Shown here: positions 1 through 64,000 of the stretch, piece after piece | How the letters are laid out: every line of letters starts with the position of its first letter | Position numbering within the stretch: the first letter of the stretch is position 1 | NCBI GenBank assembly: GCA_021390615.1 | Contig: JAJEJU010000024.1 | Coordinates: 1,860,001 to 1,924,000, forward strand | Direction of reading: 5' to 3' | Origin: Rhodanobacteraceae bacterium ZG21-1 | Lineage (GTDB): Bacteria > Pseudomonadota > Gammaproteobacteria > Xanthomonadales > Rhodanobacteraceae | DNA: 64,000 nucleotides | Notes under the pieces: generated by a model | Told to the model about the DNA's origin: nothing | The model's input: the letters and a program-made list of their open reading frames with translations, nothing else | Databases searched by the model: none | Translations under genes and position numbers: made by a program

Positions 1-1
1 C

Positions 2-76
2 GATCTGCGCTTCGCCGACGGCAGCCTGCTGCACGTCGACTTTGCGGCGCGCCCGGCCAACGCGCTGGGGCCCTGA
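2..76 (+). CDS. C-terminal end of an unidentified protein (partial)
   Basis: An open frame enters from the left edge and stops at a TGA ending at base 76. The 24 visible residues include the stretch RFADGSLLHVDF. Codon third positions are strongly G/C, as in the neighbouring genes, so this is probably a real coding end. Too little is visible to name a family. The following gene, on the same strand, begins 113 bases later. Confidence 0.5.
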   Translation, partial: DLRFADGSLLHVDFAARPANALGP

Positions 77-189
77 CGCCGCTCTCGCCGGTCGGCTCCC
101 GACGAAACATGTCGACCTGACGGACGATTGTCGATTTTCGTCGCTGCCGAACGTCGCTCCAGTGTTCACCACTCACAGGAGCGCTCGCC

Positions 190-816
190 ATGTTCTCGTC
201 CCGCCAGACCCTTCGCCGGACCCGCTGCGGTTTTGCCCTGGCCCTGCTGTTCGCCGCCCTTCCGGCCGCAGCAGCGCCGACCAAGTACGACATCGATCCC
301 AACCACACCTATCCCAGCTTCGAGGCGGACCACTTCAACGGCCTGTCGGTGTGGCGCGGCAAGTTCGACCACAGCCGCGGCGAAGTGACGCTGGACAAGC
401 ACGCCGGCACCGGTCAGGTCGACATCACGGTAGACCTGTCCAGCGTCGATTTCGGCCAGGAAGCGCTGAACAAGGAAATCCGCGGCGACAAGTTCTTCGA
501 CGTCGCCAAGTACCCCCAGGCGCACTACACCGGCACCCTCGCCGGCTTCGTCGACGGCGCGCCCACGCGGGTCGATGGCCAGCTCAGCCTGCATGGCGTG
601 ACCCGTCCGCTGACGCTGAAAATCCTCTCTTTCAAGTGCGTGCAGCACCCCATGTACAAACGCGAGGTCTGCGGTGCCGATGCGCTGGCCAGCTTCCAGC
701 GCGACGCCTTCGGTTTGGACATGGGCAAGGACTACGGCTTTCGCATGGAAGTCACCCTGCGCATCCAGGTCGAGGCGCTGCAGCAAACCGGCTCGCCTGC
801 CGCGACTGGCGGCTGA
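190..816 (+). CDS. YceI family periplasmic protein
   Basis: The 208-residue product has an N-terminal signal peptide: basic start, hydrophobic segment, then an Ala-rich cleavage region near residues 24-28. A YceI-type lipocalin-like domain fills the rest. Typical family features are the opening [18 protein letters not shown], the central VDLSSVDFG, the DVAKYPQA segment and [10 protein letters not shown]. YceI proteins are periplasmic beta-barrels that bind isoprenoid-like lipids; the precise role here is unknown. The ATG is preceded by an AGGAG-like site about 8 bases upstream. The gene ends 12 bases from the convergently transcribed CtaG-like gene. Length is normal for the family. Confidence 0.9.
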
Positions 817-828
817 AGGGCTTCGCGC

Positions 829-1680
829 TCAGGCCTGCGCGGGCAGGTTCCGGCGCGCACGCGCGACGCGGCGGATGCGCCCGCTGCGCGACAGGCGTAT
901 CCACTGACGCATGGCCAGCAGGCCGCCCACGCTCTCGATCATCGCTGCAGGTATCCACATGATGACGCCGCCCACCAGTTGTCCGGTGAGCACGTTGAAC
1001 TCGAATGCCCGGCCGCAGATTTCGAAGATCGGATAGAGGTCGCTGCGGGAGAAGGTCACGATGGCGCCGGCAAGAATCTGCGGCGCCATGGTGATGCCGG
1101 GCGACAGCACGCGCAGGCCCGGGGTCATGCGCCCCGGCGGACGCGGCCGATGGTCCAGCACCAAGCCCCAGTAAATCATGCCGCTGATCACCATCGACCA
1201 GTTCATGAAGCGATAAACGCGCCAGTCCAGCATCGCCATCGTCTGCATCGCGGGAATCAGCCAGACCAGGATGAAGGCCACGAAGGCCAGCGTCGCCAGC
1301 AGCGGATTGAACAACACGGCGGCCAGCACGCGGCAAGGCCGGGAGCGCCGCCACGAACGCCAGCGGATCCGCCAGGCCAGCGGCATGCCTGCGCGCAGCA
1401 CGCTGCCCGGATAGGAGGCGATCACCAGCAGCGGCGCCAGATGATGCAGCAGCAGCTGCTGGATGCGGTGCATGAAGAACTCGTGCTCCGCATAGAAATC
1501 GAAATAGGTGTGCAGGGTGAGGTAGAACATCGCCATGCCGAGCCAGAAGGCGCTGCGGCGGCCGAAGCTCACCTGCAGGCGGCGGCTGCCGCGTCGATAC
1601 AGCACGCAGGCAAGCAGGAAGCTCGCGAGGAAAACCCACGAGAACTCCCAAGGCACCATCCACTTCAACACGCCTGTCAT
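829..1680 (-). CDS. cytochrome c oxidase assembly factor, Caa3_CtaG family
   Basis: The 283-residue polytopic membrane protein has about seven hydrophobic segments. It carries the motifs of the Caa3_CtaG family: HTYFDFYAEHEFFMHRIQ, then LLLHHLAPLL, and later NWSMVISGMIYWG. Members of this family help deliver copper to heme-copper oxidases. The start was placed at the ATG ending at 1680 because the protein then begins directly with a membrane segment; an upstream in-frame ATG would add 26 Ala/Gly-rich residues of low credibility. It follows the ABC operon on the same strand after 123 bases. No oxidase subunit genes are in the window, so the target oxidase is unknown. Confidence 0.83.
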   Translation of the reverse strand: MTGVLKWMVPWEFSWVFLASFLLACVLYRRGSRRLQVSFGRRSAFWLGMAMFYLTLHTYFDFYAEHEFFMHRIQQLLLHHLAPLLVIASYPGSVLRAGMPLAWRIRWRSWRRSRPCRVLAAVLFNPLLATLAFVAFILVWLIPAMQTMAMLDWRVYRFMNWSMVISGMIYWGLVLDHRPRPPGRMTPGLRVLSPGITMAPQILAGAIVTFSRSDLYPIFEICGRAFEFNVLTGQLVGGVIMWIPAAMIESVGGLLAMRQWIRLSRSGRIRRVARARRNLPAQA

Positions 1681-1803
1681 CAGCGCACCGCCCGACTCGG
1701 CTCCATCGCGCAGCATAGCGCCCGCTGCGGCCGCAGGCACGCCAGGCGGCTGCGGCAAACGGCCGCTTCAGGCTTCATCCGATGATGGCCTCGTCCGGTG
1801 GCC

Positions 1804-3681
1804 TCATCCCTGATGCCGCCTGCGTCGCGTGCGGCGCCAGCCGTAGAGCAAGCCGCACAGCACCACCAGCGCAGGCATCAGCACGATGTTGAGGATCTTC
1901 AGCCGGAAGCCCAGCGCATCGATCTCGGCGTTGAGCTGGTGCTGTACTTCGCGCAATTCCTTGCTGATCGCCAGCTTGCGCTGCAGGAACTGCTCGATCT
2001 CGCGCTTCTGCTCGGCGCCGGCGGTGCCGGCATGCGTGCCCTTGCCTGCCTGCAGCTCGTCGAGGCGGCGGCGCGTTTCGTCCAGCTCCTGCTCCAGTTC
2101 CTGCTCCTTGGCCTTGAACTTCTGGTCGGCCGCGCTCTGCAGCGCCAGCACACGCGTGAACGGCCGTTGCGAGGTCGAGCGCCCGGAGATCGACAGCAGC
2201 GCCGACGACCCGCTCAGATTGTCTGCCAGGTTGCTGACGAATTCGCCGTTGTTGGCGAACGGGCTGAGAATCGACTGACCGAGGAAGTTCTGCGTGTCCA
2301 GCCACAGGCGGTCGCTGAGCAGATCCGTGTCGGCGACCAGCAGCACTTCGCTGCCCTGCGGAGCCTGGACGAGATGGCCTGGCTGCTTCGCGCGCTCCGG
2401 AAAGGCACTCGGAAAAGCGCCGCGCAGGCGCGCCGCCAGCACGTAGCGCTGGCCGGAAGGCACATAGCCCTGCAGCAGCGAGGAAGGATCCGTGCTGGCC
2501 TCGATCACCCGCTGCACCGGCACGATCTCGGCGTCCTGGCTGCTCTGCATCAGCGGCAGCAGACGGCTATCGGTCTGCGGAGCCAGGTCGAAATAGCCGG
2601 CGCTGGCCACGTTGATGCGCTGCAGGCTGGCAGTGATGGCATCGGCGCGGTTGAGCTCCTGGTTGCCCAGCCAAAGCATCGCCGGATGCGCGAGGCTGTT
2701 GCCCATCAGCTCGATAGTCAGGGCGCGCGTGCGGTCGAGCACGACCTTGCTGGGGTCATAGACCACACCCCAGGCCTCGAAGAGCCGATGCAGATCCGAC
2801 TGATGCTCATCCGTCGACCCGTCGGCAAACGGCGTCGGGTCCATCTCCGCGTCCGGATCGACGAACACAGCGAGATGACCGCCGCGCAGCACGAACTGAT
2901 CGAGCGCATACAGCGCATCGTCGGAAAGATGGCGAGGATGGATCAACAGCAACACGTGGATGTCGTCGTCGATCCGTTTCAGCCCGTTCGGCTCGATCGG
3001 CTGCACGTCGAACAATTGATCAAGCTGGCGCATCACCGTCCACGGATCTTCGCCGGTCGAGGGATGGCCGTTGACCGGCAGCGAGCTGATCAGGCCGATC
3101 TTCGGCTTGTGCGGCTGGCCCAGTTCGTACAGCAGTTTGGCGATGTCGTATTCGAGAAAGCTTTCGCGCTGCGGGTCGAAGAACGGGATTGGCAGAATGC
3201 GGCCCAGCGGATGCTCGTCGCCGTCGCTGCTATCGTTGTCGCGCACCGCCGTGCCGACCAGGCCGAAGAACACGCGCTCGCCGTTGCTGCCGATGCTGAG
3301 TGGGGTCAAGCCGTTGCCTTCGGCACTGGCCTCGTCGTCCGAGTAAGGCACCGGATCGACGATCTGCAGGCCGACCCGTCCATGCGAGCGCGCGACCATT
3401 TCCTGCAGCATCTCGCGCACGCGCTGCTCGTAGCTGCGCAGCTGCGGCAGGTCGCGCGTGGCATGCTCGGAAAAATACAGGGTCAGCCTGACCGGCCGCG
3501 GCAGCTTGTCGATGATCTGCCGCGTGCCCGGCGTGAGCGTGTACAGCTGGTCGGCGGTGAGGTCGATGCGCGCCGCGCTGCGCCAGCGGCTGTTGAGCAG
3601 GATCAGCGCCGAAAACGCCAGCGCAAGCAGCGCCAGCGCGAGCAGCAGACGGCTATGGCGGGACATCGTGAGGCGGGACAT
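1804..3681 (-). CDS. Gldg family ABC transporter accessory protein
   Basis: The 625-residue protein has an N-terminal membrane segment (about residues 10-30), a large extracytoplasmic part and a C-terminal membrane segment followed by a basic tail of RRTRRRRHQG type. The start of the soluble region (RIDLTADQLYTLTPGTRQII) is characteristic of the GldG/ABC_transp_aux family. Around residues 510-590 there is a Glu/Lys-rich coiled coil. It is the last gene of the ATPase-permease-Gldg set, three bases after the permease stop. The family is named after Bacteroidetes gliding genes, but proteobacterial members are not gliding proteins and their substrate is unknown. A second in-frame ATG lies five codons downstream of the chosen start. 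Confidence 0.85.
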   Translation of the reverse strand: MSRLTMSRHSRLLLALALLALAFSALILLNSRWRSAARIDLTADQLYTLTPGTRQIIDKLPRPVRLTLYFSEHATRDLPQLRSYEQRVREMLQEMVARSHGRVGLQIVDPVPYSDDEASAEGNGLTPLSIGSNGERVFFGLVGTAVRDNDSSDGDEHPLGRILPIPFFDPQRESFLEYDIAKLLYELGQPHKPKIGLISSLPVNGHPSTGEDPWTVMRQLDQLFDVQPIEPNGLKRIDDDIHVLLLIHPRHLSDDALYALDQFVLRGGHLAVFVDPDAEMDPTPFADGSTDEHQSDLHRLFEAWGVVYDPSKVVLDRTRALTIELMGNSLAHPAMLWLGNQELNRADAITASLQRINVASAGYFDLAPQTDSRLLPLMQSSQDAEIVPVQRVIEASTDPSSLLQGYVPSGQRYVLAARLRGAFPSAFPERAKQPGHLVQAPQGSEVLLVADTDLLSDRLWLDTQNFLGQSILSPFANNGEFVSNLADNLSGSSALLSISGRSTSQRPFTRVLALQSAADQKFKAKEQELEQELDETRRRLDELQAGKGTHAGTAGAEQKREIEQFLQRKLAISKELREVQHQLNAEIDALGFRLKILNIVLMPALVVLCGLLYGWRRTRRRRHQG

Positions 3682-3684
3682 CGC

Positions 3685-4419
3685 TCAGCGCGTCCGCTTC
3701 AGGTCGAGCACCAGCACGCCGGCGAGCAGCCAGGCGATGATGCTGAAAAAGAAGTACAGCAGGTCGCGCACGTCGAGCACGCCGCGTTCGATCGCTTCGA
3801 AATGGCGCAGCATGCTGAAGTGCGCCACCGCATTGACGAAGCGGCGCGGCAACGCATCCTGCACGAAGTCCAGCACCGCCGGCTGCCCCACCAGCAGCAG
3901 CAGCACGCACACCACCGCGGTGAGAATGAAGGCCACCACCTGGCTCTGAGTCAGCGCCGACAGGCATGCGCCGATCGCCAGGAACGAGCCGGCCATCAGC
4001 CAACTGCCCAGATAGCCGGCCAGGATCACGCCGTTGTCCGGCGAGCCGAGGTAGTTGACAGTGATCCAGATCGGAAAGGTCAGCAGCAGGGCAATGCCGA
4101 CGAACAGCCACGCAGCCAGAAACTTGCCGAGCATGGCCTCGCTCAGCCGCAGCGGCAGGCTGAGCAGCAGCTCCTGCGTGCCGCCCTTGCTTTCCTCGGC
4201 CCACATGCGCATCGACACCGCCGGCACCAGGATCAGGTACAGCCAGGGGTGCCATTCGAAGAACGGCTGCAGGTCGGCCTGGCCGCGCTCGTAGAAGTCG
4301 CCCGCGTAAAAAGTCAGCAGACCGGCCAGCACCAGGAAGATCACCAGGAACACATAGGCCACCGGCGTCACGAACAGGCTGCGCAGTTCGCGCCGCATCA
4401 CCGCCGCGATCGGGCTCAT
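3685..4419 (-). CDS. ABC transporter permease (GldF-like)
   Basis: The 244-residue membrane protein has six hydrophobic segments and the pattern of ABC-2 type permeases. It includes the segment RMWAEESKGGTQELLLSLP, which is typical of GldF/NosY-like permeases. The ATG overlaps the stop of the ATPase gene by four bases (ATGA), so translation is probably coupled. Upstream in-frame ATGs lie inside the ATPase gene and were rejected. With the ATPase and the Gldg protein it would form one membrane complex; the transported substrate cannot be inferred. Confidence 0.88.
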   Translation of the reverse strand: MSPIAAVMRRELRSLFVTPVAYVFLVIFLVLAGLLTFYAGDFYERGQADLQPFFEWHPWLYLILVPAVSMRMWAEESKGGTQELLLSLPLRLSEAMLGKFLAAWLFVGIALLLTFPIWITVNYLGSPDNGVILAGYLGSWLMAGSFLAIGACLSALTQSQVVAFILTAVVCVLLLLVGQPAVLDFVQDALPRRFVNAVAHFSMLRHFEAIERGVLDVRDLLYFFFSIIAWLLAGVLVLDLKRTR

Positions 4420-5366
4420 GCCCTGCCCTCCGCGCCGCGGGACGGCGCCGGGCCGCTGGTGATCTGGCGGAACACTTCGTCCAGCCGGCCGCGCTCGAGC
4501 TGGATTTCCGAGACCTCCAGGCCTTGCTGGCGCAGCAGCGTCTCGACTGGCTCGAGGATGCGCTCGCCGGGCTTGGGAAAGACCGTGATGCGCCCGTCCA
4601 GCGGATCGACCTCGATCGCCGCCGCCTGCGGCAGGCGCCCGAGCATCTCTTGCGCGATCGCGCTGCCCGGCGCGCTGAACGACACCGCACCGTGATAGCG
4701 CGAGCGCGCCTCCAGTTCGGCCGGCGTGGCATCGGCCAGCAGCCGCCCGTGCGCGATGATCACCACGCGATTGCACAGCGCGTGCACTTCCTCGAGCAGA
4801 TGGGTGGAGATCAGGATCGTGCGGTCACGCGCCATCGCATCGATCAGCTGGCGCACCGCGTGCTTCTGGTTCGGATCCAGGCCGTCGGTCGGCTCGTCGA
4901 GGATCAGCACCGGCGGATTGTGCACGATCGCCTGGGACAGACCGACGCGGCGGCGCAGGCCCTTCGACAAGGTGTCGATGGTCTGATCCAGCACGTCTTC
5001 CAGCTGCAGCTGGCCGACCACCTCGTCGAAGCGGCGATAGCCCACATCGGCCTTCAGCCCGCGCATGCGAATGATGAAGACCAGGAATTCGCGCACCGTC
5101 ATCTCGCCGTAGCTGGGCGCGCCTTCAGGCAGATAGCCCAGCGCCCGCTTGGCCTGCAGCGGCTGCCGGCGCACGTCATGGCCGCAGACCCGCGCCGTGC
5201 CCGAAGTCGGCGCCAGAAACCCGGCGATCATGCGGATGGCGGTGGACTTGCCGGCGCCGTTGGGGCCCAGCAGCCCCAATACCTGACCCGGTTCGGCGCG
5301 GATGGTCAGCGCATCCACCGCGGTCAGGCTGCCATAGCGTCGGCTGAGCTGTTCGGTCTCGATCAT
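4416..5366 (-). CDS. ABC transporter ATP-binding protein (GldA-like)
   Basis: The 316-residue ATPase has Walker A GPNGAGKST near residue 35, signature LSKGLRRRVGLSQA, Walker B PVLILDEPTDGLDP and the switch HLLEEV. The C-terminal part, about residues 220-305, is the extra domain found in ABC-2 type (NatA/GldA) ATPases. The start was placed at the ATG ending at 5366 (MIETEQLSRRYGSL); the frame stays open upstream but that stretch is not family-like. It is the first gene of the three-gene operon and its stop overlaps the permease start. Confidence 0.92.
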   Translation of the reverse strand: MIETEQLSRRYGSLTAVDALTIRAEPGQVLGLLGPNGAGKSTAIRMIAGFLAPTSGTARVCGHDVRRQPLQAKRALGYLPEGAPSYGEMTVREFLVFIIRMRGLKADVGYRRFDEVVGQLQLEDVLDQTIDTLSKGLRRRVGLSQAIVHNPPVLILDEPTDGLDPNQKHAVRQLIDAMARDRTILISTHLLEEVHALCNRVVIIAHGRLLADATPAELEARSRYHGAVSFSAPGSAIAQEMLGRLPQAAAIEVDPLDGRITVFPKPGERILEPVETLLRQQGLEVSEIQLERGRLDEVFRQITSGPAPSRGAEGRA

Positions 5367-5460
5367 GTCCTGTCGTGGTGGCGGCGGTAGTCGCGGCGAT
5401 CGCCACCATGCAATGTACCGCATCGTTCCGCGAAAGTTCGCCGTTCGGCGCAGCGCGCTC

Positions 5461-5498
5461 GCAAAAGCAAAGGCCCTTCCGTCGGGAAGGGCCTTTGC
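5461..5498 (-). terminator. rho-independent terminator after the SRPBCC gene
   Basis: A perfect 14-bp inverted repeat (arm GCAAAGGCCCTTCC, 4-base loop) is followed on the minus strand by TTTTGC. It lies 29 bases after the stop of the SRPBCC gene and upstream of the ABC operon, so it separates the two minus-strand transcription units. Confidence 0.88.
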
Positions 5499-5526
5499 GC
5501 GAACCGGCGATGCTTGAAGCTTGGGC

Positions 5527-6861
5527 TCAGTGGCTGCTGCTTGCCGCCGCCGGTGCCGTGCTGGCCGGCGCAGGTGCCGTGCCGGAGCTTGCCGGTCCAT
5601 TCAGCGATTCCTGCTTGATGCCGGCGGCCTGCTCGGGGGTCTGGGTCTGGTCCGGCGCGACGGTAATCGGCAGATACACTTCGTACTGGTCGAAGGTATT
5701 GACGTTGTCGCCCTGCTTGACCTTGCTGTAGTAGATCATGTTGGTGACGTCGTCGTAGCGGTAGCCGTGCGTCGCCGCATAGGCCTTCAGCTGGTCACGG
5801 GTCAGCTGCCAGACGATCGCCACCTGGCCGCTCGCTTCGCCCTTCAGCGCCGCGCCGCCTTCGACCAGCTGGCCGCGCACATCGCTGTCGATCACCAGGC
5901 GGCCGAAACGATCGCGGCTGCCGGGGGTGTTGCTGTCGCTCGGCGCGGCAGCGGTGCCCGCGCTGGCCGGTGCCGGCAAGGTCGCCGCGCTTACCGCGGT
6001 CAGCTCCTGCGACTGCCCGCCCACGTTAAGACTGGTGGCGCTGATCTGTACGGCCACGTCGAAGACAACCGACTGGTCGCCGAAACTCTTCACGAACACG
6101 ATGCTCGGCCCGATCGTCTCGACGTTGAGCTTCTTGGCCGCCGACTGGATCACCGAGGTGGCCTTGTTGACGGCGTCGTTGAGGCCGTCATCGCCGTCCT
6201 TGCGCTGGCTGGACGTGGAGATCATCAGCACCGGAATCTGCTTGGTCTGCTCGATGGTCGGATCCAGCTTGCCGTAGTCGACGTTCGGCACCGCAGCCAG
6301 CACGTTCTGCAGATTGTTGAGGCTGAACTGGATGAACGAGTCCGGCGCGCCGTGGATATAGAGGTTGGAATAGCGGTTGACCAGATTCCAGCCGTAATCG
6401 ACGTCGTAGGCCCAGGTGATCTTGGTCAGCTTGTCGCCGCGGCCGGTGCGCTCAAGATCGAGCGTGAAGTGCTTGTCGCTGCCGCGCCAGCCGTTGTCGA
6501 GATTCCATACGATCTGCGCCTTGCGCGCGGTGGAATCGATCTTGTCGAAGTCAGGGTCGGCCTTCGCGATGGTCAGCGTGCCGCTGCCCACCTTGGCATC
6601 GTTGCTCTTCCAGCTGATCACCGAGCCCGGGCCGTAGGACTTGCCGGAGAACTCGTACTGCAGCTGCGGATCATAGGTGCCCAGCACCGAGTACTCGGGG
6701 AAGCGGTGGAAATTGTCCAACAGGTCGTAGACCTGGCGCATGTCCTTGCCGATCTCCACCGACCTGTCCACATGGCCGTTGCCGGGCATGATCACCCCGG
6801 CCACGACGCCGACCACGGCGACGATGAGCAGGGCAACAATGAATTCCAGAACACGCATCAT
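5527..6861 (-). CDS. SRPBCC family (polyketide cyclase-like) membrane-anchored protein
   Basis: The 444-residue protein begins with a single hydrophobic anchor (about residues 5-25). A START/SRPBCC-like region follows, about residues 32-180, containing VDRSVEIGKDMRQVYDLL, the HRFPEYSVLGTYDP segment and LTKITWAYDVDYGWN. The second half, about 200-400, has no fold I recognise. The tail from about 415 is rich in Ala, Ser, Pro and Thr and is probably disordered. The first domain normally binds hydrophobic ligands, but no ligand can be named. The gene is monocistronic: a strong terminator follows it and 188 bases separate it from the response regulator upstream. Confidence 0.75.
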   Translation of the reverse strand: MMRVLEFIVALLIVAVVGVVAGVIMPGNGHVDRSVEIGKDMRQVYDLLDNFHRFPEYSVLGTYDPQLQYEFSGKSYGPGSVISWKSNDAKVGSGTLTIAKADPDFDKIDSTARKAQIVWNLDNGWRGSDKHFTLDLERTGRGDKLTKITWAYDVDYGWNLVNRYSNLYIHGAPDSFIQFSLNNLQNVLAAVPNVDYGKLDPTIEQTKQIPVLMISTSSQRKDGDDGLNDAVNKATSVIQSAAKKLNVETIGPSIVFVKSFGDQSVVFDVAVQISATSLNVGGQSQELTAVSAATLPAPASAGTAAAPSDSNTPGSRDRFGRLVIDSDVRGQLVEGGAALKGEASGQVAIVWQLTRDQLKAYAATHGYRYDDVTNMIYYSKVKQGDNVNTFDQYEVYLPITVAPDQTQTPEQAAGIKQESLNGPASSGTAPAPASTAPAAASSSH

Positions 6862-7049
6862 CCCAGGGGTCTCCGAACGTCTCTACGCGACAGGTCGCCA
6901 CCAGCCGCGCAGCAAGCGCGGCGACCCGAAGGTCGGCCACGCAAGGGGCCGGCTGGTGCCGTAAGCCACCGATGTTACTTGCTCGCGGGCAGGAACGCTA
7001 TCGGGGACCGCAGGCCCGCCGAATCCCCCTCTGGACGTCCGTACGAGGA

Positions 7050-7691
7050 TCAGACGATGCCCAGTTCCAGCGCCTTCAGCACCGCTCGCGTACGGTCGCG
7101 CACGCCCAGCTTGGAGAGAATGTTGGAGACGTGGTTCTTCACCGTGCCCTCGGCCACTTTCAGCGAATTGGCGATCTCCTTGTTGCTGTAGCCGCCGGAG
7201 AGCAGCCGCAGGATCTCGGTCTCGCGTTCGGTCAGCGGATCGGGCTGCTCCAGGCTGGTGAACTGGTTCTGCATCCTCGACACCCCCGCCATCAGGCGCT
7301 GGGTCACCATCGGCGCAACCAGCGAGCCGCCGGCCGCGACGGTACGCACTGCTTCCACCAGTTGTTCCAGCGAGACATCCTTGAGCAGGTAGCCGCGGGC
7401 GCCGGCCTTCAGCCCCTGCAGCACCAGCTGGTCGTCGTCGAAGGTGGTGAGGATGATGGTGGGCGGCAACTCGTTGCGCGCCGAGAGCGCCTGCAACACC
7501 TCGAGCCCGCTCATGTTCGGCATGCGCAGATCGAGCAGTACCACGTCCGGCTTGATGCGCGGAATCTCCAGCACGGCCTGCGCGCCGTCGGCGCACTCGG
7601 CCACCACACGGATATCCGCGGCCAGGTCCAGCAACGAACGTACCCCCTGACGTACCAGATTCTGGTCGTCGACTAGACAGACAGAAATCAT
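7050..7691 (-). CDS. NarL/LuxR-type response regulator
   Basis: The 213-residue protein has an N-terminal receiver domain with the acidic pair near residues 8-9, phospho-acceptor Asp54 in VVLLDLRMP, Thr in TIILTTFDD and Lys in YLLKD. A LuxR-type helix-turn-helix sits at the C-terminus (LTERETEILRLLSGGYSNKE to VKNHVSNILSKLGV). The overall type matches DesR-like NarL regulators. The histidine kinase gene lies 118 bases upstream on the same strand and is its likely partner. Nothing in the window identifies the target promoters. Confidence 0.93.
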   Translation of the reverse strand: MISVCLVDDQNLVRQGVRSLLDLAADIRVVAECADGAQAVLEIPRIKPDVVLLDLRMPNMSGLEVLQALSARNELPPTIILTTFDDDQLVLQGLKAGARGYLLKDVSLEQLVEAVRTVAAGGSLVAPMVTQRLMAGVSRMQNQFTSLEQPDPLTERETEILRLLSGGYSNKEIANSLKVAEGTVKNHVSNILSKLGVRDRTRAVLKALELGIV

Positions 7692-7809
7692 TACAGGCCC
7701 TCGAAACGTTGGCTACAACGAACTGCGCAGCTCCAGCTGCGACATGACGGGACGGACCACCCCGCATTCTGGCACGACGGCGGAAGCTGGCGGGAGCACC
7801 GGCGGCGGC

Positions 7810-9030
7810 TCATGACACGCTCAGCGCCGGCGGCTCGAAGCGGGCCGGCGCATGCGCCAGCGACGGCTGTTCCCCGAGCGGCAGGCGAATGGTCAGCGCA
7901 AAGCCCTGACTCACCGGGTCCACCGCCACGCTGCCGCCGAATTCCTGCAGCCGCTCGCGCATGCCGGCCAGACCGTTGCCCGGGACGAAGTGCGGCGCGC
8001 CGCTGCCGTCATCGCGCGCGTGCAGGCCGAGCAGGTCGGCCTCCGCATAGGCGAAGTTGAGCCACAGGTTGCGCGCGCCGGCATGCCGCGCCGTATTGGT
8101 GAGGATTTCCTGCGTGCAGCGCAGCAACACCTGCGCGCGGCGGGGATCCTGCATGCTGAAGCGTGGCGGCATCACGATGTGCACGCTCAAGCCGGGCACG
8201 CCCTCGACCAGGCTGCGCAGGGCCTGGGTCAGATCGATGGCATCGTCCTGGCGCAGCTCGCTGACCGCCTCGCGCACGTCGGACAGCAGGTGCTTGGCGG
8301 TCGCCTGCGCCTTGCGCACGTGGTCGACCGCTTCGGCATTGGCCAGATGGCTGGCCACTTCCAGGTTCAGGCTCAGCGCGGTCAGGTGGTGGCCGATCAG
8401 GTCGTGCAGGTCGCGCGCGATGCGCATGCGCTCGGCGATGCGGGTGGATTCGGCCAGCATGGCGCGGGTGGCGCGCAGTTCGGAGTTCAGCCGGCGCTGC
8501 GCCTCGCGCTGCTCGGTCTGCTGACTGGCCACGGTGGAGGTCACGAACACCAGCACGGAAATGCCGAGGTAGATGCTGGCCTGGATGAAGCTGACGGTAA
8601 GGCTATGATCGTATTCGGGAAAGGTGGCGAAGATGATGACCAGGCTGAGATGCTGCAGCAGCAGCCAGAACACCCCCGACCACAGCGGCAACAGCCAGGG
8701 CAAGGCCACCGACGCGACCACCATCAGCATCGCCGACAGGCCGCTGTGGCTGTACCAGCCCACCGCGATCGCCGCCGCCGTCATCAAGGCCAGCCCGGGC
8801 AGCTTGAGGACGAGGTAGCGCCGCGAGCCGAGGTCGCTGGTCAGCACCCAGTACATCAGCCCGAAGACGAAGTAGGAAAGCGTCCACAGCAGCAGCGCGA
8901 AATTCGGGCTCTGCAATTGATTCAGACGCTCGACCGCCCAGTTGGTGACCAGGGGCGTCCCGGCCGACAAATAGGTAAACAACCCCGCATAGCGAAGCAG
9001 TCGCGTATGGTTGAGATAGGTCCAGCGCAT
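7810..9030 (-). CDS. sensor histidine kinase, DesK-like (HisKA_3)
   Basis: The 406-residue kinase has about five hydrophobic segments in residues 10-165. A coiled linker leads to a HisKA_3 dimerisation domain with phospho-acceptor His209 in ARDLHDLIGHH. The HATPase domain has the N-box TNTARHAGA, a D-G-S-G box and GNGLAGMRERL. There is no recognisable extracellular sensor domain, so sensing is probably within or near the membrane, as in DesK. It pairs with the downstream NarL-type regulator. The divergent acetyltransferase-minCDE unit begins 204 bases away. Confidence 0.93.
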   Translation of the reverse strand: MRWTYLNHTRLLRYAGLFTYLSAGTPLVTNWAVERLNQLQSPNFALLLWTLSYFVFGLMYWVLTSDLGSRRYLVLKLPGLALMTAAAIAVGWYSHSGLSAMLMVVASVALPWLLPLWSGVFWLLLQHLSLVIIFATFPEYDHSLTVSFIQASIYLGISVLVFVTSTVASQQTEQREAQRRLNSELRATRAMLAESTRIAERMRIARDLHDLIGHHLTALSLNLEVASHLANAEAVDHVRKAQATAKHLLSDVREAVSELRQDDAIDLTQALRSLVEGVPGLSVHIVMPPRFSMQDPRRAQVLLRCTQEILTNTARHAGARNLWLNFAYAEADLLGLHARDDGSGAPHFVPGNGLAGMRERLQEFGGSVAVDPVSQGFALTIRLPLGEQPSLAHAPARFEPPALSVS

Positions 9031-9234
9031 ACGCGCATCATAGAAGCCGGCGGGTCGCGCGCAATCCGCGAGAAGTCATCCCCGCTCCCCTGCCGAAAGC
9101 CATGTCGACATCACTTTACAAAGGTTTTACATGGCGCGGCGCGGGATGTGTCGCCCGCACCCGCATGCCATAATGCGCTATCACGTGGGCCGCGCGCCGG
9201 CCCAGTTTCATGAATCACCAATGCGGAGCAACGA

Positions 9235-9858
9235 ATGGCCCTTGCCATCCGCGACGTGTGTGAGCACGAGCTGGATGCCGTGTTGGCGCTCAACAACGCC
9301 GCCGGCCACTCCATCCTCGCGCTGGACGCCACGCACCTGCGCTACTTCTACGAACACGCCAACTATTTCCGGGTGGCCGAGATCGACGGCCGGCTGGCCG
9401 GGTTCCTGATCGCCCTGCGGGAAGGCCAGAGCTACGGCAGCCCGAACTATCGCTGGTTCAGCGAGCACTACCCGCAGTTCGTCTACATCGACCGCATCGT
9501 GATCGCCAACGAGTACCGACGACACGGGCTGGGGCGCATCTTCTATTGCGATGTGAACAGCTACGCCGAAGTGCGGGTGCCGCTGCTCACCTGCGAGGTG
9601 TTCCTGGAGCCGCGCGACGACGTGGTCGTGCTGTTCCACGGCACCTACGGCTTCCAGGAAGTGGGCCAGCAGCGCATGGGTGAACACGGGCCGCAGGTGA
9701 GCCTGCTGGCCAAGGACCTGCCCAGCTACGCCTACGTACGCGAAACCTGGCTCGAGCATGGCGGCCTGCCCGACGTGCCCTGGCTGGCCGAGCGGGCCCA
9801 TCTGCGCCACGATCGGGCGCCGGCGCCACGACGGCTGGCCGGGGAGCGCGGCGCATGA
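9235..9858 (+). CDS. GNAT family N-acetyltransferase
   Basis: The 207-residue protein has a GNAT fold. VYIDRIVIANEYRRHGLGR (about residues 83-101) holds beta-4 and the acetyl-CoA pyrophosphate loop R-x-x-G-x-G/A. Later segments FEL-type VFLEPRDD and FHGTYGFQEVGQQ fit the acceptor half. A GGAG-type site stands about 8 bases before the ATG. The stop overlaps the minC start by four bases (ATGA), so it is the first gene of the minCDE unit. The acceptor substrate is unknown; a link with division is suggested only by the gene order. Confidence 0.87.
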   Translation: MALAIRDVCEHELDAVLALNNAAGHSILALDATHLRYFYEHANYFRVAEIDGRLAGFLIALREGQSYGSPNYRWFSEHYPQFVYIDRIVIANEYRRHGLGRIFYCDVNSYAEVRVPLLTCEVFLEPRDDVVVLFHGTYGFQEVGQQRMGEHGPQVSLLAKDLPSYAYVRETWLEHGGLPDVPWLAERAHLRHDRAPAPRRLAGERGA

Positions 9859-10628
9859 ATGCACGTGCCGAAACGGCCGACGCCTGCGACCTGCGCTTCG
9901 GACAAGTGGGCATCGCCTCAGTGCGGATCCGCCGACCCGACGCCGCCGCGCTGTGCGAGGAACTGGAGCGCCGCGTGCGCAGCGCCCCGCAGCTGTTCGC
10001 GCGCGCCGCCGTGGTGCTCGACCTCAGCCACCTGCTGAACCTGCCCGACGACGGCACCGTGGACGCCTTGCTCGAAGCCGTCCGCAGCGCCGGCATGCTG
10101 CCGGTGGGCCTGGCCTACGGCACCAGCGAGGTCGAGGCGCTGTCCAAGCGCATGGGCTTGCCGCTGATCGCCAAGTTCCGCGCCGCCTACGAGCCCGCCG
10201 ACGGCGGCAGCATCGCCCCGCCCGCGCCCGCCAGCGCACCGGCGCCGCAGGCCGTGCCGACGCCGACCGCAGCGGTCCAAGCTGCGCCGGCCGTTTCCGC
10301 CGTCGGCGCCATGCATCAGGTGGGCACCGTGCGTTCGGGCCAGCAGATCTATGCGCGCGACCGCGACATGGTAGTCACCGGGGCGATCGCCAACGGCGCC
10401 GAAGTGATCGCGGACGGCGACATCCACATCTACGGCACCCTGCGCGGCCGCGCGATGGCCGGCGCGCAAGGCAACGAAAAGGCACGCATCTTCGTGTCCG
10501 ACTTCCATGCCGAATTGGTGGCTATCGCCGGCCACTACCGGGTCTTCGAGCAAATTCCTAAAGACCTCGAGGGCCGGTCCGTGCAATGCTGGCTGGAAGG
10601 CGAAAAACTATTGATCGCGAAGCTCTGA
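9855..10628 (+). CDS. minC: septum site-determining protein MinC
   Basis: MinC inhibits FtsZ polymerisation away from mid-cell. The 257-residue product has the N-terminal FtsZ-interacting domain (about residues 10-105), a Pro/Ala-rich linker (about 112-150), and the C-terminal beta-helix domain. The last contains VRSGQQIYARDRDMVVTGAI, ADGDIHIYGTLRGRAMAG and ARIFVSDFHAELVAIAG, all diagnostic for MinC. It overlaps the acetyltransferase gene by four bases and precedes minD by 52 bases. Confidence 0.97.
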   Translation: MNARAETADACDLRFGQVGIASVRIRRPDAAALCEELERRVRSAPQLFARAAVVLDLSHLLNLPDDGTVDALLEAVRSAGMLPVGLAYGTSEVEALSKRMGLPLIAKFRAAYEPADGGSIAPPAPASAPAPQAVPTPTAAVQAAPAVSAVGAMHQVGTVRSGQQIYARDRDMVVTGAIANGAEVIADGDIHIYGTLRGRAMAGAQGNEKARIFVSDFHAELVAIAGHYRVFEQIPKDLEGRSVQCWLEGEKLLIAKL

Positions 10629-10680
10629 CGATCACCGCAACACCCACCACGAACAACAAAAATACCCGGGAGATGGTTCC

Positions 10681-11496
10681 TTGACTGCAGAGATCATTGT
10701 TGTCACCTCTGGCAAAGGCGGCGTCGGCAAGACCACCACCAGCGCGTCCTTCGCCACCGGCCTGGCGATGAGCGGCAAGAAGGTCGCGGTGATCGACTTC
10801 GACGTCGGCCTGCGCAATCTCGACCTGATCATGGGCTGCGAGCGCCGCGTGGTGTACGACTTCGTCAATGTCGTGCACGGCGAGGCCACCCTGAAGCAGG
10901 CGCTGATCAAGGACAAGCGCTACGAGAATCTCTATGTGCTCGCCGCCAGCCAGACCCGCGACAAGGACGCACTGACCCAGGAAGGCGTGGAAAAGGTGCT
11001 GCAGGGCCTGTCCGAGGACGGCTTCGACTACGTGGTGTGCGACTCTCCGGCCGGCATCGAGAAAGGCGCCCATCTGGCCATGTACTTCGCCGACCGCGCA
11101 GTGGTGGTGGTCAACCCCGAGGTGTCGTCGGTGCGCGACTCGGACCGCATCCTCGGTCTGCTCGCCAGCAAGACCCGCCGTGCCGAGCGCGGCGACGGCG
11201 CGATCGTGCAGCACCTGCTGCTCACCCGCTACAACCCGGCCCGCGTCGCCGCCGGCGAGATGCTCAGCGTCTCCGACGTCGAGGAAATCCTCGGCATCAA
11301 GGTGGTCGGCGTGATCCCTGAATCCGAGAACGTGCTGGCCGCCTCCAATGCCGGCGTGCCGGTGATCCTCGACGCCGATTCGCAGGTGGGCCAGGCCTAC
11401 AGCGACACCGTGGCCCGCGTACTCGGCGAAGAGCGCCCGCTGCGCTTTCTTGACGCACCCAAGAAGGGCTTCTTCCAGCGAGTATTCGGAGGTTGA
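10681..11496 (+). CDS. minD: septum site-determining protein MinD
   Basis: MinD is the membrane-associated ATPase that recruits MinC and oscillates with MinE. The 271-residue product has the deviant Walker [10 protein letters not shown] at residues 11-19, [19 protein letters not shown], and the C-terminal amphipathic membrane-targeting helix ([11 protein letters not shown]). The start codon is TTG, preceded by GGGAGATGG; the conserved N-terminus [13 protein letters not shown] follows at once, so the TTG is well supported. Confidence 0.98.
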
Positions 11497-11501
11497 GCAC
11501 G

Positions 11502-11765
11502 ATGGGCATCCTCGATTTCCTGAAGCGCAAGCCGGAACCCAGTGCAGGCATCGCCAAGGAACGCCTGCGCATCATCGTGGCGCAGGAGCGCTCCACCCGC
11601 GGCGCCCCGGACTACCTGCCGCTGCTGCGCAGCGAACTGCTCGAAGTCATCAAGAAGTACGTCCACGTCGACCTCGATGCGATCAGCATCAATGTCGAGC
11701 GCGACAGCGGCCACGAAGTGCTGGAACTGTCCGTGGCGCTGCCCGACGGCAAGTCCGGGTCCTGA
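11502..11765 (+). CDS. minE: cell division topological specificity factor MinE
   Basis: MinE stimulates the MinD ATPase and drives pole-to-pole oscillation. The 87-residue product has the usual length. It shows the membrane-binding N-terminus GILDFLKRK, the anti-MinCD segment [12 protein letters not shown] and the dimer domain [20 protein letters not shown]. The ATG at 11502 gives the family-typical start; an in-frame TTG three codons earlier overlaps the minD stop and is less likely. Confidence 0.96.
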
Positions 11766-11777
11766 GCCTCGGTGTAG

Positions 11778-11799
11778 GCCGGCGGCACGCCGCCGGCCG
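11778..11799 (+). terminator. possible terminator hairpin after minE
   Basis: A 9-bp GC inverted repeat (GGCCGGCGG, 4-base loop) lies 12 bases after the minE stop. No T tract follows, so termination by this element alone is uncertain. Confidence 0.35.
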
Positions 11800-12418
11800 C
11801 AATGGCGCTGCACATTCTCGCCGGCTGCTTGCCTGCATGGCGCCGGGATTGCGCATGGCGTGATTGGACCGTGACCTAAGCCAAGCGCCACCGCCGATCT
11901 CCATGCGGCGCGATCGGCCACCGTGCTGGTCGAATGCGTGGCCACCCGGCGCCTGGCCAAACATCGGTGTCTGCTCCAGTGCCGCGACAGTGGCGCGACG
12001 CGGATCGCGCCACCATGGGCCGGCTACTGCCAGGCCACAGCAAGCCGCCGTTCTCTAGAGGGCGTGGCGGAAACACCGTGCCGTCGGAACGCGTGGACGC
12101 AGGCGGCAGCAGCCTCAAGTCAGGACCGGCGCATCGGGCTCTCATGAAACAGCGCCTGCTCGCCATCAGATCGACGGGTTCGGCGCAGTACCGCATTCCT
12201 TGCCGCCGTCGAGGCTTGGCCGCAAAGCTACCGGAGCGAAGATCGATCGGCGGGCGCTGACTCCCGCCAGGCAAGCCGTGGGAAACTTCGGCTCGATCAA
12301 GTCGGTGTGTCAGCGTGTCTTCGCAAGCTGCGGTTTTGCAACCGGCCCGTTTATGCAGCCCAGGCATGACGGTGCACATCGAACGATCTGGGCTGCATCA
12401 TCTCCGGAAACCTGAGCC
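11800..12418 (+). other. gene-free stretch between minE and the HExxH gene
   Basis: Short ORFs occur in several frames but none has a ribosome site, family motif or credible composition. I see no RNA gene or repeat here. Confidence 0.5.
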
Positions 12419-12916
12419 ATGCACGAGAATCCCAGCCCGGCCGCCCAGGTCCTGCGCGTGGCCGAGATCGGCCTCGCGGCGCCTGCCGCCCTGCTGGCCC
12501 ACTACGGGCTGGCGCTGCAGCGCGTGGCCGATGGCCAGCCGATTCCAGGCAGCTTCTGGGGCGACGAGGAGGCCGGCATCATCGGCGAGACCGTCTACGT
12601 GCGCGACGACACGCCGGTGCACTCGCTGCTGCACGAGGCCTGCCATCTGATCGTGCTGCCGCCGCCGCGCCGCGCCGCCGTGCACACCGACGCGACCGAC
12701 TCGATCGAGGAAGAGGACGCCACCTGCTACCTGCAGATCATGCTGGCCGACCAACTGCCCGGCGTCGGCCGCGCGCGGCTGGCTGCCGACATGGATGCCT
12801 GGGGCTATACGTTCCGGCTCGGCTCCGCCCAGGCCTGGTTCGAGCAGGATGCCGAGGACGCCAAAGCCTGGCTGATCGCGCGCGGCCTGCTGGCCGAGGA
12901 CGGCCGCCCGCGCTGA
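12419..12916 (+). CDS. conserved small protein with HExxH motif (putative metallopeptidase fold)
   Basis: The 165-residue protein has no signal peptide or membrane segment. Around residue 70 it reads SLLHEACHLIV, a match to the zincin motif H-E-x-x-H. A Glu-rich segment SIEEEDATCYLQ follows 20-30 residues later and could supply a third ligand. I do not recognise the family by name. The coding frame beats the longer opposite-strand ORF because it contains this motif and has a more natural composition. Function unknown; zinc binding and proteolysis are inferences. Confidence 0.72.
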   Translation: MHENPSPAAQVLRVAEIGLAAPAALLAHYGLALQRVADGQPIPGSFWGDEEAGIIGETVYVRDDTPVHSLLHEACHLIVLPPPRRAAVHTDATDSIEEEDATCYLQIMLADQLPGVGRARLAADMDAWGYTFRLGSAQAWFEQDAEDAKAWLIARGLLAEDGRPR

Positions 12917-13032
12917 GCGCGACCTTCCATCGCCCTGGTGCCCGCCACGCCTGATCAGGCGTCCGGCATGCTCGGGGCCGCGCCATGCACTCGTCTGCAG
13001 ACCTAGGGTGCTTTCGGCTACCATGCCCGCAT

Positions 13033-13115
13033 GGGAGATGGCATGCCTCCCGTTCCGTCGAGGAACAAACCGCCTTGCGCCCCCGCCCCGGGCAAGGTTG
13101 ATGATGCCTGCACTA
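13033..13115 (+). promoter_or_regulatory. fluoride riboswitch (crcB motif)
   Basis: The stretch matches the crcB-motif aptamer. P1 is GGGAG (13033-13037) with CTCCC (13047-13051) and encloses ATGGCATGC. The loop bases GGCAT (13040-13044) pair with ATGCC (13104-13108) as the pseudoknot, next to the conserved TGATG. An optional hairpin, GTTCC/GGAAC (13052-13066), precedes the conserved AAAC, and a second stem CCTTGC/GCAAGG (13073-13097) follows. Downstream, CCTTGCCGGGG (13120-13130) could pair instead with 13086-13097, disrupting that stem; this looks like the expression platform. It lies directly upstream of the fluoride channel gene crcB. Confidence 0.85.
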
Positions 13116-13188
13116 CCGGCCTTGCCGGGGCGCAGGCGCGTGCCCGTCCCGCCAAGCCTCTTCAACGTCACTGAAAGGAGACTTGCTC

Positions 13189-13575
13189 GTGGGCTGGATC
13201 GGATTTCTCGCCGTCGGCGTCGGCGGCGCTCTCGGTTGCTGGCTGCGCTGGTTCCTGGGCTACACGCTCAACGCTCTGTTCCCCACCTTGCCGCTCGGCA
13301 CGCTGGCCGCCAACCTGATCGGCGGCCTGGTGATGGGCTGCGTGATGGGCCTGTGGGAACACTTCCAGGCATGGCCGCCGGAACTGCGCCTGTTCGTCTT
13401 CACCGGCTTCCTGGGCGGGCTCACCACGTTCTCCACCTTCTCGGCCGAGTCGGCCACCCTGCTGCTGCGCCAACAGTATTTCTGGTTCGGCAGCCATGTC
13501 GCCGTGCATCTGATCGGTTCGCTCAGCCTGACCGTGCTCGGCCTGAGCATCGTGCGCAGCCTGCTGCGCCATTGA
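13189..13575 (+). CDS. crcB: fluoride-specific ion channel CrcB/FluC
   Basis: Fluc channels export fluoride as dual-topology dimers. The 128-residue product has four membrane segments with the family motifs GGALGCWLRW, GTLAANLIGG and GFLGGLTTFSTFS; the Asn and the Phe/Thr-rich track are pore elements. The start is taken as the GTG at 13189 because AAGGAG (13175-13180) is well spaced from it; the in-frame TTG at 13183 is only two bases from that site. A fluoride riboswitch precedes it and a DUF190 gene follows after 13 bases. Confidence 0.95.
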   Translation: MGWIGFLAVGVGGALGCWLRWFLGYTLNALFPTLPLGTLAANLIGGLVMGCVMGLWEHFQAWPPELRLFVFTGFLGGLTTFSTFSAESATLLLRQQYFWFGSHVAVHLIGSLSLTVLGLSIVRSLLRH

Positions 13576-13588
13576 CGAGGAGACCTCG

Positions 13589-13927
13589 ATGACCTCCCAG
13601 ACCTCCATCTCCGGCGTGCAGCTCAGCCTCTACGTGCACGCGCGCGCCCGCCACCAAGGCCAGTTGCTCAGCGAATGGCTGCTCGAGCAGGCCAGGCGCG
13701 CCGGCATCGGCGGCGGCTCGGTGTTCCGCGCGATCGCCGGCTACGGCCGCCACGGCGTGCTGCACGAGGAACAATTCTTCGACCTGGTCGACGACCTGCC
13801 CGTGAAGCTGGAATTCCTGCTCAGCGCCGCCCAGGCCGAGAGCCTGCTGCAGCAATTGCGCGAGCAGCGCGTGGACGCCGTGTATGCAAGTGCACCGGCA
13901 GAATTCGGCCTGCTCGGCAGCGATTGA
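13589..13927 (+). CDS. DUF190 domain-containing protein
   Basis: The 112-residue cytosolic protein fits DUF190. Visible features are the short beta strand LSLYVHARARHQG, then LSEWLLEQARRAGIGGGSVF and GYGRHGVLHE. DUF190 proteins are small ferredoxin-like folds related to PII-type proteins and are often encoded next to crcB, as here (13 bases after its stop). Its role in fluoride resistance is not established. It is probably under control of the same riboswitch. The cfa gene follows after 32 bases. Confidence 0.85.
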   Translation: MTSQTSISGVQLSLYVHARARHQGQLLSEWLLEQARRAGIGGGSVFRAIAGYGRHGVLHEEQFFDLVDDLPVKLEFLLSAAQAESLLQQLREQRVDAVYASAPAEFGLLGSD

Positions 13928-13959
13928 ACCTTCCCTTCCTCCCGGCCACGGAGCCGTCC

Positions 13960-15078
13960 ATGAAACAGGATTCGCTCAAGCAGCGCGCCGCGCAACTGCT
14001 CGAACTGGCCGGAATCCATCTGGACGGCACGGCGCCCACCGATCTGCGCGTCAACGACGAACGCCTGTATGCCCGCGTCTTCGCCCACGGCTCGCTGGGA
14101 CTGGGCGAGGCCTACATGGACGGCTGGTGGGATGCCGACGACCTGCCCGGCATGTTCACCCGCATCCTCGGCGCCCATCTGGACGAAGAGCTGAAGACGC
14201 TGGACACCTTGCTGGCGCATCTGCGGGCGCGCTTCATCAACCTGCAGCGCGGCGAACACGCCTACGAGATCGGCCACACCCACTACGACCTCGGCAACGA
14301 CCTGTTCGCCGCCATGCTCGGGCGACGGCTGGTGTATTCCTGCGGCTACTGGGCCGAGGCCGGCAACCTCGACGACGCCCAGGCGGCCAAGCTCGACCTG
14401 GTCTGCCGCAAGCTGCGCCTGCGCCCCGGTCAGCGCGTGCTGGACATCGGCTGCGGCTGGGGCGAAGCCCTGAAATACGCTGCCGAGCATTACGGCGTGG
14501 AAGGCGTCGGCATCACCGTGTCCGAAGAACAGGCCGAATTCGCCCGCGGCCTGTGCAGCGGGCTGCCGGTGCAGATCCGCCTGCAGGATTACCGCGAACT
14601 GCACGAGAGCTTCGACGCCGTGTTCTCGATCGGCATGTTCGAGCACGTGGGGCCGCTGAATTACCGCAGCTATTTCGAAGTGGTCAGGCGCTGCCTGCGC
14701 GACGACGGCCTGTCCCTGCTGCATTGCATCGGCAGCAACGGCCCGTCGGCGCGGCCCGATCCCTGGATCGAGAAGTACATCTTCCCCAACTCGGTGATCC
14801 CGGCGGCTTCGCAGGTCGCCGCTGCGCTGGAGGGCTTGTTCGTGGTGGAGGACTGGCACAATTTCGGCGCCGACTACGACCGCACGCTGAGCGCCTGGCG
14901 CGAGCGTTTCGATGCCGCCTGGCCGCAGCTGGCCGCGCGCTACGACCAGCGATTCCGCCGCATGTGGCATTTCTACCTGGCCGTTTCCGCGGCGATCTTC
15001 CGCAGTCGCCGCGACCAGCTGTGGCAGCTCACGCTCAGTCCGCACGGCGTTCCCGGTGGCTATCGCGTGCCGCGCTGA
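13960..15078 (+). CDS. cfa: cyclopropane-fatty-acyl-phospholipid synthase
   Basis: The enzyme transfers a methylene group from S-adenosylmethionine to double bonds of membrane acyl chains. The 372-residue product has an N-terminal lipid-binding region (GLGEAYMDGWWDADDL), then YDLGNDLFAAMLG and YSCGYW. The SAM site VLDIGCGWG is at about residues 160-168. The family segments SIGMFEHVG and WIEKYIFPN follow. The ATG at 13960 gives the expected N-terminus; a longer frame extends into the DUF190 gene and was rejected. Confidence 0.95.
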   Translation: MKQDSLKQRAAQLLELAGIHLDGTAPTDLRVNDERLYARVFAHGSLGLGEAYMDGWWDADDLPGMFTRILGAHLDEELKTLDTLLAHLRARFINLQRGEHAYEIGHTHYDLGNDLFAAMLGRRLVYSCGYWAEAGNLDDAQAAKLDLVCRKLRLRPGQRVLDIGCGWGEALKYAAEHYGVEGVGITVSEEQAEFARGLCSGLPVQIRLQDYRELHESFDAVFSIGMFEHVGPLNYRSYFEVVRRCLRDDGLSLLHCIGSNGPSARPDPWIEKYIFPNSVIPAASQVAAALEGLFVVEDWHNFGADYDRTLSAWRERFDAAWPQLAARYDQRFRRMWHFYLAVSAAIFRSRRDQLWQLTLSPHGVPGGYRVPR

Positions 15079-15115
15079 TTAAGCTGCGAAGCGAATCCCA
15101 GCCATCCGAGGCTCC

Positions 15116-15991
15116 ATGCGCCTGTTCCGCCGCTGCCTGATCGCCCTGCTGCCCGTCCTGCTGCTGATCGGCGCGTCGCCGATCCAGGCCCACCCCGCCC
15201 TGTGGGTGAGCAAGCACGCCGACAGCACGGTCTACCTGTTCGGCACCGTGCACCTGCTGCCGAACGACACCGACTGGCGTTTTCCGGCCCTGCAGCAAGC
15301 GCTCGCGGACAGCCAGACGCTGTACCTCGAACTGGTCGACGACGACCAGGCCAACATGGCCCAGCTGGTGATCCGCTACGGGCTGGACCCGTCGCACCCG
15401 CTGTCCAGCCAGCTCGACAAGGACGACAACGCCGCCCTGGCGCGCGCGGCGGAGGCTTCGGGCCTGCCGGGTGGCAGCCAGTCGCTGCAGCCGATGAAGC
15501 CGTGGCTGGCCGCGCTGACCCTGTCGGTGGCGCCGCTGATGAAGGCCGGCTTCGACCCTTCGCAGGGCGTGGACAAACAGCTCAGGAGCGAGATGAGCGC
15601 GCGCGGCAAGCCCGTGCTGGGGCTGGAAACCGCCGAGCAGCAGGTGCAGCTCCTGGCCGGCCTGTCGCAGTCGCTGCAGCTCGCTTTCCTGCGCGACACC
15701 TTGCGTGACGCCGACAAGGCTTCCGCCGAACTCAGCGCAATGGTCGACAAATGGAAGCAGGGCGACGTGGACGCCATCGCCCGCCTGGAAAACGACGACA
15801 TGAAAGGCGACGCGCCGGAGCTTTACCAGCGCCTCCTGGTCGATCGCAACAAGGCCTGGGCCAAGCAGATCCAGGTCTTGCTGCAGCGCCCCGGCACGGT
15901 CTTCATCGCGGTGGGCGCCGGCCACCTGGCCGGACCCGACAGCGTGCAGGCGCAACTGGCCAAGCTCGGCATCAGCACCCAGATCCGCTGA
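15116..15991 (+). CDS. TraB/GumN family exported protein
   Basis: The 291-residue protein has a signal peptide (cleavage near residue 25 after IQAHPA) and the TraB/GumN pattern. That pattern shows VYLFGTVHLLP near the N-terminus, LYLELVDDDQ, GVDKQLRSEMSARGKPVLGLE in the middle, and VFIAVGAGHLAGPDSV near the end. These G-x-x-H and G-A-x-H motifs resemble the TIKI/EreA metal-site fold, so hydrolytic activity is possible but unproven. Its start follows the cfa stop by 37 bases, so co-transcription with cfa is possible. Confidence 0.88.
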   Translation: MRLFRRCLIALLPVLLLIGASPIQAHPALWVSKHADSTVYLFGTVHLLPNDTDWRFPALQQALADSQTLYLELVDDDQANMAQLVIRYGLDPSHPLSSQLDKDDNAALARAAEASGLPGGSQSLQPMKPWLAALTLSVAPLMKAGFDPSQGVDKQLRSEMSARGKPVLGLETAEQQVQLLAGLSQSLQLAFLRDTLRDADKASAELSAMVDKWKQGDVDAIARLENDDMKGDAPELYQRLLVDRNKAWAKQIQVLLQRPGTVFIAVGAGHLAGPDSVQAQLAKLGISTQIR

Positions 15992-16026
15992 GCGGCCGGT
16001 TCAGGCTGGCTGCTTCAAGCTCCAGC

Positions 16027-16085
16027 TAGTTCAAGCCAAGTAGTTCAAGCCGACTAGCTCAAGTTAATTAGCTCAAGTTAACTAG
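16027..16085. repeat. 14-bp tandem repeat, four copies
   Basis: Four consecutive 14-mers: TAGTTCAAGCCAAG, TAGTTCAAGCCGAC, TAGCTCAAGTTAAT and TAGCTCAAGTTAAC, followed by a partial TAG. A more degenerate copy may precede at about 16011-16026. The array lies in the short space between convergent genes and is clearly AT-richer than its surroundings. Confidence 0.85.
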
Positions 16086-16096
16086 AAGCGCGCCGT

Positions 16097-16606
16097 TTAG
16101 AAACTCGCCGTCATCTGGCTGGGATGCATGCTCTTCTCGCCGTAGCGGAAACTGTATGAATCCATCTTGCCCAGGTCCTTGTAGGACACCACGATGCTGG
16201 CGGTCTGCGGGCCGTGGGCATGCTTGGCGCCGGGATGCGCCACCGGCGGCGGCGGCGCCTGGGCCAGCCCGATGCTGTAGACGTGGCCGGGCTCGGCGTC
16301 CTTGATCTCGAACGACAGCCAGTTGATCACCCGGCCGTCGGAGGCGACCACGCCGATCCGGTGCTCGCCGGGCAGCACGCGCACCCACAGCGTGCGGCCG
16401 CCGTTGTAGTGGTCCCAGGTGCTCTGGTCGTCGACGCGGCTGATGCCGCAGGTGTAGCCAGGATTGTCGACGCAGGAAAAGATCGCGGTATCCGAAAGCG
16501 GATGGTTCTTGTCGTCGTAGGCGATCCTGGGGCTCTTGTTGCCCAAGGTAGTGCACCCTGCCAGCAGGGCACAGCCTAGAATCGCCATCTTGCGTCGACT
16601 GAGCAT
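16097..16606 (-). CDS. putative lipoprotein, unknown function
   Basis: The predicted product of 169 residues starts MLSRRKMAILGCALLAGC, a textbook lipoprotein signal with lipobox LAGC. The ATG ending at 16606 was chosen because AAGG lies 8 bases upstream; an ATG ten codons earlier sits almost on top of a TAGAAT -10-like box. The mature part is mostly beta-like, with a Cys pair (SCVDNPGYTCG), the segment LPGEHRIGVVASDGR and a short Pro run PPPP near residue 120. I do not recognise the family. It is transcribed divergently from parC. Confidence 0.72.
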   Translation of the reverse strand: MLSRRKMAILGCALLAGCTTLGNKSPRIAYDDKNHPLSDTAIFSCVDNPGYTCGISRVDDQSTWDHYNGGRTLWVRVLPGEHRIGVVASDGRVINWLSFEIKDAEPGHVYSIGLAQAPPPPVAHPGAKHAHGPQTASIVVSYKDLGKMDSYSFRYGEKSMHPSQMTASF

Positions 16607-16725
16607 CGGTTTCGCCTTGGTTGCGCTCGCCTTCATCCCGGCGATTCTAGCCTAAGCGCCTTCGCATCTGGCACCATCGTCCGGCTGGGCGCCATCGACG
16701 CGCGCCATTCGATCAAAGCAAATCC

Positions 16726-18966
16726 ATGAATCTGCAAGCCAATTTCGAACAGATCCGGCTCAAGGAATACGCTGAGCGGGCCTACCTCGACTATTCGATG
16801 TACGTGGTGCTGGACCGCGCCCTGCCCTTCGTGGGCGACGGCCTGAAGCCGGTGCAGCGCCGCATCATCTACGCGATGAGCGAGCTCAGCCTGGCCGCCG
16901 GCGCCAAGCCGAAGAAATCGGCGCGCACCATCGGCGACGTGATCGGCAAGTTCCATCCGCACGGCGACACCTCGTGCTACGAGGCGATGGTGCTGATGGC
17001 GCAGCCGTTCTCCTATCGCTATCCGCTGGTCGACGGCCAGGGCAACTTCGGCTCGCCGGACGACCCGAAGAGCTTCGCCGCGATGCGCTACACCGAGAGC
17101 AAGCTCAGCCCGATCGCCGAGGCGCTGCTGGGCGAGCTGGGCCAGGGCACGGTGGACTGGGTGCCGAACTTCGACGGCACGCTGGATGAGCCGAGCTGGC
17201 TGCCCGCGCGGATACCGCACGTGCTGCTGAACGGCTCGATGGGCATCGCGGTGGGCATGGCCACCGACATTCCGCCGCACAATCTGCGCGAAGTGGTCAG
17301 CGCCTGCATCCGCCTGCTCGACGATCCGGACGCCAGCGTGGCCGATCTGTGCGAACACGTCCCGGGCCCCGACTATCCGACCGAGGCGGAGATCATCACG
17401 CCGCGCAAGGATTTGCTGGCGATCTACCAGACCGGCACCGGCTCGCTGCGCGCACGCGCGCTATACCAGCGCGAGGACGGCAACATCGTCATCACCGCGC
17501 TGCCGCACCAGGTCAGTCCCTCGAAGATCCTCGAGCAGATCGCCGCGCAGATGCGCGCCAAGAAGCTGCCGATGCTGGAGGACCTGCGCGACGAGTCCGA
17601 TCACGAGAACCCGATCCGGCTGGTGCTGGTGCCGCGCTCCAACCGCATCGATGCGGACGAGATGATGCAGCACCTGTTCGCCACCACCGATCTGGAGAAA
17701 AGCTTCCGGGTCAACCTGAACATCATCGGCCTGGACAAGCGGCCGCAGGTGAAGGACCTCAAGCGCATCCTCAGCGAGTGGCTGAGCTTCCGCACCGACA
17801 CGGTGACGCGCCGGCTCAACCATCGCCTGCTCAAGGTCGAACGGCGCCTGCACCTGTTGGAAGGCCTGCGCATCGCCTACCTCAACCTGGACGAGGTGAT
17901 CCGCATCGTCCGCAGCGAGGACGAGCCCAAGCCGGTGCTGATGGAGCGCTTCAAGCTCAGCGAGGAACAGGCCGACTACATCCTCGAGACCCGGCTGCGC
18001 CAGCTGGCCCGGCTGGAGGAGATGAAGATCAATGCCGAGCGCGATCAGTTGGAAGAAGAGCGTGCCCGCATCAATGTGCTGCTGAAGTCGCCGGCCAAGC
18101 TCAAGGGCCTGATCAAGGAGGAGCTGCGCGCCGACGCCGCCAAGTACGGCGACGAACGCCGCTCGCCGCTGGTCGAGCGCAATGTGGCGCAGGCGCTGGA
18201 CGAGAGCGCCCTGGTCGCCAGCGAGCCGGTCACCGTGGTGCTCAGCCAGAAGGGCTGGATCCGCGCCGCCAAGGGCCACGACATCGACGCCGAGGGGCTC
18301 AGCTACCGCGAAGGCGACAGCCTGCTGGCCACGGTCAGGACGCGCACCACCCAGCAGGTGGCGGTGATCGACTCGACCGGTCGCAGCTATTCCACGCCGG
18401 CGCACACCCTGCCCTCCGCCCGCGGCAACGGCGAGCCGCTGACCGGCCGCTTCAGCCCGCCGGCCGGTGCGAGCTTCGACGCGCTGACCGCCGGCGACAA
18501 CGACACCCGCCTGGTGCTGGCCACCGACTTCGGCTACGGCTTCGTCACCCGCTTCGAGGCGCTCACCGGGCGCAACAAGGCAGGCAAGCAGATCATCAGC
18601 CTCAGTGACGGCGCCAAAGTACTGGCGCCGCCGGTCAGCGCCGATCCGGCGCGCGACCGCATCGTGGTGGTCACCAGCGAAGGCCACCTGCTGATGTTCT
18701 CGGTGGCCGAACTGCCGGAACTGGACAAAGGCAAGGGCAACAAGCTGATCGATATCCCCAAGGCCAAACTGAGCAGCGGCGAAGAACGCGTGGTCGGCGT
18801 GGCGGTGGTGGCCGAAGGCAAGGGCGAGGTGACTTTGTACGCCGGCCAGCGCAAGCTGACCCTGAAGTGGGCCGACCTGGTCGAGTACGGCGGCAGCCGC
18901 GCCACGCGTGGCGGTGTGCTGCCGCGCGGCCTGCGCCGGGTGGAGCGGATCGAGACCACGGCCTAG
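16726..18966 (+). CDS. parC: DNA topoisomerase IV subunit A
   Basis: ParC is the breakage-reunion subunit of topoisomerase IV, which decatenates replicated chromosomes. The 746-residue length is normal for this group. The N-terminal domain contains [20 protein letters not shown], the quinolone-determining region [11 protein letters not shown] and catalytic Tyr122 in [14 protein letters not shown] long coiled-coil/tower region follows, and beta-propeller blades fill about residues 500-740. No parE is nearby, which is common. Confidence 0.98.
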
Positions 18967-18974
18967 CCCGCAGG

Positions 18975-19002
18975 CGCGCCGGAACTTTAAGCCGCCGGCG
19001 CG
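18975..19002 (+). terminator. possible terminator hairpin after parC
   Basis: An 8-bp inverted repeat (CGCGCCGG with CCGGCGCG, 12-base loop) starts 8 bases after the parC stop. It lacks a T tract, so it is only a candidate. Confidence 0.3.
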
Positions 19003-19079
19003 GCTCCAAGCCTCGGGCAAGGCGTGTGTGCACGCCGTTTGGCCTGCTGCGTTGATGCGGTGGTATCCAGGAGTTGAGC

Positions 19080-19583
19080 ATGAACATGAAATGGCAACCC
19101 GTGGCCCTGGCGCTGGCCTTGCTGGCCTCGACCGCCTGGGCGCAGACGGCCAGCAAGCCGCTGAACCTGAAGCTGCCGCCGACCGACCTCCTGCCGCCCG
19201 CCAGCTCCACCGCCGCCGCACCCGCCGCCAGTTCCACCGCGGCCAAGGCGGCTCCCGCCGGTGTCGGCACGACCGCCGCCGCCAAGCCTAGCGCCAAGGA
19301 TCCGCCGGGCACCTATTACGGCGACACCAGCGGCAGCACCGATCACGGCGACCGCGCCAATGCCTTCGCCCCCGCGCCGCCCTGCGACGACGCCAGCTAC
19401 AACGATGCCCAGGTGCACGGCAGCCTCACCACCGGCGTGGTCGGCGGCAACCACGTCAGCGGCAGCTACGAGGGCGGCGAGGTCAACATCACCAAGAACA
19501 CCGGCAGCTGCGAGCATCCGACCGGCGCCATCGGCGTGTCGATCGGGGTGAGTCAGGGCCAGTTCCACGGCCGCGGTTTCTAG
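19080..19583 (+). CDS. small exported protein, Ala/Pro-rich N-terminus
   Basis: The 167-residue product has a clear signal peptide (cleavage near ALLASTAWAQ). A low-complexity Ala/Ser/Pro/Thr stretch (about residues 30-80) is probably a disordered linker. The C-terminal half has two Cys (PPCDDASYND and GSCEHPTG) and Gly-rich repeats such as GVVGGNHVSGSYEGG that suggest a small beta fold. AGGAG (19069-19073) is well placed for the ATG at 19080. Homologues by name are not recognised. Confidence 0.78.
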   Translation: MNMKWQPVALALALLASTAWAQTASKPLNLKLPPTDLLPPASSTAAAPAASSTAAKAAPAGVGTTAAAKPSAKDPPGTYYGDTSGSTDHGDRANAFAPAPPCDDASYNDAQVHGSLTTGVVGGNHVSGSYEGGEVNITKNTGSCEHPTGAIGVSIGVSQGQFHGRGF

Positions 19584-19651
19584 AGCGGCTCGCCCGCACG
19601 CGCTTGCCTGCATCGAGGCAGCGCTCGTTGCCGTCGTGACGAAGACCCTCG

Positions 19652-20077
19652 CTAGCTCCGCGACGGAGCCAGCAGGGGCATGATGAGGTGGCGGCTCAGC
19701 ATGGCGACCTCGGGGTCGTCCCGCGCTGCAGCCGGATCGACCCAGCGCAGCTCGGCGATTTCCGCCTGCGCCTGCGGCGGCTCGGCCAGCTGCACCCGGT
19801 ATACCTCGGCCTCCATCATGCAGCCGCGCTCGTTGGCCGCCGGCGCCTCGCCGCGGCAAAGCCACTGGGCGGAATGCGCTACCAGCGTGCAGCCCAGCTC
19901 CTCGCGCAGTTCCCGCGCCAGCGTCTCCAGGTCGTCGCGATCCGCCGCGTCGCGCTTGCCGCCAGGCTGCTGAAACACCCGCGAGCCGTGCTTGCGCACC
20001 AGCAGGCTGCGCCCGTCGACATCCAGCACCACTGCCGCGACGATGCGGATCGTGCCGCCCGGCGCCGACTCGTTCAC
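19652..20077 (-). CDS. NUDIX hydrolase (downstream copy)
   Basis: The 141-residue product has a NUDIX-like box beginning QQPGGKRDAADRD and continuing LARELREELGC, which keeps the R-E-x-x-E-E core. NUDIX enzymes hydrolyse nucleoside diphosphates linked to another group. The Gly-Gly-Lys start of the box and the following MEAEVYRV strand fit the fold. The start is taken as the GTG ending at 20077, which overlaps the stop of the upstream NUDIX gene (GTGA). The frame is open further upstream, but that part would lie inside the other gene. Substrate unknown. Confidence 0.8.
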   Translation of the reverse strand: MNESAPGGTIRIVAAVVLDVDGRSLLVRKHGSRVFQQPGGKRDAADRDDLETLARELREELGCTLVAHSAQWLCRGEAPAANERGCMMEAEVYRVQLAEPPQAQAEIAELRWVDPAAARDDPEVAMLSRHLIMPLLAPSRS

Positions 20078-20565
20078 CGGCTGTATGACCACGACTGCAT
20101 GCGGCCGTCGCGATACGGCATCACGCCGTGGAACGGTCGCGGATCGTCGTCGAACACCAGCGGCAGGAAATGCCGGTCGCCCTCCCACATCGGCAGTTCC
20201 AGCAGCCGATCCAGCACGATCCACTCCAGCGTTCCCTCGTGATTGGCCTCCAGCGGCGTGCCGCTGTAACGGTCGACGACGAAGATGAAACCCAGCCAAT
20301 CCTCGCCGTGCTTGCCGAAGCCCGGCCAGTTGAGGGTGCCGCGCAGGCGCATCGATTCGCACTCGATGCCGGCCTCCTCGTGGATCTCGCGCCGCATGCA
20401 GGCAGCCACGTCCTCGCCCGGCTCCATCTTGCCGCCGAGGCCGTTGTATTTACCCAGGTGCAGATCGTCCGGCCGCGTATTGCGATGGATCATCAGCACG
20501 CGCCGGCGGTCCGGCGAGAGCACATAGCCGAGCGTGGCGACGATCGGGCTGTAAGGCGTAGGCAT
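20074..20565 (-). CDS. NUDIX hydrolase, MutT/MutX-like
   Basis: The 163-residue product carries a complete NUDIX box: GGKMEPGED, then CMRREIHEEAGIE (G-x5-E-x7-R-E-U-x-E-E-x-G-U). The preceding VLMIHRNTRPDDLHLGKYNG and the later LEWIVLDRLLELPMWEGDR resemble 8-oxo-dGTP diphosphatases of the MutX/MTH1-like type. An oxidised-nucleotide cleaning role is therefore plausible, though not shown. It is the first of two overlapping NUDIX genes. Confidence 0.9.
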   Translation of the reverse strand: MPTPYSPIVATLGYVLSPDRRRVLMIHRNTRPDDLHLGKYNGLGGKMEPGEDVAACMRREIHEEAGIECESMRLRGTLNWPGFGKHGEDWLGFIFVVDRYSGTPLEANHEGTLEWIVLDRLLELPMWEGDRHFLPLVFDDDPRPFHGVMPYRDGRMQSWSYSR

Positions 20566-20891
20566 GGCGAGCTCGGGAGTTGCGGCGGATCAAGCCCAAG
20601 TGTAAGAGGCTGTCCGGCGTATCCCAAGAGCGCACATCGCGTCAGGGCCCGGGCAGTTCGCCGGTCGCGCGATGTCCTCGCTCGCGAGGCGCATCGACCT
20701 GCGCGCAGCGTGCCTGCTCGGCCGCGTGCAAGGCTTTGGCTCCGAGGCCCGGCCGCGCCGTCCACGATCCGGCATGGACTTGCGCCGATCACCCCGGACA
20801 GCGACCATCCGTGCATGTATGTCGCCGACCTCATCCCACCGGGTGCCCTCATGGTGCCGGGCCGCCCGGCTTCCGCGCCGCCGAGGGCGCG
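20566..20891. other. intergenic region between divergent NUDIX and glycosidase genes
   Basis: These 326 bases lie between divergently transcribed genes and should hold both promoters. I cannot point to convincing promoter hexamers. Long overlapping ORFs here are high-GC artefacts. Confidence 0.45.
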
Positions 20892-21698
20892 GTGAGCGCA
20901 CATCGCGCCGCCACCGCCGCAGGTAGACGGAAGCACTGGCTGCCGTTGCTGACGCTGGCGCTGGCCGGCCTGCTCGGCTGCCACCGGCCGCAGGCACCCG
21001 TGTCCAGCCAGGAACGCATGTTCGACGGCCAGGGCTTTCGCGTGGTCAGCATCGACCTGCGCCGCGCCGCGCTCGACCTGCACTGGCGCGATCCCGGCAG
21101 CGGCGCGCCGTACGCCACCATCGAGGCGCTGCGTCAGGCCGGCATGGCGCACGGGCAACGCCTGCTGTTCGCCGCCAACGCCGGCATCTACGACCGCCAG
21201 TCGGCGCCGCTCGGCCTGTACGTGGAGAACGGCAAGATCCTGGTGCCGCTCAACCTGGCGCACGGCAATCCGGCTGCCGGCAATTTCTCGCTGCAGCCGA
21301 ACGGGGTGTTCGCGATCTATCCGGACGGCCACGCCGCCGTGCGCAGCACGCTGGACTTCAAGAGCGACGCCAAGCCGGCGCAGTGGGCCACCCAGTCCGG
21401 CCCGATGCTGCTGATCGACGGCGAGGTCAATCCGCAGTTCGTCGGCGATTCCGACAGCACCAAATGGCGCAGCGGCGTGTGCGCCCGGACTCCGCACGAG
21501 GCGGTGTTCGCGATCAGCGAGTCGCCGGTGAACTTCCATACCTTCGCGCGGCTGTTCCGTGACCTGGGTTGCCGCGACGCGCTGTACCTGGATGGCACCA
21601 TCTCGCAGTTCTACAACGACGGCGACGGCTATGCCGGCGCTCCCACTTTCATGGTCAAGCCCTACGCGGGCATCTTCGCGGTGTTTACCGATCAATGA
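20892..21698 (+). CDS. phosphodiester glycosidase family lipoprotein (DUF2233/NAGPA-like)
   Basis: The 268-residue protein starts at a GTG and has a lipobox, LAGLLGC. The domain matches the NAGPA/DUF2233 family of phosphodiester glycosidases. Hallmarks are LLFAANAGIYDRQSAPLGLY, NFSLQPNGVFAI, ATQSGPMLLIDG and the C-terminal CRDALYLDGTISQFY. Family members remove sugar residues in phosphodiester linkage, for example uncovering mannose-6-phosphate in animals; the bacterial substrate is mostly unknown. Its stop overlaps the start of the penicillin acylase gene by four bases, so the two are probably coupled. Confidence 0.87.
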   Translation: MSAHRAATAAGRRKHWLPLLTLALAGLLGCHRPQAPVSSQERMFDGQGFRVVSIDLRRAALDLHWRDPGSGAPYATIEALRQAGMAHGQRLLFAANAGIYDRQSAPLGLYVENGKILVPLNLAHGNPAAGNFSLQPNGVFAIYPDGHAAVRSTLDFKSDAKPAQWATQSGPMLLIDGEVNPQFVGDSDSTKWRSGVCARTPHEAVFAISESPVNFHTFARLFRDLGCRDALYLDGTISQFYNDGDGYAGAPTFMVKPYAGIFAVFTDQ

Positions 21699-24127
21699 AG
21701 CCTCGTCGACATTCTCGCTGGCTGCGCGGCCTGCTGCGCCTCATCCTCGGCCTGGTGGTGCTGCTGCTCGCCGCCGCCGCCTTCCTGCTCACCGGCAGCC
21801 GTGCCCAGCTCGACGGCGAACGCCACGTCGCCGGCCTGCACGGCAGCGCGCGCATCAGCCGCGATGCGCTCGGCGTGGTCACCATCGAGGGAGCCAATCG
21901 CGCCGACGTCAGCTATGCGCTGGGCTACGCGCATGCGCAGGAACGCTTCTTCGACATGGACCTGATGCGCCGGCTGCCGGCGGGCGAGCTGGCCGAACTG
22001 GTCGGCCCGGCCGCGCTAGACACCGACCTCAATCATCGCCGCCACCGCCTGCGCGCGGTCGCCGCCGAGGCCTATGCGCAGCTGCCGCCGGAACAGAAGC
22101 AGCTGGTGGACAGCTATCGCGACGGCGTCAACGCCGGACTCGCCGACCTGCGCGTGCGGCCGTGGGAATACCTGCTGCTCGGCCAGCGGCCGCAGCCCTG
22201 GCGCGCCGAGGACGGCTTCCTGGTGATCGCCGCGATGTACCTGGACCTCAACGAGGACGGCCGCGACGAGCGCGAGCTGCGTTTCGCGCAGATGCGCGCG
22301 GTGCTGCCCAAGCCGGTGGTGGACTTCCTGCTGGCGCGCGGCCCGGACTGGGAAGCGCCGCTGCAGGGCGAGCTGTCGCCGCCGCCCACGCTGCCCGATG
22401 CCGCCGCGCTGGACCTGCGCGGCAACGCCGCCACGCCGGCGCAGGCCGCCGTGCTGAGCCCGGCCGCGCTCGAGCTGGCGCTGGCTTCGGTCGACGATGG
22501 GCGCCGTCCCGGCAGCAACAACTTCGCAGTGTCGGGCAAGCTCACCGCCAGCGGCACGGCGATCCTGGCCAACGACATGCACCTGGGCCTGCGCGTGCCG
22601 AACATCTGGTTCCGCACGCGCCTGCGCTACCCCGACCCTGCCGCGCCGGGCGGCCAGCGCGACGCCAACGGCGTCAGCCTGCCCGGCACGCCGGCCCTGG
22701 TGGTCGGCTCCAACGGACAGGTCGCCTGGGGCTTTACCAACAGCTACGGCGACTGGAGCGACTGGGTGCGGGTGCAGCGCGATCCGGCCGATCCGAGCCG
22801 CTACAAGGTGCCGGAAGGCTGGGCCTCGTTCGAGGTCCACGACGAGGTGATCCACATCAAGGGCAAGCCTTCGCAGATCCTGAAGGTCGAGGACACCCGC
22901 TGGGGTCCGCTGCTGGACAAGGACACCGACGGCATCCCGCTGGCGCTGGCCTGGATCGGCGATCGCGCGCGCGGCTACAACCTCGGCCTGATGCAGCTCG
23001 AACACGCCGCCAGCGTGCACGACGCGCTGGCGCTGGGCCCCACCCTGGGCATGCCGCCGCAGAACCTGCTGGCGGCGGACAGCGGCGGCCACATCGGCTG
23101 GACCATCGCCGGCAACAGCATTCCGCTGCGCAGCGGCTACGACCCGCAACTGCCGGCCGACTGGTCGCAGGCCGGCACCGGCTGGCAGGGCTGGGCGGCC
23201 GCCGAGCAGTACCCACGCATCGAGGACCCGGTCGACGGCCGCCTGTGGACCGCCAACAACCGCACCGTGGACGGCGCCGCGCTGGCCCTGCTCGGCAGCG
23301 GCGGGCACGACCTCGGCGCGCGCGCGCAGCAGATCCGCGACGACCTGCGCGCCCGCACCAGCTTCGATCCGGGCGACCTGCTGACGGTGCAGCTGGACGA
23401 CCGCGCCCTGCTGCTGACGCGCTGGCAGAAACTGCTGCAGGACACCCTGGCCGGGCAGCACGACCAGGATCTGGATCAGCTGCGCCAGCTCACCGCCAAC
23501 TGGCGCGGCCGCGCCGATCCGGACAGCGTCGACTACCGGCTGGTGCGCACGTTCCGCACCGAGGTGAAACAAGCCGTGCTGGCCCCCTTCGTGGCGCGGG
23601 TGAAACAGAAATATCCCGACTTCGCCTGGCCCAAGATGGAAGATCCCGAGGCTGCGGTGTGGATGCTGCTGCAGCAGCACCCGGCCTATCTGCTCGACCC
23701 GCAATACCGCGACTGGAACGCTTTGCTGCTGGCCTGCGCGCACAAGGTGGTCGACGACCTCGGCAAGCAGCCCGGCGGGCTCGCGGCGCGCAGCTGGGGC
23801 GAGTTCAACCGCAGCGGCATCCGCCATCCGCTGTCGCGCGTGCTGCCGGGCTTCATCGCGCACTTCCTCGACATGCCCGACGAACCGCTGGCCGGTGACG
23901 GCAACATGCCACGGGTCGCCACCACTGGTTTCGGCGCCTCCGAGCGGCTGGACGTGATGCCCGGCCACGAGGCGGAAAGCCTGCTGCACATGCCCGGCGG
24001 ACAGAGCGACCATCCGCTGTCGCCCTACTACGGCGCCGGCAACGAGGATTGGGTGCAGGGCCGCGCCGCGCCGCTGCTGCCGGGACCGGCGCAGCACACG
24101 CTGACCCTGCAGCCGGCCGGGGGCTAG
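21695..24127 (+). CDS. penicillin acylase family N-terminal nucleophile hydrolase
   Basis: The 810-residue exported or membrane-anchored precursor has a hydrophobic N-terminal segment (about residues 10-30). An alpha-chain follows with YALGYAHAQERFFDMDLMRR. The autocatalytic processing site GSNNFAVSG places the new N-terminal nucleophile at Ser274. Later, NDMHLGLRVPNIW, LVVGSNGQVAWGFTN and NRTVDG are family hallmarks. Such enzymes cleave amide bonds of acyl side chains, including acyl-homoserine lactones in some members. Substrate unknown. Its ATGA overlap with the glycosidase gene indicates one operon. Confidence 0.92.
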   Translation: MKPRRHSRWLRGLLRLILGLVVLLLAAAAFLLTGSRAQLDGERHVAGLHGSARISRDALGVVTIEGANRADVSYALGYAHAQERFFDMDLMRRLPAGELAELVGPAALDTDLNHRRHRLRAVAAEAYAQLPPEQKQLVDSYRDGVNAGLADLRVRPWEYLLLGQRPQPWRAEDGFLVIAAMYLDLNEDGRDERELRFAQMRAVLPKPVVDFLLARGPDWEAPLQGELSPPPTLPDAAALDLRGNAATPAQAAVLSPAALELALASVDDGRRPGSNNFAVSGKLTASGTAILANDMHLGLRVPNIWFRTRLRYPDPAAPGGQRDANGVSLPGTPALVVGSNGQVAWGFTNSYGDWSDWVRVQRDPADPSRYKVPEGWASFEVHDEVIHIKGKPSQILKVEDTRWGPLLDKDTDGIPLALAWIGDRARGYNLGLMQLEHAASVHDALALGPTLGMPPQNLLAADSGGHIGWTIAGNSIPLRSGYDPQLPADWSQAGTGWQGWAAAEQYPRIEDPVDGRLWTANNRTVDGAALALLGSGGHDLGARAQQIRDDLRARTSFDPGDLLTVQLDDRALLLTRWQKLLQDTLAGQHDQDLDQLRQLTANWRGRADPDSVDYRLVRTFRTEVKQAVLAPFVARVKQKYPDFAWPKMEDPEAAVWMLLQQHPAYLLDPQYRDWNALLLACAHKVVDDLGKQPGGLAARSWGEFNRSGIRHPLSRVLPGFIAHFLDMPDEPLAGDGNMPRVATTGFGASERLDVMPGHEAESLLHMPGGQSDHPLSPYYGAGNEDWVQGRAAPLLPGPAQHTLTLQPAGG

Positions 24128-24274
24128 CGCGCCGCTGGCGTCGCCGCGCGCGGGACTTTCGCGACTCGCGCGCGGCAGCCACACAGTGCATGCGATCCGG
24201 CTGACGCTTGTCACTGGTTCGCCTTCGATCAGCGCATGAACATCGCCCTCGTCCATCCGATGACGGGGAAAGCC

Positions 24275-24985
24275 ATGTCCGACCGGCTGCAGTTCGGCGT
24301 CGACGCGCCGGGCGTCGTGCGCAACTTGGTCCTGCTGGGAGGCGGCCTGCTCACGCTGGCCCTGGCCAGCGTCGCGCTCGGTCGCCACGATCCGATCGGG
24401 CTGGAACTCGAACCCGGCATCTCGTGCCTGGCCAGCGGCGCGCTGATGCTGCTGAGCAGCCGCTTCGGCAAGCGCATCGTGGCGCGACGCATGATCGACT
24501 CGCTGCGGCTGCGCGGCGACGAACAGGTGCTCGACGTGGGCTGCGGCCGCGGCCTGCTGCTGCTCGAGGCGGCCCGGCGCCTGCGCGAGGGGCGCGCCAC
24601 CGGCGTGGACCTGTGGAGCCGGGTCGACCAGTCCGGCAATGCCGCCGAGGTCACCGCAGCAAACGCCGCCCGCGCCGGCCTCGCCGCGCGCGTGCACATC
24701 GACACCGCCGACATGCGCGCCCTGCCCTATGCCGACGCCAGCTTCGACGTGGCGGTCTCCAGCCTGGCCATCCACAACCTGCCAGACGCCGCAGCGCGCG
24801 CGCAGGCGATCGCCGAGATCGTGCGCGTGCTGAAGCCCGGCGGTCGCGCAGCCCTGCTCGACTTCCGCTGCACCGGCGACTACCTGCGCGCGCTGCGCAG
24901 CGGCGGCATGCTCGCACCGCGCCGCTCCTGGCCGATCCTGCTGATGTTCCCGCCGGTGCGGATCGTGCGGGCGCGCAAGCCCTGA
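24275..24985 (+). CDS. class I SAM-dependent methyltransferase with N-terminal membrane segments
   Basis: The 236-residue product has two hydrophobic segments in residues 15-65, then a Rossmann methyltransferase domain. That domain has motif I VLDVGCGRGLLL, the acidic end of strand 2 in ATGVDLW and motif IV-like FDVAVSSLAIHNL. The ATG at 24275 is preceded by GGGGAAA; an in-frame ATG 13 codons earlier lacks such a site. The substrate is not evident. It is the last gene before recC, with 85 bases between. Confidence 0.82.
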   Translation: MSDRLQFGVDAPGVVRNLVLLGGGLLTLALASVALGRHDPIGLELEPGISCLASGALMLLSSRFGKRIVARRMIDSLRLRGDEQVLDVGCGRGLLLLEAARRLREGRATGVDLWSRVDQSGNAAEVTAANAARAGLAARVHIDTADMRALPYADASFDVAVSSLAIHNLPDAAARAQAIAEIVRVLKPGGRAALLDFRCTGDYLRALRSGGMLAPRRSWPILLMFPPVRIVRARKP

Positions 24986-25070
24986 TCCGTCGCCGGCGCC
25001 GCGCTGTCACGCCGCGCGAGATGCGAGAATGCCAGCCTGACGCTCCATCGGCGAGGACAGGCTTCAAGGC

Positions 25071-28000
25071 ATGAGCGAACCCCTGGGCGGCCTGTACGTG
25101 CATCGCGGCAGCCGCACCGAAAATCTGGCCGACGAGCTGGCGCAGCGCCTGGAAGCGCGGCGCCCGGCCAGCCCGCTCGCCGCACAGACCGTGCTGGTGG
25201 CCCACCCCGGCCTGAAGGCCTGGCTGCTGCAGCGGCTGGCCCGCCGGCCAGGGCCGCAAGGCGGCCATGGCATCGCCGCCAACTACGACATGATCCTGCC
25301 CTGGCAGTGGTACGAGCGGGTCGCGCGGCAGCGGCTGGGCGGCGAGGCCCTGCTCGGCGGCGCCTGGCGTCAGGACGTGCTGCGCTGGTACCTGCTGGAT
25401 GCCCTGGCGCACTTTCACACGCCCGAGCTCGAGGCCTATCTCGCCGGCGACGAAGCGCCGCGGCGGCGCTTCCAGCTCGCCGATCATCTGGCCGCGCTGT
25501 ACACCCAGTACCTGATCTACCGACCGGACTGGATCCTGGCCTGGGAGCGATCCGCGCCCAGGCCGGGCGAGGACTGGCAGGCCGCCCTGTGGCGACAGCT
25601 CGCCCGCGCGGTGGCGCGGCCGCATCGTGCGCAACGCGGCGCGCTGCTGCTGCAGGCCTTGGCGGAAGGCGGCCAGGCCGGCGACGACGAGGCGCTGCCG
25701 CTGCACGTGTTCGGGGTCAGCCACCTGCCCCCGGATCTGCTGCTCGCGCTGCGCGCGCAGGCGCTGCATGGCGAAGTGCACCTGTATTTTCCGGACCCCT
25801 GCCGCGAGCACTGGGTGCATCTGCGCAGCCGGCGCTACCTGCTGGCCCAGGCCGACGACCCCGAGGCGCTCTACTACGAAGTGGGCCATCCCCTGCTGGT
25901 GGCGTTGGGCCGCGTCGCGCAGGATTTCTGCCTGAGCCTGGACGAGTGCGATGCGATCGACGAGCGCGACGCGCAGGACGACGCGGAAAGCGCGGACGAC
26001 GCAGCGCCGCTGCTCGCGCGGCTGCAGTCCAGCATCCGCTGCATGGAGCCGGAGCAGGTCGGCGCACCGATGCGGGAGGCTCTGCAGGCCGGACAGGATC
26101 GCGCCGCTGTGCTGATAGACCTGCGCGCCGACGCCAGCCTGCGCGTGCACCAGTGCCATACCCGGCTGCGCGAACTGGAAGCGCTGAAGGACGCCCTGCT
26201 GCGCCGGCTCGCCGACGACCCGACGCTGCAGCACCGCGACATCGTGGTGATGGCGCCGGACATCGGCGCCTACGCGCCCTACCTGCCGGCGGTGTTCGGC
26301 ACGCCTGCGCAATACCGCGACGAGCCGCTGCATATTCCCTGGCACGTCGCCGACGTGGGCCTGGCGCGCGCGCATCCGCTGGCCAGCGCCTTCGCGCGCC
26401 TGCTCGACCTGGCGGAAAGCCGCTTCGCCGCCAGCGAAGTGATGGACCTGCTCGAGGTGCCGGCGCTGGCGCGCCGCTTCGCGCTCGACGACGCCGCGCG
26501 CAAGACGCTGGAGCGCTGGCTGCAGCGCGCCCACGTGGCATGGGGACTGGACGCCTCGATGAAGGCGGCCTGCGGCGGCGCGCCGGTGGACGAAAACTCC
26601 TGGCAGTTCGGGCTGGATCGCATGTATGCCGGGCTGCTCAGCGGCCAGGGCGACGACGGCAGCGTGCTGCTGGACGGCGTGCTGCCGCTGCCCGGCGTGG
26701 CCGGCGGCGCGACCGAGGCACTGGGCCAACTCGATCGCCTGCTCGAGGAGCTGCGCCGCTGGCGCGCCGCCGCCCACGCGACACGCCCGCTCGCCGCCTG
26801 GAGCCAGTGGCTGCTGGAACGGCTGGAGGCGATGTTCCAGGCCGATCCGCGCGACGACGCCGAGCTGGCCGCGCTGGACGGACTGCGCCGCCTGGTGGCC
26901 GCGCCCGGCCAGCAGGCGGACCAGGCCGGACTGTCCCAGCCGCAGGCCTGGAGCGTGGTGCGCGAAGCCTTGCGCGATGCCCTGCAGCAGGTGCCGGAGC
27001 GGCAGCCGTTCCTGCTCGGCGGCGCCACCTTCTGCGGCCTGGTGCCGCAGCGCTCGATTCCGTTCCGCGTGGTCTGCCTGCTCGGCATGAACGAGGGCGA
27101 GTTTCCTCGCCAGGGCGGCGACGCCGGCCTCAATCGCATCGCCGAGCAGCCTCGCCGCGGCGATCGCGATACGCGCAACGAAGACCGCTACCTGTTCCTC
27201 GAGGCGATGATGTCGGCGCGCGCCGCGCTGCACATCAGCTACCTCGCCGAGGGCGTGCGCGACGGCAAGCCGCGCAATCCTGCCGCGCCCTTGGCCGAGC
27301 TGCTGCAGTTCCTCGACGAGCAGTACGGACTGGACGGCGACGAGCAGGCCTTGCGTCCATGGCTGCTGCGCCATCCGCTGCAGCCGTTCGATCCGCGCTA
27401 CTACGAACGCGATGCGCAAGGCCGCTTGCTGCACGATCCGCGACTGTTTTCCTACGACCGCAGCTGGCTGGCGTCGAAACGGGAGCGCGAGGCCGCACCG
27501 GCGCACCCGGGCCCGTTCGCGCAACCGGCTCAGGCAGGCAACGAACTCGCGCCAAACGAGATGGTGCTTGCCGAGACCGCGCTCAATGAAATCAGCCTCG
27601 CCACGCTCAAGCGCTTCTGGCGCGATCCGGCCCGGCATCAGCTGCTGCGCGAACGCGGCATCAGTCTGGAGTCGCAGGACCCGGCCAACTGGCCCGACCG
27701 GGAACCGCTGCAGCCGATCGTCGAACGCCTGCACCGCGTCGATCAGCGCCTGCTGTTCGATGCGCTCGGCGACGGTCTGCCGCTGCCGCCGGAAGCGCCC
27801 GCCTGGCTGGCGCGTTCGGGCATGCTGGCGGCCGGCCCGGTCGGCGAGCGCGCCTATGCAGGCACCCTCACCGCGCTGCAGCCGATGCTGGAAGCCGTCC
27901 GCCAGCACTTCGGCGGCGCACGCATCGAGCGCGCCGCGCAAGCGCTGACCCTCGAGCTTGGCGACGGCCTGCGTCTGCACGGCACGATCGACGATGCGTT

Positions 28001-28511
28001 CCGCGGCGAAGATGGCCAGCTGCGGCTGCTCGGCCTGCGTCCGCACGGCGAGGCCGGCCTGCGCGAACTGCTGCCCTTCTATCTCGACTGGGCCACGCTG
28101 CGGCTGGGCCTGGCCGAACCGGTCGAGGCCGTTCTGCTGGAGCAGCCGAAAGGGCGGTCGCCGCGCCTGCCGGCGGCGCTGACGACCATCCTCGCGCAAT
28201 CGCCCGAACAACTGCGCAGCGGCCTGCGCCGGCTGATCGCGCTGGCCGCCGACAGCACGCAGCAGCCGCTGCTGTTCTTCCCGCGCACCACCTGGGCCTG
28301 GCTGCAGGGTGGCGACGCCAAGGCGCGCGAGGCGTGGGAGGGCAATGATTTCAACCAGGTCGGCGAGCGCGACTACGCGCCGGGCTACGCCGACCTGCTG
28401 ACGCGCGGCATCGAGCTGTTCGAGCCGGCCTCCGCCGCGCATGTCGCCTTCGTCGGGATGGCGCAGGCCTTGCGCGAGGTGCTCGGTCTGCCCGCCAAGG
28501 AAGTGCGATGA
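25071..28511 (+). CDS. recC: exodeoxyribonuclease V subunit gamma (RecC)
   Basis: RecC is the Chi-recognising subunit of RecBCD. The 1146-residue length is standard. Visible family features are GLYVHRGSRTENLADELA at the N-terminus, the VLVAHPGLKAWLLQ segment, the degenerate helicase regions (DIVVMAPDIGAYAPYLPAVF) and VCLLGMNEGEFPRQ. The C-terminal DYAPGYADLLTRGIELFEP is RecC-like. The stop overlaps the recB start by four bases. A 1263-codon opposite-strand ORF across this gene is an artefact of high GC. Confidence 0.96.
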   Translation: MSEPLGGLYVHRGSRTENLADELAQRLEARRPASPLAAQTVLVAHPGLKAWLLQRLARRPGPQGGHGIAANYDMILPWQWYERVARQRLGGEALLGGAWRQDVLRWYLLDALAHFHTPELEAYLAGDEAPRRRFQLADHLAALYTQYLIYRPDWILAWERSAPRPGEDWQAALWRQLARAVARPHRAQRGALLLQALAEGGQAGDDEALPLHVFGVSHLPPDLLLALRAQALHGEVHLYFPDPCREHWVHLRSRRYLLAQADDPEALYYEVGHPLLVALGRVAQDFCLSLDECDAIDERDAQDDAESADDAAPLLARLQSSIRCMEPEQVGAPMREALQAGQDRAAVLIDLRADASLRVHQCHTRLRELEALKDALLRRLADDPTLQHRDIVVMAPDIGAYAPYLPAVFGTPAQYRDEPLHIPWHVADVGLARAHPLASAFARLLDLAESRFAASEVMDLLEVPALARRFALDDAARKTLERWLQRAHVAWGLDASMKAACGGAPVDENSWQFGLDRMYAGLLSGQGDDGSVLLDGVLPLPGVAGGATEALGQLDRLLEELRRWRAAAHATRPLAAWSQWLLERLEAMFQADPRDDAELAALDGLRRLVAAPGQQADQAGLSQPQAWSVVREALRDALQQVPERQPFLLGGATFCGLVPQRSIPFRVVCLLGMNEGEFPRQGGDAGLNRIAEQPRRGDRDTRNEDRYLFLEAMMSARAALHISYLAEGVRDGKPRNPAAPLAELLQFLDEQYGLDGDEQALRPWLLRHPLQPFDPRYYERDAQGRLLHDPRLFSYDRSWLASKREREAAPAHPGPFAQPAQAGNELAPNEMVLAETALNEISLATLKRFWRDPARHQLLRERGISLESQDPANWPDREPLQPIVERLHRVDQRLLFDALGDGLPLPPEAPAWLARSGMLAAGPVGERAYAGTLTALQPMLEAVRQHFGGARIERAAQALTLELGDGLRLHGTIDDAFRGEDGQLRLLGLRPHGEAGLRELLPFYLDWATLRLGLAEPVEAVLLEQPKGRSPRLPAALTTILAQSPEQLRSGLRRLIALAADSTQQPLLFFPRTTWAWLQGGDAKAREAWEGNDFNQVGERDYAPGYADLLTRGIELFEPASAAHVAFVGMAQALREVLGLPAKEVR

Positions 28512-31500
28512 CCGCCGACGACGCCCTGCCGCCGCTGGACTGGCAGCGCATGCCGCTGCATGGCCGCGTGCTGATCGAGGCCAGCGCCGGCACCGGCAAG
28601 ACCTGGAACATCGGCCTGATCTATCTGCGCCTGCTGCTCGAACAAGGACTGCGCGCAGAACAGATCCTGGTCACCACCTTCACCGACGCGGCAGCGCAGG
28701 AGCTGCGCGAACGGCTGCGCCGACGCTTGATCGAGGCCGAACGCCTGCTGCAGTCGACGGCGTCCGACGAGAGCGCCGATCCGACCAGCCTGGCGGCCTA
28801 TCTGGCCGTACTGCGCCGCAGCGGCGACGACGCCGGCCGGCTGGCCCTGCGGCGCATCCAACTCGCGCGCGCCGAACTGGATCGTGCGCCGATCGCCACC
28901 ATGCATGCGCTCTGCCAGCGCATTCAGCGCGACTATCCGCTGGAAAGCGGCGCCGCCTTCTCGGCGGATCGGCTGTTCGACGAGGGCGAGCTGCTGCGCG
29001 AGTGCGTGGAGGATTTCTGGCGCCGGCGCTACCTGGACCAGGCGATCGATGCCGAGGAAGCCGAGCTCGTTTTGCCGGATGGTCCGCAAGGCTTGCTGCG
29101 CGATCTCGGCGCATTGTTCGCCGGCCAGGCGCGCGTGCTGGAAGTGGATGGCCCGGCCGCGCTGGCACGGGCGCTCGCCGATCTGGGCACCGCCGAAGCG
29201 GTGACCGAGCTGCGCCGGCTGGCCGAGACCAAGGGCCTCTACGCACCACGCCGCACCGCCCTGTCCGGGCGCCTGCGCAGCATCGCCGAGGCGCTGGCCA
29301 GCGTGCCGGCGAACGAAGCCGTGCTGATCGAAAAGCTCGGCGAATACTTCAGCCCCGAGGAAATCCTGGCGCAGCAGGCCGCCGATGCCGCGGAACGCCT
29401 GGGCGACCATCCCTTGATCCAGCAGCTGCAGGCTTTGCGCGAAGCGCTGAAGCTGCGCAAGACCTTCGTGCGCGGCCGCGTGCTGGCCGAGGCGGCGCGC
29501 TTCTGTCGCGAGGAAATGCCACGCCGCGCGCGCGCGCGTGGCGTGCTGACCTACACCATGCTGATCGACGTGGTATGGCAGCGCCTGTGCGGCGAGCACG
29601 CCGATGGCCGGCTGGCCGACCGGCTGTTCGCTGCGCACCCGGTCGCGCTGATCGACGAGTTCCAGGACACCGACACGCGGCAATACGCGATCTTCGAACG
29701 CATCTACCGCGGCCGCGGTGCCCTGGTGATGATCGGCGATCCCAAGCAGGCGATCTACGGTTTCCGCGGCGGCGACATCGCGGCCTATCTGCGCGCCGGC
29801 GCAAGCACCACCGAACGCTATTCGCTGGCGGTGAACCATCGCTCCGCCAGCGCCCTGGTGCACGCGCTCAACGGCCTGTATGGCCACGCCGACGGCGGCT
29901 TCGACCATCCGCTGATCCGCTATCGCCAGGTCGCCGCCGGCGCGCGCGCCGATGCGCTGCCCTACGCCGTCGACGGCATGCCGGTAACGCAGCCGCTCGT
30001 GGTGCACCAGTTCTGCCCCGAGCCGCGGCGGGAAGACGGCAAGCCGCTTCCTCAGAGCGAGCTGGAGCGGCTGGCCCTGGACGACTGCGCCGAACGGATC
30101 GTCGAGCTGCTCAACGATCCGGCGCAGCGCCTGGGCGATCGCCGCGTCGAACCCGGCGACATCGCCGTGCTGCTGCCCAGGCACGCACACGTCGCCGCGC
30201 TGCGCGCACGCCTGGTCGCACGCGGCGTGCCCTGCCTGGGATTGAGCCGCGGCAGCATCTTCGCCACCGCGATGGCCGCCGAGCTCGACCTGGTGCTGTA
30301 TGCAGTGATCCATGCCGAGGACGACCAGGCCGTGCGCGGCGCGCTGTCCACGCGCCTGCTCGGTGCGGACCTGGCGCAATTTGCGGCATGGCGACACGAC
30401 GCCGCAGCCTTCGAGCGCGAACTGGAGCGCTTCGAGAGCTGGCGCGAACTGGCGCGCGCGCGCGGCGTGCTGGCCTTGGTCGAGGCGGTGCTATCGCTGC
30501 GTGCAGGCGCCCTGCTGGCGCGGACCGACGGCGAACGCCTGCTCACCGACCTGCGCCATCTCGGCGAGCTGCTGGCCGCCGAAGCGGCCGCACACCAGGG
30601 CCTGGACGGCCTGTACGCATGGTTCGCCGCGATGCGCCGCGACGGTGGCGACGGCGACAGCGAGGCGGCCGAGGAGCGCCAGCTGCGCATCGAGAGCGAC
30701 AGCCGTCGCGTGCAGCTGCTCACCGTGCATGTCAGCAAGGGCCTGGAATTCCCCATCGTGTTCCTGCCGCTGCTGTGGCAGACCAGCTCGCGCAAGCCAC
30801 CGTACGATCCCAAGCTGCTGCGCTTCCACGACGAACACGACGAGGCCTGCGTGGATCTCGGCTCGGCCGACTTCGCCGCACATCGCGCAAGGCATTTCCG
30901 CGAAGACCTGCAGGAGCGCCTGCGCCTGCTGTATGTCGCGCTGACCCGCGCGGTGCATAGCCTGCATCTGTACTGGGTCGATCGCGACAGCAGGCCGCGC
31001 GACGACGCTGAGGCGTGGGAGCTGTCTGCGCTCGACCTGCTCTTGCTGCAGGCGCGCGACAGGCTGGAGCTTGCCGCCGACGCTCCGGTCTGGCCAGCCC
31101 TGGCGGCCGCAGTTCCCGGTATCGCGCTGAGCGGTCCCGCCGCCATCGGCGCGGACGGCTATATGCCGCCGCAAGCGATCAAGGCGATGCGCTCGGCCGA
31201 GACGCCTCCGCCCGCGCCGCGCTTGCCGCAATGGCTGCACAGCTTCAGCAGCCTGACCCGGCGCAGCGCGGCGGAGGCGGTGTTCGGCCAGGGCGCAGCC
31301 GGCGACGAAGTGGAAGCGCCGGAAGTCGAGGAGGTCGCCGCTGACACGGACGAGCAAAGCGAAGACCCGCAGTTGCTGGCCCTGCAGGCCGTGCGCGGCC
31401 CGCGCTTCGGCGATGCCGTGCACCTGATCCTCGAGCAGGCCGGCGCAGAGCCCCTGTGGCCGGCGCAACGCCAGCTGCTGTACGCCCAGCTCAGCGCGCA

Positions 31501-32113
31501 AGGCCTGCACCTGCCCGGCGCCGGTATCGAAGAACTGCTGCTGCGCGTCGGCACGATGGCGGAGCGCGTGCGCCAGGCGGAGCTGGGCGATGGCCTGCAG
31601 CTCTCGGCCCTGGCGCCAGGCGAGCGCGTCGCCGAATTCGAATTCCAGTTTCCGGTGCACCGCGTCGCCGTCGCGCGGCTGCGCCAGCTGTGCGACGCGC
31701 ATGGCTATGCCGAACTGCTGCCGGCGACGCTTACCGCCGGCATGCTCAACGGCATGCTGGTCGGTTTCGCCGACTTGATCTTTCGCTGGGACGGCCGCTT
31801 CCACGTGCTGGACTACAAGACCAACTGGCTAGGCGCGCGCCGCGTCGACTATCGCGGGCGCGGCCTGGAACAAGCCATGCAGGCGCACCATTATCCGCTG
31901 CAGGCCCTGCTCTACACCGTCGCCCTGCACCGCTACCTGGGTCAGCGTCTGGACGGCTATACGATCGAACGCCATCTTGGCGACAGCTGGTATCTGTTCG
32001 TGCGTGCGGTCGGCCTGCAGCCCGGTCTCGGCGTGTGGCGGCACGGCTGGCCGCCGTCGCTGATCCAGGCGCTGGACGACGCTTTCGCCGGCGATGCGGA
32101 GCACATGGCATGA
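28508..32113 (+). CDS. recB: exodeoxyribonuclease V subunit beta (RecB)
   Basis: RecB carries the 3'-5' helicase and the single nuclease active site of RecBCD. The 1201-residue product has Walker A EASAGTGKTWNIG near residues 23-35, motif II with IDEFQDTD, motif III MIGDPKQAIYGFRGGD and later SKGLEFPIVFLPLLW. The C-terminal nuclease domain shows GFADLIFRWDGRFHVLDYKTN, with the D-x-K catalytic core. Start and stop both overlap neighbours by ATGA, so the three subunits are made from one message. Confidence 0.97.
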   Translation: MTADDALPPLDWQRMPLHGRVLIEASAGTGKTWNIGLIYLRLLLEQGLRAEQILVTTFTDAAAQELRERLRRRLIEAERLLQSTASDESADPTSLAAYLAVLRRSGDDAGRLALRRIQLARAELDRAPIATMHALCQRIQRDYPLESGAAFSADRLFDEGELLRECVEDFWRRRYLDQAIDAEEAELVLPDGPQGLLRDLGALFAGQARVLEVDGPAALARALADLGTAEAVTELRRLAETKGLYAPRRTALSGRLRSIAEALASVPANEAVLIEKLGEYFSPEEILAQQAADAAERLGDHPLIQQLQALREALKLRKTFVRGRVLAEAARFCREEMPRRARARGVLTYTMLIDVVWQRLCGEHADGRLADRLFAAHPVALIDEFQDTDTRQYAIFERIYRGRGALVMIGDPKQAIYGFRGGDIAAYLRAGASTTERYSLAVNHRSASALVHALNGLYGHADGGFDHPLIRYRQVAAGARADALPYAVDGMPVTQPLVVHQFCPEPRREDGKPLPQSELERLALDDCAERIVELLNDPAQRLGDRRVEPGDIAVLLPRHAHVAALRARLVARGVPCLGLSRGSIFATAMAAELDLVLYAVIHAEDDQAVRGALSTRLLGADLAQFAAWRHDAAAFERELERFESWRELARARGVLALVEAVLSLRAGALLARTDGERLLTDLRHLGELLAAEAAAHQGLDGLYAWFAAMRRDGGDGDSEAAEERQLRIESDSRRVQLLTVHVSKGLEFPIVFLPLLWQTSSRKPPYDPKLLRFHDEHDEACVDLGSADFAAHRARHFREDLQERLRLLYVALTRAVHSLHLYWVDRDSRPRDDAEAWELSALDLLLLQARDRLELAADAPVWPALAAAVPGIALSGPAAIGADGYMPPQAIKAMRSAETPPPAPRLPQWLHSFSSLTRRSAAEAVFGQGAAGDEVEAPEVEEVAADTDEQSEDPQLLALQAVRGPRFGDAVHLILEQAGAEPLWPAQRQLLYAQLSAQGLHLPGAGIEELLLRVGTMAERVRQAELGDGLQLSALAPGERVAEFEFQFPVHRVAVARLRQLCDAHGYAELLPATLTAGMLNGMLVGFADLIFRWDGRFHVLDYKTNWLGARRVDYRGRGLEQAMQAHHYPLQALLYTVALHRYLGQRLDGYTIERHLGDSWYLFVRAVGLQPGLGVWRHGWPPSLIQALDDAFAGDAEHMA

Positions 32114-33990
32114 CTCCGTTTCCCGCCAACGTTCCAAGCGGCGCGCCCGACGAGCTGCGGGCGATCGACGAGCGATTGGCGCGCTGGGTGCAGGCACGCA
32201 CCGGCTCCGCGCTGCTGGCCTGGGCGGCGCAGGCAGCCAGCGCTGCGGAGGGGCGCGGCCATGCCTGCGCGTCGCTCGATCCGCCGGATTTCGATGCCGC
32301 CCAGCTGGTGCAACTGCGCGCGCATGCCTGGATCGGCGACGGCAGCCAGTTCACGCCGCTGGTGCTGGATGCGCAGGACCGCTGCTACCTCTGGCGCAAC
32401 TGGGAGCACGAGACGCGACTGGCCGAGAACCTGTTGCATCGACGGCGCGCCGGCCACTGGCCGGTGGACGCCGCCACCCTGGGCGCCGATCTCGAGCAGC
32501 TGTTCGCAGGCACGCCGCGCGAAGCCACGCTGAACCAGCGCGCCGCGGCAGCCGCCGCGCCTGGTGCGCAATTATTCGTGCTGACCGGCGGCCCGGGCAC
32601 CGGCAAGACCACCACCGCCTTGCGCATCCTGCTGATGCTGCTGCGGCACGCCAAGGCCTGTGGCCTGCCTGAAACCCCGTCGATCGCCCTGGCAGCCCCC
32701 ACCGGCAAGGCGGCGCAGCGACTGGCACAGGCCATCGCACACGGCAAGGCCACGCTGCGTAGCCAGCTCGGCGACGATGCGACCTTTGCTCCCCTGCTCG
32801 AACATATCCCGCATGCGGAAGCGCGTACGCTGCATCGCCTGCTCGGTTTCGATCCGCGCGAGAATCGCTTTACGCGCGGCAAGGCCGATCCCCTGGCCGC
32901 CGATATCGTGGTGGTCGACGAAGCCTCGATGATCGACCTGGCCGTGATGCGCCAATTGCTCGATGCGATGCGCCCCGAGGCCGTGCTGGTCCTGCTCGGC
33001 GACCCGGATCAGCTCGCCTCGGTCGATGCCGGTTCGGTGCTCGCCGACATCGTCGCCAGCGCCTCGCGCGCCGCCCTGCCGGATGCGCTTGCCGCCATGC
33101 TGGACTGGCCTCAGCCGCCATCCAACACGTCGTCGCCATTGAACGGCAACGTGCTGGCGCTGACCCATGTCTGGCGCGCCGGCAGCGGCCTGCAGCGCAG
33201 CATTGCCGCACTGCGTGGCGAAGCCGATGGAGAATGGCTGGAACAGTTCCTGGCCGCCGGCCATGACGGCGACCTGCATTGGCTGTCCTGCGACGATCCC
33301 GCGACCTTGCGCACTCGCTGCGAAGCCTGGCTCGACCGCCAGCAGTCGCGCTTCGATGCCCTGTTGCGCCGGGATGTCGCTGCCGACACGGCACTGGCCG
33401 TGCTGCGCGACATGCAGCTGTTGTGCGCCCTTCGCGAAGGCACTTACGGTGCGCAAAGCATCAATCTGTGGCTGGGCCGGCGCCTCGGCGAACGCTACGG
33501 TTTCGACGGCACGCGGCCGTGGTACCACGGCCGGCCAGTGATCGTGATGCGCAACGACTATGTGCGCGGCCTGTTCAACGGTGACGTCGGCATCGCCCTG
33601 CAGGGTGCCGACGGGCTGCGCGTCTGGTTCGAGGGCAGCGACCGCGACGGCCACCCCGGCCTGCGCAGTTACTCGCCACGCGCCCTGCCGGCCCACGACA
33701 CGGCCTGGGCCATCACTATCCACCGCAGCCAGGGCTCGGAATACCGCGACGTCGCCGTAGTGCTGCCGCCCGACCCGAACCAGCGCATGCTCAGCCGCGA
33801 ACTGCTGTATACCGCCGTGTCGCGCGCGCGCACGCACGCCGAGCTGTGGTCCAGCGCCGCCGCCCTGCGCGCCGCTGCATCGCGGACCATCGAGCGCCAG
33901 GGCGGCCTGCGCGAGCGGCTGCTTCAAGACCCCGGCGGCTTGCGCCGCCCCGTGGAGCCCCTTAAAATGGCTGGCCCATCGCCGGAATAG
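32110..33990 (+). CDS. recD: exodeoxyribonuclease V subunit alpha (RecD)
   Basis: RecD is the 5'-3' helicase subunit. The 626-residue product has Walker A LTGGPGTGKTTTALR near residues 157-170, motif II VVVDEASMIDLAVM, LLGDPDQLASVDAGSVL and the C-terminal motif ITIHRSQGSEYRDV, followed by LLYTAVSRA. The start ATG overlaps the recB stop. The last residues are unusual in position: the final codons and stop TAG (33988-33990) lie inside the tRNA-Thr gene, and a promoter-like sequence for that tRNA lies in the preceding codons. Confidence 0.96.
   Translation: MTPFPANVPSGAPDELRAIDERLARWVQARTGSALLAWAAQAASAAEGRGHACASLDPPDFDAAQLVQLRAHAWIGDGSQFTPLVLDAQDRCYLWRNWEHETRLAENLLHRRRAGHWPVDAATLGADLEQLFAGTPREATLNQRAAAAAAPGAQLFVLTGGPGTGKTTTALRILLMLLRHAKACGLPETPSIALAAPTGKAAQRLAQAIAHGKATLRSQLGDDATFAPLLEHIPHAEARTLHRLLGFDPRENRFTRGKADPLAADIVVVDEASMIDLAVMRQLLDAMRPEAVLVLLGDPDQLASVDAGSVLADIVASASRAALPDALAAMLDWPQPPSNTSSPLNGNVLALTHVWRAGSGLQRSIAALRGEADGEWLEQFLAAGHDGDLHWLSCDDPATLRTRCEAWLDRQQSRFDALLRRDVAADTALAVLRDMQLLCALREGTYGAQSINLWLGRRLGERYGFDGTRPWYHGRPVIVMRNDYVRGLFNGDVGIALQGADGLRVWFEGSDRDGHPGLRSYSPRALPAHDTAWAITIHRSQGSEYRDVAVVLPPDPNQRMLSRELLYTAVSRARTHAELWSSAAALRAAASRTIERQGGLRERLLQDPGGLRRPVEPLKMAGPSPE
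33940..33968 (+). promoter_or_regulatory. sigma-70 promoter for tRNA-Thr inside recD
   Basis: TTGCGC (33940-33945), a 17-base spacer and TAAAAT (33963-33968) form a good sigma-70 match. The start would be near 33975, six bases before the mature tRNA end. The region after the -10 box is GC-rich (GGCTGGCCC), as in stringently controlled stable-RNA promoters. The element is in the 3' codons of recD. Confidence 0.65.
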
Positions 33991-34056
33991 CTCAGTTGGT
34001 AGAGCGGCGCATTCGTAATGCGTAGGTCGTAGGTTCGATTCCTATTTCCGGCACCA
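33981..34056 (+). tRNA. tRNA-Thr (anticodon CGT)
   Basis: The 76-base gene folds fully: acceptor GCCGGAA/TTCCGGC, D-stem GCTC/GAGC, anticodon stem GCGCA/TGCGT around loop TTCGTAA (anticodon CGT), T-stem GTAGG/CCTAT with loop TTCGATT. The discriminator is A and CCA is encoded (34054-34056). It reads threonine ACG codons. The first ten bases overlap the end of recD. Confidence 0.97.
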
Positions 34057-34072
34057 TAATATTCAACGACTT

Positions 34073-34102
34073 AAGCCATCCTGCGAGGGGTGGCTTTTTT
34101 TC
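34073..34102 (+). terminator. rho-independent terminator after tRNA-Thr
   Basis: AGCCATCC (34073-34080/81) pairs with GGGTGGCT (34088-34095) with one G-T wobble. A run of eight T (34095-34102) follows. Confidence 0.85.
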
Positions 34103-34697
34103 GTTGTAAGTGCGCGATAAGTGCAAAAAGGCAGCTTGCACCTGGTTCGTGGCCAGCCAGCCTGCTGCATCACAGGTAACACCTTGGCTGTTTGCGCGGA
34201 AACCATGGGAACTGCCGGGACACCGCTCCGCGCAAGCGCCTGTGCTGTCCCCGCCCGACCGTGGTAACAGGGGATCGTGGGGGCAGGTCATGCGCCTAGG
34301 TATCCACGCGCCGCCTGCCAAGTGCGCCCCATACCCCATGGCCTCACACAGGGCGTTGCAGAAGCGCATGTGGATAACTGCGATCTAACCTGATTGCCGA
34401 TCTTGTAACGTCTGCTTTCGACTGCTGTTTCAACCGGCCAATGCAACACTCTGGCGAACCCACCGGAACAGCGCTTTAAAGGCCAGTGCGCTGTCCAACA
34501 CTCGTAAATCGATCCTGCCTGGCCAACATGCCCAATTCTTCGCGGAAATTTGGACGTCTTGATCTTTTTGGTTCTAATGCAATGGGTTAAGCTCAACGCG
34601 ATCAATCAGTCCGCCCCTTGCTGGTATATCGCTAGGGTGTTGCGTTGACCCATTGAGCACGCAACCCAAAGCAGACATTTCAAGCGCAAGGATCGGT
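34103..34697. other. gene-free left flank of the accessory region
   Basis: About 600 bases after the tRNA terminator without a credible gene. Base composition becomes more AT-rich than in recBCD. No integrase remnant or repeat of the tRNA end was found. A weak relative of the palindromic repeats further on may lie near 34410-34425 (TCTGCTTTCGACTGCTG). Confidence 0.45.
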
Positions 34698-34988
34698 ATG
34701 AGACAGCTTCTCAATGTTGGCGACGTGTTCGACATCCCGGGCCGGGGTATCGTCCTCATTGCCCGAACGGAACTGAGCGAGGTCGGGTTCAGTGCAGGTG
34801 ACCATTTTGAACTGGTGCTACCGACAGGAAGGCGCTGCACGTTAACCGCGCTAGGGGTGGAGCGGTTCACCAAATGCTTTACCGAGGCGACCACGTTAGG
34901 CATCTTGGTAGGCGACCAACTCGAAAGCCTGGACGAAATCATTGGCTCAGAGCTGTGGATCAGCCCCGCTCATAACATGGCCAAATGA
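34698..34988 (+). CDS. small protein resembling an EF-Tu-like beta-barrel domain
   Basis: The 96-residue product starts at an ATG with AAGGA six bases upstream. Its first half reads VGDVFDIPGRGIVLIAR and later GDHFELVLPTGRRCTL, a pattern like the domain-2 beta-barrel of EF-Tu (F-x-I-x-G-R-G-x-V). Free-standing single domains of this kind exist in many bacteria as proteins of unknown function. No GTPase domain is present. It is the first gene of the accessory region after tRNA-Thr. The function is not inferred. Confidence 0.62.
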   Translation: MRQLLNVGDVFDIPGRGIVLIARTELSEVGFSAGDHFELVLPTGRRCTLTALGVERFTKCFTEATTLGILVGDQLESLDEIIGSELWISPAHNMAK

Positions 34989-35000
34989 GATATTCGCCAG

Positions 35001-35027
35001 TGTCCGCTTTCGACCCGAAGCGGACAT
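35001..35027. repeat. palindromic repeat, copy 1
   Basis: Perfect 9-bp arms TGTCCGCTT and AAGCGGACA around an 8-base centre. It lies between two orphan ORFs. Related copies are at 35492-35517 and, degenerate, at 35897-35919. Confidence 0.8.
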
Positions 35028-35039
35028 GACCGTGGAAAG

Positions 35040-35474
35040 ATGTTTGGTGGCCTTAGGGGGGATGAAGTGCACCTCAATGTAGAGGGAGAACTCGCGATTC
35101 AGAATGCCAGCGATGCGGACATCGCGCGTGCATTGGGAGCGCTTCGCAGCTCTGGACCGCACTCTTTTGCGATCCTCTCATCGGAGGGCGGGAGCTACAT
35201 TCAAGTGGCGGGGGGTAGCCAGACCTGCTTAATAGAAGTGCGGGATGCCGCCGCCGGCAGGCATTATCGAGCTCACCAAAATCGACCCCATCCCGTCTTT
35301 CCGGACGGAACCACGCTAGCCTTCGGAGCGGGATCCGCAGTGCTTCAAGGAGATGAGTGGTTCACCGCCGTGCAGGCCACTCAGGTTCTCATTGAATTTC
35401 GCGGCGGCGTGCTACTGCCCACCTCGGCACCGGGTTGGCGCGACGTAACCGACCTCATTTTTGGCAATCATTAG
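35040..35474 (+). CDS. hypothetical protein of the accessory region
   Basis: The 144-residue protein has no signal peptide or membrane segment. It contains an acidic helix start (ASDADIARALGALRSSG) and then strand-like segments SFAILSSEGGSYIQVAG and VLIEFRGGVLLP. The shape, size and context are reminiscent of immunity-type proteins, but no toxin partner is visible and the family is not recognised. The start could instead be the GTG at codon 10. Palindromic repeats flank the gene on both sides. Confidence 0.55.
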   Translation: MFGGLRGDEVHLNVEGELAIQNASDADIARALGALRSSGPHSFAILSSEGGSYIQVAGGSQTCLIEVRDAAAGRHYRAHQNRPHPVFPDGTTLAFGAGSAVLQGDEWFTAVQATQVLIEFRGGVLLPTSAPGWRDVTDLIFGNH

Positions 35475-35491
35475 ACATTAGATAGGTGAAC

Positions 35492-35517
35492 TGTCCGCTT
35501 TCGGCCCAAAGCGAACA
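35492..35517. repeat. palindromic repeat, copy 2
   Basis: TGTCCGCTT and AAGCGAACA (one mismatch) around TCGGCCCA. Same family as 35001-35027 and again between two small orphan ORFs. Confidence 0.72.
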
Positions 35518-35554
35518 TCCAGTCAGTTACGTCGCGACCACGACAGAGAAACCA

Positions 35555-35863
35555 ATGGCCTCCTTGACACGATGGATTCGGAATTTGCTTCAAGTCATCA
35601 TCCTGTTAGCTATCCTACTTTGTGTATATACAGGCTGGCCCCACTGGGAAGTGCAGAAATTGCAGTCATTCTGTAGTGACGTGCATTCGGGCACACCTAT
35701 CGTAGATTTGTCAGCGATCGCTGATCGTCATGGCGTCAATATAGAGTCAGATGAAGGTGTTTATGACGAAGGCGCGAAGGACTGGTTTCTGCCAGTTGCC
35801 GCGATGCCGCGATGCCGACCCTCGGAGATGTTGCCCGCCTCATTCGTCATGACAAAAAGATAG
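35555..35863 (+). CDS. small membrane-anchored protein, C-terminus altered by a frameshift
   Basis: As read, the product is 102 residues. It has an N-terminal membrane anchor (NLLQVIILLAILLCVYTGW) and a short soluble part containing DLSAIADRHGVNIESDEG. The end is disturbed: GCCGCGAT occurs twice in tandem (35798-35805 and 35806-35813). Removing one copy joins the frame to MPTLGDVARLIRHDKK and a stop at 35890-35892, giving a 109-residue protein with a natural-looking C-terminus. The original form was probably that one; the present end (SEMLPASFVMTKR) is frameshifted. The start at 35555 was preferred over an earlier ATG at 35486 inside the repeat. Function unknown. Confidence 0.5.
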   Translation: MASLTRWIRNLLQVIILLAILLCVYTGWPHWEVQKLQSFCSDVHSGTPIVDLSAIADRHGVNIESDEGVYDEGAKDWFLPVAAMPRCRPSEMLPASFVMTKR

Positions 35864-35896
35864 TGCAATCAGCCACTATGGATGGACCTTGACTAT

Positions 35897-35919
35897 TGCC
35901 CGCTTCCGACCCACCGGGC
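35897..35919. repeat. palindromic repeat, degenerate copy 3
   Basis: TGCCCG and CGGGCA arms around a CTTCCGACCCA centre that resembles copies 1 and 2. It follows the frameshifted gene. Confidence 0.5.
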
Positions 35920-35982
35920 ACCTCAGACCAGCATACATAGCCCTAACGCTGCGACTCTTTTAGATAAATACATGGTGCGATA

Positions 35983-36273
35983 ATGAAAATACCCCCACTC
36001 AGTAACGATAAATATGTCAACAAACTCTATGATGATATTAGATCAGAGTTAATTGCCATATTTTCCCACTCGCCAGCGCGAGCATATGAAATGCTCGCAT
36101 ATTTTTATACAAATCACCCCGAATGCGACGAAGATTTCTATTTCCATCAAGGGCCATTCAATATGGCACTTCGCATTCACTATGCCCAGGTCGTGGGTGG
36201 AGATGTATCTAGCGTGGATTTCGTAAATTGGCGCAAAATTTACAACTCCATTTGGAAAGAGAGAGTGAGATAA
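35983..36273 (+). CDS. AT-rich orphan protein
   Basis: The 96-residue product reads as a compact alpha-rich cytosolic protein (YDDIRSELIAIFSHSP, ARAYEMLAYFYTNHPE). No known family is recognised. Its codons use many A/T third positions (AAA, ATA, TAT, AAT), in sharp contrast to the rest of the window, which indicates recent acquisition from a lower-GC source. Composition and codon periodicity support a real gene. No partner gene is adjacent. The ribosome site is weak. Confidence 0.6.
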   Translation: MKIPPLSNDKYVNKLYDDIRSELIAIFSHSPARAYEMLAYFYTNHPECDEDFYFHQGPFNMALRIHYAQVVGGDVSSVDFVNWRKIYNSIWKERVR

Positions 36274-36577
36274 CCGGCACCTGGGCCATCAGGCGCTCAA
36301 ACGATTGGGGCGGTAGGTTCTTCGTCATAGACGCGGCCGTCACAATGAAATAGCAGCACGGCCCTTAGCAAAGCCGTTGATGCTCGCAACCTATCCGCAT
36401 ATGGCCTGAGCTTGAGAGAAGCACGACACCGCGCCCCAGCCACTAGCTGCAGGTAGTTGGCCCCGCCGAACGACACGAAGCGATATAGTGCCCCCGCGGA
36501 GCAGCTATCGACTCATCTGGCTTATCGGGCTCACCGTCACGAAGGCTGGATCGTCGTTCATAGCAAGGGGGACAAGG

Positions 36578-37090
36578 ATGGCGCGTTTGATCGTTCTGGC
36601 GGTGATGCTTGCCTCGCCGGCATTGCTGTCCTCGGCGCAGGCCCAACAGCAGGCTGATACGGCCATTCCACCGATGCTGGCCGCTAATCCATCTCCTGCC
36701 CCGCCCCACGCGGGGGCGGTCAGATGCCTCAGGCCTACAGGCCTGCGCTACCCCAACGGCGCGCCCGTGATGATGGCCAGTTATGACTGCGTGCCCAGCG
36801 AAAATCTCTCTTACAACTCGCGTCACCTGCCCGTATTTCCACCGCAGGCGATACGTGCCCATCACTCGGGCACCGTCATCACCAAGGCCATGATCTCGAA
36901 GGATGGCATACCGGCATCCGTAACCATCGAGGAGAGCAGCGGTTACCCCGAGCTCGACGAGGCAGCGATCGACGCGGTGAAACAGTGGCACTTCAATCCC
37001 GCCACGAAGAACGGTGTACCGATCGATGGTTTTGCACGCGTTCCTGTGAACTTCCAACTCAACGTTCCACCATCGGCTCCGGGTCACTGA
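36578..37090 (+). CDS. exported TonB C-terminal domain protein (copy 1)
   Basis: The 170-residue product starts with a cleavable signal peptide (ends ALLSSAQAQQ). It ends with a TonB-C-type domain containing GTVITKAMISKDGIPASVTI, EESSGYPELDEAAIDAVKQW and FNPATKNGVPIDGFARVPVNF. It lacks the membrane anchor and Pro-rich spacer of true TonB, so energy transduction is unlikely; it is probably a periplasmic protein. AAGGGGGA precedes the ATG at 36578. Two related proteins follow within 3 kb. Confidence 0.78.
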   Translation: MARLIVLAVMLASPALLSSAQAQQQADTAIPPMLAANPSPAPPHAGAVRCLRPTGLRYPNGAPVMMASYDCVPSENLSYNSRHLPVFPPQAIRAHHSGTVITKAMISKDGIPASVTIEESSGYPELDEAAIDAVKQWHFNPATKNGVPIDGFARVPVNFQLNVPPSAPGH

Positions 37091-37365
37091 TCTGAGAGGG
37101 CACCATCTCAAGACGGCATTCAGATCGACATCGATCATCCGGGCCCTATTCAGTCGCGGCCCCAGGCAGAGGGGCACTGATGTTTCGACGACAATATCCT
37201 CGTATGCATGAAAGGCGAGGGATGGGAGCGTGGGGTGTACGAGGGCACATACGTCATAGCCGTCTAACGCCATGGCTTGCGACTCTCGCGGAAAGCCGCA
37301 AGCCATTTTTAAACGTAGTGCCGACTCGCCATCGCACTGCGCACCACGAATCGAGGGGATTAAAG

Positions 37366-37836
37366 ATGAAGAGATGGAGCATGGCTTCGACCCTATGCGT
37401 AACCATCGCCACGGCCCCAGGCGCACACGCACAGCGCGAATTCCCTGGGCCTGGCTATAACTACTTGCCTGCGATCCCTTCCGCAGACCAGTGCGCGCAA
37501 CTCAAATCCTTCAGAACTCTGTCCAATGGAAGGCATGTCCCGTGGAATCGATGCGCGGAATTGGATTCTTCCTACGCTTCGAAGTATCCACCCAAGCTTC
37601 CCGGTGGCGATAAGGCGGAATCTCATCCTCACGAGGGTGCAGTGATCCTGGTGGTAGCAGTCGAGGCCAACGGATCGTTGTCCGACATCCGCGTCGAAAG
37701 AAGCAGTGGCTACCTCGATCTCGACGTCGCAGCACACAAGGCGGTAGAGCGGTGGAGATTCTTGCCTGCCTACCAAGCTGGAGTACCGGAAAGATCTTAC
37801 GTCCGCGTGCCCGTCACTTTTGAGATTGCGGACTAA
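37366..37836 (+). CDS. exported TonB C-terminal domain protein (copy 2)
   Basis: The 156-residue protein has a signal peptide ending near GAHAQ. Its C-terminal domain has GAVILVVAVEANGSLSDIRV, ERSSGYLDLDVAAHKAVERW and FLPAYQAGVPERSYVRVPVTF, parallel to copy 1. Two Cys (SADQCAQLK and WNRCAELD) in the N-terminal part might form a disulfide. The ATG at 37366 follows GAGGGG at a distance of about 9 bases; the open frame extends further upstream without family similarity. Confidence 0.75.
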   Translation: MKRWSMASTLCVTIATAPGAHAQREFPGPGYNYLPAIPSADQCAQLKSFRTLSNGRHVPWNRCAELDSSYASKYPPKLPGGDKAESHPHEGAVILVVAVEANGSLSDIRVERSSGYLDLDVAAHKAVERWRFLPAYQAGVPERSYVRVPVTFEIAD

Positions 37837-38188
37837 GTCAGAGCCTGCGAAGGAACACCTTCGACGATGCACGACTCTCGAAGGCTCACGAAAACTTCCT
37901 GACTGGCAACCCCCGGGCTCAGACATGGTTCACTGGCTCGATGAGCGACTTCAGGCCTCCCTGCGCCCATGCAGGCAGAGTCGAATCCCGAAGATGCCGT
38001 GTCCTTGGGCAACAAACGGCGAGCCGGCTGTAGGCATGCTCGCCCGCACAGGCCACGTGGCGAACTGCCTCGCACCGGTGATGCCATGGCATCATCGCCC
38101 ACAGCCATTGCTGAGCAGCGCGAAGATTCTTGCCCACTTCAGCACCAAGCAGGGGCTCATACGAACCCGCCTAGGAGGCAGGTAAGCC
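37837..38188. other. gene-free stretch
   Basis: About 350 bases with only weak ORFs lacking motifs. Immediately before the next gene AGGAGG (38173-38178) is a clear ribosome site. Confidence 0.45.
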
Positions 38189-38575
38189 ATGCACCACCAT
38201 CACGGAGGAGATTATGATGGTTATATTCCAGGCGATATCACGCCGATTCCAGCAGCGACACGGGAAACCTGGCTTCATCGCCGGGGCATGATGTGGCGAG
38301 GAGCCAAGGAAGCGTACTGGTGGTCGCCGCCTGATCACAAATGCGGTCACAGACACCGCGAAGGCCTGAGGTTCGACCTCGACATGGGCCTTGAGATCGA
38401 GCGTCTTCAGCGGGTTTTCCCGGGCGACGATTCGGATTGTCGATGCCGCTCCCTGCCCATCTACGAAGAAAATGGTGTCCGGGTCGGCAAGGATCACTTC
38501 GAACGCAATGTCACTATCACGACCCTCTTGATCGGCCTAGCCATCGTGTCGATGGTGATTTTTTTCAGCCGATAA
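38189..38575 (+). CDS. hypothetical tail-anchored protein
   Basis: The 128-residue product begins with a His/Asp/Tyr-rich segment (MHHHHGGDYDGY). A polar region with two Cys (HKCGHRHRE, DCRCRSLP) follows, and a single C-terminal membrane segment TITTLLIGLAIVSMVIFF ends the chain. The arrangement suggests tail anchoring with the N-terminus in the cytoplasm. The His and Cys clusters could bind metal, which is only a guess. AGGAGG lies 10 bases before the ATG. No family is recognised. Confidence 0.58.
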   Translation: MHHHHGGDYDGYIPGDITPIPAATRETWLHRRGMMWRGAKEAYWWSPPDHKCGHRHREGLRFDLDMGLEIERLQRVFPGDDSDCRCRSLPIYEENGVRVGKDHFERNVTITTLLIGLAIVSMVIFFSR

Positions 38576-38724
38576 AGGGGGCTTTGAAAAACCACCGGCC
38601 ACGGCTTTCCGCTCGCCTCGACGCGCGCTGAAGCGCCGTTGGAGTAGCACGTAAGACTTCCTGCACTCTTCGACATCCTGCCAGCCCTGATCGTCGTCGA
38701 CTGCATCGGCCATTGGCGACTGGG

Positions 38725-39033
38725 TCATCCACGCGGAACCAAGGGGCCAAGAAGAGCCAGCAGGCCGACGAATAGTGCAACGGGCACGGCTATTCCAAGC
38801 AGCATCCCGAGGGCGACCCACCCCAGCCCCTTGGCACCTTGCGTGTCGAATCGCCGCGCCAGATAGATCATGCCTGGCAGAAGCGGGGCCAGCCCTGAGG
38901 CAATGGCTTCGACAAGCGCAGGTCTCGCGTTGGCCGGCAGCATCTCCAAACACTGGATAGTGACGATCCAGAGGGGCCAGCCCAGGAGTCCACAACCCGT
39001 GCCAGCTGACATTAATCGGACGGATTGTCTCAT
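38725..39033 (-). CDS. small hydrophobic membrane protein
   Basis: The 102-residue protein has two or three hydrophobic segments (LLGWPLWIVTIQCLEML; the region after ARP; LGMLLGIAVPVALFVGLLAL). It is the only minus-strand gene candidate in this part. No family or partner is recognised. An alternative ATG seven codons downstream is possible because neither start has a good ribosome site. Confidence 0.5.
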   Translation of the reverse strand: MRQSVRLMSAGTGCGLLGWPLWIVTIQCLEMLPANARPALVEAIASGLAPLLPGMIYLARRFDTQGAKGLGWVALGMLLGIAVPVALFVGLLALLGPLVPRG

Positions 39034-39455
39034 GAGCAGACAGCCTCGAGGCGCGCCGCTCCAAGCCGGTACGGCAGATCAAAAGTGATGCGCGGCCGCC
39101 ATGATCGAACTACCGTACGCGCACGCGGCTCATATCGATCTTGGCGCATCGGCAGACCCGCCTGTCTATCCAGTGCGACCTGCACACGATGGCGACAACG
39201 GCATTTGCCTAATGCCCGAATCAGGGATGGAGCACCGCCATGCCGAGCACGCTGCAGTCGCGTTAATCTACGGCAAGGGGAAGTTGCTCGGATCGATAGG
39301 CCATTAAGACGGGGTGTTTCGGCAACCTTCAAATCGACTGCCGGAATGAGGTGCTGCGCCCTATGAGGGCCGGCGCCACTGCAGATTGACGCGCGAGCAA
39401 GATATGTCATGTCGGTCATCCAGCCATCGCTTCCAAACCATGGAGTACGCAGAGT
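39034..39455. other. gene-free stretch
   Basis: About 420 bases in which several overlapping ORFs exist but none has a motif or plausible composition. The 366-codon minus-strand ORF across it also covers two supported plus-strand genes. Confidence 0.4.
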
Positions 39456-39893
39456 ATGAAGATATGGGCAAGCTACCTTTTCCTGCTGTCGATGGTCAGC
39501 CCGGCATTCGGCCAGGACAAGCCCGTCGCCTACAACAACTTGTCGCCGGGCGGCCGCACGGCGCCCGATCAGTTGGTGCACGATGCACTCGACAAGCAGT
39601 ACGACATCGTCGACTTCGAGCTCGCCAAGCACGCCTACACTTCGCCGCGCCCCATCGCAGGGTCCACCCCGCATACCGCGACGGCTGACGACGGAACCGC
39701 CTTGCACGGCCACGTCATGCTGGCTTACGTCGTCACGCTCGACGGCCATGCCGCCTCTCCGACAGTCATCAAATGCACCGAGCCAAAGCTGTGCAGACTG
39801 GCGATAGAGGCAACCCTTACCTGGCGCTTCGATGTCGGCACGCTCGATGGCAAGAAGATAAGCACCGTCGCCCTGCAGGAATTTCAATTCTGA
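39456..39893 (+). CDS. exported protein, divergent TonB-C-like (copy 3)
   Basis: The 145-residue product has a signal peptide (SYLFLLSMVSPAFGQ). Its C-terminal half, HVMLAYVVTLDGHAASPTVI followed by a Cys pair (IKCTEPKLCR) and ATLTWRFDVGTLDGKKI, follows the TonB-C order of strands and the W-x-F element, but more loosely than copies 1 and 2. The relation is thus probable rather than certain. It belongs to the same accessory stretch. Confidence 0.65.
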   Translation: MKIWASYLFLLSMVSPAFGQDKPVAYNNLSPGGRTAPDQLVHDALDKQYDIVDFELAKHAYTSPRPIAGSTPHTATADDGTALHGHVMLAYVVTLDGHAASPTVIKCTEPKLCRLAIEATLTWRFDVGTLDGKKISTVALQEFQF

Positions 39894-39954
39894 TGACTTC
39901 TCTGCGCGAAATGCGTGTGTTTTCGATCCATGACGGACATCGGCGAGATCCAGC

Positions 39955-40332
39955 ATGGCCATGAGACATATACGGATTACCGAAGCTCCCCCTGGCGAAG
40001 CGCCTGCACGTATCCGCGCCGCGTGGGTGAACATAGTCCTTCCCCTCGCGGACATTCCACAAGCCCAGCCCGACGTGTGGATCACGAGGGGTGTGCTCGG
40101 CAAGGATCGCGGTGTATGGGCGCGCATCAAACGGCTATTTGGTATCCCCGTCGTGGAGCAGCCCGAGGTCGGCTATCTGGTGGACACCATCATTGCCGTC
40201 GAGTTGCTGCGCGCACATGCCCCATCGGCGGCTGCATGGTGGGATCGCCATACGCCGCATCTGCTGGTTCCGGGAAGAAAGTTAGTCTTCGCGGCTTCCT
40301 GCTGCGAAGAAGTCGGACACGTTGTGAACTAG
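39955..40332 (+). CDS. hypothetical protein
   Basis: The 125-residue protein is cytosolic by appearance. It starts HIRITEAPPGEAPARIRAAW followed by a VNIVLPLA strand, then GVLGKDRGVWARIKRLFG, and ends with a Cys-Cys (AASCCEEVG). The opening APPGEAP-x-x-I-R-x-A-W resembles a scattered family of unknown function. An ATG two codons downstream is an alternative start. No functional clue from neighbours. Confidence 0.58.
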   Translation: MAMRHIRITEAPPGEAPARIRAAWVNIVLPLADIPQAQPDVWITRGVLGKDRGVWARIKRLFGIPVVEQPEVGYLVDTIIAVELLRAHAPSAAAWWDRHTPHLLVPGRKLVFAASCCEEVGHVVN

Positions 40333-40425
40333 AGGCTCGCCCTGCGCACACTGAGCTGTGCGCCTCGCGGGCCTGGTAGCGGTTTCTCGTTCAAGGCTCC
40401 GCCGGCAGTCCTCGGCAATCCGCAC

Positions 40426-40635
40426 TCAGGCGTAGTTCGCCAGCTCGATGGTCGCTTCCAGGCAGCTCATCTCGACGCGTGCGGGCCGGCCGAGAGCATG
40501 CTCCTCGCGCGCCGCCTGGCGCGCCTGCTTGATCGCCGATCCGAGCTTCAGGCCCTGCAGGATCGTCGCCCCGCCCCTCATGACCCGCCAGAGCCCCGAA
40601 GGCGACTCGACGAGCAGGAAGGTCACCGCGTTCAT
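40426..40635 (-). CDS. small hypothetical protein
   Basis: The 69-residue product (from the ATG ending at 40635, preceded by GGAGAGG) reads MNAVTFLLVESPSGLWRVMR at its start. A helical region rich in Ala, Arg and Gln (KQARQAAREEHA) and a closing strand CLEATIELANYA follow. It resembles compact DUF-type proteins of about 70 residues but no family is assigned. An upstream in-frame ATG would add 23 less plausible residues. Confidence 0.5.
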   Translation of the reverse strand: MNAVTFLLVESPSGLWRVMRGGATILQGLKLGSAIKQARQAAREEHALGRPARVEMSCLEATIELANYA

Positions 40636-41064
40636 GTTGCCTCTCCATGTGGGGAATCGCCGGAGTATCGGCCGCGCCTCCATGAGAGGCGTCGCCTGAT
40701 TCACCGGACGACGGCATCATCCATGCAGCCGTGTCCGCATGAAATCAGGCATGACTGACCGGCCGTGTAGGACAAATCCGACACAACGGTCCAGGCAGGG
40801 CCGACTGCCTGCAGCGCGGACTGAGGACGTAGGGACGAGAGCTATGCGGGCATCGCATCAAGGGCAGAGATTCCGTTCTGACAAACAGCCATTGAAGCCA
40901 GTCCTCGATCAAGCGCCTACTCGACTGGTTTCCAATAAAACTTCGCCAGTGATCCATTGCTGTCTACGGCCGCCATCTGCCAGCTTTTCCGCGTGGAGAA
41001 CGCCTCATATATCGCTATCTGTGCCTGCTACACTCGCCACGAGCCGAACTTAGGGGATTGAGGG
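40636..41064. other. gene-free stretch
   Basis: About 430 bases between divergent small genes; no coding or RNA feature seen. Confidence 0.4.
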
Positions 41065-41397
41065 ATGAACAAGGCACTCGTATCCGGATTATTCGGGCTG
41101 GCGCTGGCTGGAGCCGCACTCGCTGCCTGGGGGCAGGCCAGTCCTTCCACCACCATCACGGCCGGCGATCTCTCTGCCACCAACGGCCAGGGCATGACGC
41201 CCGAACAGACCAATGACGCCCTCGCGGATGCCCAGCAGGGGGACGCCGATGCCAACAAGATCAAGCTCGTGGAATGCCTGGGTACCAAGATGTTCCAGGA
41301 TCCGCAGCCCGAAGGGCATCCGCCGAGCAAAGAAGAATGCCTGAGCCTGCTCAAAGCCAAGGGCATTCCTCCCAGCAGCTACGTGCCGTTCAAGTAA
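41065..41397 (+). CDS. small exported protein
   Basis: The 110-residue product has a signal peptide (LFGLALAGAALAAWGQA). The mature part is acidic, with a Gly/Thr-rich start and two Cys (LVECLGTK and KEECLSLLK) about 25 residues apart that may form a disulfide. The start follows a GGGATTGAGGG site. No family recognised. A GC hairpin lies just after the stop. Confidence 0.62.
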   Translation: MNKALVSGLFGLALAGAALAAWGQASPSTTITAGDLSATNGQGMTPEQTNDALADAQQGDADANKIKLVECLGTKMFQDPQPEGHPPSKEECLSLLKAKGIPPSSYVPFK

Positions 41398-41415
41398 GCA
41401 GCAGCTGACGCCTGT

Positions 41416-41436
41416 CGGCCGCCTGCTTGGCGGCCG
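41416..41436 (+). terminator. possible terminator hairpin
   Basis: CGGCCGCC and GGCGGCCG (8 bp) with loop TGCTT, 19 bases after the stop of the small exported gene, followed by a short CGTTTCT. Confidence 0.45.
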
Positions 41437-41551
41437 CGTTTCTGTGTGGCTGGCTTAGCCTGATTTCGAGGGCCCAGATCTCGGCGCGACATGCACCAGG
41501 GCAAACGGAGCAGGCAGTGCGCAGGGCTTGGGACAAGCTTAGGTGACAAGC

Positions 41552-41935
41552 ATGCATATTGACGAGAACGTCTTAACCATCGCGGCCGCAGCCGCAGAAC
41601 TCGGCCTGCCGGTGGTACTGCTACTGCTTATCAGGTTCTCCCGCGCAGCCAAGCCCAAGGCTGTGGTGATGCTCGGTGCCGTATGCCCTCTTTTGTGTTT
41701 CTACGTGTTTGCGACCATCGAATATCTGATATCGCCGAAGGACCCAGGCGCCATCTTCGCGTTCTTCGCCATGTGGGTGATGAGCTTTGCAGTCTATGCC
41801 GCAGCCGCCCTGCTCGGCCTGATGATCGCCTTCTTCAGAACGCCGACAAAGACCTACGCGCGCTTCATCGTGGGGCTGGCATCCCTGCCGCTCTCTTTGG
41901 GGCTGCTTGAGCTTGCGGCCCGGCTTTATCGCTGA
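41552..41935 (+). CDS. small polytopic membrane protein
   Basis: The 127-residue product has four hydrophobic segments: LGLPVVLLLLIRF, MLGAVCPLLCFYVFATIEYL, FAFFAMWVMSFAVYAAAALL and a final FIVGLASLPLSLGLLELA. Loops are short. The ATG at 41552 was preferred over a GTG three codons earlier. Function unknown. Confidence 0.58.
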   Translation: MHIDENVLTIAAAAAELGLPVVLLLLIRFSRAAKPKAVVMLGAVCPLLCFYVFATIEYLISPKDPGAIFAFFAMWVMSFAVYAAAALLGLMIAFFRTPTKTYARFIVGLASLPLSLGLLELAARLYR

Positions 41936-42035
41936 CGAAGTTCCCACGAAGCAGATCAGCTTTCGATTCGGGACAAACGCTTCGCTGCCTGCTTGCCAGC
42001 ATCCAAGTTGAGCAAACCCACCAAGAGAAACTCGA

Positions 42036-42557
42036 ATGGCTGCTCTTTCGATTGCCTTGCTCGCCATCGGCCTGACGCCGCCGCCACAGGTGCCCTCTCT
42101 GCCGCCACCGCCGGCCTTGGCAGGGTCGCCGCCGCAGGCATGCACGGTCGAGCCGCTGCGCCTGGACATCGAGCGCATCCGCCATGCGAAGGAAGTTCAG
42201 GCCGTCCAGGCAGACCCCGACATGTTGCACGCGACGATTCTTCTCACCGACGGCGATGTGCTCAAAGCCACCAGCCTCGGCTGTTCGGCGCGCGCTATCG
42301 AGGTGCGGCTCTGGACGAAAGCCGGCATGTACGTCGACCCGCCCCTGCTGCAAAAAGCCGCTTTCGTGACAGGCCTGCTGTTGCCCAGCGACAAGGCCTT
42401 GCCGCTGCAGCGAGCCATGGCGCAGGCGAAGTTCGATTCGCCTTATGGCAAGGTCCGGCATATCAGCCATGAACGAAGCTATCTGATCCACATCACCTCG
42501 GAACCGTTGAACGGCTGGGGCTACTCGATGATGGACATCGCCTTGCTCAATCTTTAG
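42036..42557 (+). CDS. hypothetical exported protein
   Basis: The 173-residue product starts with a short hydrophobic segment and a Pro-rich stretch (PPPQVPSLPPPPALAG), probably a signal peptide plus linker. It has two Cys (QACTVEP, LGCSARA) and mostly strand-like segments (ATILLTDGDVLKATS, AIEVRLWTK). No known family. It follows the membrane protein by 100 bases on the same strand. Confidence 0.55.
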   Translation: MAALSIALLAIGLTPPPQVPSLPPPPALAGSPPQACTVEPLRLDIERIRHAKEVQAVQADPDMLHATILLTDGDVLKATSLGCSARAIEVRLWTKAGMYVDPPLLQKAAFVTGLLLPSDKALPLQRAMAQAKFDSPYGKVRHISHERSYLIHITSEPLNGWGYSMMDIALLNL

Positions 42558-42970
42558 CCGTCCATAGCGGCACCTGACGGACGCTCGGATACGGCCATCA
42601 TTCAAGTCCGCCTATCGCGGCGGCCCTCGCGCTACTGCGGACGGGCTTCCTGCCTTACATCCGTTCAAAGACAGACAAGGCAAGCCCGACCCAGCCGCTT
42701 TGCTCGGCCGATGAATGATCCGAGCGGCCGCTCAGACACCGAATGCTTCGATACCTTTCATTTGAAAGCGCGCGTGCATGCCTTGCGCTTTCCTGCCCTT
42801 GAGCCGCGGTCGCGGCACAAGGAAAATGCTGTGGCTTTTCTAGCCTTTGCCCGCCAAAATCCGAACGGCGTACCAAGGTCGATACCGAGCAACGCCATGA
42901 ATTGGCCGCCCGAAAGAATCGATCGCTCAGATGCAATACACTAGAGCGGTTAATAAGCCAAGCTGCACAT
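42558..42970. other. gene-free stretch
   Basis: About 410 bases with weak ORFs only; nothing recognised. Confidence 0.4.
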
Positions 42971-43216
42971 ATGACCGCACGCAAGCATGACGATCTATGG
43001 CGCCAGTTCCAGAGTGAATTGGCCAGCCTCGAAGCAAAGCCTTCGCCTCCTCTTACGCACGAAGAAATCCAGAAGCTCAACCGGGATCAGCAACTGGTAC
43101 TCGCCAAGACCGAGTTTCGCGATATGCAGCGCAAATACGGTCTGTCGATCGCCGAGATTCTGGCCTGCTTTCCCGAGGAAGAAAGCATTTCCTATCTCCA
43201 ATCCCTGATGCGTTAA
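42971..43216 (+). CDS. small helical hypothetical protein
   Basis: The 81-residue product is mostly helical and charged: ARKHDDLWRQFQSELASLEA, then THEEIQKLNRDQQLVLAKTE and MQRKYGLSIAEILACFPEEE. The last part could be a helix-turn-helix-like pair, but no DNA-binding family is recognised. The ATG at 42971 was chosen because the earlier open frame has no similar composition. Confidence 0.52.
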   Translation: MTARKHDDLWRQFQSELASLEAKPSPPLTHEEIQKLNRDQQLVLAKTEFRDMQRKYGLSIAEILACFPEEESISYLQSLMR

Positions 43217-43420
43217 TCCACGCGGCACTCTGACCTGGCCAGCGGGCGGAGCTCGATTCGCTCGTCTTCTTGGTGCTACAGCTCGCATGGAGAGCGCCTC
43301 GTCACATCGAGCTGGTTTGCATGCCGGCCAGCGTCATGAGCTCCCATATGGAGGCGCATCGGCGGCGTATTCCGATGCAAACAGCCAAACAGCAAGGACA
43401 AGCCACATAGGATGGTTCTC

Positions 43421-44143
43421 ATGGAGTACTGCTTCAGGATCGACAAGGAAAGTTGCCAGGCACTCACTGATCTCATCACGGCGTCCAAAACCATGCGCTT
43501 GGCGCGTACGATCGAAGCCCGCCAGCAGCGCATCGGGGCTTTCCAGAAAAAGGCCTTGTCGATATTGCTGCTGTTCGCGCCGGTGCTGGCCGCATGGTTC
43601 GCGACACATGGATCGTCCGCCACACACGGCAAGCCGGAAGACATGATCGGTGGCGTGATCGCTTTCGCCATGATCACGCTCGTCTACCTCTGGCTCTGGT
43701 GGCGATACCGAGCGGCCTTCATCGGCTTTCTGTTCGAGCACAGACGCCGATGGGGGCTGCGCTGGAGCCGACCTCTGGTGGCAGCCGCCCATCGGCGCAT
43801 TGGCCGTCTCATCCAGAAGGGCGTGGCGCGCCAGGAAGGTCTGCATCATTGGTCGCTTTCGCCGGAGGCCCTGGTGCTGCGTGGACCCAGCGGGAAAGCG
43901 GTCACCTTGCCCTGGCAGGGCATCGCAAAAGTGCAGGACATCGGCGACTTCTACCAATTGGCCACTCCCACGCAGAAACGCTTGGGCCGGGCCTATCTGC
44001 TCGCTAAGGAAAGTACCGAGATGGATGCCCAGGCCTATCGCGAAGGCATACGACAGCTGCTGGCGCTGATTCCGGCGCAGGCTCATATGCAGCCGTTGTC
44101 GAGGTCTTCGGCGCCCGGGCCCGAACTTCCGGACCAAGCGTAA
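43421..44143 (+). CDS. YcxB-like membrane protein
   Basis: The 240-residue product begins MEYCFRIDKESCQAL and has two adjacent membrane segments (LSILLLFAPVLAAWFATHG and MIGGVIAFAMITLVYLWLWW). A C-terminal soluble part has LSPEALVLRGPSGKAVTLPW and IAKVQDIGDFYQL, typical of the YcxB-like family (PH-like domain). AGGATGG precedes the ATG at 43421; an ATG three codons earlier is an alternative. Function unknown. Confidence 0.65.
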   Translation: MEYCFRIDKESCQALTDLITASKTMRLARTIEARQQRIGAFQKKALSILLLFAPVLAAWFATHGSSATHGKPEDMIGGVIAFAMITLVYLWLWWRYRAAFIGFLFEHRRRWGLRWSRPLVAAAHRRIGRLIQKGVARQEGLHHWSLSPEALVLRGPSGKAVTLPWQGIAKVQDIGDFYQLATPTQKRLGRAYLLAKESTEMDAQAYREGIRQLLALIPAQAHMQPLSRSSAPGPELPDQA

Positions 44144-44635
44144 ACACCTCCCTCGCCCGGCGGTCGGACGGCCCTGCGCTGAAGAATGCAGTCAGCCAGG
44201 ATTTGCGGCGCATGCACACCCTGTCGTGCCGTGCCTGGAAACGGCCAGCACAGCCAGGAACCCAAGCTCTCCGATGCCGTGCAAGGGCACGGCCGAGAGG
44301 CCTGTCCTATCCATCGCGACTCAAGCCATTGAGTCGGCCTGGACACACTGGCCACAACTCGCGCTCTGACAGGTCTTCGCGCCGTGAAGCAGTTCGGCCC
44401 ACGTCGTCACGCTGGCCGTGAAGCCGGACGATAAGCGCACTGGCAAGGCTCACCGGCATCGGCACAAGCACTGACGCGATGCCCGCATCGATGCAGCGCA
44501 GATGATCCCTGCCCCGGAAAATCCATCGCAGCGGCCATTCCCTGCCCCGGATGCTAGGCAGAATCGGCGAAGAGACCTGCCCGATTTCCTGCCTTGATTG
44601 TGCAAGTCCACTCGACGCCCTAACGGAGTAGCGCC
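44144..44635. other. gene-free stretch at the right edge of the accessory region
   Basis: About 490 bases without a credible gene. No second copy of the tRNA-Thr 3' end was found here. Confidence 0.4.
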
Positions 44636-45577
44636 ATGAAACTGTGGATCATCGCCTGGATTCTGCTGTCCGCATGCGCCAGTGCATATGCGGACACGAC
44701 GGTATGGCAGCCCACCGCCGGGCATACGCAGACGCCGATATGGCCGGGGGCAGCACCCGATGCCAAACCCGTGCCGGGCGCCGAATACGCCTCGAGCGAT
44801 CCGAAAGTGCTGATCGCCGGCAAGCCGGGGACCGGGGTCTTCAACGTATCGCGGCCCACCATGACGGTGTATGCGCCCGCGGGACGGAACACCGGCGCCG
44901 CCGTCGTGGTGTTTCCCGGCGGCGGCTTCCAGATGCTGGCGATCGATCTCGAAGGCACCGAGGTCTGCGACTGGCTGACCGCCAAGGGCATCACCTGCGT
45001 CCTGCTGAAATATCGCGTGCCGGGCAAACCGTACGACTGGCACTGCGATTGCCGCCCGCACAATCTCGAACTGTCGATGCCTTCGCTGCAAGATGCCCAG
45101 CGAACCTTGCGGCTGGTGCGCTTCCATGCGGCCGAATGGCATATCGATCCGCACAAGATCGGCGTGCTCGGCTTTTCCGCCGGCGGGTTCCTGGTGGCGG
45201 AGACCAGCACGACCTTCGGGCTCCGCACCTATGCGCCGGTAGACGCCGCCGACAAAGAAAGCAGCCGCCCGGATTTTGCCGTGGCGGTCTATCCCGGCCA
45301 CCTCGCCACCAACGACGATGCACCGAACCCTCATCTGCATATCCCTCGCGATACGCCGCCGACGTTCCTGGTGCAGGCGGAAGACGATCACGTGGATGGA
45401 ATCCATCAGTCGCTGGCCTACTACGACGTGCTGAGGAAAGCCGAGGTGCCGGTGGAAATGCACTTGTATGCACAAGGCGGGCACGCCTTCGGCCTGCGCC
45501 GGACCAGCCTCCCCATCACGGCCTGGACGGACCTGGTCGACACCTGGCTGCAGACCATCGGCATGGTGAAGCCTTGA
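44636..45577 (+). CDS. exported alpha/beta hydrolase, xylan esterase/BD-FAE-like
   Basis: The 313-residue product has a signal peptide (cleavage after ACASAYA). The fold markers are the oxyanion segment VVVFPGGGFQML, the nucleophile elbow GVLGFSAGGFL, Asp in LVQAEDDHVDG and His in AQGGHAFGL. These fit the acetyl-xylan or feruloyl esterase-like group; the substrate is not certain. CGGAGTAGCG precedes the start. Confidence 0.87.
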   Translation: MKLWIIAWILLSACASAYADTTVWQPTAGHTQTPIWPGAAPDAKPVPGAEYASSDPKVLIAGKPGTGVFNVSRPTMTVYAPAGRNTGAAVVVFPGGGFQMLAIDLEGTEVCDWLTAKGITCVLLKYRVPGKPYDWHCDCRPHNLELSMPSLQDAQRTLRLVRFHAAEWHIDPHKIGVLGFSAGGFLVAETSTTFGLRTYAPVDAADKESSRPDFAVAVYPGHLATNDDAPNPHLHIPRDTPPTFLVQAEDDHVDGIHQSLAYYDVLRKAEVPVEMHLYAQGGHAFGLRRTSLPITAWTDLVDTWLQTIGMVKP

Positions 45578-45800
45578 GTGAGCAAAAACGCACACCCTGC
45601 TGCGATAGCTGATTCCATGCCGTTTTCGCAGCATGCAACTGCACGGAAGTCGGTTCGACCAAGTCATGCCGGCAGCTTGCGGCACGATGCACAACCGCCG
45701 CATGCCTGACGCGTTCAAGCAGCCTGCGCACGGCAACGAGCTGCCCACGCAGCCGCTGACAAGGCCATCGGACGGCCCGGCATGTTAGGCTCGCCACTTC

Positions 45801-47153
45801 ATGCAAGCGCCCGATGACAGTGCGCCGCCGCCGCGGCATATCCTCACTCCCAGCACGCTCAACCGACTGGTGCGCGATCTGCTGGAGGACGCCCTGCCCC
45901 TGGTGTGGATCGAGGGCGAGCTGTCGAACGTGGCGCGTCCCGCCTCCGGCCATCTCTACTTCACCCTGAAGGACAGCGGCGCGCAGGTGCGCTGCGCGAT
46001 GTTCCGCCCCAAGAGCGGCTGGCTGAAATTCAAGCCGGCCGACGGCATGCAGGTGCTGGTCCGCGCACGGGTCGGCCTGTACGAGCCGCGCGGCGAATTC
46101 CAGCTGGTGGCGGAGCACATGGAGCCGGCGGGCGAAGGCGCCCTGCAGCGCGAGTTCGAGCAGCTCAAGCGGCGGCTCGAGGCCGAAGGCCTGTTCGAGG
46201 CTTCGCGCAAGCGCGCATTGCCGCGCTATCCGCAGCGAATCGGCGTGGTCACTTCGCCGACCGGCGCCGCCATCCGCGACGTGCTCAGCGTGCTGCGCCG
46301 GCGCTGGCCCCTGGCCGAGGTCGAGGTGCTGCCGGTGCCGGTGCAGGGCCGCGAAGCGCCGCCGGCGATCGTCGCCATGCTGCGCAAGGCCGCGGCCGTC
46401 GGCCGCTACGACGTGCTGTTGCTGACTCGCGGCGGTGGTTCGCTGGAAGACCTGATGGCCTTCAACGACGAGACGCTGGCGCGGACGATCCATGCCAGCG
46501 CGGTGCCGGTGGTCGCTGCGATCGGGCACGAAGTCGATTTCAGCATCGCCGATTTCGTAGCCGACCTGCGCGCGCCGACGCCTTCCGCGGCAGCCGAGCT
46601 GCTGGTTCCCGATCGCACGGCCAGCCTGCATCAGCTGCGCCAATTGCGCCAGCGCCTCGCCACGCTGCAGCAGCGCCGGCTGCAGTCGCTGGTGCAGCGT
46701 AGTGACCACCTGCTCGCGCGCCTGCAGGCGCAGCGTCCGCAGGCGCGCCTGCTGCGCGACCGCGAACGCCTGCGGCATCTGCGGCAACGATTGGATGCGA
46801 GCTGGCGCGAGTACGACCGGCATCGCCAGCTGCGGCTCGAACGCCTGCAGCGCCGCCTGCTCGGCCAGCACCCGCAGCAGCGACTGACCTTGCTGCAGCG
46901 ACGCCTCGACGAGCAACAGCAACGCCTGCGTCGCGCCATGACCGGCTTGCTGGAGCATCGGCGCCTGGTGCTGCAGCAGAGCGCCCGCGCCCTGCACGCG
47001 ATCAGCCCGCTGGCCACGCTGGAGCGCGGCTACGCCATCTTGTTCGATGCCGAGGGCCGCGTGCTGCGTTCTCGCGACGCGGCAGCCGTCGGCGACGCGG
47101 TCACCGCCCGGCTGGCCGATGGCGAACTCACCTTGCGCATCGAAGATCGCTGA
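45801..47153 (+). CDS. xseA: exodeoxyribonuclease VII large subunit
   Basis: XseA forms, with XseB, a nuclease that degrades single-stranded DNA. The 450-residue length is normal. The N-terminal OB fold contains LPLVWIEGELSNVARPASGHLYFTL-like sequence split around residues 33-57 (WIEGELSN, GHLYFTLKD). The catalytic domain has GVVTSPTGAAIRDVL, LLTRGGGSLEDLMAFND and PVVAAIGHEVDFSIADFVAD. A long Gln/Arg-rich coiled coil at about 275-395 and the closing RGYAILFD follow. No xseB is nearby. Confidence 0.97.
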   Translation: MQAPDDSAPPPRHILTPSTLNRLVRDLLEDALPLVWIEGELSNVARPASGHLYFTLKDSGAQVRCAMFRPKSGWLKFKPADGMQVLVRARVGLYEPRGEFQLVAEHMEPAGEGALQREFEQLKRRLEAEGLFEASRKRALPRYPQRIGVVTSPTGAAIRDVLSVLRRRWPLAEVEVLPVPVQGREAPPAIVAMLRKAAAVGRYDVLLLTRGGGSLEDLMAFNDETLARTIHASAVPVVAAIGHEVDFSIADFVADLRAPTPSAAAELLVPDRTASLHQLRQLRQRLATLQQRRLQSLVQRSDHLLARLQAQRPQARLLRDRERLRHLRQRLDASWREYDRHRQLRLERLQRRLLGQHPQQRLTLLQRRLDEQQQRLRRAMTGLLEHRRLVLQQSARALHAISPLATLERGYAILFDAEGRVLRSRDAAAVGDAVTARLADGELTLRIEDR

Positions 47154-47177
47154 GCCAAGGCACCACCGCCCGAACCG

Positions 47178-50075
47178 CTACGCTCGATGCGGAAGCGGAC
47201 CGGCGGACAGGCTCATCACCGACGGCGTACCGATCGGATCGGCCAGCCGGAGGCAGCCGTAGGCGATGCCCGCAATGCCCACCATCAGGCCCAGCGGTTC
47301 CTGCGCGATCGATGCGCCGCCGCAGCGCCAACCCGCACGCGCCTGCTCCAGCACGCCCTGGCCGAGCCGGCGCGCCTTGGCCAGCGCATCGGCATCCTGC
47401 GTCTGCACCGCATGCTGCAGCAGCAGATCCAGATTGCCCATCTGGCCGTGACACAGCGAATGGCCTTCCGTCATGCCCTGCTCGCGCGTGGTCGTCAGGC
47501 AATGCCGCAGCTCGTCGTGCCAGCGCGCGTCGCGCGTCGCTTCGGGCCACAGCAAGTGCGCCAAGCCGACGCCCGGAGCGCCGTGGCACCAGGAGCACGG
47601 GTCTTCATCGTCGCCGTCGCCGAGCTCCTCGGCGCGGTCGTACCAGCGACGGCTGCGGGCGGCAAACGCGGCGCGCGCATGGCGCAGCGCCTCCCGCGCC
47701 AGTTCCAGGCAAGCGGCGTCCTGAACCAGCTGCGCATAGCTCGCCAAGGCTGCGCCGATGCCCGCCGTGCCGTGCGCAAATCCGCTCAGGCCGCCATGTT
47801 CGGTTGCGGCGACGCCAACCCAGCAGGCGCCGTCGACGTGACGTTGCGCAGTCGCGGCGAGCCGTTCGGCGCAGGCCGTAGCCGCAGCCAGCACGTCATC
47901 GCTCGGGCGATGGCGCTGCAATTGCAGCAGCACCAGCAGGCAACCCGCGGAGCCGCCGATCAGATCGAACTCGTGATCCTCGCCGATGCGTGCGGCCAGT
48001 GTCGGCAGCCAGCCCAACGCCTCGTCGATCAAGGCTTCGCGTCGCCAGCGCAAGCCGAGCAAGAGCAGGACGTACATCCATCCGCTGAGTCCATCAAAGG
48101 CGCCGATCGAGCTCAAGGCCTTGGGATCGTCGCGCAGCATGCGCCGGCACGAAGCCAGCGCAGCCTCCGCAGCAAGCGCGAAGCGTCCCATCCCTTCGTG
48201 TCGCCCAAGCTCGGCGAACAGCAGGGCGATGCCGGGCAAGCCTTCGTAGAGCGCGCTGCCCATCGCCGCCATCGAAGAATTTTCGTCCTCGCGATATTCC
48301 GGCTGGAACAGCAGCAGGCCATGCCGGTCATGGAACGACAGCCGCAGCAGATCGTCGCCCAGCGCCGCGGCCGTGTCGATGAAGGAAGCTCCCCGGTAGG
48401 GCCGGAACGCCGAGGCCAGCATGCTGTCCGGTGGCGCCGCCTCGCCCGCGCTGTGCTTCGCAGCGGCAAGCCTGTCGCATTCCAGCGCCTGCACCAGGGC
48501 ATAGCGCTGGCGGCGCAGGTCGCGCATGGACATGCGGCGGACGCGGCGCTGCGCCTCCGCCATGCCCGACAGCTGGCACAGGCCTTCGACCACATGGCCG
48601 TCGACATCGTGGATGTCGGCGCCATCGACGCGCGCCAGGAAACGCGGCACGTCGCCGCGCTGCATGGCTTCGCGCTCGTACTTCTGGCTGCGCCGCAGGA
48701 AGGCCCACTCGCGACCGCCCAGCTCGAGCTTGTCCAGCAAGGCCTCGCGCTCCATTGCAGAACGCAAGTATTGCGGATGCGACATCGCGTCGAGCAGGCG
48801 CGCGTAGATCTGCGTCGAGCGCAGCACCGTGCGGGTTTCCAGCGGCGCGAACGGTGCCAGCAGGCCATGCTCCGTGCATAGCGCGGGCTTCAGGCGCAGC
48901 AGGCCGCGATAGGTGGACTCGAAGCCCTCGACGATCCCGGCCGCATGACCGGTGGAAGGTATGGGCCGCCCGTCGACCAGCCTCGGCACGTTCGCCTCCG
49001 GCCGGATCACCGCATCCGCCGGCGCCAGGCGCAGCTCGTCGGTGCCGGCGCCGGCGGCCAGGCGCGTGCGATAGCGATGCTCGGCCCAGGCCAGTCCGCT
49101 GACGTCCCAGGCATCCACGCTCAGCTGCCCCGGCAACAGGCCGGAGACCAGGATCGACGGCGCATACGGCACGCCGAGCGGATCGTCTTCTTCGTGCCGC
49201 TTGATCCAGGGCTGCAGCACGGTCTCCAGATCGATCAGCACCGGGTATTCGCCGCAGGCGATGAGGTTCTCCAGATGCAGATCGGTGCAGTTGAGCGCAT
49301 AGGCGATCGCCACCAGGCCGCCGTAGCGCCGGTAGTAGCGGGCGGCCGCCGCCTCGTCCGCCACCGCGGCGTGCTCGACCCAACCGGCGTAGCCGTAGGC
49401 GCCGCAGTCCAGCGTCACCGTCGCCCGCTGCAGCGGCTCCACGCCGCGTTCGGCCAACGCATCGATGAATCGCGCGAAAGCCACGTCCATCGCCAGCGAA
49501 CGCGGCTTGTACAGCAGGCGTGCGCCCTCGAAGTCGAGCTTGACCACGCTGCCGCCGTGATCGTGCCGGTCGCCCTGGCCCATGTCGAAGCCTGCCAGCC
49601 GGGCAGACTGCGAGGACTGCGGCAACAAGCTCACCAGGTTCGAGTAATCGGCCTCGATCCGCTGCAGGCATTGCGCGAGAAAGCCTTCGGTCTGCGTGGC
49701 CTGCCGCACGATGTCGCCGCGCAGCAGCGGATAGCGCGCATCGATGACGGCGCGGCCCGCGGCGCTGTCGATCCAGTCGATGAATTCCAGCAGGCGCCGC
49801 TCCGGCGTTGCTTCCTGCAAGCGCTGCTGGTGCCGCGCAATCGCCAGCTCCAGCAACAGCGCACGCACGCTCATCGACAACGCCGGCCCGGCGAAGGCCG
49901 CATGCAGGCTGCGTTCCAATGAACCGATGTCGAAACGATGGGGCGCCCGCCGCGCGGCTTCCGCCCATTGTCGCAATGCACGCTCGCGCATGGGCGCGAA
50001 CAGCGGCTCAGCCCAGCGCAGCAGCGGCTTGAACGGCGCGCCGCTCGGACGCTCTTCGGTTTCGCCCCATGCCAT
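47178..50075 (-). CDS. lanM: class II lanthipeptide synthetase LanM
   Basis: LanM enzymes dehydrate Ser/Thr in a precursor peptide and cyclise the products onto Cys. The 965-residue protein has both halves. The dehydratase (DUF4135) includes VKLDFEGARLLYKPRSL with Lys190, CTDLHLENLIACG and VLIDLETVLQPW. The LanC-like cyclase includes GLSGFAHGTAGIGAAL and the zinc ligands Cys830 in SWCHGAPGVG and Cys875-His876 in SLCHGQMGN. It lies downstream of four precursor genes on the same strand, with a terminator-like hairpin 109 bases upstream in the gap. The ATG was preferred because GGGAG lies about 12 bases before it. Ring pattern and product are unknown. Confidence 0.95.
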   Translation of the reverse strand: MAWGETEERPSGAPFKPLLRWAEPLFAPMRERALRQWAEAARRAPHRFDIGSLERSLHAAFAGPALSMSVRALLLELAIARHQQRLQEATPERRLLEFIDWIDSAAGRAVIDARYPLLRGDIVRQATQTEGFLAQCLQRIEADYSNLVSLLPQSSQSARLAGFDMGQGDRHDHGGSVVKLDFEGARLLYKPRSLAMDVAFARFIDALAERGVEPLQRATVTLDCGAYGYAGWVEHAAVADEAAAARYYRRYGGLVAIAYALNCTDLHLENLIACGEYPVLIDLETVLQPWIKRHEEDDPLGVPYAPSILVSGLLPGQLSVDAWDVSGLAWAEHRYRTRLAAGAGTDELRLAPADAVIRPEANVPRLVDGRPIPSTGHAAGIVEGFESTYRGLLRLKPALCTEHGLLAPFAPLETRTVLRSTQIYARLLDAMSHPQYLRSAMEREALLDKLELGGREWAFLRRSQKYEREAMQRGDVPRFLARVDGADIHDVDGHVVEGLCQLSGMAEAQRRVRRMSMRDLRRQRYALVQALECDRLAAAKHSAGEAAPPDSMLASAFRPYRGASFIDTAAALGDDLLRLSFHDRHGLLLFQPEYREDENSSMAAMGSALYEGLPGIALLFAELGRHEGMGRFALAAEAALASCRRMLRDDPKALSSIGAFDGLSGWMYVLLLLGLRWRREALIDEALGWLPTLAARIGEDHEFDLIGGSAGCLLVLLQLQRHRPSDDVLAAATACAERLAATAQRHVDGACWVGVAATEHGGLSGFAHGTAGIGAALASYAQLVQDAACLELAREALRHARAAFAARSRRWYDRAEELGDGDDEDPCSWCHGAPGVGLAHLLWPEATRDARWHDELRHCLTTTREQGMTEGHSLCHGQMGNLDLLLQHAVQTQDADALAKARRLGQGVLEQARAGWRCGGASIAQEPLGLMVGIAGIAYGCLRLADPIGTPSVMSLSAGPLPHRA

Positions 50076-50094
50076 GACGTTTCGCTGCTCCCAT

Positions 50095-50126
50095 CAAAAA
50101 CGGGCTGCCCTTTCGGAGCAGCCCGT
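50095..50126 (-). terminator. terminator or attenuator between precursor 1 and lanM
   Basis: Perfect 9-bp arms ACGGGCTGC and GCAGCCCGT around a 9-base loop. On the minus strand TTTTTG follows. Its position between lanA1 and lanM suggests that most transcripts end here and a minority read through into the synthetase gene. Confidence 0.82.
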
Positions 50127-50184
50127 CACTGCCGTGAGACGACGGCGCCCGGGCACGCTCATGCCCGCAACGCCGGCCACCGGA

Positions 50185-50349
50185 TCAGCCGCAGGAAGCG
50201 GTAATGGTCCGGGAAGTCAGGATGGTCTGATGGCTGGCCATCAGGTCGGACTTGTCCACCAGCTTGTCGTCGCCGAGATCCACGCCGCCGATGCTCTCGT
50301 GCATCAGCCGGTCGAAGGTATCCGCCGAAATATCGTTATTCGCACCCAT
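50185..50349 (-). CDS. lanA1: lanthipeptide precursor peptide 1
   Basis: The 54-residue peptide has a leader ending near residue 33 with the shared pattern T-F-D-R-L-M-x-E-S-I-G-G-V-D-L-G-D and LVDK. The C-terminal part contains SHQTILTSRTITASCG: Ser39, Thr42, Thr45, Ser46, Thr48, Thr50, Ser52 and the single Cys53. Thus at most one thioether ring is possible, with other Ser/Thr available for dehydration. GGAG stands about 8 bases before the ATG. It is the precursor nearest lanM. The gene name is assigned here by order, not from a database. Confidence 0.88.
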   Translation of the reverse strand: MGANNDISADTFDRLMHESIGGVDLGDDKLVDKSDLMASHQTILTSRTITASCG

Positions 50350-50424
50350 GATTGATTTCTCCGTCGTGCTCGATGCAGGCCACCAGGCAAATCACCTGGC
50401 GACCTGCGGGAAAGCCGCAAGAGG

Positions 50425-50442
50425 AGCTACCTTTCGGTAGCT
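50425..50442 (-). terminator. hairpin after precursor 2
   Basis: AGCTACC and GGTAGCT (7 bp, loop TTTC) in the gap between precursors 2 and 1. It is flanked by GAGG/CCTC that could lengthen the stem. The T tract is weak, so it may be an attenuator rather than a strong terminator. Confidence 0.5.
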
Positions 50443-50676
50443 TCCCCTCGCGACACCGGACTGGACTCGGCAACCATCCATCCGACCTGCCTGCCTTGTG
50501 CAGGCGCATCAACGCGATCCAAACCGGCGGCCCGCGGGCTGCCATCGCGTCGACCCGTCCGCAATCGCCGAAGTCGACGAAACGACGCTGTTCATTCGAT
50601 CGGAGACCACCGTGCTTGCATGCATCCACGGACATCACAGTCTCTCGTGCTCATGAACGAAGCCGTCGTGGGCGGC

Positions 50677-50835
50677 TCAGCAGAGGCCGAAGGTCGGCAG
50701 CACCGTGGTGGTGGGTTGAGTGTGGGCAGCCGTCATCTTGTCGACAAGCTTGTGGTCGGCGACATCGACATGGCCAATGCTTTCGTCGATCAGCTGATCG
50801 AAGGCTTCCTGCGAGATTTCCAGATTCGTGTGCAT
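50677..50835 (-). CDS. lanA2: lanthipeptide precursor peptide 2
   Basis: The 52-residue peptide starts MHTNLEISQEAFDQLIDESI and keeps the leader pattern to LVDK at residues 30-33. The core contains HTQPTTTVLPTFGLC with five Thr after His38 and one C-terminal Cys52. It shares PTTTV with precursor 4. CGGAG lies about 7 bases before the ATG. A promoter-like element common to precursor 4 lies 104 bases upstream. Confidence 0.9.
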   Translation of the reverse strand: MHTNLEISQEAFDQLIDESIGHVDVADHKLVDKMTAAHTQPTTTVLPTFGLC

Positions 50836-50938
50836 GAGATTCTCCGGGTAGTGAAGAGTTCATCGATCGGATATCGGGCGATTGGTCTGGCACGGATCGA
50901 CGCATTCGCCCATATGCGTCGACCTCAGGCCGCCGCCG

Positions 50939-50967
50939 GTTTTAGCACAGCGATTTCGATTGGAAAA
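50939..50967 (-). promoter_or_regulatory. conserved upstream element of precursor 2
   Basis: On the minus strand TTTTCC (50967-50962), 17 bases, then TAAAAC (50944-50939) embedded in CTGTGCTAAAAC. The same block, CTGTGCTAGAAC, lies at 51685-51674 upstream of precursor 4. The -10-like box is 104 bases before the start codon. Confidence 0.6.
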
Positions 50968-51120
50968 CATCTCGAAGATGCTGCGCCGCGCAAGCCACAG
51001 CCATCACACGCGCACGACGCATACGCGAACGATCTGGACGTCTACACACCGGCGACGCCGAAAATGCGCAATGCGTGACGAGCTATGCAGTGCAGCTGTT
51101 TGCTCGATCACGTAAGCGCT

Positions 51121-51156
51121 GAAAAAGCGCGGGCTGCCGCATCGGGCAGCCCGCGC
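51121..51156 (-). terminator. rho-independent terminator after precursor 3
   Basis: Perfect 12-bp arms GCGCGGGCTGCC and GGCAGCCCGCGC with a 6-base loop, then TTTTTC on the minus strand. It lies 20 bases after the stop of precursor 3. The stem resembles that between lanA1 and lanM. Confidence 0.9.
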
Positions 51157-51175
51157 CGGCAAGCATCCCGTGCCC

Positions 51176-51346
51176 TCAGGCAAGGCAAAGGCACATGCTG
51201 TGCACGCAGGATCGATAGCACGAATTTGCCGTGGCCAGGCGACCGGATCTATCCACCAGCTCGGCATCGCCGAGGTCGATGCTGCCGATATTTTCGCGCA
51301 GCAGACGGTCGAAGACTTCTTGTTCGATTTCCAGATTCACCGGCAT
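51176..51346 (-). CDS. lanA3: lanthipeptide precursor peptide 3
   Basis: The 56-residue peptide starts MPVNLEIEQEVFDRLLRENI and has the leader pattern through LVDR at residues 30-33. The core, ATANSCYRSCVHSMCLCLA, holds four Cys (43, 47, 52, 54) with Thr39, Ser42, Ser46 and Ser50 as possible partners, so up to four rings could form. This is the most Cys-rich of the four. AGGGAG precedes the ATG. It is 61 bases from the stop of precursor 4. Confidence 0.9.
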   Translation of the reverse strand: MPVNLEIEQEVFDRLLRENIGSIDLGDAELVDRSGRLATANSCYRSCVHSMCLCLA

Positions 51347-51370
51347 GACACACTCCCTCATGCAAGACCA

Positions 51371-51396
51371 GAAAAGAGCGGCTCCGAAGGAGCCGC
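51371..51396 (-). terminator. terminator-like hairpin after precursor 4
   Basis: Perfect 8-bp arms GCGGCTCC and GGAGCCGC with loop GAA, then TCTTTTC on the minus strand. It separates precursor 4 from precursor 3 and may limit read-through. Confidence 0.72.
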
Positions 51397-51407
51397 GGCG
51401 TACGCCA

Positions 51408-51569
51408 TCAGCAATCGAAAGTCCGATTGACGGTGGTGGTGGGACAGGCCGAAGCCACCGAATACGGCGTCTTGTCGACCAATCGGTCATCGCCGATATC
51501 GGCCTTGCCGATGCTCTCGTCGATCAGGCGATCGAGCAGTTCCTGGGAAATGCCTAGACTCGTGGGCAT
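51408..51569 (-). CDS. lanA4: lanthipeptide precursor peptide 4
   Basis: The 53-residue peptide starts MPTSLGISQELLDRLIDESI and has the leader pattern GKADIGDDRLVDK at residues 21-33. The core contains TPYSVASACPTTTVNRTFDC with two Cys (42 and 53) and Thr44-46 and Thr50. The second half is similar to precursor 2 (PTTTV, TF-x-C). CGGAGG lies 7 bases before the ATG. It is the first gene of the series in transcription order. Confidence 0.9.
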   Translation of the reverse strand: MPTSLGISQELLDRLIDESIGKADIGDDRLVDKTPYSVASACPTTTVNRTFDC

Positions 51570-51673
51570 GACTACCTCCGCTTGCGCTCAGGTGGAACTT
51601 CACCACGGAAAGGGCGGCTTCGTGCGTGCCAGGCCGTGCATCCGCCCATGGCAGCGGCCTCTTGGCGCAGGCA

Positions 51674-51701
51674 GTTCTAGCACAGGCTTTTCCCTGGAAA
51701 C
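51674..51701 (-). promoter_or_regulatory. conserved upstream element of precursor 4
   Basis: On the minus strand GTTTCC (51701-51696), 16 bases, then TAGAAC (51679-51674) embedded in CTGTGCTAGAAC with an extended -10 TG. It is 105 bases before the start codon of precursor 4 and matches the element of precursor 2. Confidence 0.6.
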
Positions 51702-52316
51702 CAGCCGAATCGTTGATGCTTTGCATCAATCGGCATGCGTATTGAGCGGTCTTCACAGAGCGTGAAAACGGCCCGCTTCGAGAGGCATGCAGCGACCGAT
51801 GCTCACGCCGCCGCGCTCGAAAGATCTGCAAGCGCACCGGATCAAGCTTGTGCTTACGGTAGGCACGGCGATCCCGATGCGACGCACGGTCGGCACGCTA
51901 TACGCCGGCGACAATATCGGCTCCAGCCAAGCATCCACGGACCGGTCAGCCGCCCTCGTCTCGCCCTGGGGTCTCGATATGCCGTTGCGCGCGGAAGTCA
52001 CGTACCACGCTTTCGCTTCGATGCCCATCTAGCGCGCCGGCATGTCGGCCATGCGCGATCGCCCAGCGCCGAGTGCTGCACACAGGCAACTGCAAGCATG
52101 ACGCACTGCCGGTTCCTGCACGCCTGCCACGCGACGATATCCGCATGCCTCCTCGTCGCCTGCTATCGTCAGCTTCAGCGCAGCGCCGTGCAGGCCATTA
52201 CCCACGCAGGCACTTTCGTATCACCATGACGTGATCGACCGTCATCGCAGCTAGCCAGCGCTTGTGGCAGCCCGTTTGCGACGGCGACGATCCGAACCGC
52301 AGTCGAGGAGATCCCC
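51702..52316. other. gene-free stretch between the lanthipeptide locus and the aldehyde dehydrogenase gene
   Basis: About 600 bases. No further leader-like peptide, transporter, protease or immunity gene was found on either strand. Confidence 0.5.
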
Positions 52317-53747
52317 ATGCTCAAGAAGCATTACCCCTATTACCTCGCCAACCAGCCGCAGACCTCGAAAGCGAGCATGGATGTGCTCGACAAGTACAGC
52401 GGCAAGGTCGCCACGCGCGTGGCAGTGCCGAACGCCAAGGCGGTCGAAAAAGCCATCGCCGCGGCGGTCAATGCGGCGGCGCCGATGCGCGCCTTCAAGC
52501 CGTGGGCGCGCCAGGCGGTGCTGCAGCATTGTGCCGCGCGCTTCGAACAGCGTCGGGACGAACTGGCCTACGCGCTGTGCGTCGAGGCCGGCAAGCCGAT
52601 CAAGGACGCCGCCGGCGAGGTGACCCGACTGATCGAAACCTTCCGCATCGCGGCCGAGGAAGCCGTGCGCGTCAACGGCGAAACCATCAACCTCGAGCTG
52701 GCCGGACGGCTGGACGGCTATCGCGGCTATACGCGCCGCGTGCCGCTGGGGCCGGTGTCGTTCATCACGCCGTTCAACTTCCCGTTGAACCTGGTCGCGC
52801 ACAAGGTCGCGCCGGCGATCGCCGCGGGCTGCCCCTTCGTGTTGAAGCCGGCCGAGCGCACGCCGATCGGCGCGCTCATCATCGGCGAGGTGCTGGCCGA
52901 AACCGACCTGCCCCGCGGCGCCTTCTCGGTGCTGCCCCTGCTCGGCGCGCAATCCACCGCGCTGGTCGAAGACGCGCGCTTCAAGCTGCTGTCATTCACC
53001 GGCGGCCAGATCGGCTGGGATCTGAAGACGCGTGCCGGCCACAAGAAGGTCACCCTGGAACTGGGCGGCAACGCGGCCTGCATCGTCGACGCCGACCAGG
53101 AGCCGCATCTCGATCGCGTGGTCGAGCGGCTGGTCTTCGGCGCCTTCTACCAGTCCGGCCAGAGCTGCATCAGCGTACAGCGCATCATCGCGCACGAGGC
53201 CATCTACGACGCGCTGAAAAAGCGCCTGGTGGCGGCGGTGAAGAAGCTCAAGGCCGGCGATCCCAAGCGCAAGGACACCTTCCTCGGCCCGATGATCGAC
53301 GAAGCCGCCGCCGAACGCCTGCACGGCTGGATCGAAGAGGCGCGCCGAGCCGGCGGCAAGCTGCTGTGCGGCGGCAAGCGCCGCGGCGCCATGCTCGAAG
53401 CTACCTTGATGGAAGACGTGCCCACGCAGGCCAAGGTCAATCGCCTCGAGGTGTTCGGCCCGTTCGCCCTGCTCGCGCGCTATCGCGATTTCGACCAGGC
53501 AATCGACATGGTCAACGATTCCGACTTCGGCCTGCAGGCCGGCATCTTCACCGACAGCCTGCAGCACGCGATGCGCGCGTGGAACGAACTCGACCAGGGC
53601 GGCGTGGTGGTCAACGACGTACCCAGCTTCCGCGTGGACAACATGCCGTATGGCGGCGTGAAGCTCTCGGGCGTGGGCAAGGAAGGTGTGCGTTACGCGA
53701 TCGAGGACATGACCGAGATCCGCCTGATGGTGATGCGGGAAAGCTGA
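52317..53747 (+). CDS. aldehyde dehydrogenase family protein
   Basis: The 476-residue enzyme belongs to the NAD(P)-dependent aldehyde dehydrogenase superfamily. It has the cofactor region FITPFNFPLNLVAHKVAPAI, LLSFTGG, the general base Glu248 in LELGG, catalytic Cys284 in GQSCISVQR and the closing EVFGPF region with NDSDFGLQAGIFTD. Substrate specificity (for example succinate semialdehyde or lactaldehyde) cannot be read from the motifs. GGAG lies before the ATG. It has no operon partner here. Confidence 0.93.
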   Translation: MLKKHYPYYLANQPQTSKASMDVLDKYSGKVATRVAVPNAKAVEKAIAAAVNAAAPMRAFKPWARQAVLQHCAARFEQRRDELAYALCVEAGKPIKDAAGEVTRLIETFRIAAEEAVRVNGETINLELAGRLDGYRGYTRRVPLGPVSFITPFNFPLNLVAHKVAPAIAAGCPFVLKPAERTPIGALIIGEVLAETDLPRGAFSVLPLLGAQSTALVEDARFKLLSFTGGQIGWDLKTRAGHKKVTLELGGNAACIVDADQEPHLDRVVERLVFGAFYQSGQSCISVQRIIAHEAIYDALKKRLVAAVKKLKAGDPKRKDTFLGPMIDEAAAERLHGWIEEARRAGGKLLCGGKRRGAMLEATLMEDVPTQAKVNRLEVFGPFALLARYRDFDQAIDMVNDSDFGLQAGIFTDSLQHAMRAWNELDQGGVVVNDVPSFRVDNMPYGGVKLSGVGKEGVRYAIEDMTEIRLMVMRES

Positions 53748-54114
53748 TCTTCGCTGTACGCCACCTCGCCATGTCCGTCATCGACATGGCGAGCACAGCA
53801 AGGGCTTGTTCGACGCTGCCGTGATCCGTTCCCGATGGCTGCAGCTATCGGGAATGATTCGCGCACGACCGAAGGCTTACCGGAAAGTGCATTCGTGCAG
53901 ATGCACCACTGATCGACGGCGCAGGCCCGGGGGCATCCCTTGCGACCCGGGCGCTGGCTTGTATGCGATGGCCGCGCAGTTATGCCTTTCCCGATGCGTC
54001 CCGCGGCCTATGCCTTTGCCAGCGCTCTACCTGTGCAGCGCAGGCCTGCACAGCGGCCTGCCTTTCAGTAGCGACTGAAGAGCAAGCCAGGCCACCCGAG
54101 GCGCACATCAAACG
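53748..54114. other. gene-free stretch between convergent genes
   Basis: About 365 bases between the aldehyde dehydrogenase stop and the YdcF gene stop. No hairpin terminator with a T tract was recognised. Confidence 0.4.
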
Positions 54115-54873
54115 CTAAGGCGAACCCGGCTTGACGGCATCCGCATTCCAGCCCATCGCTTCGTACAGGCGATAGCGCAGCACACCGATGTCCTCGTGCA
54201 AGGCGAAGTCGGTCAGCGCGAGATTCCAGGCCTGCGGCAAGACCGACCACACCACCTCGGCATAGTCGCCGCGCACCGGCAGCGGGTGTATGTCGAAGTG
54301 CGCGAAGTACAGCATGGCGCGGCGCAGATGGATGGCCGAACTGACCAGCAGCACCTGCTGCGCGCCGTACTCGCGCAGCTTCGGCGCGCTGAACTGCGCG
54401 TTCTGCCAGGTATTCATGCTGCGCGGTTCCAGCATCAGATCGTCCGGAGCCACGCCCAGCTTGAGCAGGCTTGCACCGTACGCCTCCGCCTCGGACCGAC
54501 CCAGATGATTAGCGTCGCCGCCGCTGATCAGCACCACACAGGCGCGCCCGGCAGCCTTGCAGTCGCGGTAGAGCGCGAAGGCGCGCAGGATGCGGCCATT
54601 GGCGAACCAGGCCGGTTCCACCGGGCTGGTTTCGGTGGCGCGCAGGTTGCCGGCGCCCAGCAGCACGATCGCGTTGCGCGGCGCCCAGCTCGGCGCCGGC
54701 ACGCTGGCGTAAGGCTGCTGCAGCCCTTCCAGCAGCCAGGCCGGCAAGGGCCCGCAGCCAGCGGCGAACAGCAGTCCTGCGGCGAGCACGAAGCAAGCCA
54801 AGGCGGTTCGGCGCCAGCGTCGCCGGAGCAGCCAGGCCAGCAAGGACAGGATAAGCAGGACGGCGAGGATCAT
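54115..54873 (-). CDS. YdcF/DUF218 family membrane protein
   Basis: The 252-residue product starts with two hydrophobic segments (MILAVLLILSLLAWLL and ALACFVLAAGLLFAAG) and then a DUF218 domain: NAIVLLGAG, VLISGGDANHLGRSEAEAYG, RSMNTWQNAQFSAP and VLLVSSAIHLRRAM. Family members ElyC, SanA and YdcF act on envelope integrity or lipid carrier metabolism; a specific role here is not evident. The ATG ending at 54873 places the membrane segment at the N-terminus. It is divergent from the downstream hydrolase gene. Confidence 0.88.
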   Translation of the reverse strand: MILAVLLILSLLAWLLRRRWRRTALACFVLAAGLLFAAGCGPLPAWLLEGLQQPYASVPAPSWAPRNAIVLLGAGNLRATETSPVEPAWFANGRILRAFALYRDCKAAGRACVVLISGGDANHLGRSEAEAYGASLLKLGVAPDDLMLEPRSMNTWQNAQFSAPKLREYGAQQVLLVSSAIHLRRAMLYFAHFDIHPLPVRGDYAEVVWSVLPQAWNLALTDFALHEDIGVLRYRLYEAMGWNADAVKPGSP

Positions 54874-55000
54874 GGGCGATGGCTTGGGCAGGACAATGCG
54901 GCAAAGAGTAGCGCAGAGCCGCACCTGGCCCGATATCCCGCGACGCTTGCGGCCGGCGCAGGATGCTTCATCATGAGTGGCCCTTCGACGGAGCCGAAGC

Positions 55001-56452
55001 ATGACCACCCTGGTCTTTGTGCATGGATGGAGCGTGACCGACACCTCGACCTACGGCGATCTGCCATTGCGCCTGCAGCAGCAGGCACAGGCGAACGGCC
55101 TCAAGGTCACGGTGACCGATCTGTGGCTGTCCGAGTACGTGAGCTTCGACGACGCGATCGGCATGGACGATCTGGTGCGCGCCTTCGATCACGCGCTGCG
55201 CCGGCTGGCATTGACCGACAGCCGCTTTGCCTGCGTCACCCATTCGACCGGCGGGCCGCTGGTGCGCGCCTGGCTGCGTGCGCAACGGGAACAGCCGAGC
55301 TTGTACAGCAGCTTGCGGCTCAGTCATCTGGTAATGCTCGCACCGGCCAATTTCGGCTCGGCGCTGGCCAGGCTCGGCAAAGGCATGCTCGGCCGGCTGA
55401 AGGCATGGTGGGACGGCGTGGAGCCAGGCCAGCGCATCCTCGACTGGCTCACCCTGGGCAGTGCCGATTCGCTGTCGCTGAACCTGGACAGCATCCACGG
55501 CGACGACCCGGCGGCGGCCGGCCAGTTCCTGTTCGTGCTGACCGGCGACCGGCCGGATCGCGCGCTCTACGACCACCTCAACAGCTACACCGGCGAAGAC
55601 GGTTCGGACGGCGTGGTGCGCATCGCCGCCGCCAACCTCAACGCGCGCCACGCGGTGCTGGCCCTGCGTGGCGCCGATCGTGACGACGACCCCATCGACC
55701 GGCTCGGCCTGCAGCTGGCCCGCGCGCCGCGCAGCGCCTTCAAGCTGATCGCCGGCGCCGCGCATTCCGGCCGCGTGCACGGCATCATGGCGCAGGCCGG
55801 GCCGGCCACGGCGGATGCCATCCTGCGCTGTCTGCAGGTCGACGGTCGCGAGGCCTACGCCAAGCTGTCCGCAGCCTTCGAGGCGGAGAACGCCGCCCGC
55901 GACGCCGACAAGGTCGAGCTGGAACCGGCCGATCCCTTCGCGCCGCGCGTGCACATCCACGATCCGCGCAGCCTGCTGATCGTGCGCCTGGCCGACGAAT
56001 CCGGCCGCCCGCTGCAGGACGGCGGCTTCCTGCTCACTGCCGGCGAAGAAGCCAGCCCCGACCTGATGCCGGAAGGCTTCATGCTGGACCGACAGGCCCA
56101 TCCCGAACAACCGGCGGTGGTATCGCTGTTTCTCAACTACTCCCTGCTCGCCGGCGACGCGCGCGTGGCCGACCCGCGCCGCATCAATCGCAGCCTGCGC
56201 CCGGCGATGCCGGCGCATCGCCCCTATGGCGCGCGGATCAGGCCAGCCGACCTCGGCGGGCTGGTCCATCATGCGCTGGCGCGCAGCGCACCGGGAGACG
56301 ATCTGCTCGAGATCCTCGGCCCACATCAGGCCACGGTGCTGGACGTGGTGTTGCCGCGCAAGCTGCACGAAGGCGCATTCCGGCTGACCCAGCGGCTTAG
56401 CCCCGAGGATTTCAGCAATCCGGTCATCGGGCCGCTTATCGGCACCGACTGA
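55001..56452 (+). CDS. alpha/beta hydrolase (lipase/esterase-like), long form
   Basis: The 483-residue protein opens with TTLVFVHGWSVTDTSTYG, typical of an alpha/beta hydrolase oxyanion strand. The nucleophile elbow is VTHSTGGPLVRAW, and HLVMLAPANFGS follows. A candidate catalytic His sits in GAAHSGRVHG near residue 255. Residues 290-483 form an extra C-terminal region with no recognised fold (for example HIHDPRSLLIVRLADESGR). The ATG at 55001 was preferred to an upstream one. No signal peptide. Substrate unknown; the long C-terminus is unusual for the family. Confidence 0.8.
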   Translation: MTTLVFVHGWSVTDTSTYGDLPLRLQQQAQANGLKVTVTDLWLSEYVSFDDAIGMDDLVRAFDHALRRLALTDSRFACVTHSTGGPLVRAWLRAQREQPSLYSSLRLSHLVMLAPANFGSALARLGKGMLGRLKAWWDGVEPGQRILDWLTLGSADSLSLNLDSIHGDDPAAAGQFLFVLTGDRPDRALYDHLNSYTGEDGSDGVVRIAAANLNARHAVLALRGADRDDDPIDRLGLQLARAPRSAFKLIAGAAHSGRVHGIMAQAGPATADAILRCLQVDGREAYAKLSAAFEAENAARDADKVELEPADPFAPRVHIHDPRSLLIVRLADESGRPLQDGGFLLTAGEEASPDLMPEGFMLDRQAHPEQPAVVSLFLNYSLLAGDARVADPRRINRSLRPAMPAHRPYGARIRPADLGGLVHHALARSAPGDDLLEILGPHQATVLDVVLPRKLHEGAFRLTQRLSPEDFSNPVIGPLIGTD

Positions 56453-56727
56453 GCCCGCTCGTAACCGCCAGACAGCTCGCGTCGGAACTGTTTGCGCGCA
56501 GGCCGAGCAAGAACTCGGGCGTCGACATCGCTCTTCGACGGAAGAATGACGCGCGGGTACGGGCAAACAAACTCGACCCCGCAGCGCGCAAGTCGAGGTT
56601 GCCAGCAAGTGACCGCCCTGCGGCCGTGCGGGCCTGGCCTGACAGTCAGTCAGGTCAAGCCACGCGCGGCCACTTATGAAGCCCGCCCAATGACGGCGCC
56701 AGGCATCCGGCACCCGGACACAGGCGC

Positions 56728-58719
56728 TCAGGGCTCCAGGATACGCAGACCGCTGGTCAGCAGATCGAGCTTGCTCTTCATCGCTTCCGGCGGCTTAGTG
56801 CCCTCGACCCCGTAGAAGGCCGTGTACAGCGCCGTCGGCGTGCCCTTGCCGCCGGTGCCGAGAACCGTGGCGATGCGCATCTCGTCGTCGCCGCTGTAGG
56901 CCACGCCTTCGTACGGATGCAGCTTGTGCAGCAGCTTGTTCCACTCGCTCTTGAAGCCGTCGTCCAGATCGTCGGACGGCGCCACATGGCGCTCGATGTT
57001 GACGCGGTTGCTGTCGTCGGCGTCGGCCAGCACGCATACGTCAGTGATGTCCCACACGGTATGGCCGCCGTCGTTGAAATAGCTGAAGCCCAGGGTCAGC
57101 TTGCTGTCGTGGTCGATCTTCTGCAGCTCGGGCGTGAAGGACAGGCTCAGCCGCTTGGAGTCATAGCTGAAGCGCTTGTTGTAGTCGATGCCGATCTTGA
57201 TGTCCTTGAACGCCTGCGGCAGCAGCGAACCGCTCTTGAGATAGTCCTGCCACTGCGACAAGGTGCCGTCATAGGACATGTCGATGAAGCCGGTGAGCGC
57301 ACGCATGTCGATGGTCTCGTCGTGCTCTTCCGAAGCCCCGGAGAAGCGCATCATCGTCACGTAGCCATCCGGCACCGGCAGCGAGAAGGTGATGATGCGG
57401 GAATTCGCATACGGCATCGGCCACACGCGCACCTGCCAGTGACGCTGCCAGGCGTCGGTGTACAGCGAATCCTCGATCGGCTTGCCCATTGAGGTGATCT
57501 TGATCTTCTCGCTGCCCACCGAGCGGGTCATGAAGCCGACCTTCAGCATCAGGTCCATGAAGTGGACCGGATCGCCATACAGCTGGGCCGAAGGCAGGCT
57601 GTCCGGCTTGCGCATGTGGAACAGGAAGTTGTGCCCGATCAGGCCGAACATGATGTAGCCGTTGTCCGCCAGCGGCACCTTGCCCGCGGCCCTGCCCGCG
57701 TAGACCCATTCGTCGCTGCTGTTGCGGGTGATCAAGGCGGGAAAGCTGCGCAGCGGCGACACGCTGTGCAACAAGCGGCTGGAACCAGGCCCGCGCGGGA
57801 ACAGCTTGTCGGGATCGCGTTCCAGCAGCTTCTTCAGCTCGGCGTCGGCGTAGGCGTCCTTGTATTTCAGATAGGTCGCGCTGAAGTCCGCGAAGCTCTT
57901 GGGCAGATCGAACTGCGCCTTGAAGGTGCCGTTGTCGACCGTGTCGAAAATGTCCAGCTGATAAGGCTCGCGATTGTCGATCGAAGCGACGTGATCCGGC
58001 GCCTTCAGGATCAGGTCGATCGGCAACGCGAAGTTGAGGTTCTCGTTGGCCGACTTCATCAGCACGATGCCGATCACCTTGCCGTCCTTGTCCAGCAGCG
58101 GACCGCCGCTGTTGCCCGGCGACGCGGCGGCCGAGAAGCGCATCCACTTCCAACGGCCGTCCTGGTCTTCGGGCGTATCGGAGGTATACAGGCCGTCGCG
58201 GATCACCACGCCGGTGCCCAGCGCATTGCCCACCGCGTAGACCACGTCGTTCATGGTCGGCTTGGTGTTGATTTCCAGCGGCGCCACCTTGGGCGGCGAC
58301 ACCAGGGTGAACACCACGAAGTCCTGCTGCTTGGAGTACTTCTCGATCTTGTCGATGGCATAGACATGGCCGGCGGCGTCGCGCAGCGAGGGCTCGCCCC
58401 ACAGGCTGCCGATGCCGATCTGCAGCACATGCCCGGCGGTGACGTAGCGGCCGTCGCCGATCGCGAAGGCGGTGCCCACCGAGTAGTACTTGTCGTTGCG
58501 TTCCTGATACGGCAGCAGGTCCAGCGGCAACGGCCGGTCGTACTTCAGCGGATCATTCACCGGCTTGGCCGCGACCACCTCGAAGGTAGCAGCCTGAATC
58601 CTTGGCAGCACCGCCGGATCCAGCGTCGCGGCGGCGACCTGCCCGGCCGCCAGCAGACCCAGCAGCATCGCAACGGCCGCCCCCATGTGCAGCCGCCACG
58701 GCATCTTCAAAGCGAGCAT
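56728..58719 (-). CDS. exported trypsin-like (S1) serine protease with large C-terminal region
   Basis: The 663-residue protein has a signal peptide (cleavage near QVAAATLD). The protease domain has His97 in YVTAGHVL, a candidate Asp in KQQDFVVF and Ser204 in SPGNSGGP. About 430 residues follow with no PDZ-like sequence visible; they include FGLIGHNFLFHMRKP and two parts rich in Asp. That makes it unlike DegP. AAGGA is well placed before the ATG at 58719, while an ATG 15 codons earlier is less likely. Substrate unknown. Confidence 0.85.
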   Translation of the reverse strand: MLALKMPWRLHMGAAVAMLLGLLAAGQVAAATLDPAVLPRIQAATFEVVAAKPVNDPLKYDRPLPLDLLPYQERNDKYYSVGTAFAIGDGRYVTAGHVLQIGIGSLWGEPSLRDAAGHVYAIDKIEKYSKQQDFVVFTLVSPPKVAPLEINTKPTMNDVVYAVGNALGTGVVIRDGLYTSDTPEDQDGRWKWMRFSAAASPGNSGGPLLDKDGKVIGIVLMKSANENLNFALPIDLILKAPDHVASIDNREPYQLDIFDTVDNGTFKAQFDLPKSFADFSATYLKYKDAYADAELKKLLERDPDKLFPRGPGSSRLLHSVSPLRSFPALITRNSSDEWVYAGRAAGKVPLADNGYIMFGLIGHNFLFHMRKPDSLPSAQLYGDPVHFMDLMLKVGFMTRSVGSEKIKITSMGKPIEDSLYTDAWQRHWQVRVWPMPYANSRIITFSLPVPDGYVTMMRFSGASEEHDETIDMRALTGFIDMSYDGTLSQWQDYLKSGSLLPQAFKDIKIGIDYNKRFSYDSKRLSLSFTPELQKIDHDSKLTLGFSYFNDGGHTVWDITDVCVLADADDSNRVNIERHVAPSDDLDDGFKSEWNKLLHKLHPYEGVAYSGDDEMRIATVLGTGGKGTPTALYTAFYGVEGTKPPEAMKSKLDLLTSGLRILEP

Positions 58720-59086
58720 ACGTTTCCTTGTGTAGCGAAGACTGATCCGGAACACCCCAGGCATTCCCCCTGCCCGAGCCGGGCCTGCGCAGTCTAGCGA
58801 ATCCGCGGCCGCTTCCGTTCGCCCGCTTCGTCAACCCCGTCTGCGCCGCCGCTGCGTTCCACCCATCATGCAATTGCGGAGATCGCCATGGGCGCAAGAA
58901 CTTCCCGCGCCGCGCCGCCGCCCGGTCGCCCCGACGAGCACAGGCGCGCGGCAGGCGCCGGCCGCGCTTCCGCGCAAGGCGGCGCGAGGATCCGCGATGG
59001 GGCCGGCTGAGCCGGCCGGTGCTCCTTCGCCGCACAGCGCATCGATGTTCGCCGAACGAGGGGCTTTTCGCTTAACCTCGCCATCC
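58720..59086. other. divergent intergenic region
   Basis: About 365 bases between the protease and the sigma factor starts. The frame open upstream of the sigma gene is Arg/Ala/Pro-rich and not family-like. No promoter recognised. Confidence 0.4.
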
Positions 59087-59641
59087 ATGGATGCGCCCCT
59101 GGACGAGGATTCGACGCTGATGCTGGCCTACGCCCAGGGCGACCTGGCGGCGTTCGAGGCGCTGTACGCGCGGCATCGCGGCGGGCTGTACCGTTTTTTG
59201 CAGCGCTCGACACGCGATGCCAGCCTGGTCGACGAGCTGTTCCAGGACACCTGGAGCCGGGTCATCGCCGCACGCGAGCGCTACCGGCCGCAGGCGAAAT
59301 TCAGTACCTGGCTGCTGCAGATCGCGCACAACCTGGTCATCGACAGCTATCGGCGCAAACGTCCGCTGGCCAGCGGCGAGGAAGCCGAACTGGCGGTGGC
59401 CAACCTGCCGATTCCCGAGCGCGAGCAACCCGAGCAGGCGCTGTCCGACTTCGAGCAGCGGCGGCGCATGCAACTGGCGATCGAACAATTGCCCGAGGAG
59501 CAGCGCGCGGTGCTGCTGCTGCGGCTGGAACACGACATGAGTCTGGAGGAGATGGCCGAAGTCACCGGGGCCGGACGCGAAACGGTGAAGTCGCGGCTGC
59601 GCTATGCCATGAACCGGCTGCGCGAGCGGCTGAGCGAATGA
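59087..59641 (+). CDS. ECF-type RNA polymerase sigma factor
   Basis: The 184-residue product has region 2 (AFEALYARHRGGLYRFLQRS, then LVDELFQDTWSRVI and FSTWLLQIAHNLVIDSYRRK) and region 4 (IEQLPEEQRAVLLLRLEHD, MSLEEMAEVTGAG, TVKSRLRYAMNRLR). It would direct RNA polymerase to a small stress regulon. The ATG at 59087 gives the typical N-terminus. The next gene, 10 bases downstream, encodes a membrane protein that may be its anti-sigma factor. Confidence 0.9.
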   Translation: MDAPLDEDSTLMLAYAQGDLAAFEALYARHRGGLYRFLQRSTRDASLVDELFQDTWSRVIAARERYRPQAKFSTWLLQIAHNLVIDSYRRKRPLASGEEAELAVANLPIPEREQPEQALSDFEQRRRMQLAIEQLPEEQRAVLLLRLEHDMSLEEMAEVTGAGRETVKSRLRYAMNRLRERLSE

Positions 59642-59651
59642 TGCCAAGCGA

Positions 59652-60764
59652 ATGAACACCCACGACGACGAACGCCTACCCGGCGATGACGAACTGGCGG
59701 CGCTGTACCGCAAGCTGCCCGAGCGGCAGCCCAGTGCCGCGCTGGACGCCGCCGTACTGCGCGCGGCCGCCGCGGCGCTGCGCCCGGCGCAGCCGAAGCG
59801 ACCGCGCTGGCCGCTGGCCGTCGGCAGCGCCGCCACGATAGCGCTGGCGGCCGGGCTGGCCTGGCATCTGCGCGAGCTGCCGGAGACCACGCGCTCGCCG
59901 CTGCCGCCTTCGCTGTCCTCGAGCAGCCCGTCCGCAGACGCGATGCCGGCCACGACGCCGGGCGCTGCGGCGACGGCAAATCCCCCGAGCCAGTTCGCTC
60001 CTCCGCCACCGCCACCGCCACCGCCACTGATCGTCAGCGCCAAGCTGCGGCCGCCGCACGCAGTCGAAGCCGAGCCGTCCAGTTCATCCGAGCGCCCGAT
60101 GGCCGCCCGCTCGGCGGTCGCGCCCGAAGCCAAGGCAGCGGCGCCCGGCAGGCGGGTCGAAACGCAGACGTTCGATCGCAAGGCGTACGCGCCGTCCAAG
60201 GCCGTGGCCGAAGCACCCAGGGCCCAGACCGCACCAGCGCCGTTCGCCAATCAGCTCACTCAAACCAGCCGGCCGGCACCGACGCCCATGCCAGCGCCGC
60301 CACCGCCGCCAGCTCCGGCACCCGCTCCGCCCGCTCCACCAGCACCGATGCTCGAATCGACGGCGGCCATGCCACCGTCGGCCGCACCTTCGGGAGGCCT
60401 GGCGGAGGCCCCTGCGTCCGCACCCATCGCTCCAGTTCCGACTCAAGCCCAGGCGCCCGTCTTGGAGCAGACGATGTCGACGGCCGCAGCACCGGCGGCG
60501 CCCCGCCAGCCGCAGCGCTATGCGATGCCGGCCGCGCCCGCGCCGATGATGGCGGCCCCTGCCGCGCCGCCGATGCCTGCCCCGGCCGCCGATGCCGCCC
60601 TGCCGCCATCAGGCCAGACGCTGGACGCCGAACTGGCGCATATCCGTGCGCTGCTGACGCAAGGCCATCACGACGAGGCGCAGCAGCGGCTGGAAGCCTT
60701 CCATCGCCGGCATCCTGCCTACGTGCTTCCGGACGATCTGCGGGCGCTGCTGCCGTCGCCATGA
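59652..60764 (+). CDS. Pro/Ala-rich membrane protein, possible anti-sigma factor
   Basis: The 370-residue product has a short N-terminal cytosolic part (DDELAALYRKLPERQPSAAL) and one membrane segment (PLAVGSAATIALAAGLAWHL, about residues 54-73). A very long Pro/Ala/Ser-rich periplasmic region follows (about 80-320, for example PPPPPPPPP and APPAPP runs). A small C-terminal helical domain HIRALLTQGHHDEAQQRLEA ends it. Coupling to the sigma gene and topology suggest an anti-sigma role, but no zinc-binding H-x3-C-x2-C motif is present, so this is inference. Confidence 0.7.
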   Translation: MNTHDDERLPGDDELAALYRKLPERQPSAALDAAVLRAAAAALRPAQPKRPRWPLAVGSAATIALAAGLAWHLRELPETTRSPLPPSLSSSSPSADAMPATTPGAAATANPPSQFAPPPPPPPPPLIVSAKLRPPHAVEAEPSSSSERPMAARSAVAPEAKAAAPGRRVETQTFDRKAYAPSKAVAEAPRAQTAPAPFANQLTQTSRPAPTPMPAPPPPPAPAPAPPAPPAPMLESTAAMPPSAAPSGGLAEAPASAPIAPVPTQAQAPVLEQTMSTAAAPAAPRQPQRYAMPAAPAPMMAAPAAPPMPAPAADAALPPSGQTLDAELAHIRALLTQGHHDEAQQRLEAFHRRHPAYVLPDDLRALLPSP

Positions 60765-61360
60765 GCGACGGGCTGCAGCAGCTGGCCGGACCCTGCCGGC
60801 ACGCCGAGGAAATCCGCAAGAGCCGCTTCCTGGCCCAGGCCGCGCCGGTGACCGATGCCGGCCAGGCGCTGGCCTTCGTGCGCGACGTCGCCGACGCAGC
60901 CGCCACGCACAATTGCTGGGCCTATCGGATTGGTCAGGAGTATCGCTTCAACGACGACGGCGAACCGGGCGGCACCGCCGGTCGACCGATTTTGCAGGCG
61001 ATCGAGGGCCAGGGCATCGACCGCGCCGTGGTGGTGGTCACGCGCTGGTTCGGCGGCACCAAGCTCGGCGCCGGCGGCCTGGTGCGCGCCTATGGCGGCA
61101 CCGCCGCCGAATGCCTGCGTCGCGCGGCCCGCCTGCCCATCGTGCCGATGGCGCGGCTGGGCCTGCGTTGCAGCTTCGCCGAGCTGGCCCTGCTGAAGGC
61201 GCGGCTGCGCGAATGGCAGGCCTCGATCGGCGCGGAGCACTTCGACGGCGACGGCGTCAGGCTGGAACTGGAGCTGCCCGCAGCCCTGCTGGACGAGGCG
61301 ACGGCGCGCATCACCGACCTCAGCCGCGGCCGCAGTCGGGTGGTCCGGCTGGACGGATAG
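60761..61360 (+). CDS. YigZ/IMPACT family protein
   Basis: The 199-residue product shows the YigZ/IMPACT hallmark: KSRFLAQAAPV, THNCWAYRIGQEYRFNDDGE, PGGTAGRPILQAIEGQ and VVVVTRWFGGTKLGAGGLVRAY. It then carries the C-terminal domain of the family. In eukaryotes IMPACT modulates translation control; the bacterial role is uncertain. The ATG overlaps the previous stop (ATGA), so translation is coupled to the Pro-rich protein. Confidence 0.92.
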   Translation: MSDGLQQLAGPCRHAEEIRKSRFLAQAAPVTDAGQALAFVRDVADAAATHNCWAYRIGQEYRFNDDGEPGGTAGRPILQAIEGQGIDRAVVVVTRWFGGTKLGAGGLVRAYGGTAAECLRRAARLPIVPMARLGLRCSFAELALLKARLREWQASIGAEHFDGDGVRLELELPAALLDEATARITDLSRGRSRVVRLDG

Positions 61361-61446
61361 TCGCAGCTCCGGTTGAATCGGCATGGCAACCGCCCCACCT
61401 TGAATGCTTTGCGCGCCTTCCGCCCTCTTTCCTTCAGCGAGCCCTC

Positions 61447-63213
61447 ATGAGCGACACTGCCGCCCCACGCCCAGCCCGCCGCGTCGGCGCCCTGCGCCAG
61501 CTCTGGCCGTTCCTGCGCCCGCATCGCGCCCTGGCGCTCGGATGGCTGGTGTTCCTGGCCTTGTCGTCGGCGACCACGCTGGTGCTGCCGATCGCCATCC
61601 GGCACATGTTCGACCAGGGCTTCCAGCATTCGAGCATGGCCGCGATCGATGCGACCTTCCTGGGCCTGTTCGGCATCGCGCTGGTGCTCGCCTTCGCCAC
61701 CGCCGCCCGCTATTTCTGCATCACCCTGCTGGGCGAGCGAGCGCTCGCGGCGATGCGCACCCAGCTGTACGCGCACGTGATCCGGCTGGACGTGGGCTTC
61801 TTCGAGCGCAGCCGCGTCGGCGAGCTGATCTCGCGGCTGGGCACCGACACCGAAGTGGTGCAGGCACTGATCGGCTCGGGCATCTCGGTGGCCTTGCGCA
61901 GCGCGGTGATGCTGCTCGGCGCCAGCGTGATGATGGTATGGACCAGCCCCCGCCTGGCCGGCCTCACCGCCCTGGTCATTCCGGTGGTGATCCTGCCGAT
62001 CATCGCGGTCGGCCGGCGCGTGCAGAGACTTTCGCGCGACAGCCAGGACCGGTTGGCCGACGCTGCGGCGATCGCCAACGAAACGCTCAACGCGGCGCCA
62101 GCGGTGAAGGCCTATGCGCGCGAGGGCATCGAGAGCGGCCGCTACGGCGACGCGATCGCCCGCGCGCTGTCCACCGCGCGCCAGCGCATCGGCACCCGCG
62201 CCCTGCTGACCGCGGCGGTGATCGTGCTGTTCTTCGGCGCGATCGCCCTGGTGCTGTGGGTCGGCGCGCGCGAAGTGCTGGAGAACACCCTCGATCCCGG
62301 CGTGCTGGCGCAGTTCGTGATCTACGCGATCTTCGCCGGCGGCTCGGTCGCCGGATTGAGCGAGGTGTGGGGCGACGTGCTGCGCGCGGCCGGCGCGATG
62401 GAGCGCATCGGCGAACTGTTCACCGAGTTGCCCGAGATCACCAGCCCGGCCCAGCCGCAGGCACTGCCGACACCGGTACGCGGCGCACTGCGCTTCGAGC
62501 ACGTGGCCTTCCACTATCCCACCCGACCGGATGCGCCGGCGCTGCACGACTTCAGCCTGGAAGTGAAGCCCGGCGAGACGGTGGCCCTGGTCGGTCCCTC
62601 GGGCGCCGGCAAGAGCACCGTGTTCGCGCTGCTGCTGCGCTTCTACGATCCGCAAAGCGGGCGCATCAGCCTGGATGGGGTCGACCTGCGCGCGCAGACC
62701 CTGCCCAGCCTGCGCGGGGCGATCGCCCTGGTGCCGCAGGAAACGGTGATCTTCAGCGGCAGTGCCGCCGACAACATCCGCTTCGGCCGCCAAGACGCCG
62801 GCGACGCCGAAGTGCGCGAAGCAGCGCGCCTGGCCGAAGCACACGAATTCATCTCGGCCCTGCAGAACGGCTACGAGGCCGAACTGGGCGAACGCGGCGC
62901 ACGCCTGTCCGGCGGCCAGCGCCAGCGCATCGCGATCGCCCGCGCGATCCTGCGCGACGCCCCGCTGCTGCTGCTCGACGAGGCCACCTCGGCGCTCGAC
63001 GCGCAATCCGAGGCAGCGATCCAGCAGGCGCTGGAGCGGCTGGAAAAAGGCCGCACCACCCTGGTGATCGCGCACCGCCTCGCCACCGTGCTGCGCGCCG
63101 ATCGCATCGTGGTGATGGACGGCGGCCGCATCGTGGCGCAGGGCACGCATGAGAGCCTGCTGGCCGAAGGCGGCCTGTACGCGAAGCTGGCGCGGCTGCA
63201 GTTCGCGGCCTGA
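61447..63213 (+). CDS. ABC transporter, fused permease-ATPase (MsbA/LmrA-like half-transporter)
   Basis: The 588-residue product has six membrane segments (about 25-315) and a C-terminal ATPase. Its motifs are Walker A GPSGAGKST, Q-loop LVPQETVIFSGS, signature RLSGGQRQRIAIARA, Walker B LLLLDEATSALD and switch VIAHRL. It works as a homodimeric exporter; the substrate (lipid or drug) is unknown. It has no C39 peptidase domain, so it is not a bacteriocin-type processing exporter. The ATG at 61447 was chosen over earlier frame extensions. Confidence 0.93.
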   Translation: MSDTAAPRPARRVGALRQLWPFLRPHRALALGWLVFLALSSATTLVLPIAIRHMFDQGFQHSSMAAIDATFLGLFGIALVLAFATAARYFCITLLGERALAAMRTQLYAHVIRLDVGFFERSRVGELISRLGTDTEVVQALIGSGISVALRSAVMLLGASVMMVWTSPRLAGLTALVIPVVILPIIAVGRRVQRLSRDSQDRLADAAAIANETLNAAPAVKAYAREGIESGRYGDAIARALSTARQRIGTRALLTAAVIVLFFGAIALVLWVGAREVLENTLDPGVLAQFVIYAIFAGGSVAGLSEVWGDVLRAAGAMERIGELFTELPEITSPAQPQALPTPVRGALRFEHVAFHYPTRPDAPALHDFSLEVKPGETVALVGPSGAGKSTVFALLLRFYDPQSGRISLDGVDLRAQTLPSLRGAIALVPQETVIFSGSAADNIRFGRQDAGDAEVREAARLAEAHEFISALQNGYEAELGERGARLSGGQRQRIAIARAILRDAPLLLLDEATSALDAQSEAAIQQALERLEKGRTTLVIAHRLATVLRADRIVVMDGGRIVAQGTHESLLAEGGLYAKLARLQFAA

Positions 63214-63284
63214 GTGGCTTCGACCACCGTTCGATCGCGGCAAGCCATCGCCCGCCTTCCGGTCAGGCTTGCTGAGGCGATCGG

Positions 63285-64000
63285 CTAGTCGGATGCGGTA
63301 GCAACAAACATCACCTGGTTCGCCTCGAAACGCGTGGCGACCAGGGTATGGCCGTCTGGCAGAAAGCTCAGTTCGCGCGGGAAGCCAGGCGCAGAAATCG
63401 AGAGGCGCTGCATGGCCGCCGCACCGTCCAGGCCGCCCTGCAGGCCTACGAGCTGGCCGGCATCGGCGCTGCCGAAACGGTTCGACAGCGTGAGCCAGAC
63501 CTGCTTGCCGTCGGGACGTACGGCCACGCCGACCGGGCTGGCGCCCATCGGGAAGCGCGCGAGATCGACCCGCTCGCTGCCGCCCAGCCAGTCCTTGATG
63601 CGGAAGCGCAACAGGGCGCCGTCGCCGCGTGCAGTCACCCACAGCAGCTCGCCCGAGGGCGACACCGCCACGCGCACCGGATTGCAGCCGGCCGGCAGCG
63701 CCGCGGCGATGGCGTGTGCGGGATCGGCCATCGCCTTGTCCACGTCGAGCCGGAACAGCAGCCCCGGTGGATGCTTCTGCTCTTCGCGCGTTTCCGGCTG
63801 GCAAGTCGCCGGCAATTTCAGGCCAGCCGCCGCGACCTGGCTGGTGCCGAACAGCCAGCGGCCGTCAGGCGAAAGCGCCAAGCCGACCGGGCCGATGCCC
63901 ACCGGAATGCGCGCCGGCGGCGTCTTGCCGCTGTAGCCCTCCGCACGCGCCTTGGCCAGATCGAACACGCTGAGCCGTTGCGCGTCCTCGTCGCTGACGA
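63285..64000 (-). CDS. beta-propeller (YncE/40-residue YVTN-like) protein, partial
   Basis: The open frame runs from the window edge to a stop at 63285-63287, so the N-terminus is missing. The visible part has repeated blade motifs: VGIGPVGLALSPDGRWLFG, NPVRVAVSPSGELLWVTAR, SPVGVAVRPDGKQVWLT and FPRELSFLPDGHTLVATRFE. This is typical of YVTN/YncE-type exported propellers. A Cys in ALPAGCNP and one in PATCQPE may pair. Function unknown. Confidence 0.82.
   Translation of the reverse strand, partial: VSDEDAQRLSVFDLAKARAEGYSGKTPPARIPVGIGPVGLALSPDGRWLFGTSQVAAAGLKLPATCQPETREEQKHPPGLLFRLDVDKAMADPAHAIAAALPAGCNPVRVAVSPSGELLWVTARGDGALLRFRIKDWLGGSERVDLARFPMGASPVGVAVRPDGKQVWLTLSNRFGSADAGQLVGLQGGLDGAAAMQRLSISAPGFPRELSFLPDGHTLVATRFEANQVMFVATASD

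Follow-up and report, generated by a model that had tools for sequence, protein, structure and literature searches.

The window, a 64,000-nt stretch of the genome of Rhodanobacteraceae bacterium ZG21-1, contains a lanM gene and four short precursor genes, all on the minus strand; our analysis confirms this observation. Upstream of the synthetase gene (47178..50075, 965 aa) lie A4 (50185..50349, 54 aa), A3 (50677..50835, 52 aa), A2 (51176..51346, 56 aa) and A1 (51408..51569, 53 aa), whose peptides have the tails SDLMASHQTILTSRTITASCG, MTAAHTQPTTTVLPTFGLC, SGRLATANSCYRSCVHSMCLCLA and TPYSVASACPTTTVNRTFDC, respectively. The locus also contains a 116-nt segment in four tandem copies that have diverged. 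On one side it is flanked by xseA, encoding the exonuclease VII large subunit and convergent with lanM (45801..47153, plus strand; PF02601, 1.5e-105), and on the other by an aldehyde dehydrogenase gene (52317..53747, plus strand; PF00171, 1.7e-136). The host bacterium is a relative of Fulvimonas.

The initial annotation had the coordinates and strand of all five genes right, and the ribosome sites it assigned to the precursors are present: GGAG precedes the ATG by 6 nt in A1, A2 and A3 and by 9 nt in A4 (12 nt in lanM). It had also remarked that three precursors were missing as separate calls from a naive ORF list, which is compatible with a 60-aa cut-off. Three of the four have 52–54 aa, and the 56-aa A2 is listed solely inside an ORF of 104 aa that starts further upstream. 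No sigma-70-like promoters were seen in this locus or in its Fulvimonas counterpart.

LanM has both domains required of a class II synthetase. The protein matches TIGR03897 at 677 bits (3e-203; cut-off 304), with an N-terminal dehydratase domain (DUF4135, PF13575; 303 bits, 4e-90) and a C-terminal LanC-like cyclase (LANC_like, PF05147; 213 bits, 6e-63). We placed its catalytic residues by alignment with CylM and LicM2. D169, H171, K190, D265, H267, N270, D282, E284, R419 and T421, which we take to be the dehydratase residues in both choice and roles, are kept in 35 of 35 aligned LanMs. In the same alignment Cys830, Cys875 and His876 fall on the LicM2 (6st5) zinc motifs, and they are conserved just as widely (35/35), bearing out the earlier description of a full-length LanM with these zinc ligands. 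Two other ideas about the enzyme were rejected: a role in anti-phage defence, as LanM has no PADLOC match, and a plasmid origin, as all 98 plasmid records that match it at E ≤ 1e-20 fall below 60% identity (29–32% among the eight matches listed).

The precursors are united by their leaders. Alignment of the four peptides places three leader motifs in every one of them, as had been reported, and the common leader has the consensus D.L..ESIG..DLGDDKLVDK. For an independent view, we trained a leader HMM on 11 precursors, none from the window, and ran it against the 1,167 stop-to-stop ORFs of at least 22 aa in the window. It ranked A1 (54.9 bits), A4 (52.6), A3 (50.9) and A2 (45.7) first, with the fifth ORF at 3.2 bits; top scores on five mononucleotide-shuffled windows were 3.4–4.7 bits. 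When the four-peptide alignment was searched against the whole genome, A1–A4 were the sole matches at E ≤ 1, and no further precursor with this leader was found at that threshold. Pfam and NCBIfam models gave no credible match to A1–A4, only scores far below cut-off. The same was true of seven precursors of related loci, two of which were queried one residue short; the scan left out six more, most of them near-identical to those scanned. We also considered descent from a double-glycine leader. The leader resembles by eye the GG leader beside LanM G497, an outgroup, but the latter scores −0.8 against our profile, and at least 681 of 2,000 shuffled versions of that peptide score as well. Because of these values we do not claim homology.

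Among the 197 genomes examined from the host's family, 38 have a LanM at E ≤ 1e-30, counting the window genome, and just two have one from the clade to which the window enzyme belongs. The second of these two is Fulvimonas sp. R45, with two precursors. Ten genomes of a sister family add eleven loci, in which the leader profile finds one precursor per lanM. In total, 17 precursors adjoin 13 LanMs in 12 genomes, one of them, in G600, being a weak match (28.9 bits). Short ORFs of the same leader family adjoin orthologous lanM genes, so the locus passes the sequence-level test that the initial annotation had set for its own refutation. No precursors were recognised beside the more distant LanMs G298 and G294. 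A search of genome contigs with two LanMs returned one locus, in Fulvimonas, and a search with a single protein returned no match. All 13 clade LanMs are single open frames; of the inner stops tallied for clade members, the two that we checked lie outside the gene, one upstream of the start (G436) and one being the gene's own stop (G647).

Class II lanthipeptides are already known from this bacterial order. Rhodanocins were characterised from Dyella in 2022, and the two products of that study are termed there the first characterised gammaproteobacterial lanthipeptides (PMC9576775); 72 class II clusters are reported from Lysobacter (PMC11451712). Together with the 38 LanM-bearing genomes above, these reports leave the earlier statement that lanthipeptides are rarely described from the group about half right. 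Like the present system, the DUF6229 (PF19740) lanthipeptides known from Lysobacter and Rhodanobacteraceae, rhodanocins among them, have a class II LanM and come from the same bacterial order (PMC9576775, PMC11451712). In contrast to their precursors, A1–A4 have no PF19740 match at E ≤ 1, and we rejected kinship with them. The four PF19740 sites of the window genome all lie outside this locus, their four precursors score −0.4 to −2.4 against the leader profile, and the genome's three other LanMs, all DUF6229-adjacent, fall in a separate group of 18 (100/100) and have 27–28% identity to the window LanM. The single-precursor loci of our clade may be included among the Lysobacter class II precursors outside DUF6229, which make up 6 of the 27 unique precursors in PMC11451712.

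Adjacent to lanM, then, are precursors that combine a leader with a core bearing Ser, Thr and Cys, as expected of class II. Each clade tail has at least one Cys and at least two Ser/Thr (16 listed; the seventeenth, G661, equals G424). A3 and A4 contain one Cys apiece and thus could form no more than one ring each. The initial annotation spoke of four divergent precursors; all four are genuine, but their cores are not simply divergent. A1 and A3 have PTTTV..TF in common, plus a Cys near the end, and A2 matches a Fulvimonas precursor at 14 of its 21 C-terminal residues. In a codon-by-codon comparison, 7 of these 14 identical residues have a changed codon. The core CYRSC.H..CLC.A is conserved at least as well as its own leader. 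Over the whole of A2, 25 codons differ nonsynonymously from the Fulvimonas counterpart and 11 synonymously, and therefore the constraint is uneven.

Most precursor genes are trailed by a hairpin, on the same strand in the window locus. A terminator-like hairpin with an 8-bp stem and a T-rich tail follows A1 (51378..51396). Those following A2 (51126..51157, 13 bp) and A4 (50099..50127, directly ahead of lanM) have the stem GGGCTGC/GCAGCCC and a T-rich tail. A3 is the weak case: its hairpin (50425..50442), a perfect 7-bp stem, lies 234 nt downstream and does not exceed shuffles in a 260-nt search (P 0.38), although a hand-chosen 61-nt stretch downstream folds with z −4.4. As controls we used whole-genome stem counts and arm swapping. 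The commonest stem is rare in the four genomes scanned, and the outer pairs of the hairpin covary. When the 90 nt downstream of 16 precursors were folded as whole stretches, the signal was weaker than in the stem search, with z between −0.4 and −3.9 relative to mononucleotide shuffles. A simple terminator scan, with 5 sites against 2.7 expected in the window locus and 2 against 0.8 in Fulvimonas, is by itself no evidence. In classical lantibiotic operons, hairpins or weak terminators stand 3' of lanA.

Taken together, we consider it very probable that this is a compact class II lanthipeptide locus in which LanM dehydrates and cyclises four precursors under the guidance of their leaders. LanM would dehydrate Ser and Thr in the C-terminal parts of A1–A4 and close thioether rings on Cys, steered by D.L..ESIG..DLGDDKLVDK. 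A1–A4 presumably arose by duplication, and two core types of greater age would be represented among them: CYRSC.H..CLC.A, and a TTTV type that is rich in Thr and has a Cys as its last residue or close to it. The intergenic hairpins probably limit read-through or shield the upstream message, and we propose that precursor therefore exceeds enzyme. This reading is supported at the level of sequence by the LanM family and its active-site residues, a leader recovered independently of the window, its conservation across 17 clade precursors, the maintained A2 core, the tandem copies and the hairpins. Uneven constraint on A2, the single Cys of A3 and of A4, lack of a consistent cleavage site and lack of a dedicated export gene at the locus weigh against it. 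Dehydration, ring formation, export and what the hairpins do are inferred, as is a function in antagonism or signalling.

If the leader is removed and the product exported, this would rely on functions encoded elsewhere. No gene for LanT, the C39 peptidase ABC transporter, lies near lanM at any of the 13 clade loci, C39 matches being on other contigs or more than 100 kb away, and beside the window locus we recognised neither a transporter nor an immunity gene. Nor do the clade precursors have a consistent double-glycine site at the leader end; GG, GA and GS are scattered without common position. The locus thus lacks both marks of the LanT-plus-double-glycine type, and the transporter-less form is common to the whole clade. 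The contigs of the window genome's three DUF6229-adjacent lanM genes likewise carry no C39 gene. Because there is no consistent double-glycine site, because no genes other than lanA and lanM are constant features of the locus, and because Fulvimonas retains it with no C39 peptidase found at E ≤ 1e-5, we entertain, tentatively, a distinct Xanthomonadales/Lysobacterales lanthipeptide family that works without any LanT-type machinery. Its products might have an intracellular role or exit by an undescribed route, a housekeeping protease might cut the leader, and the conserved RNA hairpin 3' of the precursor genes might set the dose.

The two core types invite a second tentative possibility, no likelier than the last, that CYRSC and TTTV peptides, both modified by one LanM, act jointly like alpha and beta peptides. 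In the window genome and in Fulvimonas alike, one precursor of the CYRSC type is accompanied by one or more of the TTTV type, and in roseocin and cytolysin one LanM likewise serves two precursors, roseocin pairing a common leader with unlike cores (PMC10027976). Those systems belong to other phyla, and the locus described here has no adjacent LanT. On the same tentative terms, A3 and perhaps A4 would be later TTTV-type copies, yet A4 fits that type poorly, and at each of the eleven loci in the sister family the leader profile detects one precursor only.

Somewhat less likely still is a prochlorosin-like generator of diversity, in which a broadly promiscuous LanM acts on a growing library of unlike cores. 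Four precursors per enzyme, diverged tandem copies, the dissimilarity of A1, A3 and A4 to A2, and cores as varied across the clade as CYRSCLHCD, CVYTSCHNCRE and RVPWTPRWTCIA would suit such a system, and prochlorosin and SyncM precursors also have a common leader and several members per LanM. But the zinc motif is CHG in all 13 clade LanMs, the window enzyme included, and not the CCG of ProcM and SyncM; PMC10027976 ties CHG to comparatively limited promiscuity, while suspecting that certain CHG enzymes of cyanobacteria are similarly tolerant. ProcM-group precursors are of the Nif11 type (PMC10783134); the leaders described here match no Pfam or NCBIfam model credibly. Moreover, the genome-wide search at E ≤ 1 found no other precursor of the leader family, other clade loci have one or two, and the A2 core is maintained across genera. 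The substrate-tolerant arrangement first proposed is accordingly unproven. Finally, it is highly improbable that the locus is an acquired relic, now without its former transporter and without any product that leaves the cell: the missing C39 gene and the clade's presence in two family genomes would fit, but the reading frames are open, the active-site residues complete, part of the core conservation carried by synonymous codons, and the transporter-less form clade-wide.

Pathways of this kind are well known; the precursor family, common to related bacteria, is one that Pfam and NCBIfam miss. A leader profile would help genome miners to detect members that short-ORF annotation skips. The clade provides a compact enzyme together with the four substrates it has in nature, allows comparison across genera, and serves as a test case for lanthipeptide export in Gram-negative bacteria without an adjacent LanT.

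A class II synthetase gene, lanM, lies on the minus strand of the window at 47178-50075 (TIGR03897, 677 bits; DUF4135 and LANC_like, each model matched over almost its full length), together with four putative precursor genes on that strand: A1 (51569-51408), A2 (51346-51176), A3 (50835-50677) and A4 (50349-50185). These coordinates bear out the initial annotation, and the ribosome sites and closely aligning leaders that it described are present as well: GGAG stands 6, 6, 6 and 9 nt 5' of the start codons of A1-A4, and 12 of the 13 columns invariant across the four peptides fall within the shared leader. When LanM was aligned with CylM and LicM2, we found all three of the proposed zinc ligands, Cys830, Cys875 and His876, and every position that we chose, and take to belong to the active site, was intact. 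LicM2 (2.3e-102) and CylM (2.8e-45) are its closest solved structures in a two-row profile search. Trained solely on 11 precursors from outside the window, a leader HMM ranked A1-A4 as the top four of 1,167 window ORFs (54.9, 52.6, 50.9 and 45.7 bits; fifth ORF, 3.2), with best scores of 3.4-4.7 in five shuffled windows. The genes are diverged tandem copies (four copies of 116 nt, three of them 61-72% identical to the reference), and a search of the whole genome (5.52 Mb) with the four-peptide alignment recovered no further member at E<=1.

LanM occurs at E<=1e-30 in 38 of 197 genomes of the family, the window genome counted. Among these 197, a close relative was found only in Fulvimonas sp. 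R45 (65%; next best 27-34%), which NCBI also assigns to Rhodanobacteraceae. Sampling of the order (398 genomes) and of a sister family (395) yielded ten further genomes with LanMs of the same clade as these two, one of which, G412, has two copies; the same samples supplied the outgroup LanM, G497. No similar LanM was found at E<=1e-90 in the other 368 class genomes or 397 phylum genomes sampled. In a maximum-likelihood tree of 36 rows, 13 LanMs form a clade (100/99), in which those of the window and Fulvimonas pair (100/100) and to which G497 is sister (100/100). The program's long-branch warning for G179, G298, G294, G012 and G497 makes the depth of the outgroup joins unsure.

The initial annotation implied that short ORFs should be conserved adjoining lanM in related genomes, and this was so. 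A profile of the four window precursors recovered two in Fulvimonas, and the resulting six-precursor profile recovered a single precursor adjoining every one of the eleven lanM genes from the sister family. A rebuilt leader profile agrees with these, giving 17 precursors in total beside clade lanM genes; that of G600 scores weakly (28.9 bits) and does not have the usual leader start. Scans of 11 of the 17 found no credible Pfam or NCBIfam model. One core type, CYRSC.H..CLC.A, occurs in A2 and Fulvimonas, and a Thr-rich type in A1, A3 and Fulvimonas P0002; the A4 core stands apart. Other cores in the clade are CWRTCIFCD, CYRSCLHCD, CVYTSCHNC.. and RVPWTPRWTCIA. Between A2 and its Fulvimonas counterpart P0001, 14 of the last 21 residues are identical, 7 through changed synonymous codons, against 16 of the first 33, 3 of them synonymous; 25 codons alter the residue over the whole peptide. 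By these counts, constraint on this core is no weaker than on the leader.

Because the enzyme belongs to the LanM family, it would be expected to bind the leader, to phosphorylate Ser/Thr and then eliminate the phosphate, and to promote Cys addition to form (methyl)lanthionine. The two core types common to the window and Fulvimonas are consistent with a two-peptide system, while four precursor genes for one enzyme may point to a promiscuous LanM. Tolerance as broad as that of ProcM is disfavored, however, by the CHG zinc motif of the window LanM, which favors a moderate range.

No gene constant across the clade loci would account for cutting off the leader or exporting the product. LanT, a C39-peptidase ABC transporter, is absent near all 13: C39 matches occur in 12 of 13 genomes searched, but with respect to the clade loci every one is >100 kb away or on another contig, and none was found in Fulvimonas (99% complete). 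The G497 locus is laid out conventionally, with a precursor bearing a GG leader, LanM, genes judged HlyD-like by eye, and a C39 ABC transporter 2.8 kb behind lanM; PMC10027976 describes HlyD and LanT as highly conserved in that study's proteobacterial and cyanobacterial subclades. The LanT-less state is not unique, since three other lanM genes of the window genome, each beside DUF6229 precursors, likewise sit on contigs that lack a C39 gene. These lie at C17:1026266-1028965, C11:51144-53804 (two adjoining precursors) and C17:926189-928858, and their products fall in a separate group of 18 (100/100); WCNG in the C11 LanM and WCGG in the last replace WCHG. Elsewhere in this genome, at C17:1364769-1365863, a 794-aa frame includes a further stretch resembling LanC (E 5e-27, query residues 603-962 only), perhaps a class III/IV synthetase or another LanC protein.

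In both the window and Fulvimonas, the locus is flanked by xseA and an aldehyde dehydrogenase gene. We obtained the xseA flank for 30 of 59 relatives searched, these two included. Judged by xseA-dehydrogenase spacing only, the dehydrogenase starts <=1.5 kb from xseA in 11 of the 28 others. Longer stretches of seven genomes place it <=2.8 kb away in five, one counted before (an eighth contig ended early), so that the two genes are near each other in 15/28 altogether. None of the longer stretches yielded lanM or the leader; therefore, the lanA-lanM module was either inserted here or repeatedly lost. In other genera the neighbors vary (DsbB and L17; AdoHcyase and MTHFR; IF-1; a LacI regulator; ankyrin repeats; S15 peptidase and cupin). 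Using simple home-made gene calling, we scanned 20 neighbors from seven loci and found no transporter; by blastp, six further loci have neighbors in common with the window or the scanned loci. The sole constant elements are lanA and lanM. The one protease recognized is encoded by an S15 (X-Pro dipeptidyl-peptidase) gene immediately 5' of lanA, in G654 (L074, 6921-8858) and G574 (L075, 6687-8816) only, where it may act on the leader or the product. Separately, GC falls from ~0.70 to 0.55-0.62 over 10 kb of mostly short ORFs (34000-44000), directly behind tRNA-Thr (33981-34056). Visual inspection revealed no integrase in this stretch, possibly an old island; it contains three clustered small TonB C-terminal domain proteins of 145-218 aa (36488-37090, 37180-37836, 39456-39893).

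Behind the precursor genes, we searched 100 nt 3' of the stop codon (260 for A3) for hairpins. A perfect stem matched by <=2% of dinucleotide shuffles follows 13/17 precursors. The near-identical G424, G414 and G661 fail this test because an A-C mismatch breaks their long stem (P 0.56-0.78), and the A3 hairpin is weak (P 0.38). The exact stem GGGCTGC/GCAGCCC follows 10/17. It occurs at 5 places in the window genome (2 at this locus), 1 in G647 (its clade locus), 3 in G424 (one at its clade locus) and 0 in Fulvimonas, whose stems differ; a reversed control pattern gives 0, 3, 3 and 2. By this comparison, the stem is not enriched genome-wide, and its location is the unusual part; 2 copies occur in the window vs 0.07 expected. 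With a loop of 3-10, it appears in 23/134 loci examined, 22 of them views of clade loci. The other (L035, 637-654) is upstream of a lanM from the other LanM group, in G031; use of the hairpin may extend to further lanthipeptide loci in this order. In a hand alignment of 12 hairpins (A3 and four near-duplicates omitted), 39 of the 48 outer pairs, four per hairpin, are complementary; arm swapping gave a mean of 25.7 and reached 39 in 1/20,000 trials. The 7 GGGCTGC hairpins alone give 23/28, reached in 72/20,000; as the sequences are related, these figures are not strict probabilities. A T-rich tail follows the hairpin at A1, A2, A4 and both G412 loci and is missing in G424, G654 and G647, so not all can be ordinary terminators.

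PMC9576775 describes its Dyella and Pseudomonas products as the first lanthipeptides to be characterized from gammaproteobacteria and proposes the name rhodanocins; PMC11451712 reports 72 class II clusters in Lysobacter with 27 unique precursors, 21/27 of them DUF6229. The available parts of PMC7268733 and PMC11667668 hold nothing on the window precursor family, nor, supplements aside, did it appear among the matches listed for lanthipeptides in Xanthomonadaceae, Xanthomonadales or Lysobacter; our search found no literature linking a lanthipeptide with Fulvimonas. We conclude that the precursors in the window belong to a genuine, intact lanthipeptide family that has a LanM clade of its own and no Pfam or NCBIfam model. 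The locus is ordinary in kind; its interest lies in the four predicted substrates, the lack of an adjacent LanT and the conserved junction hairpin.
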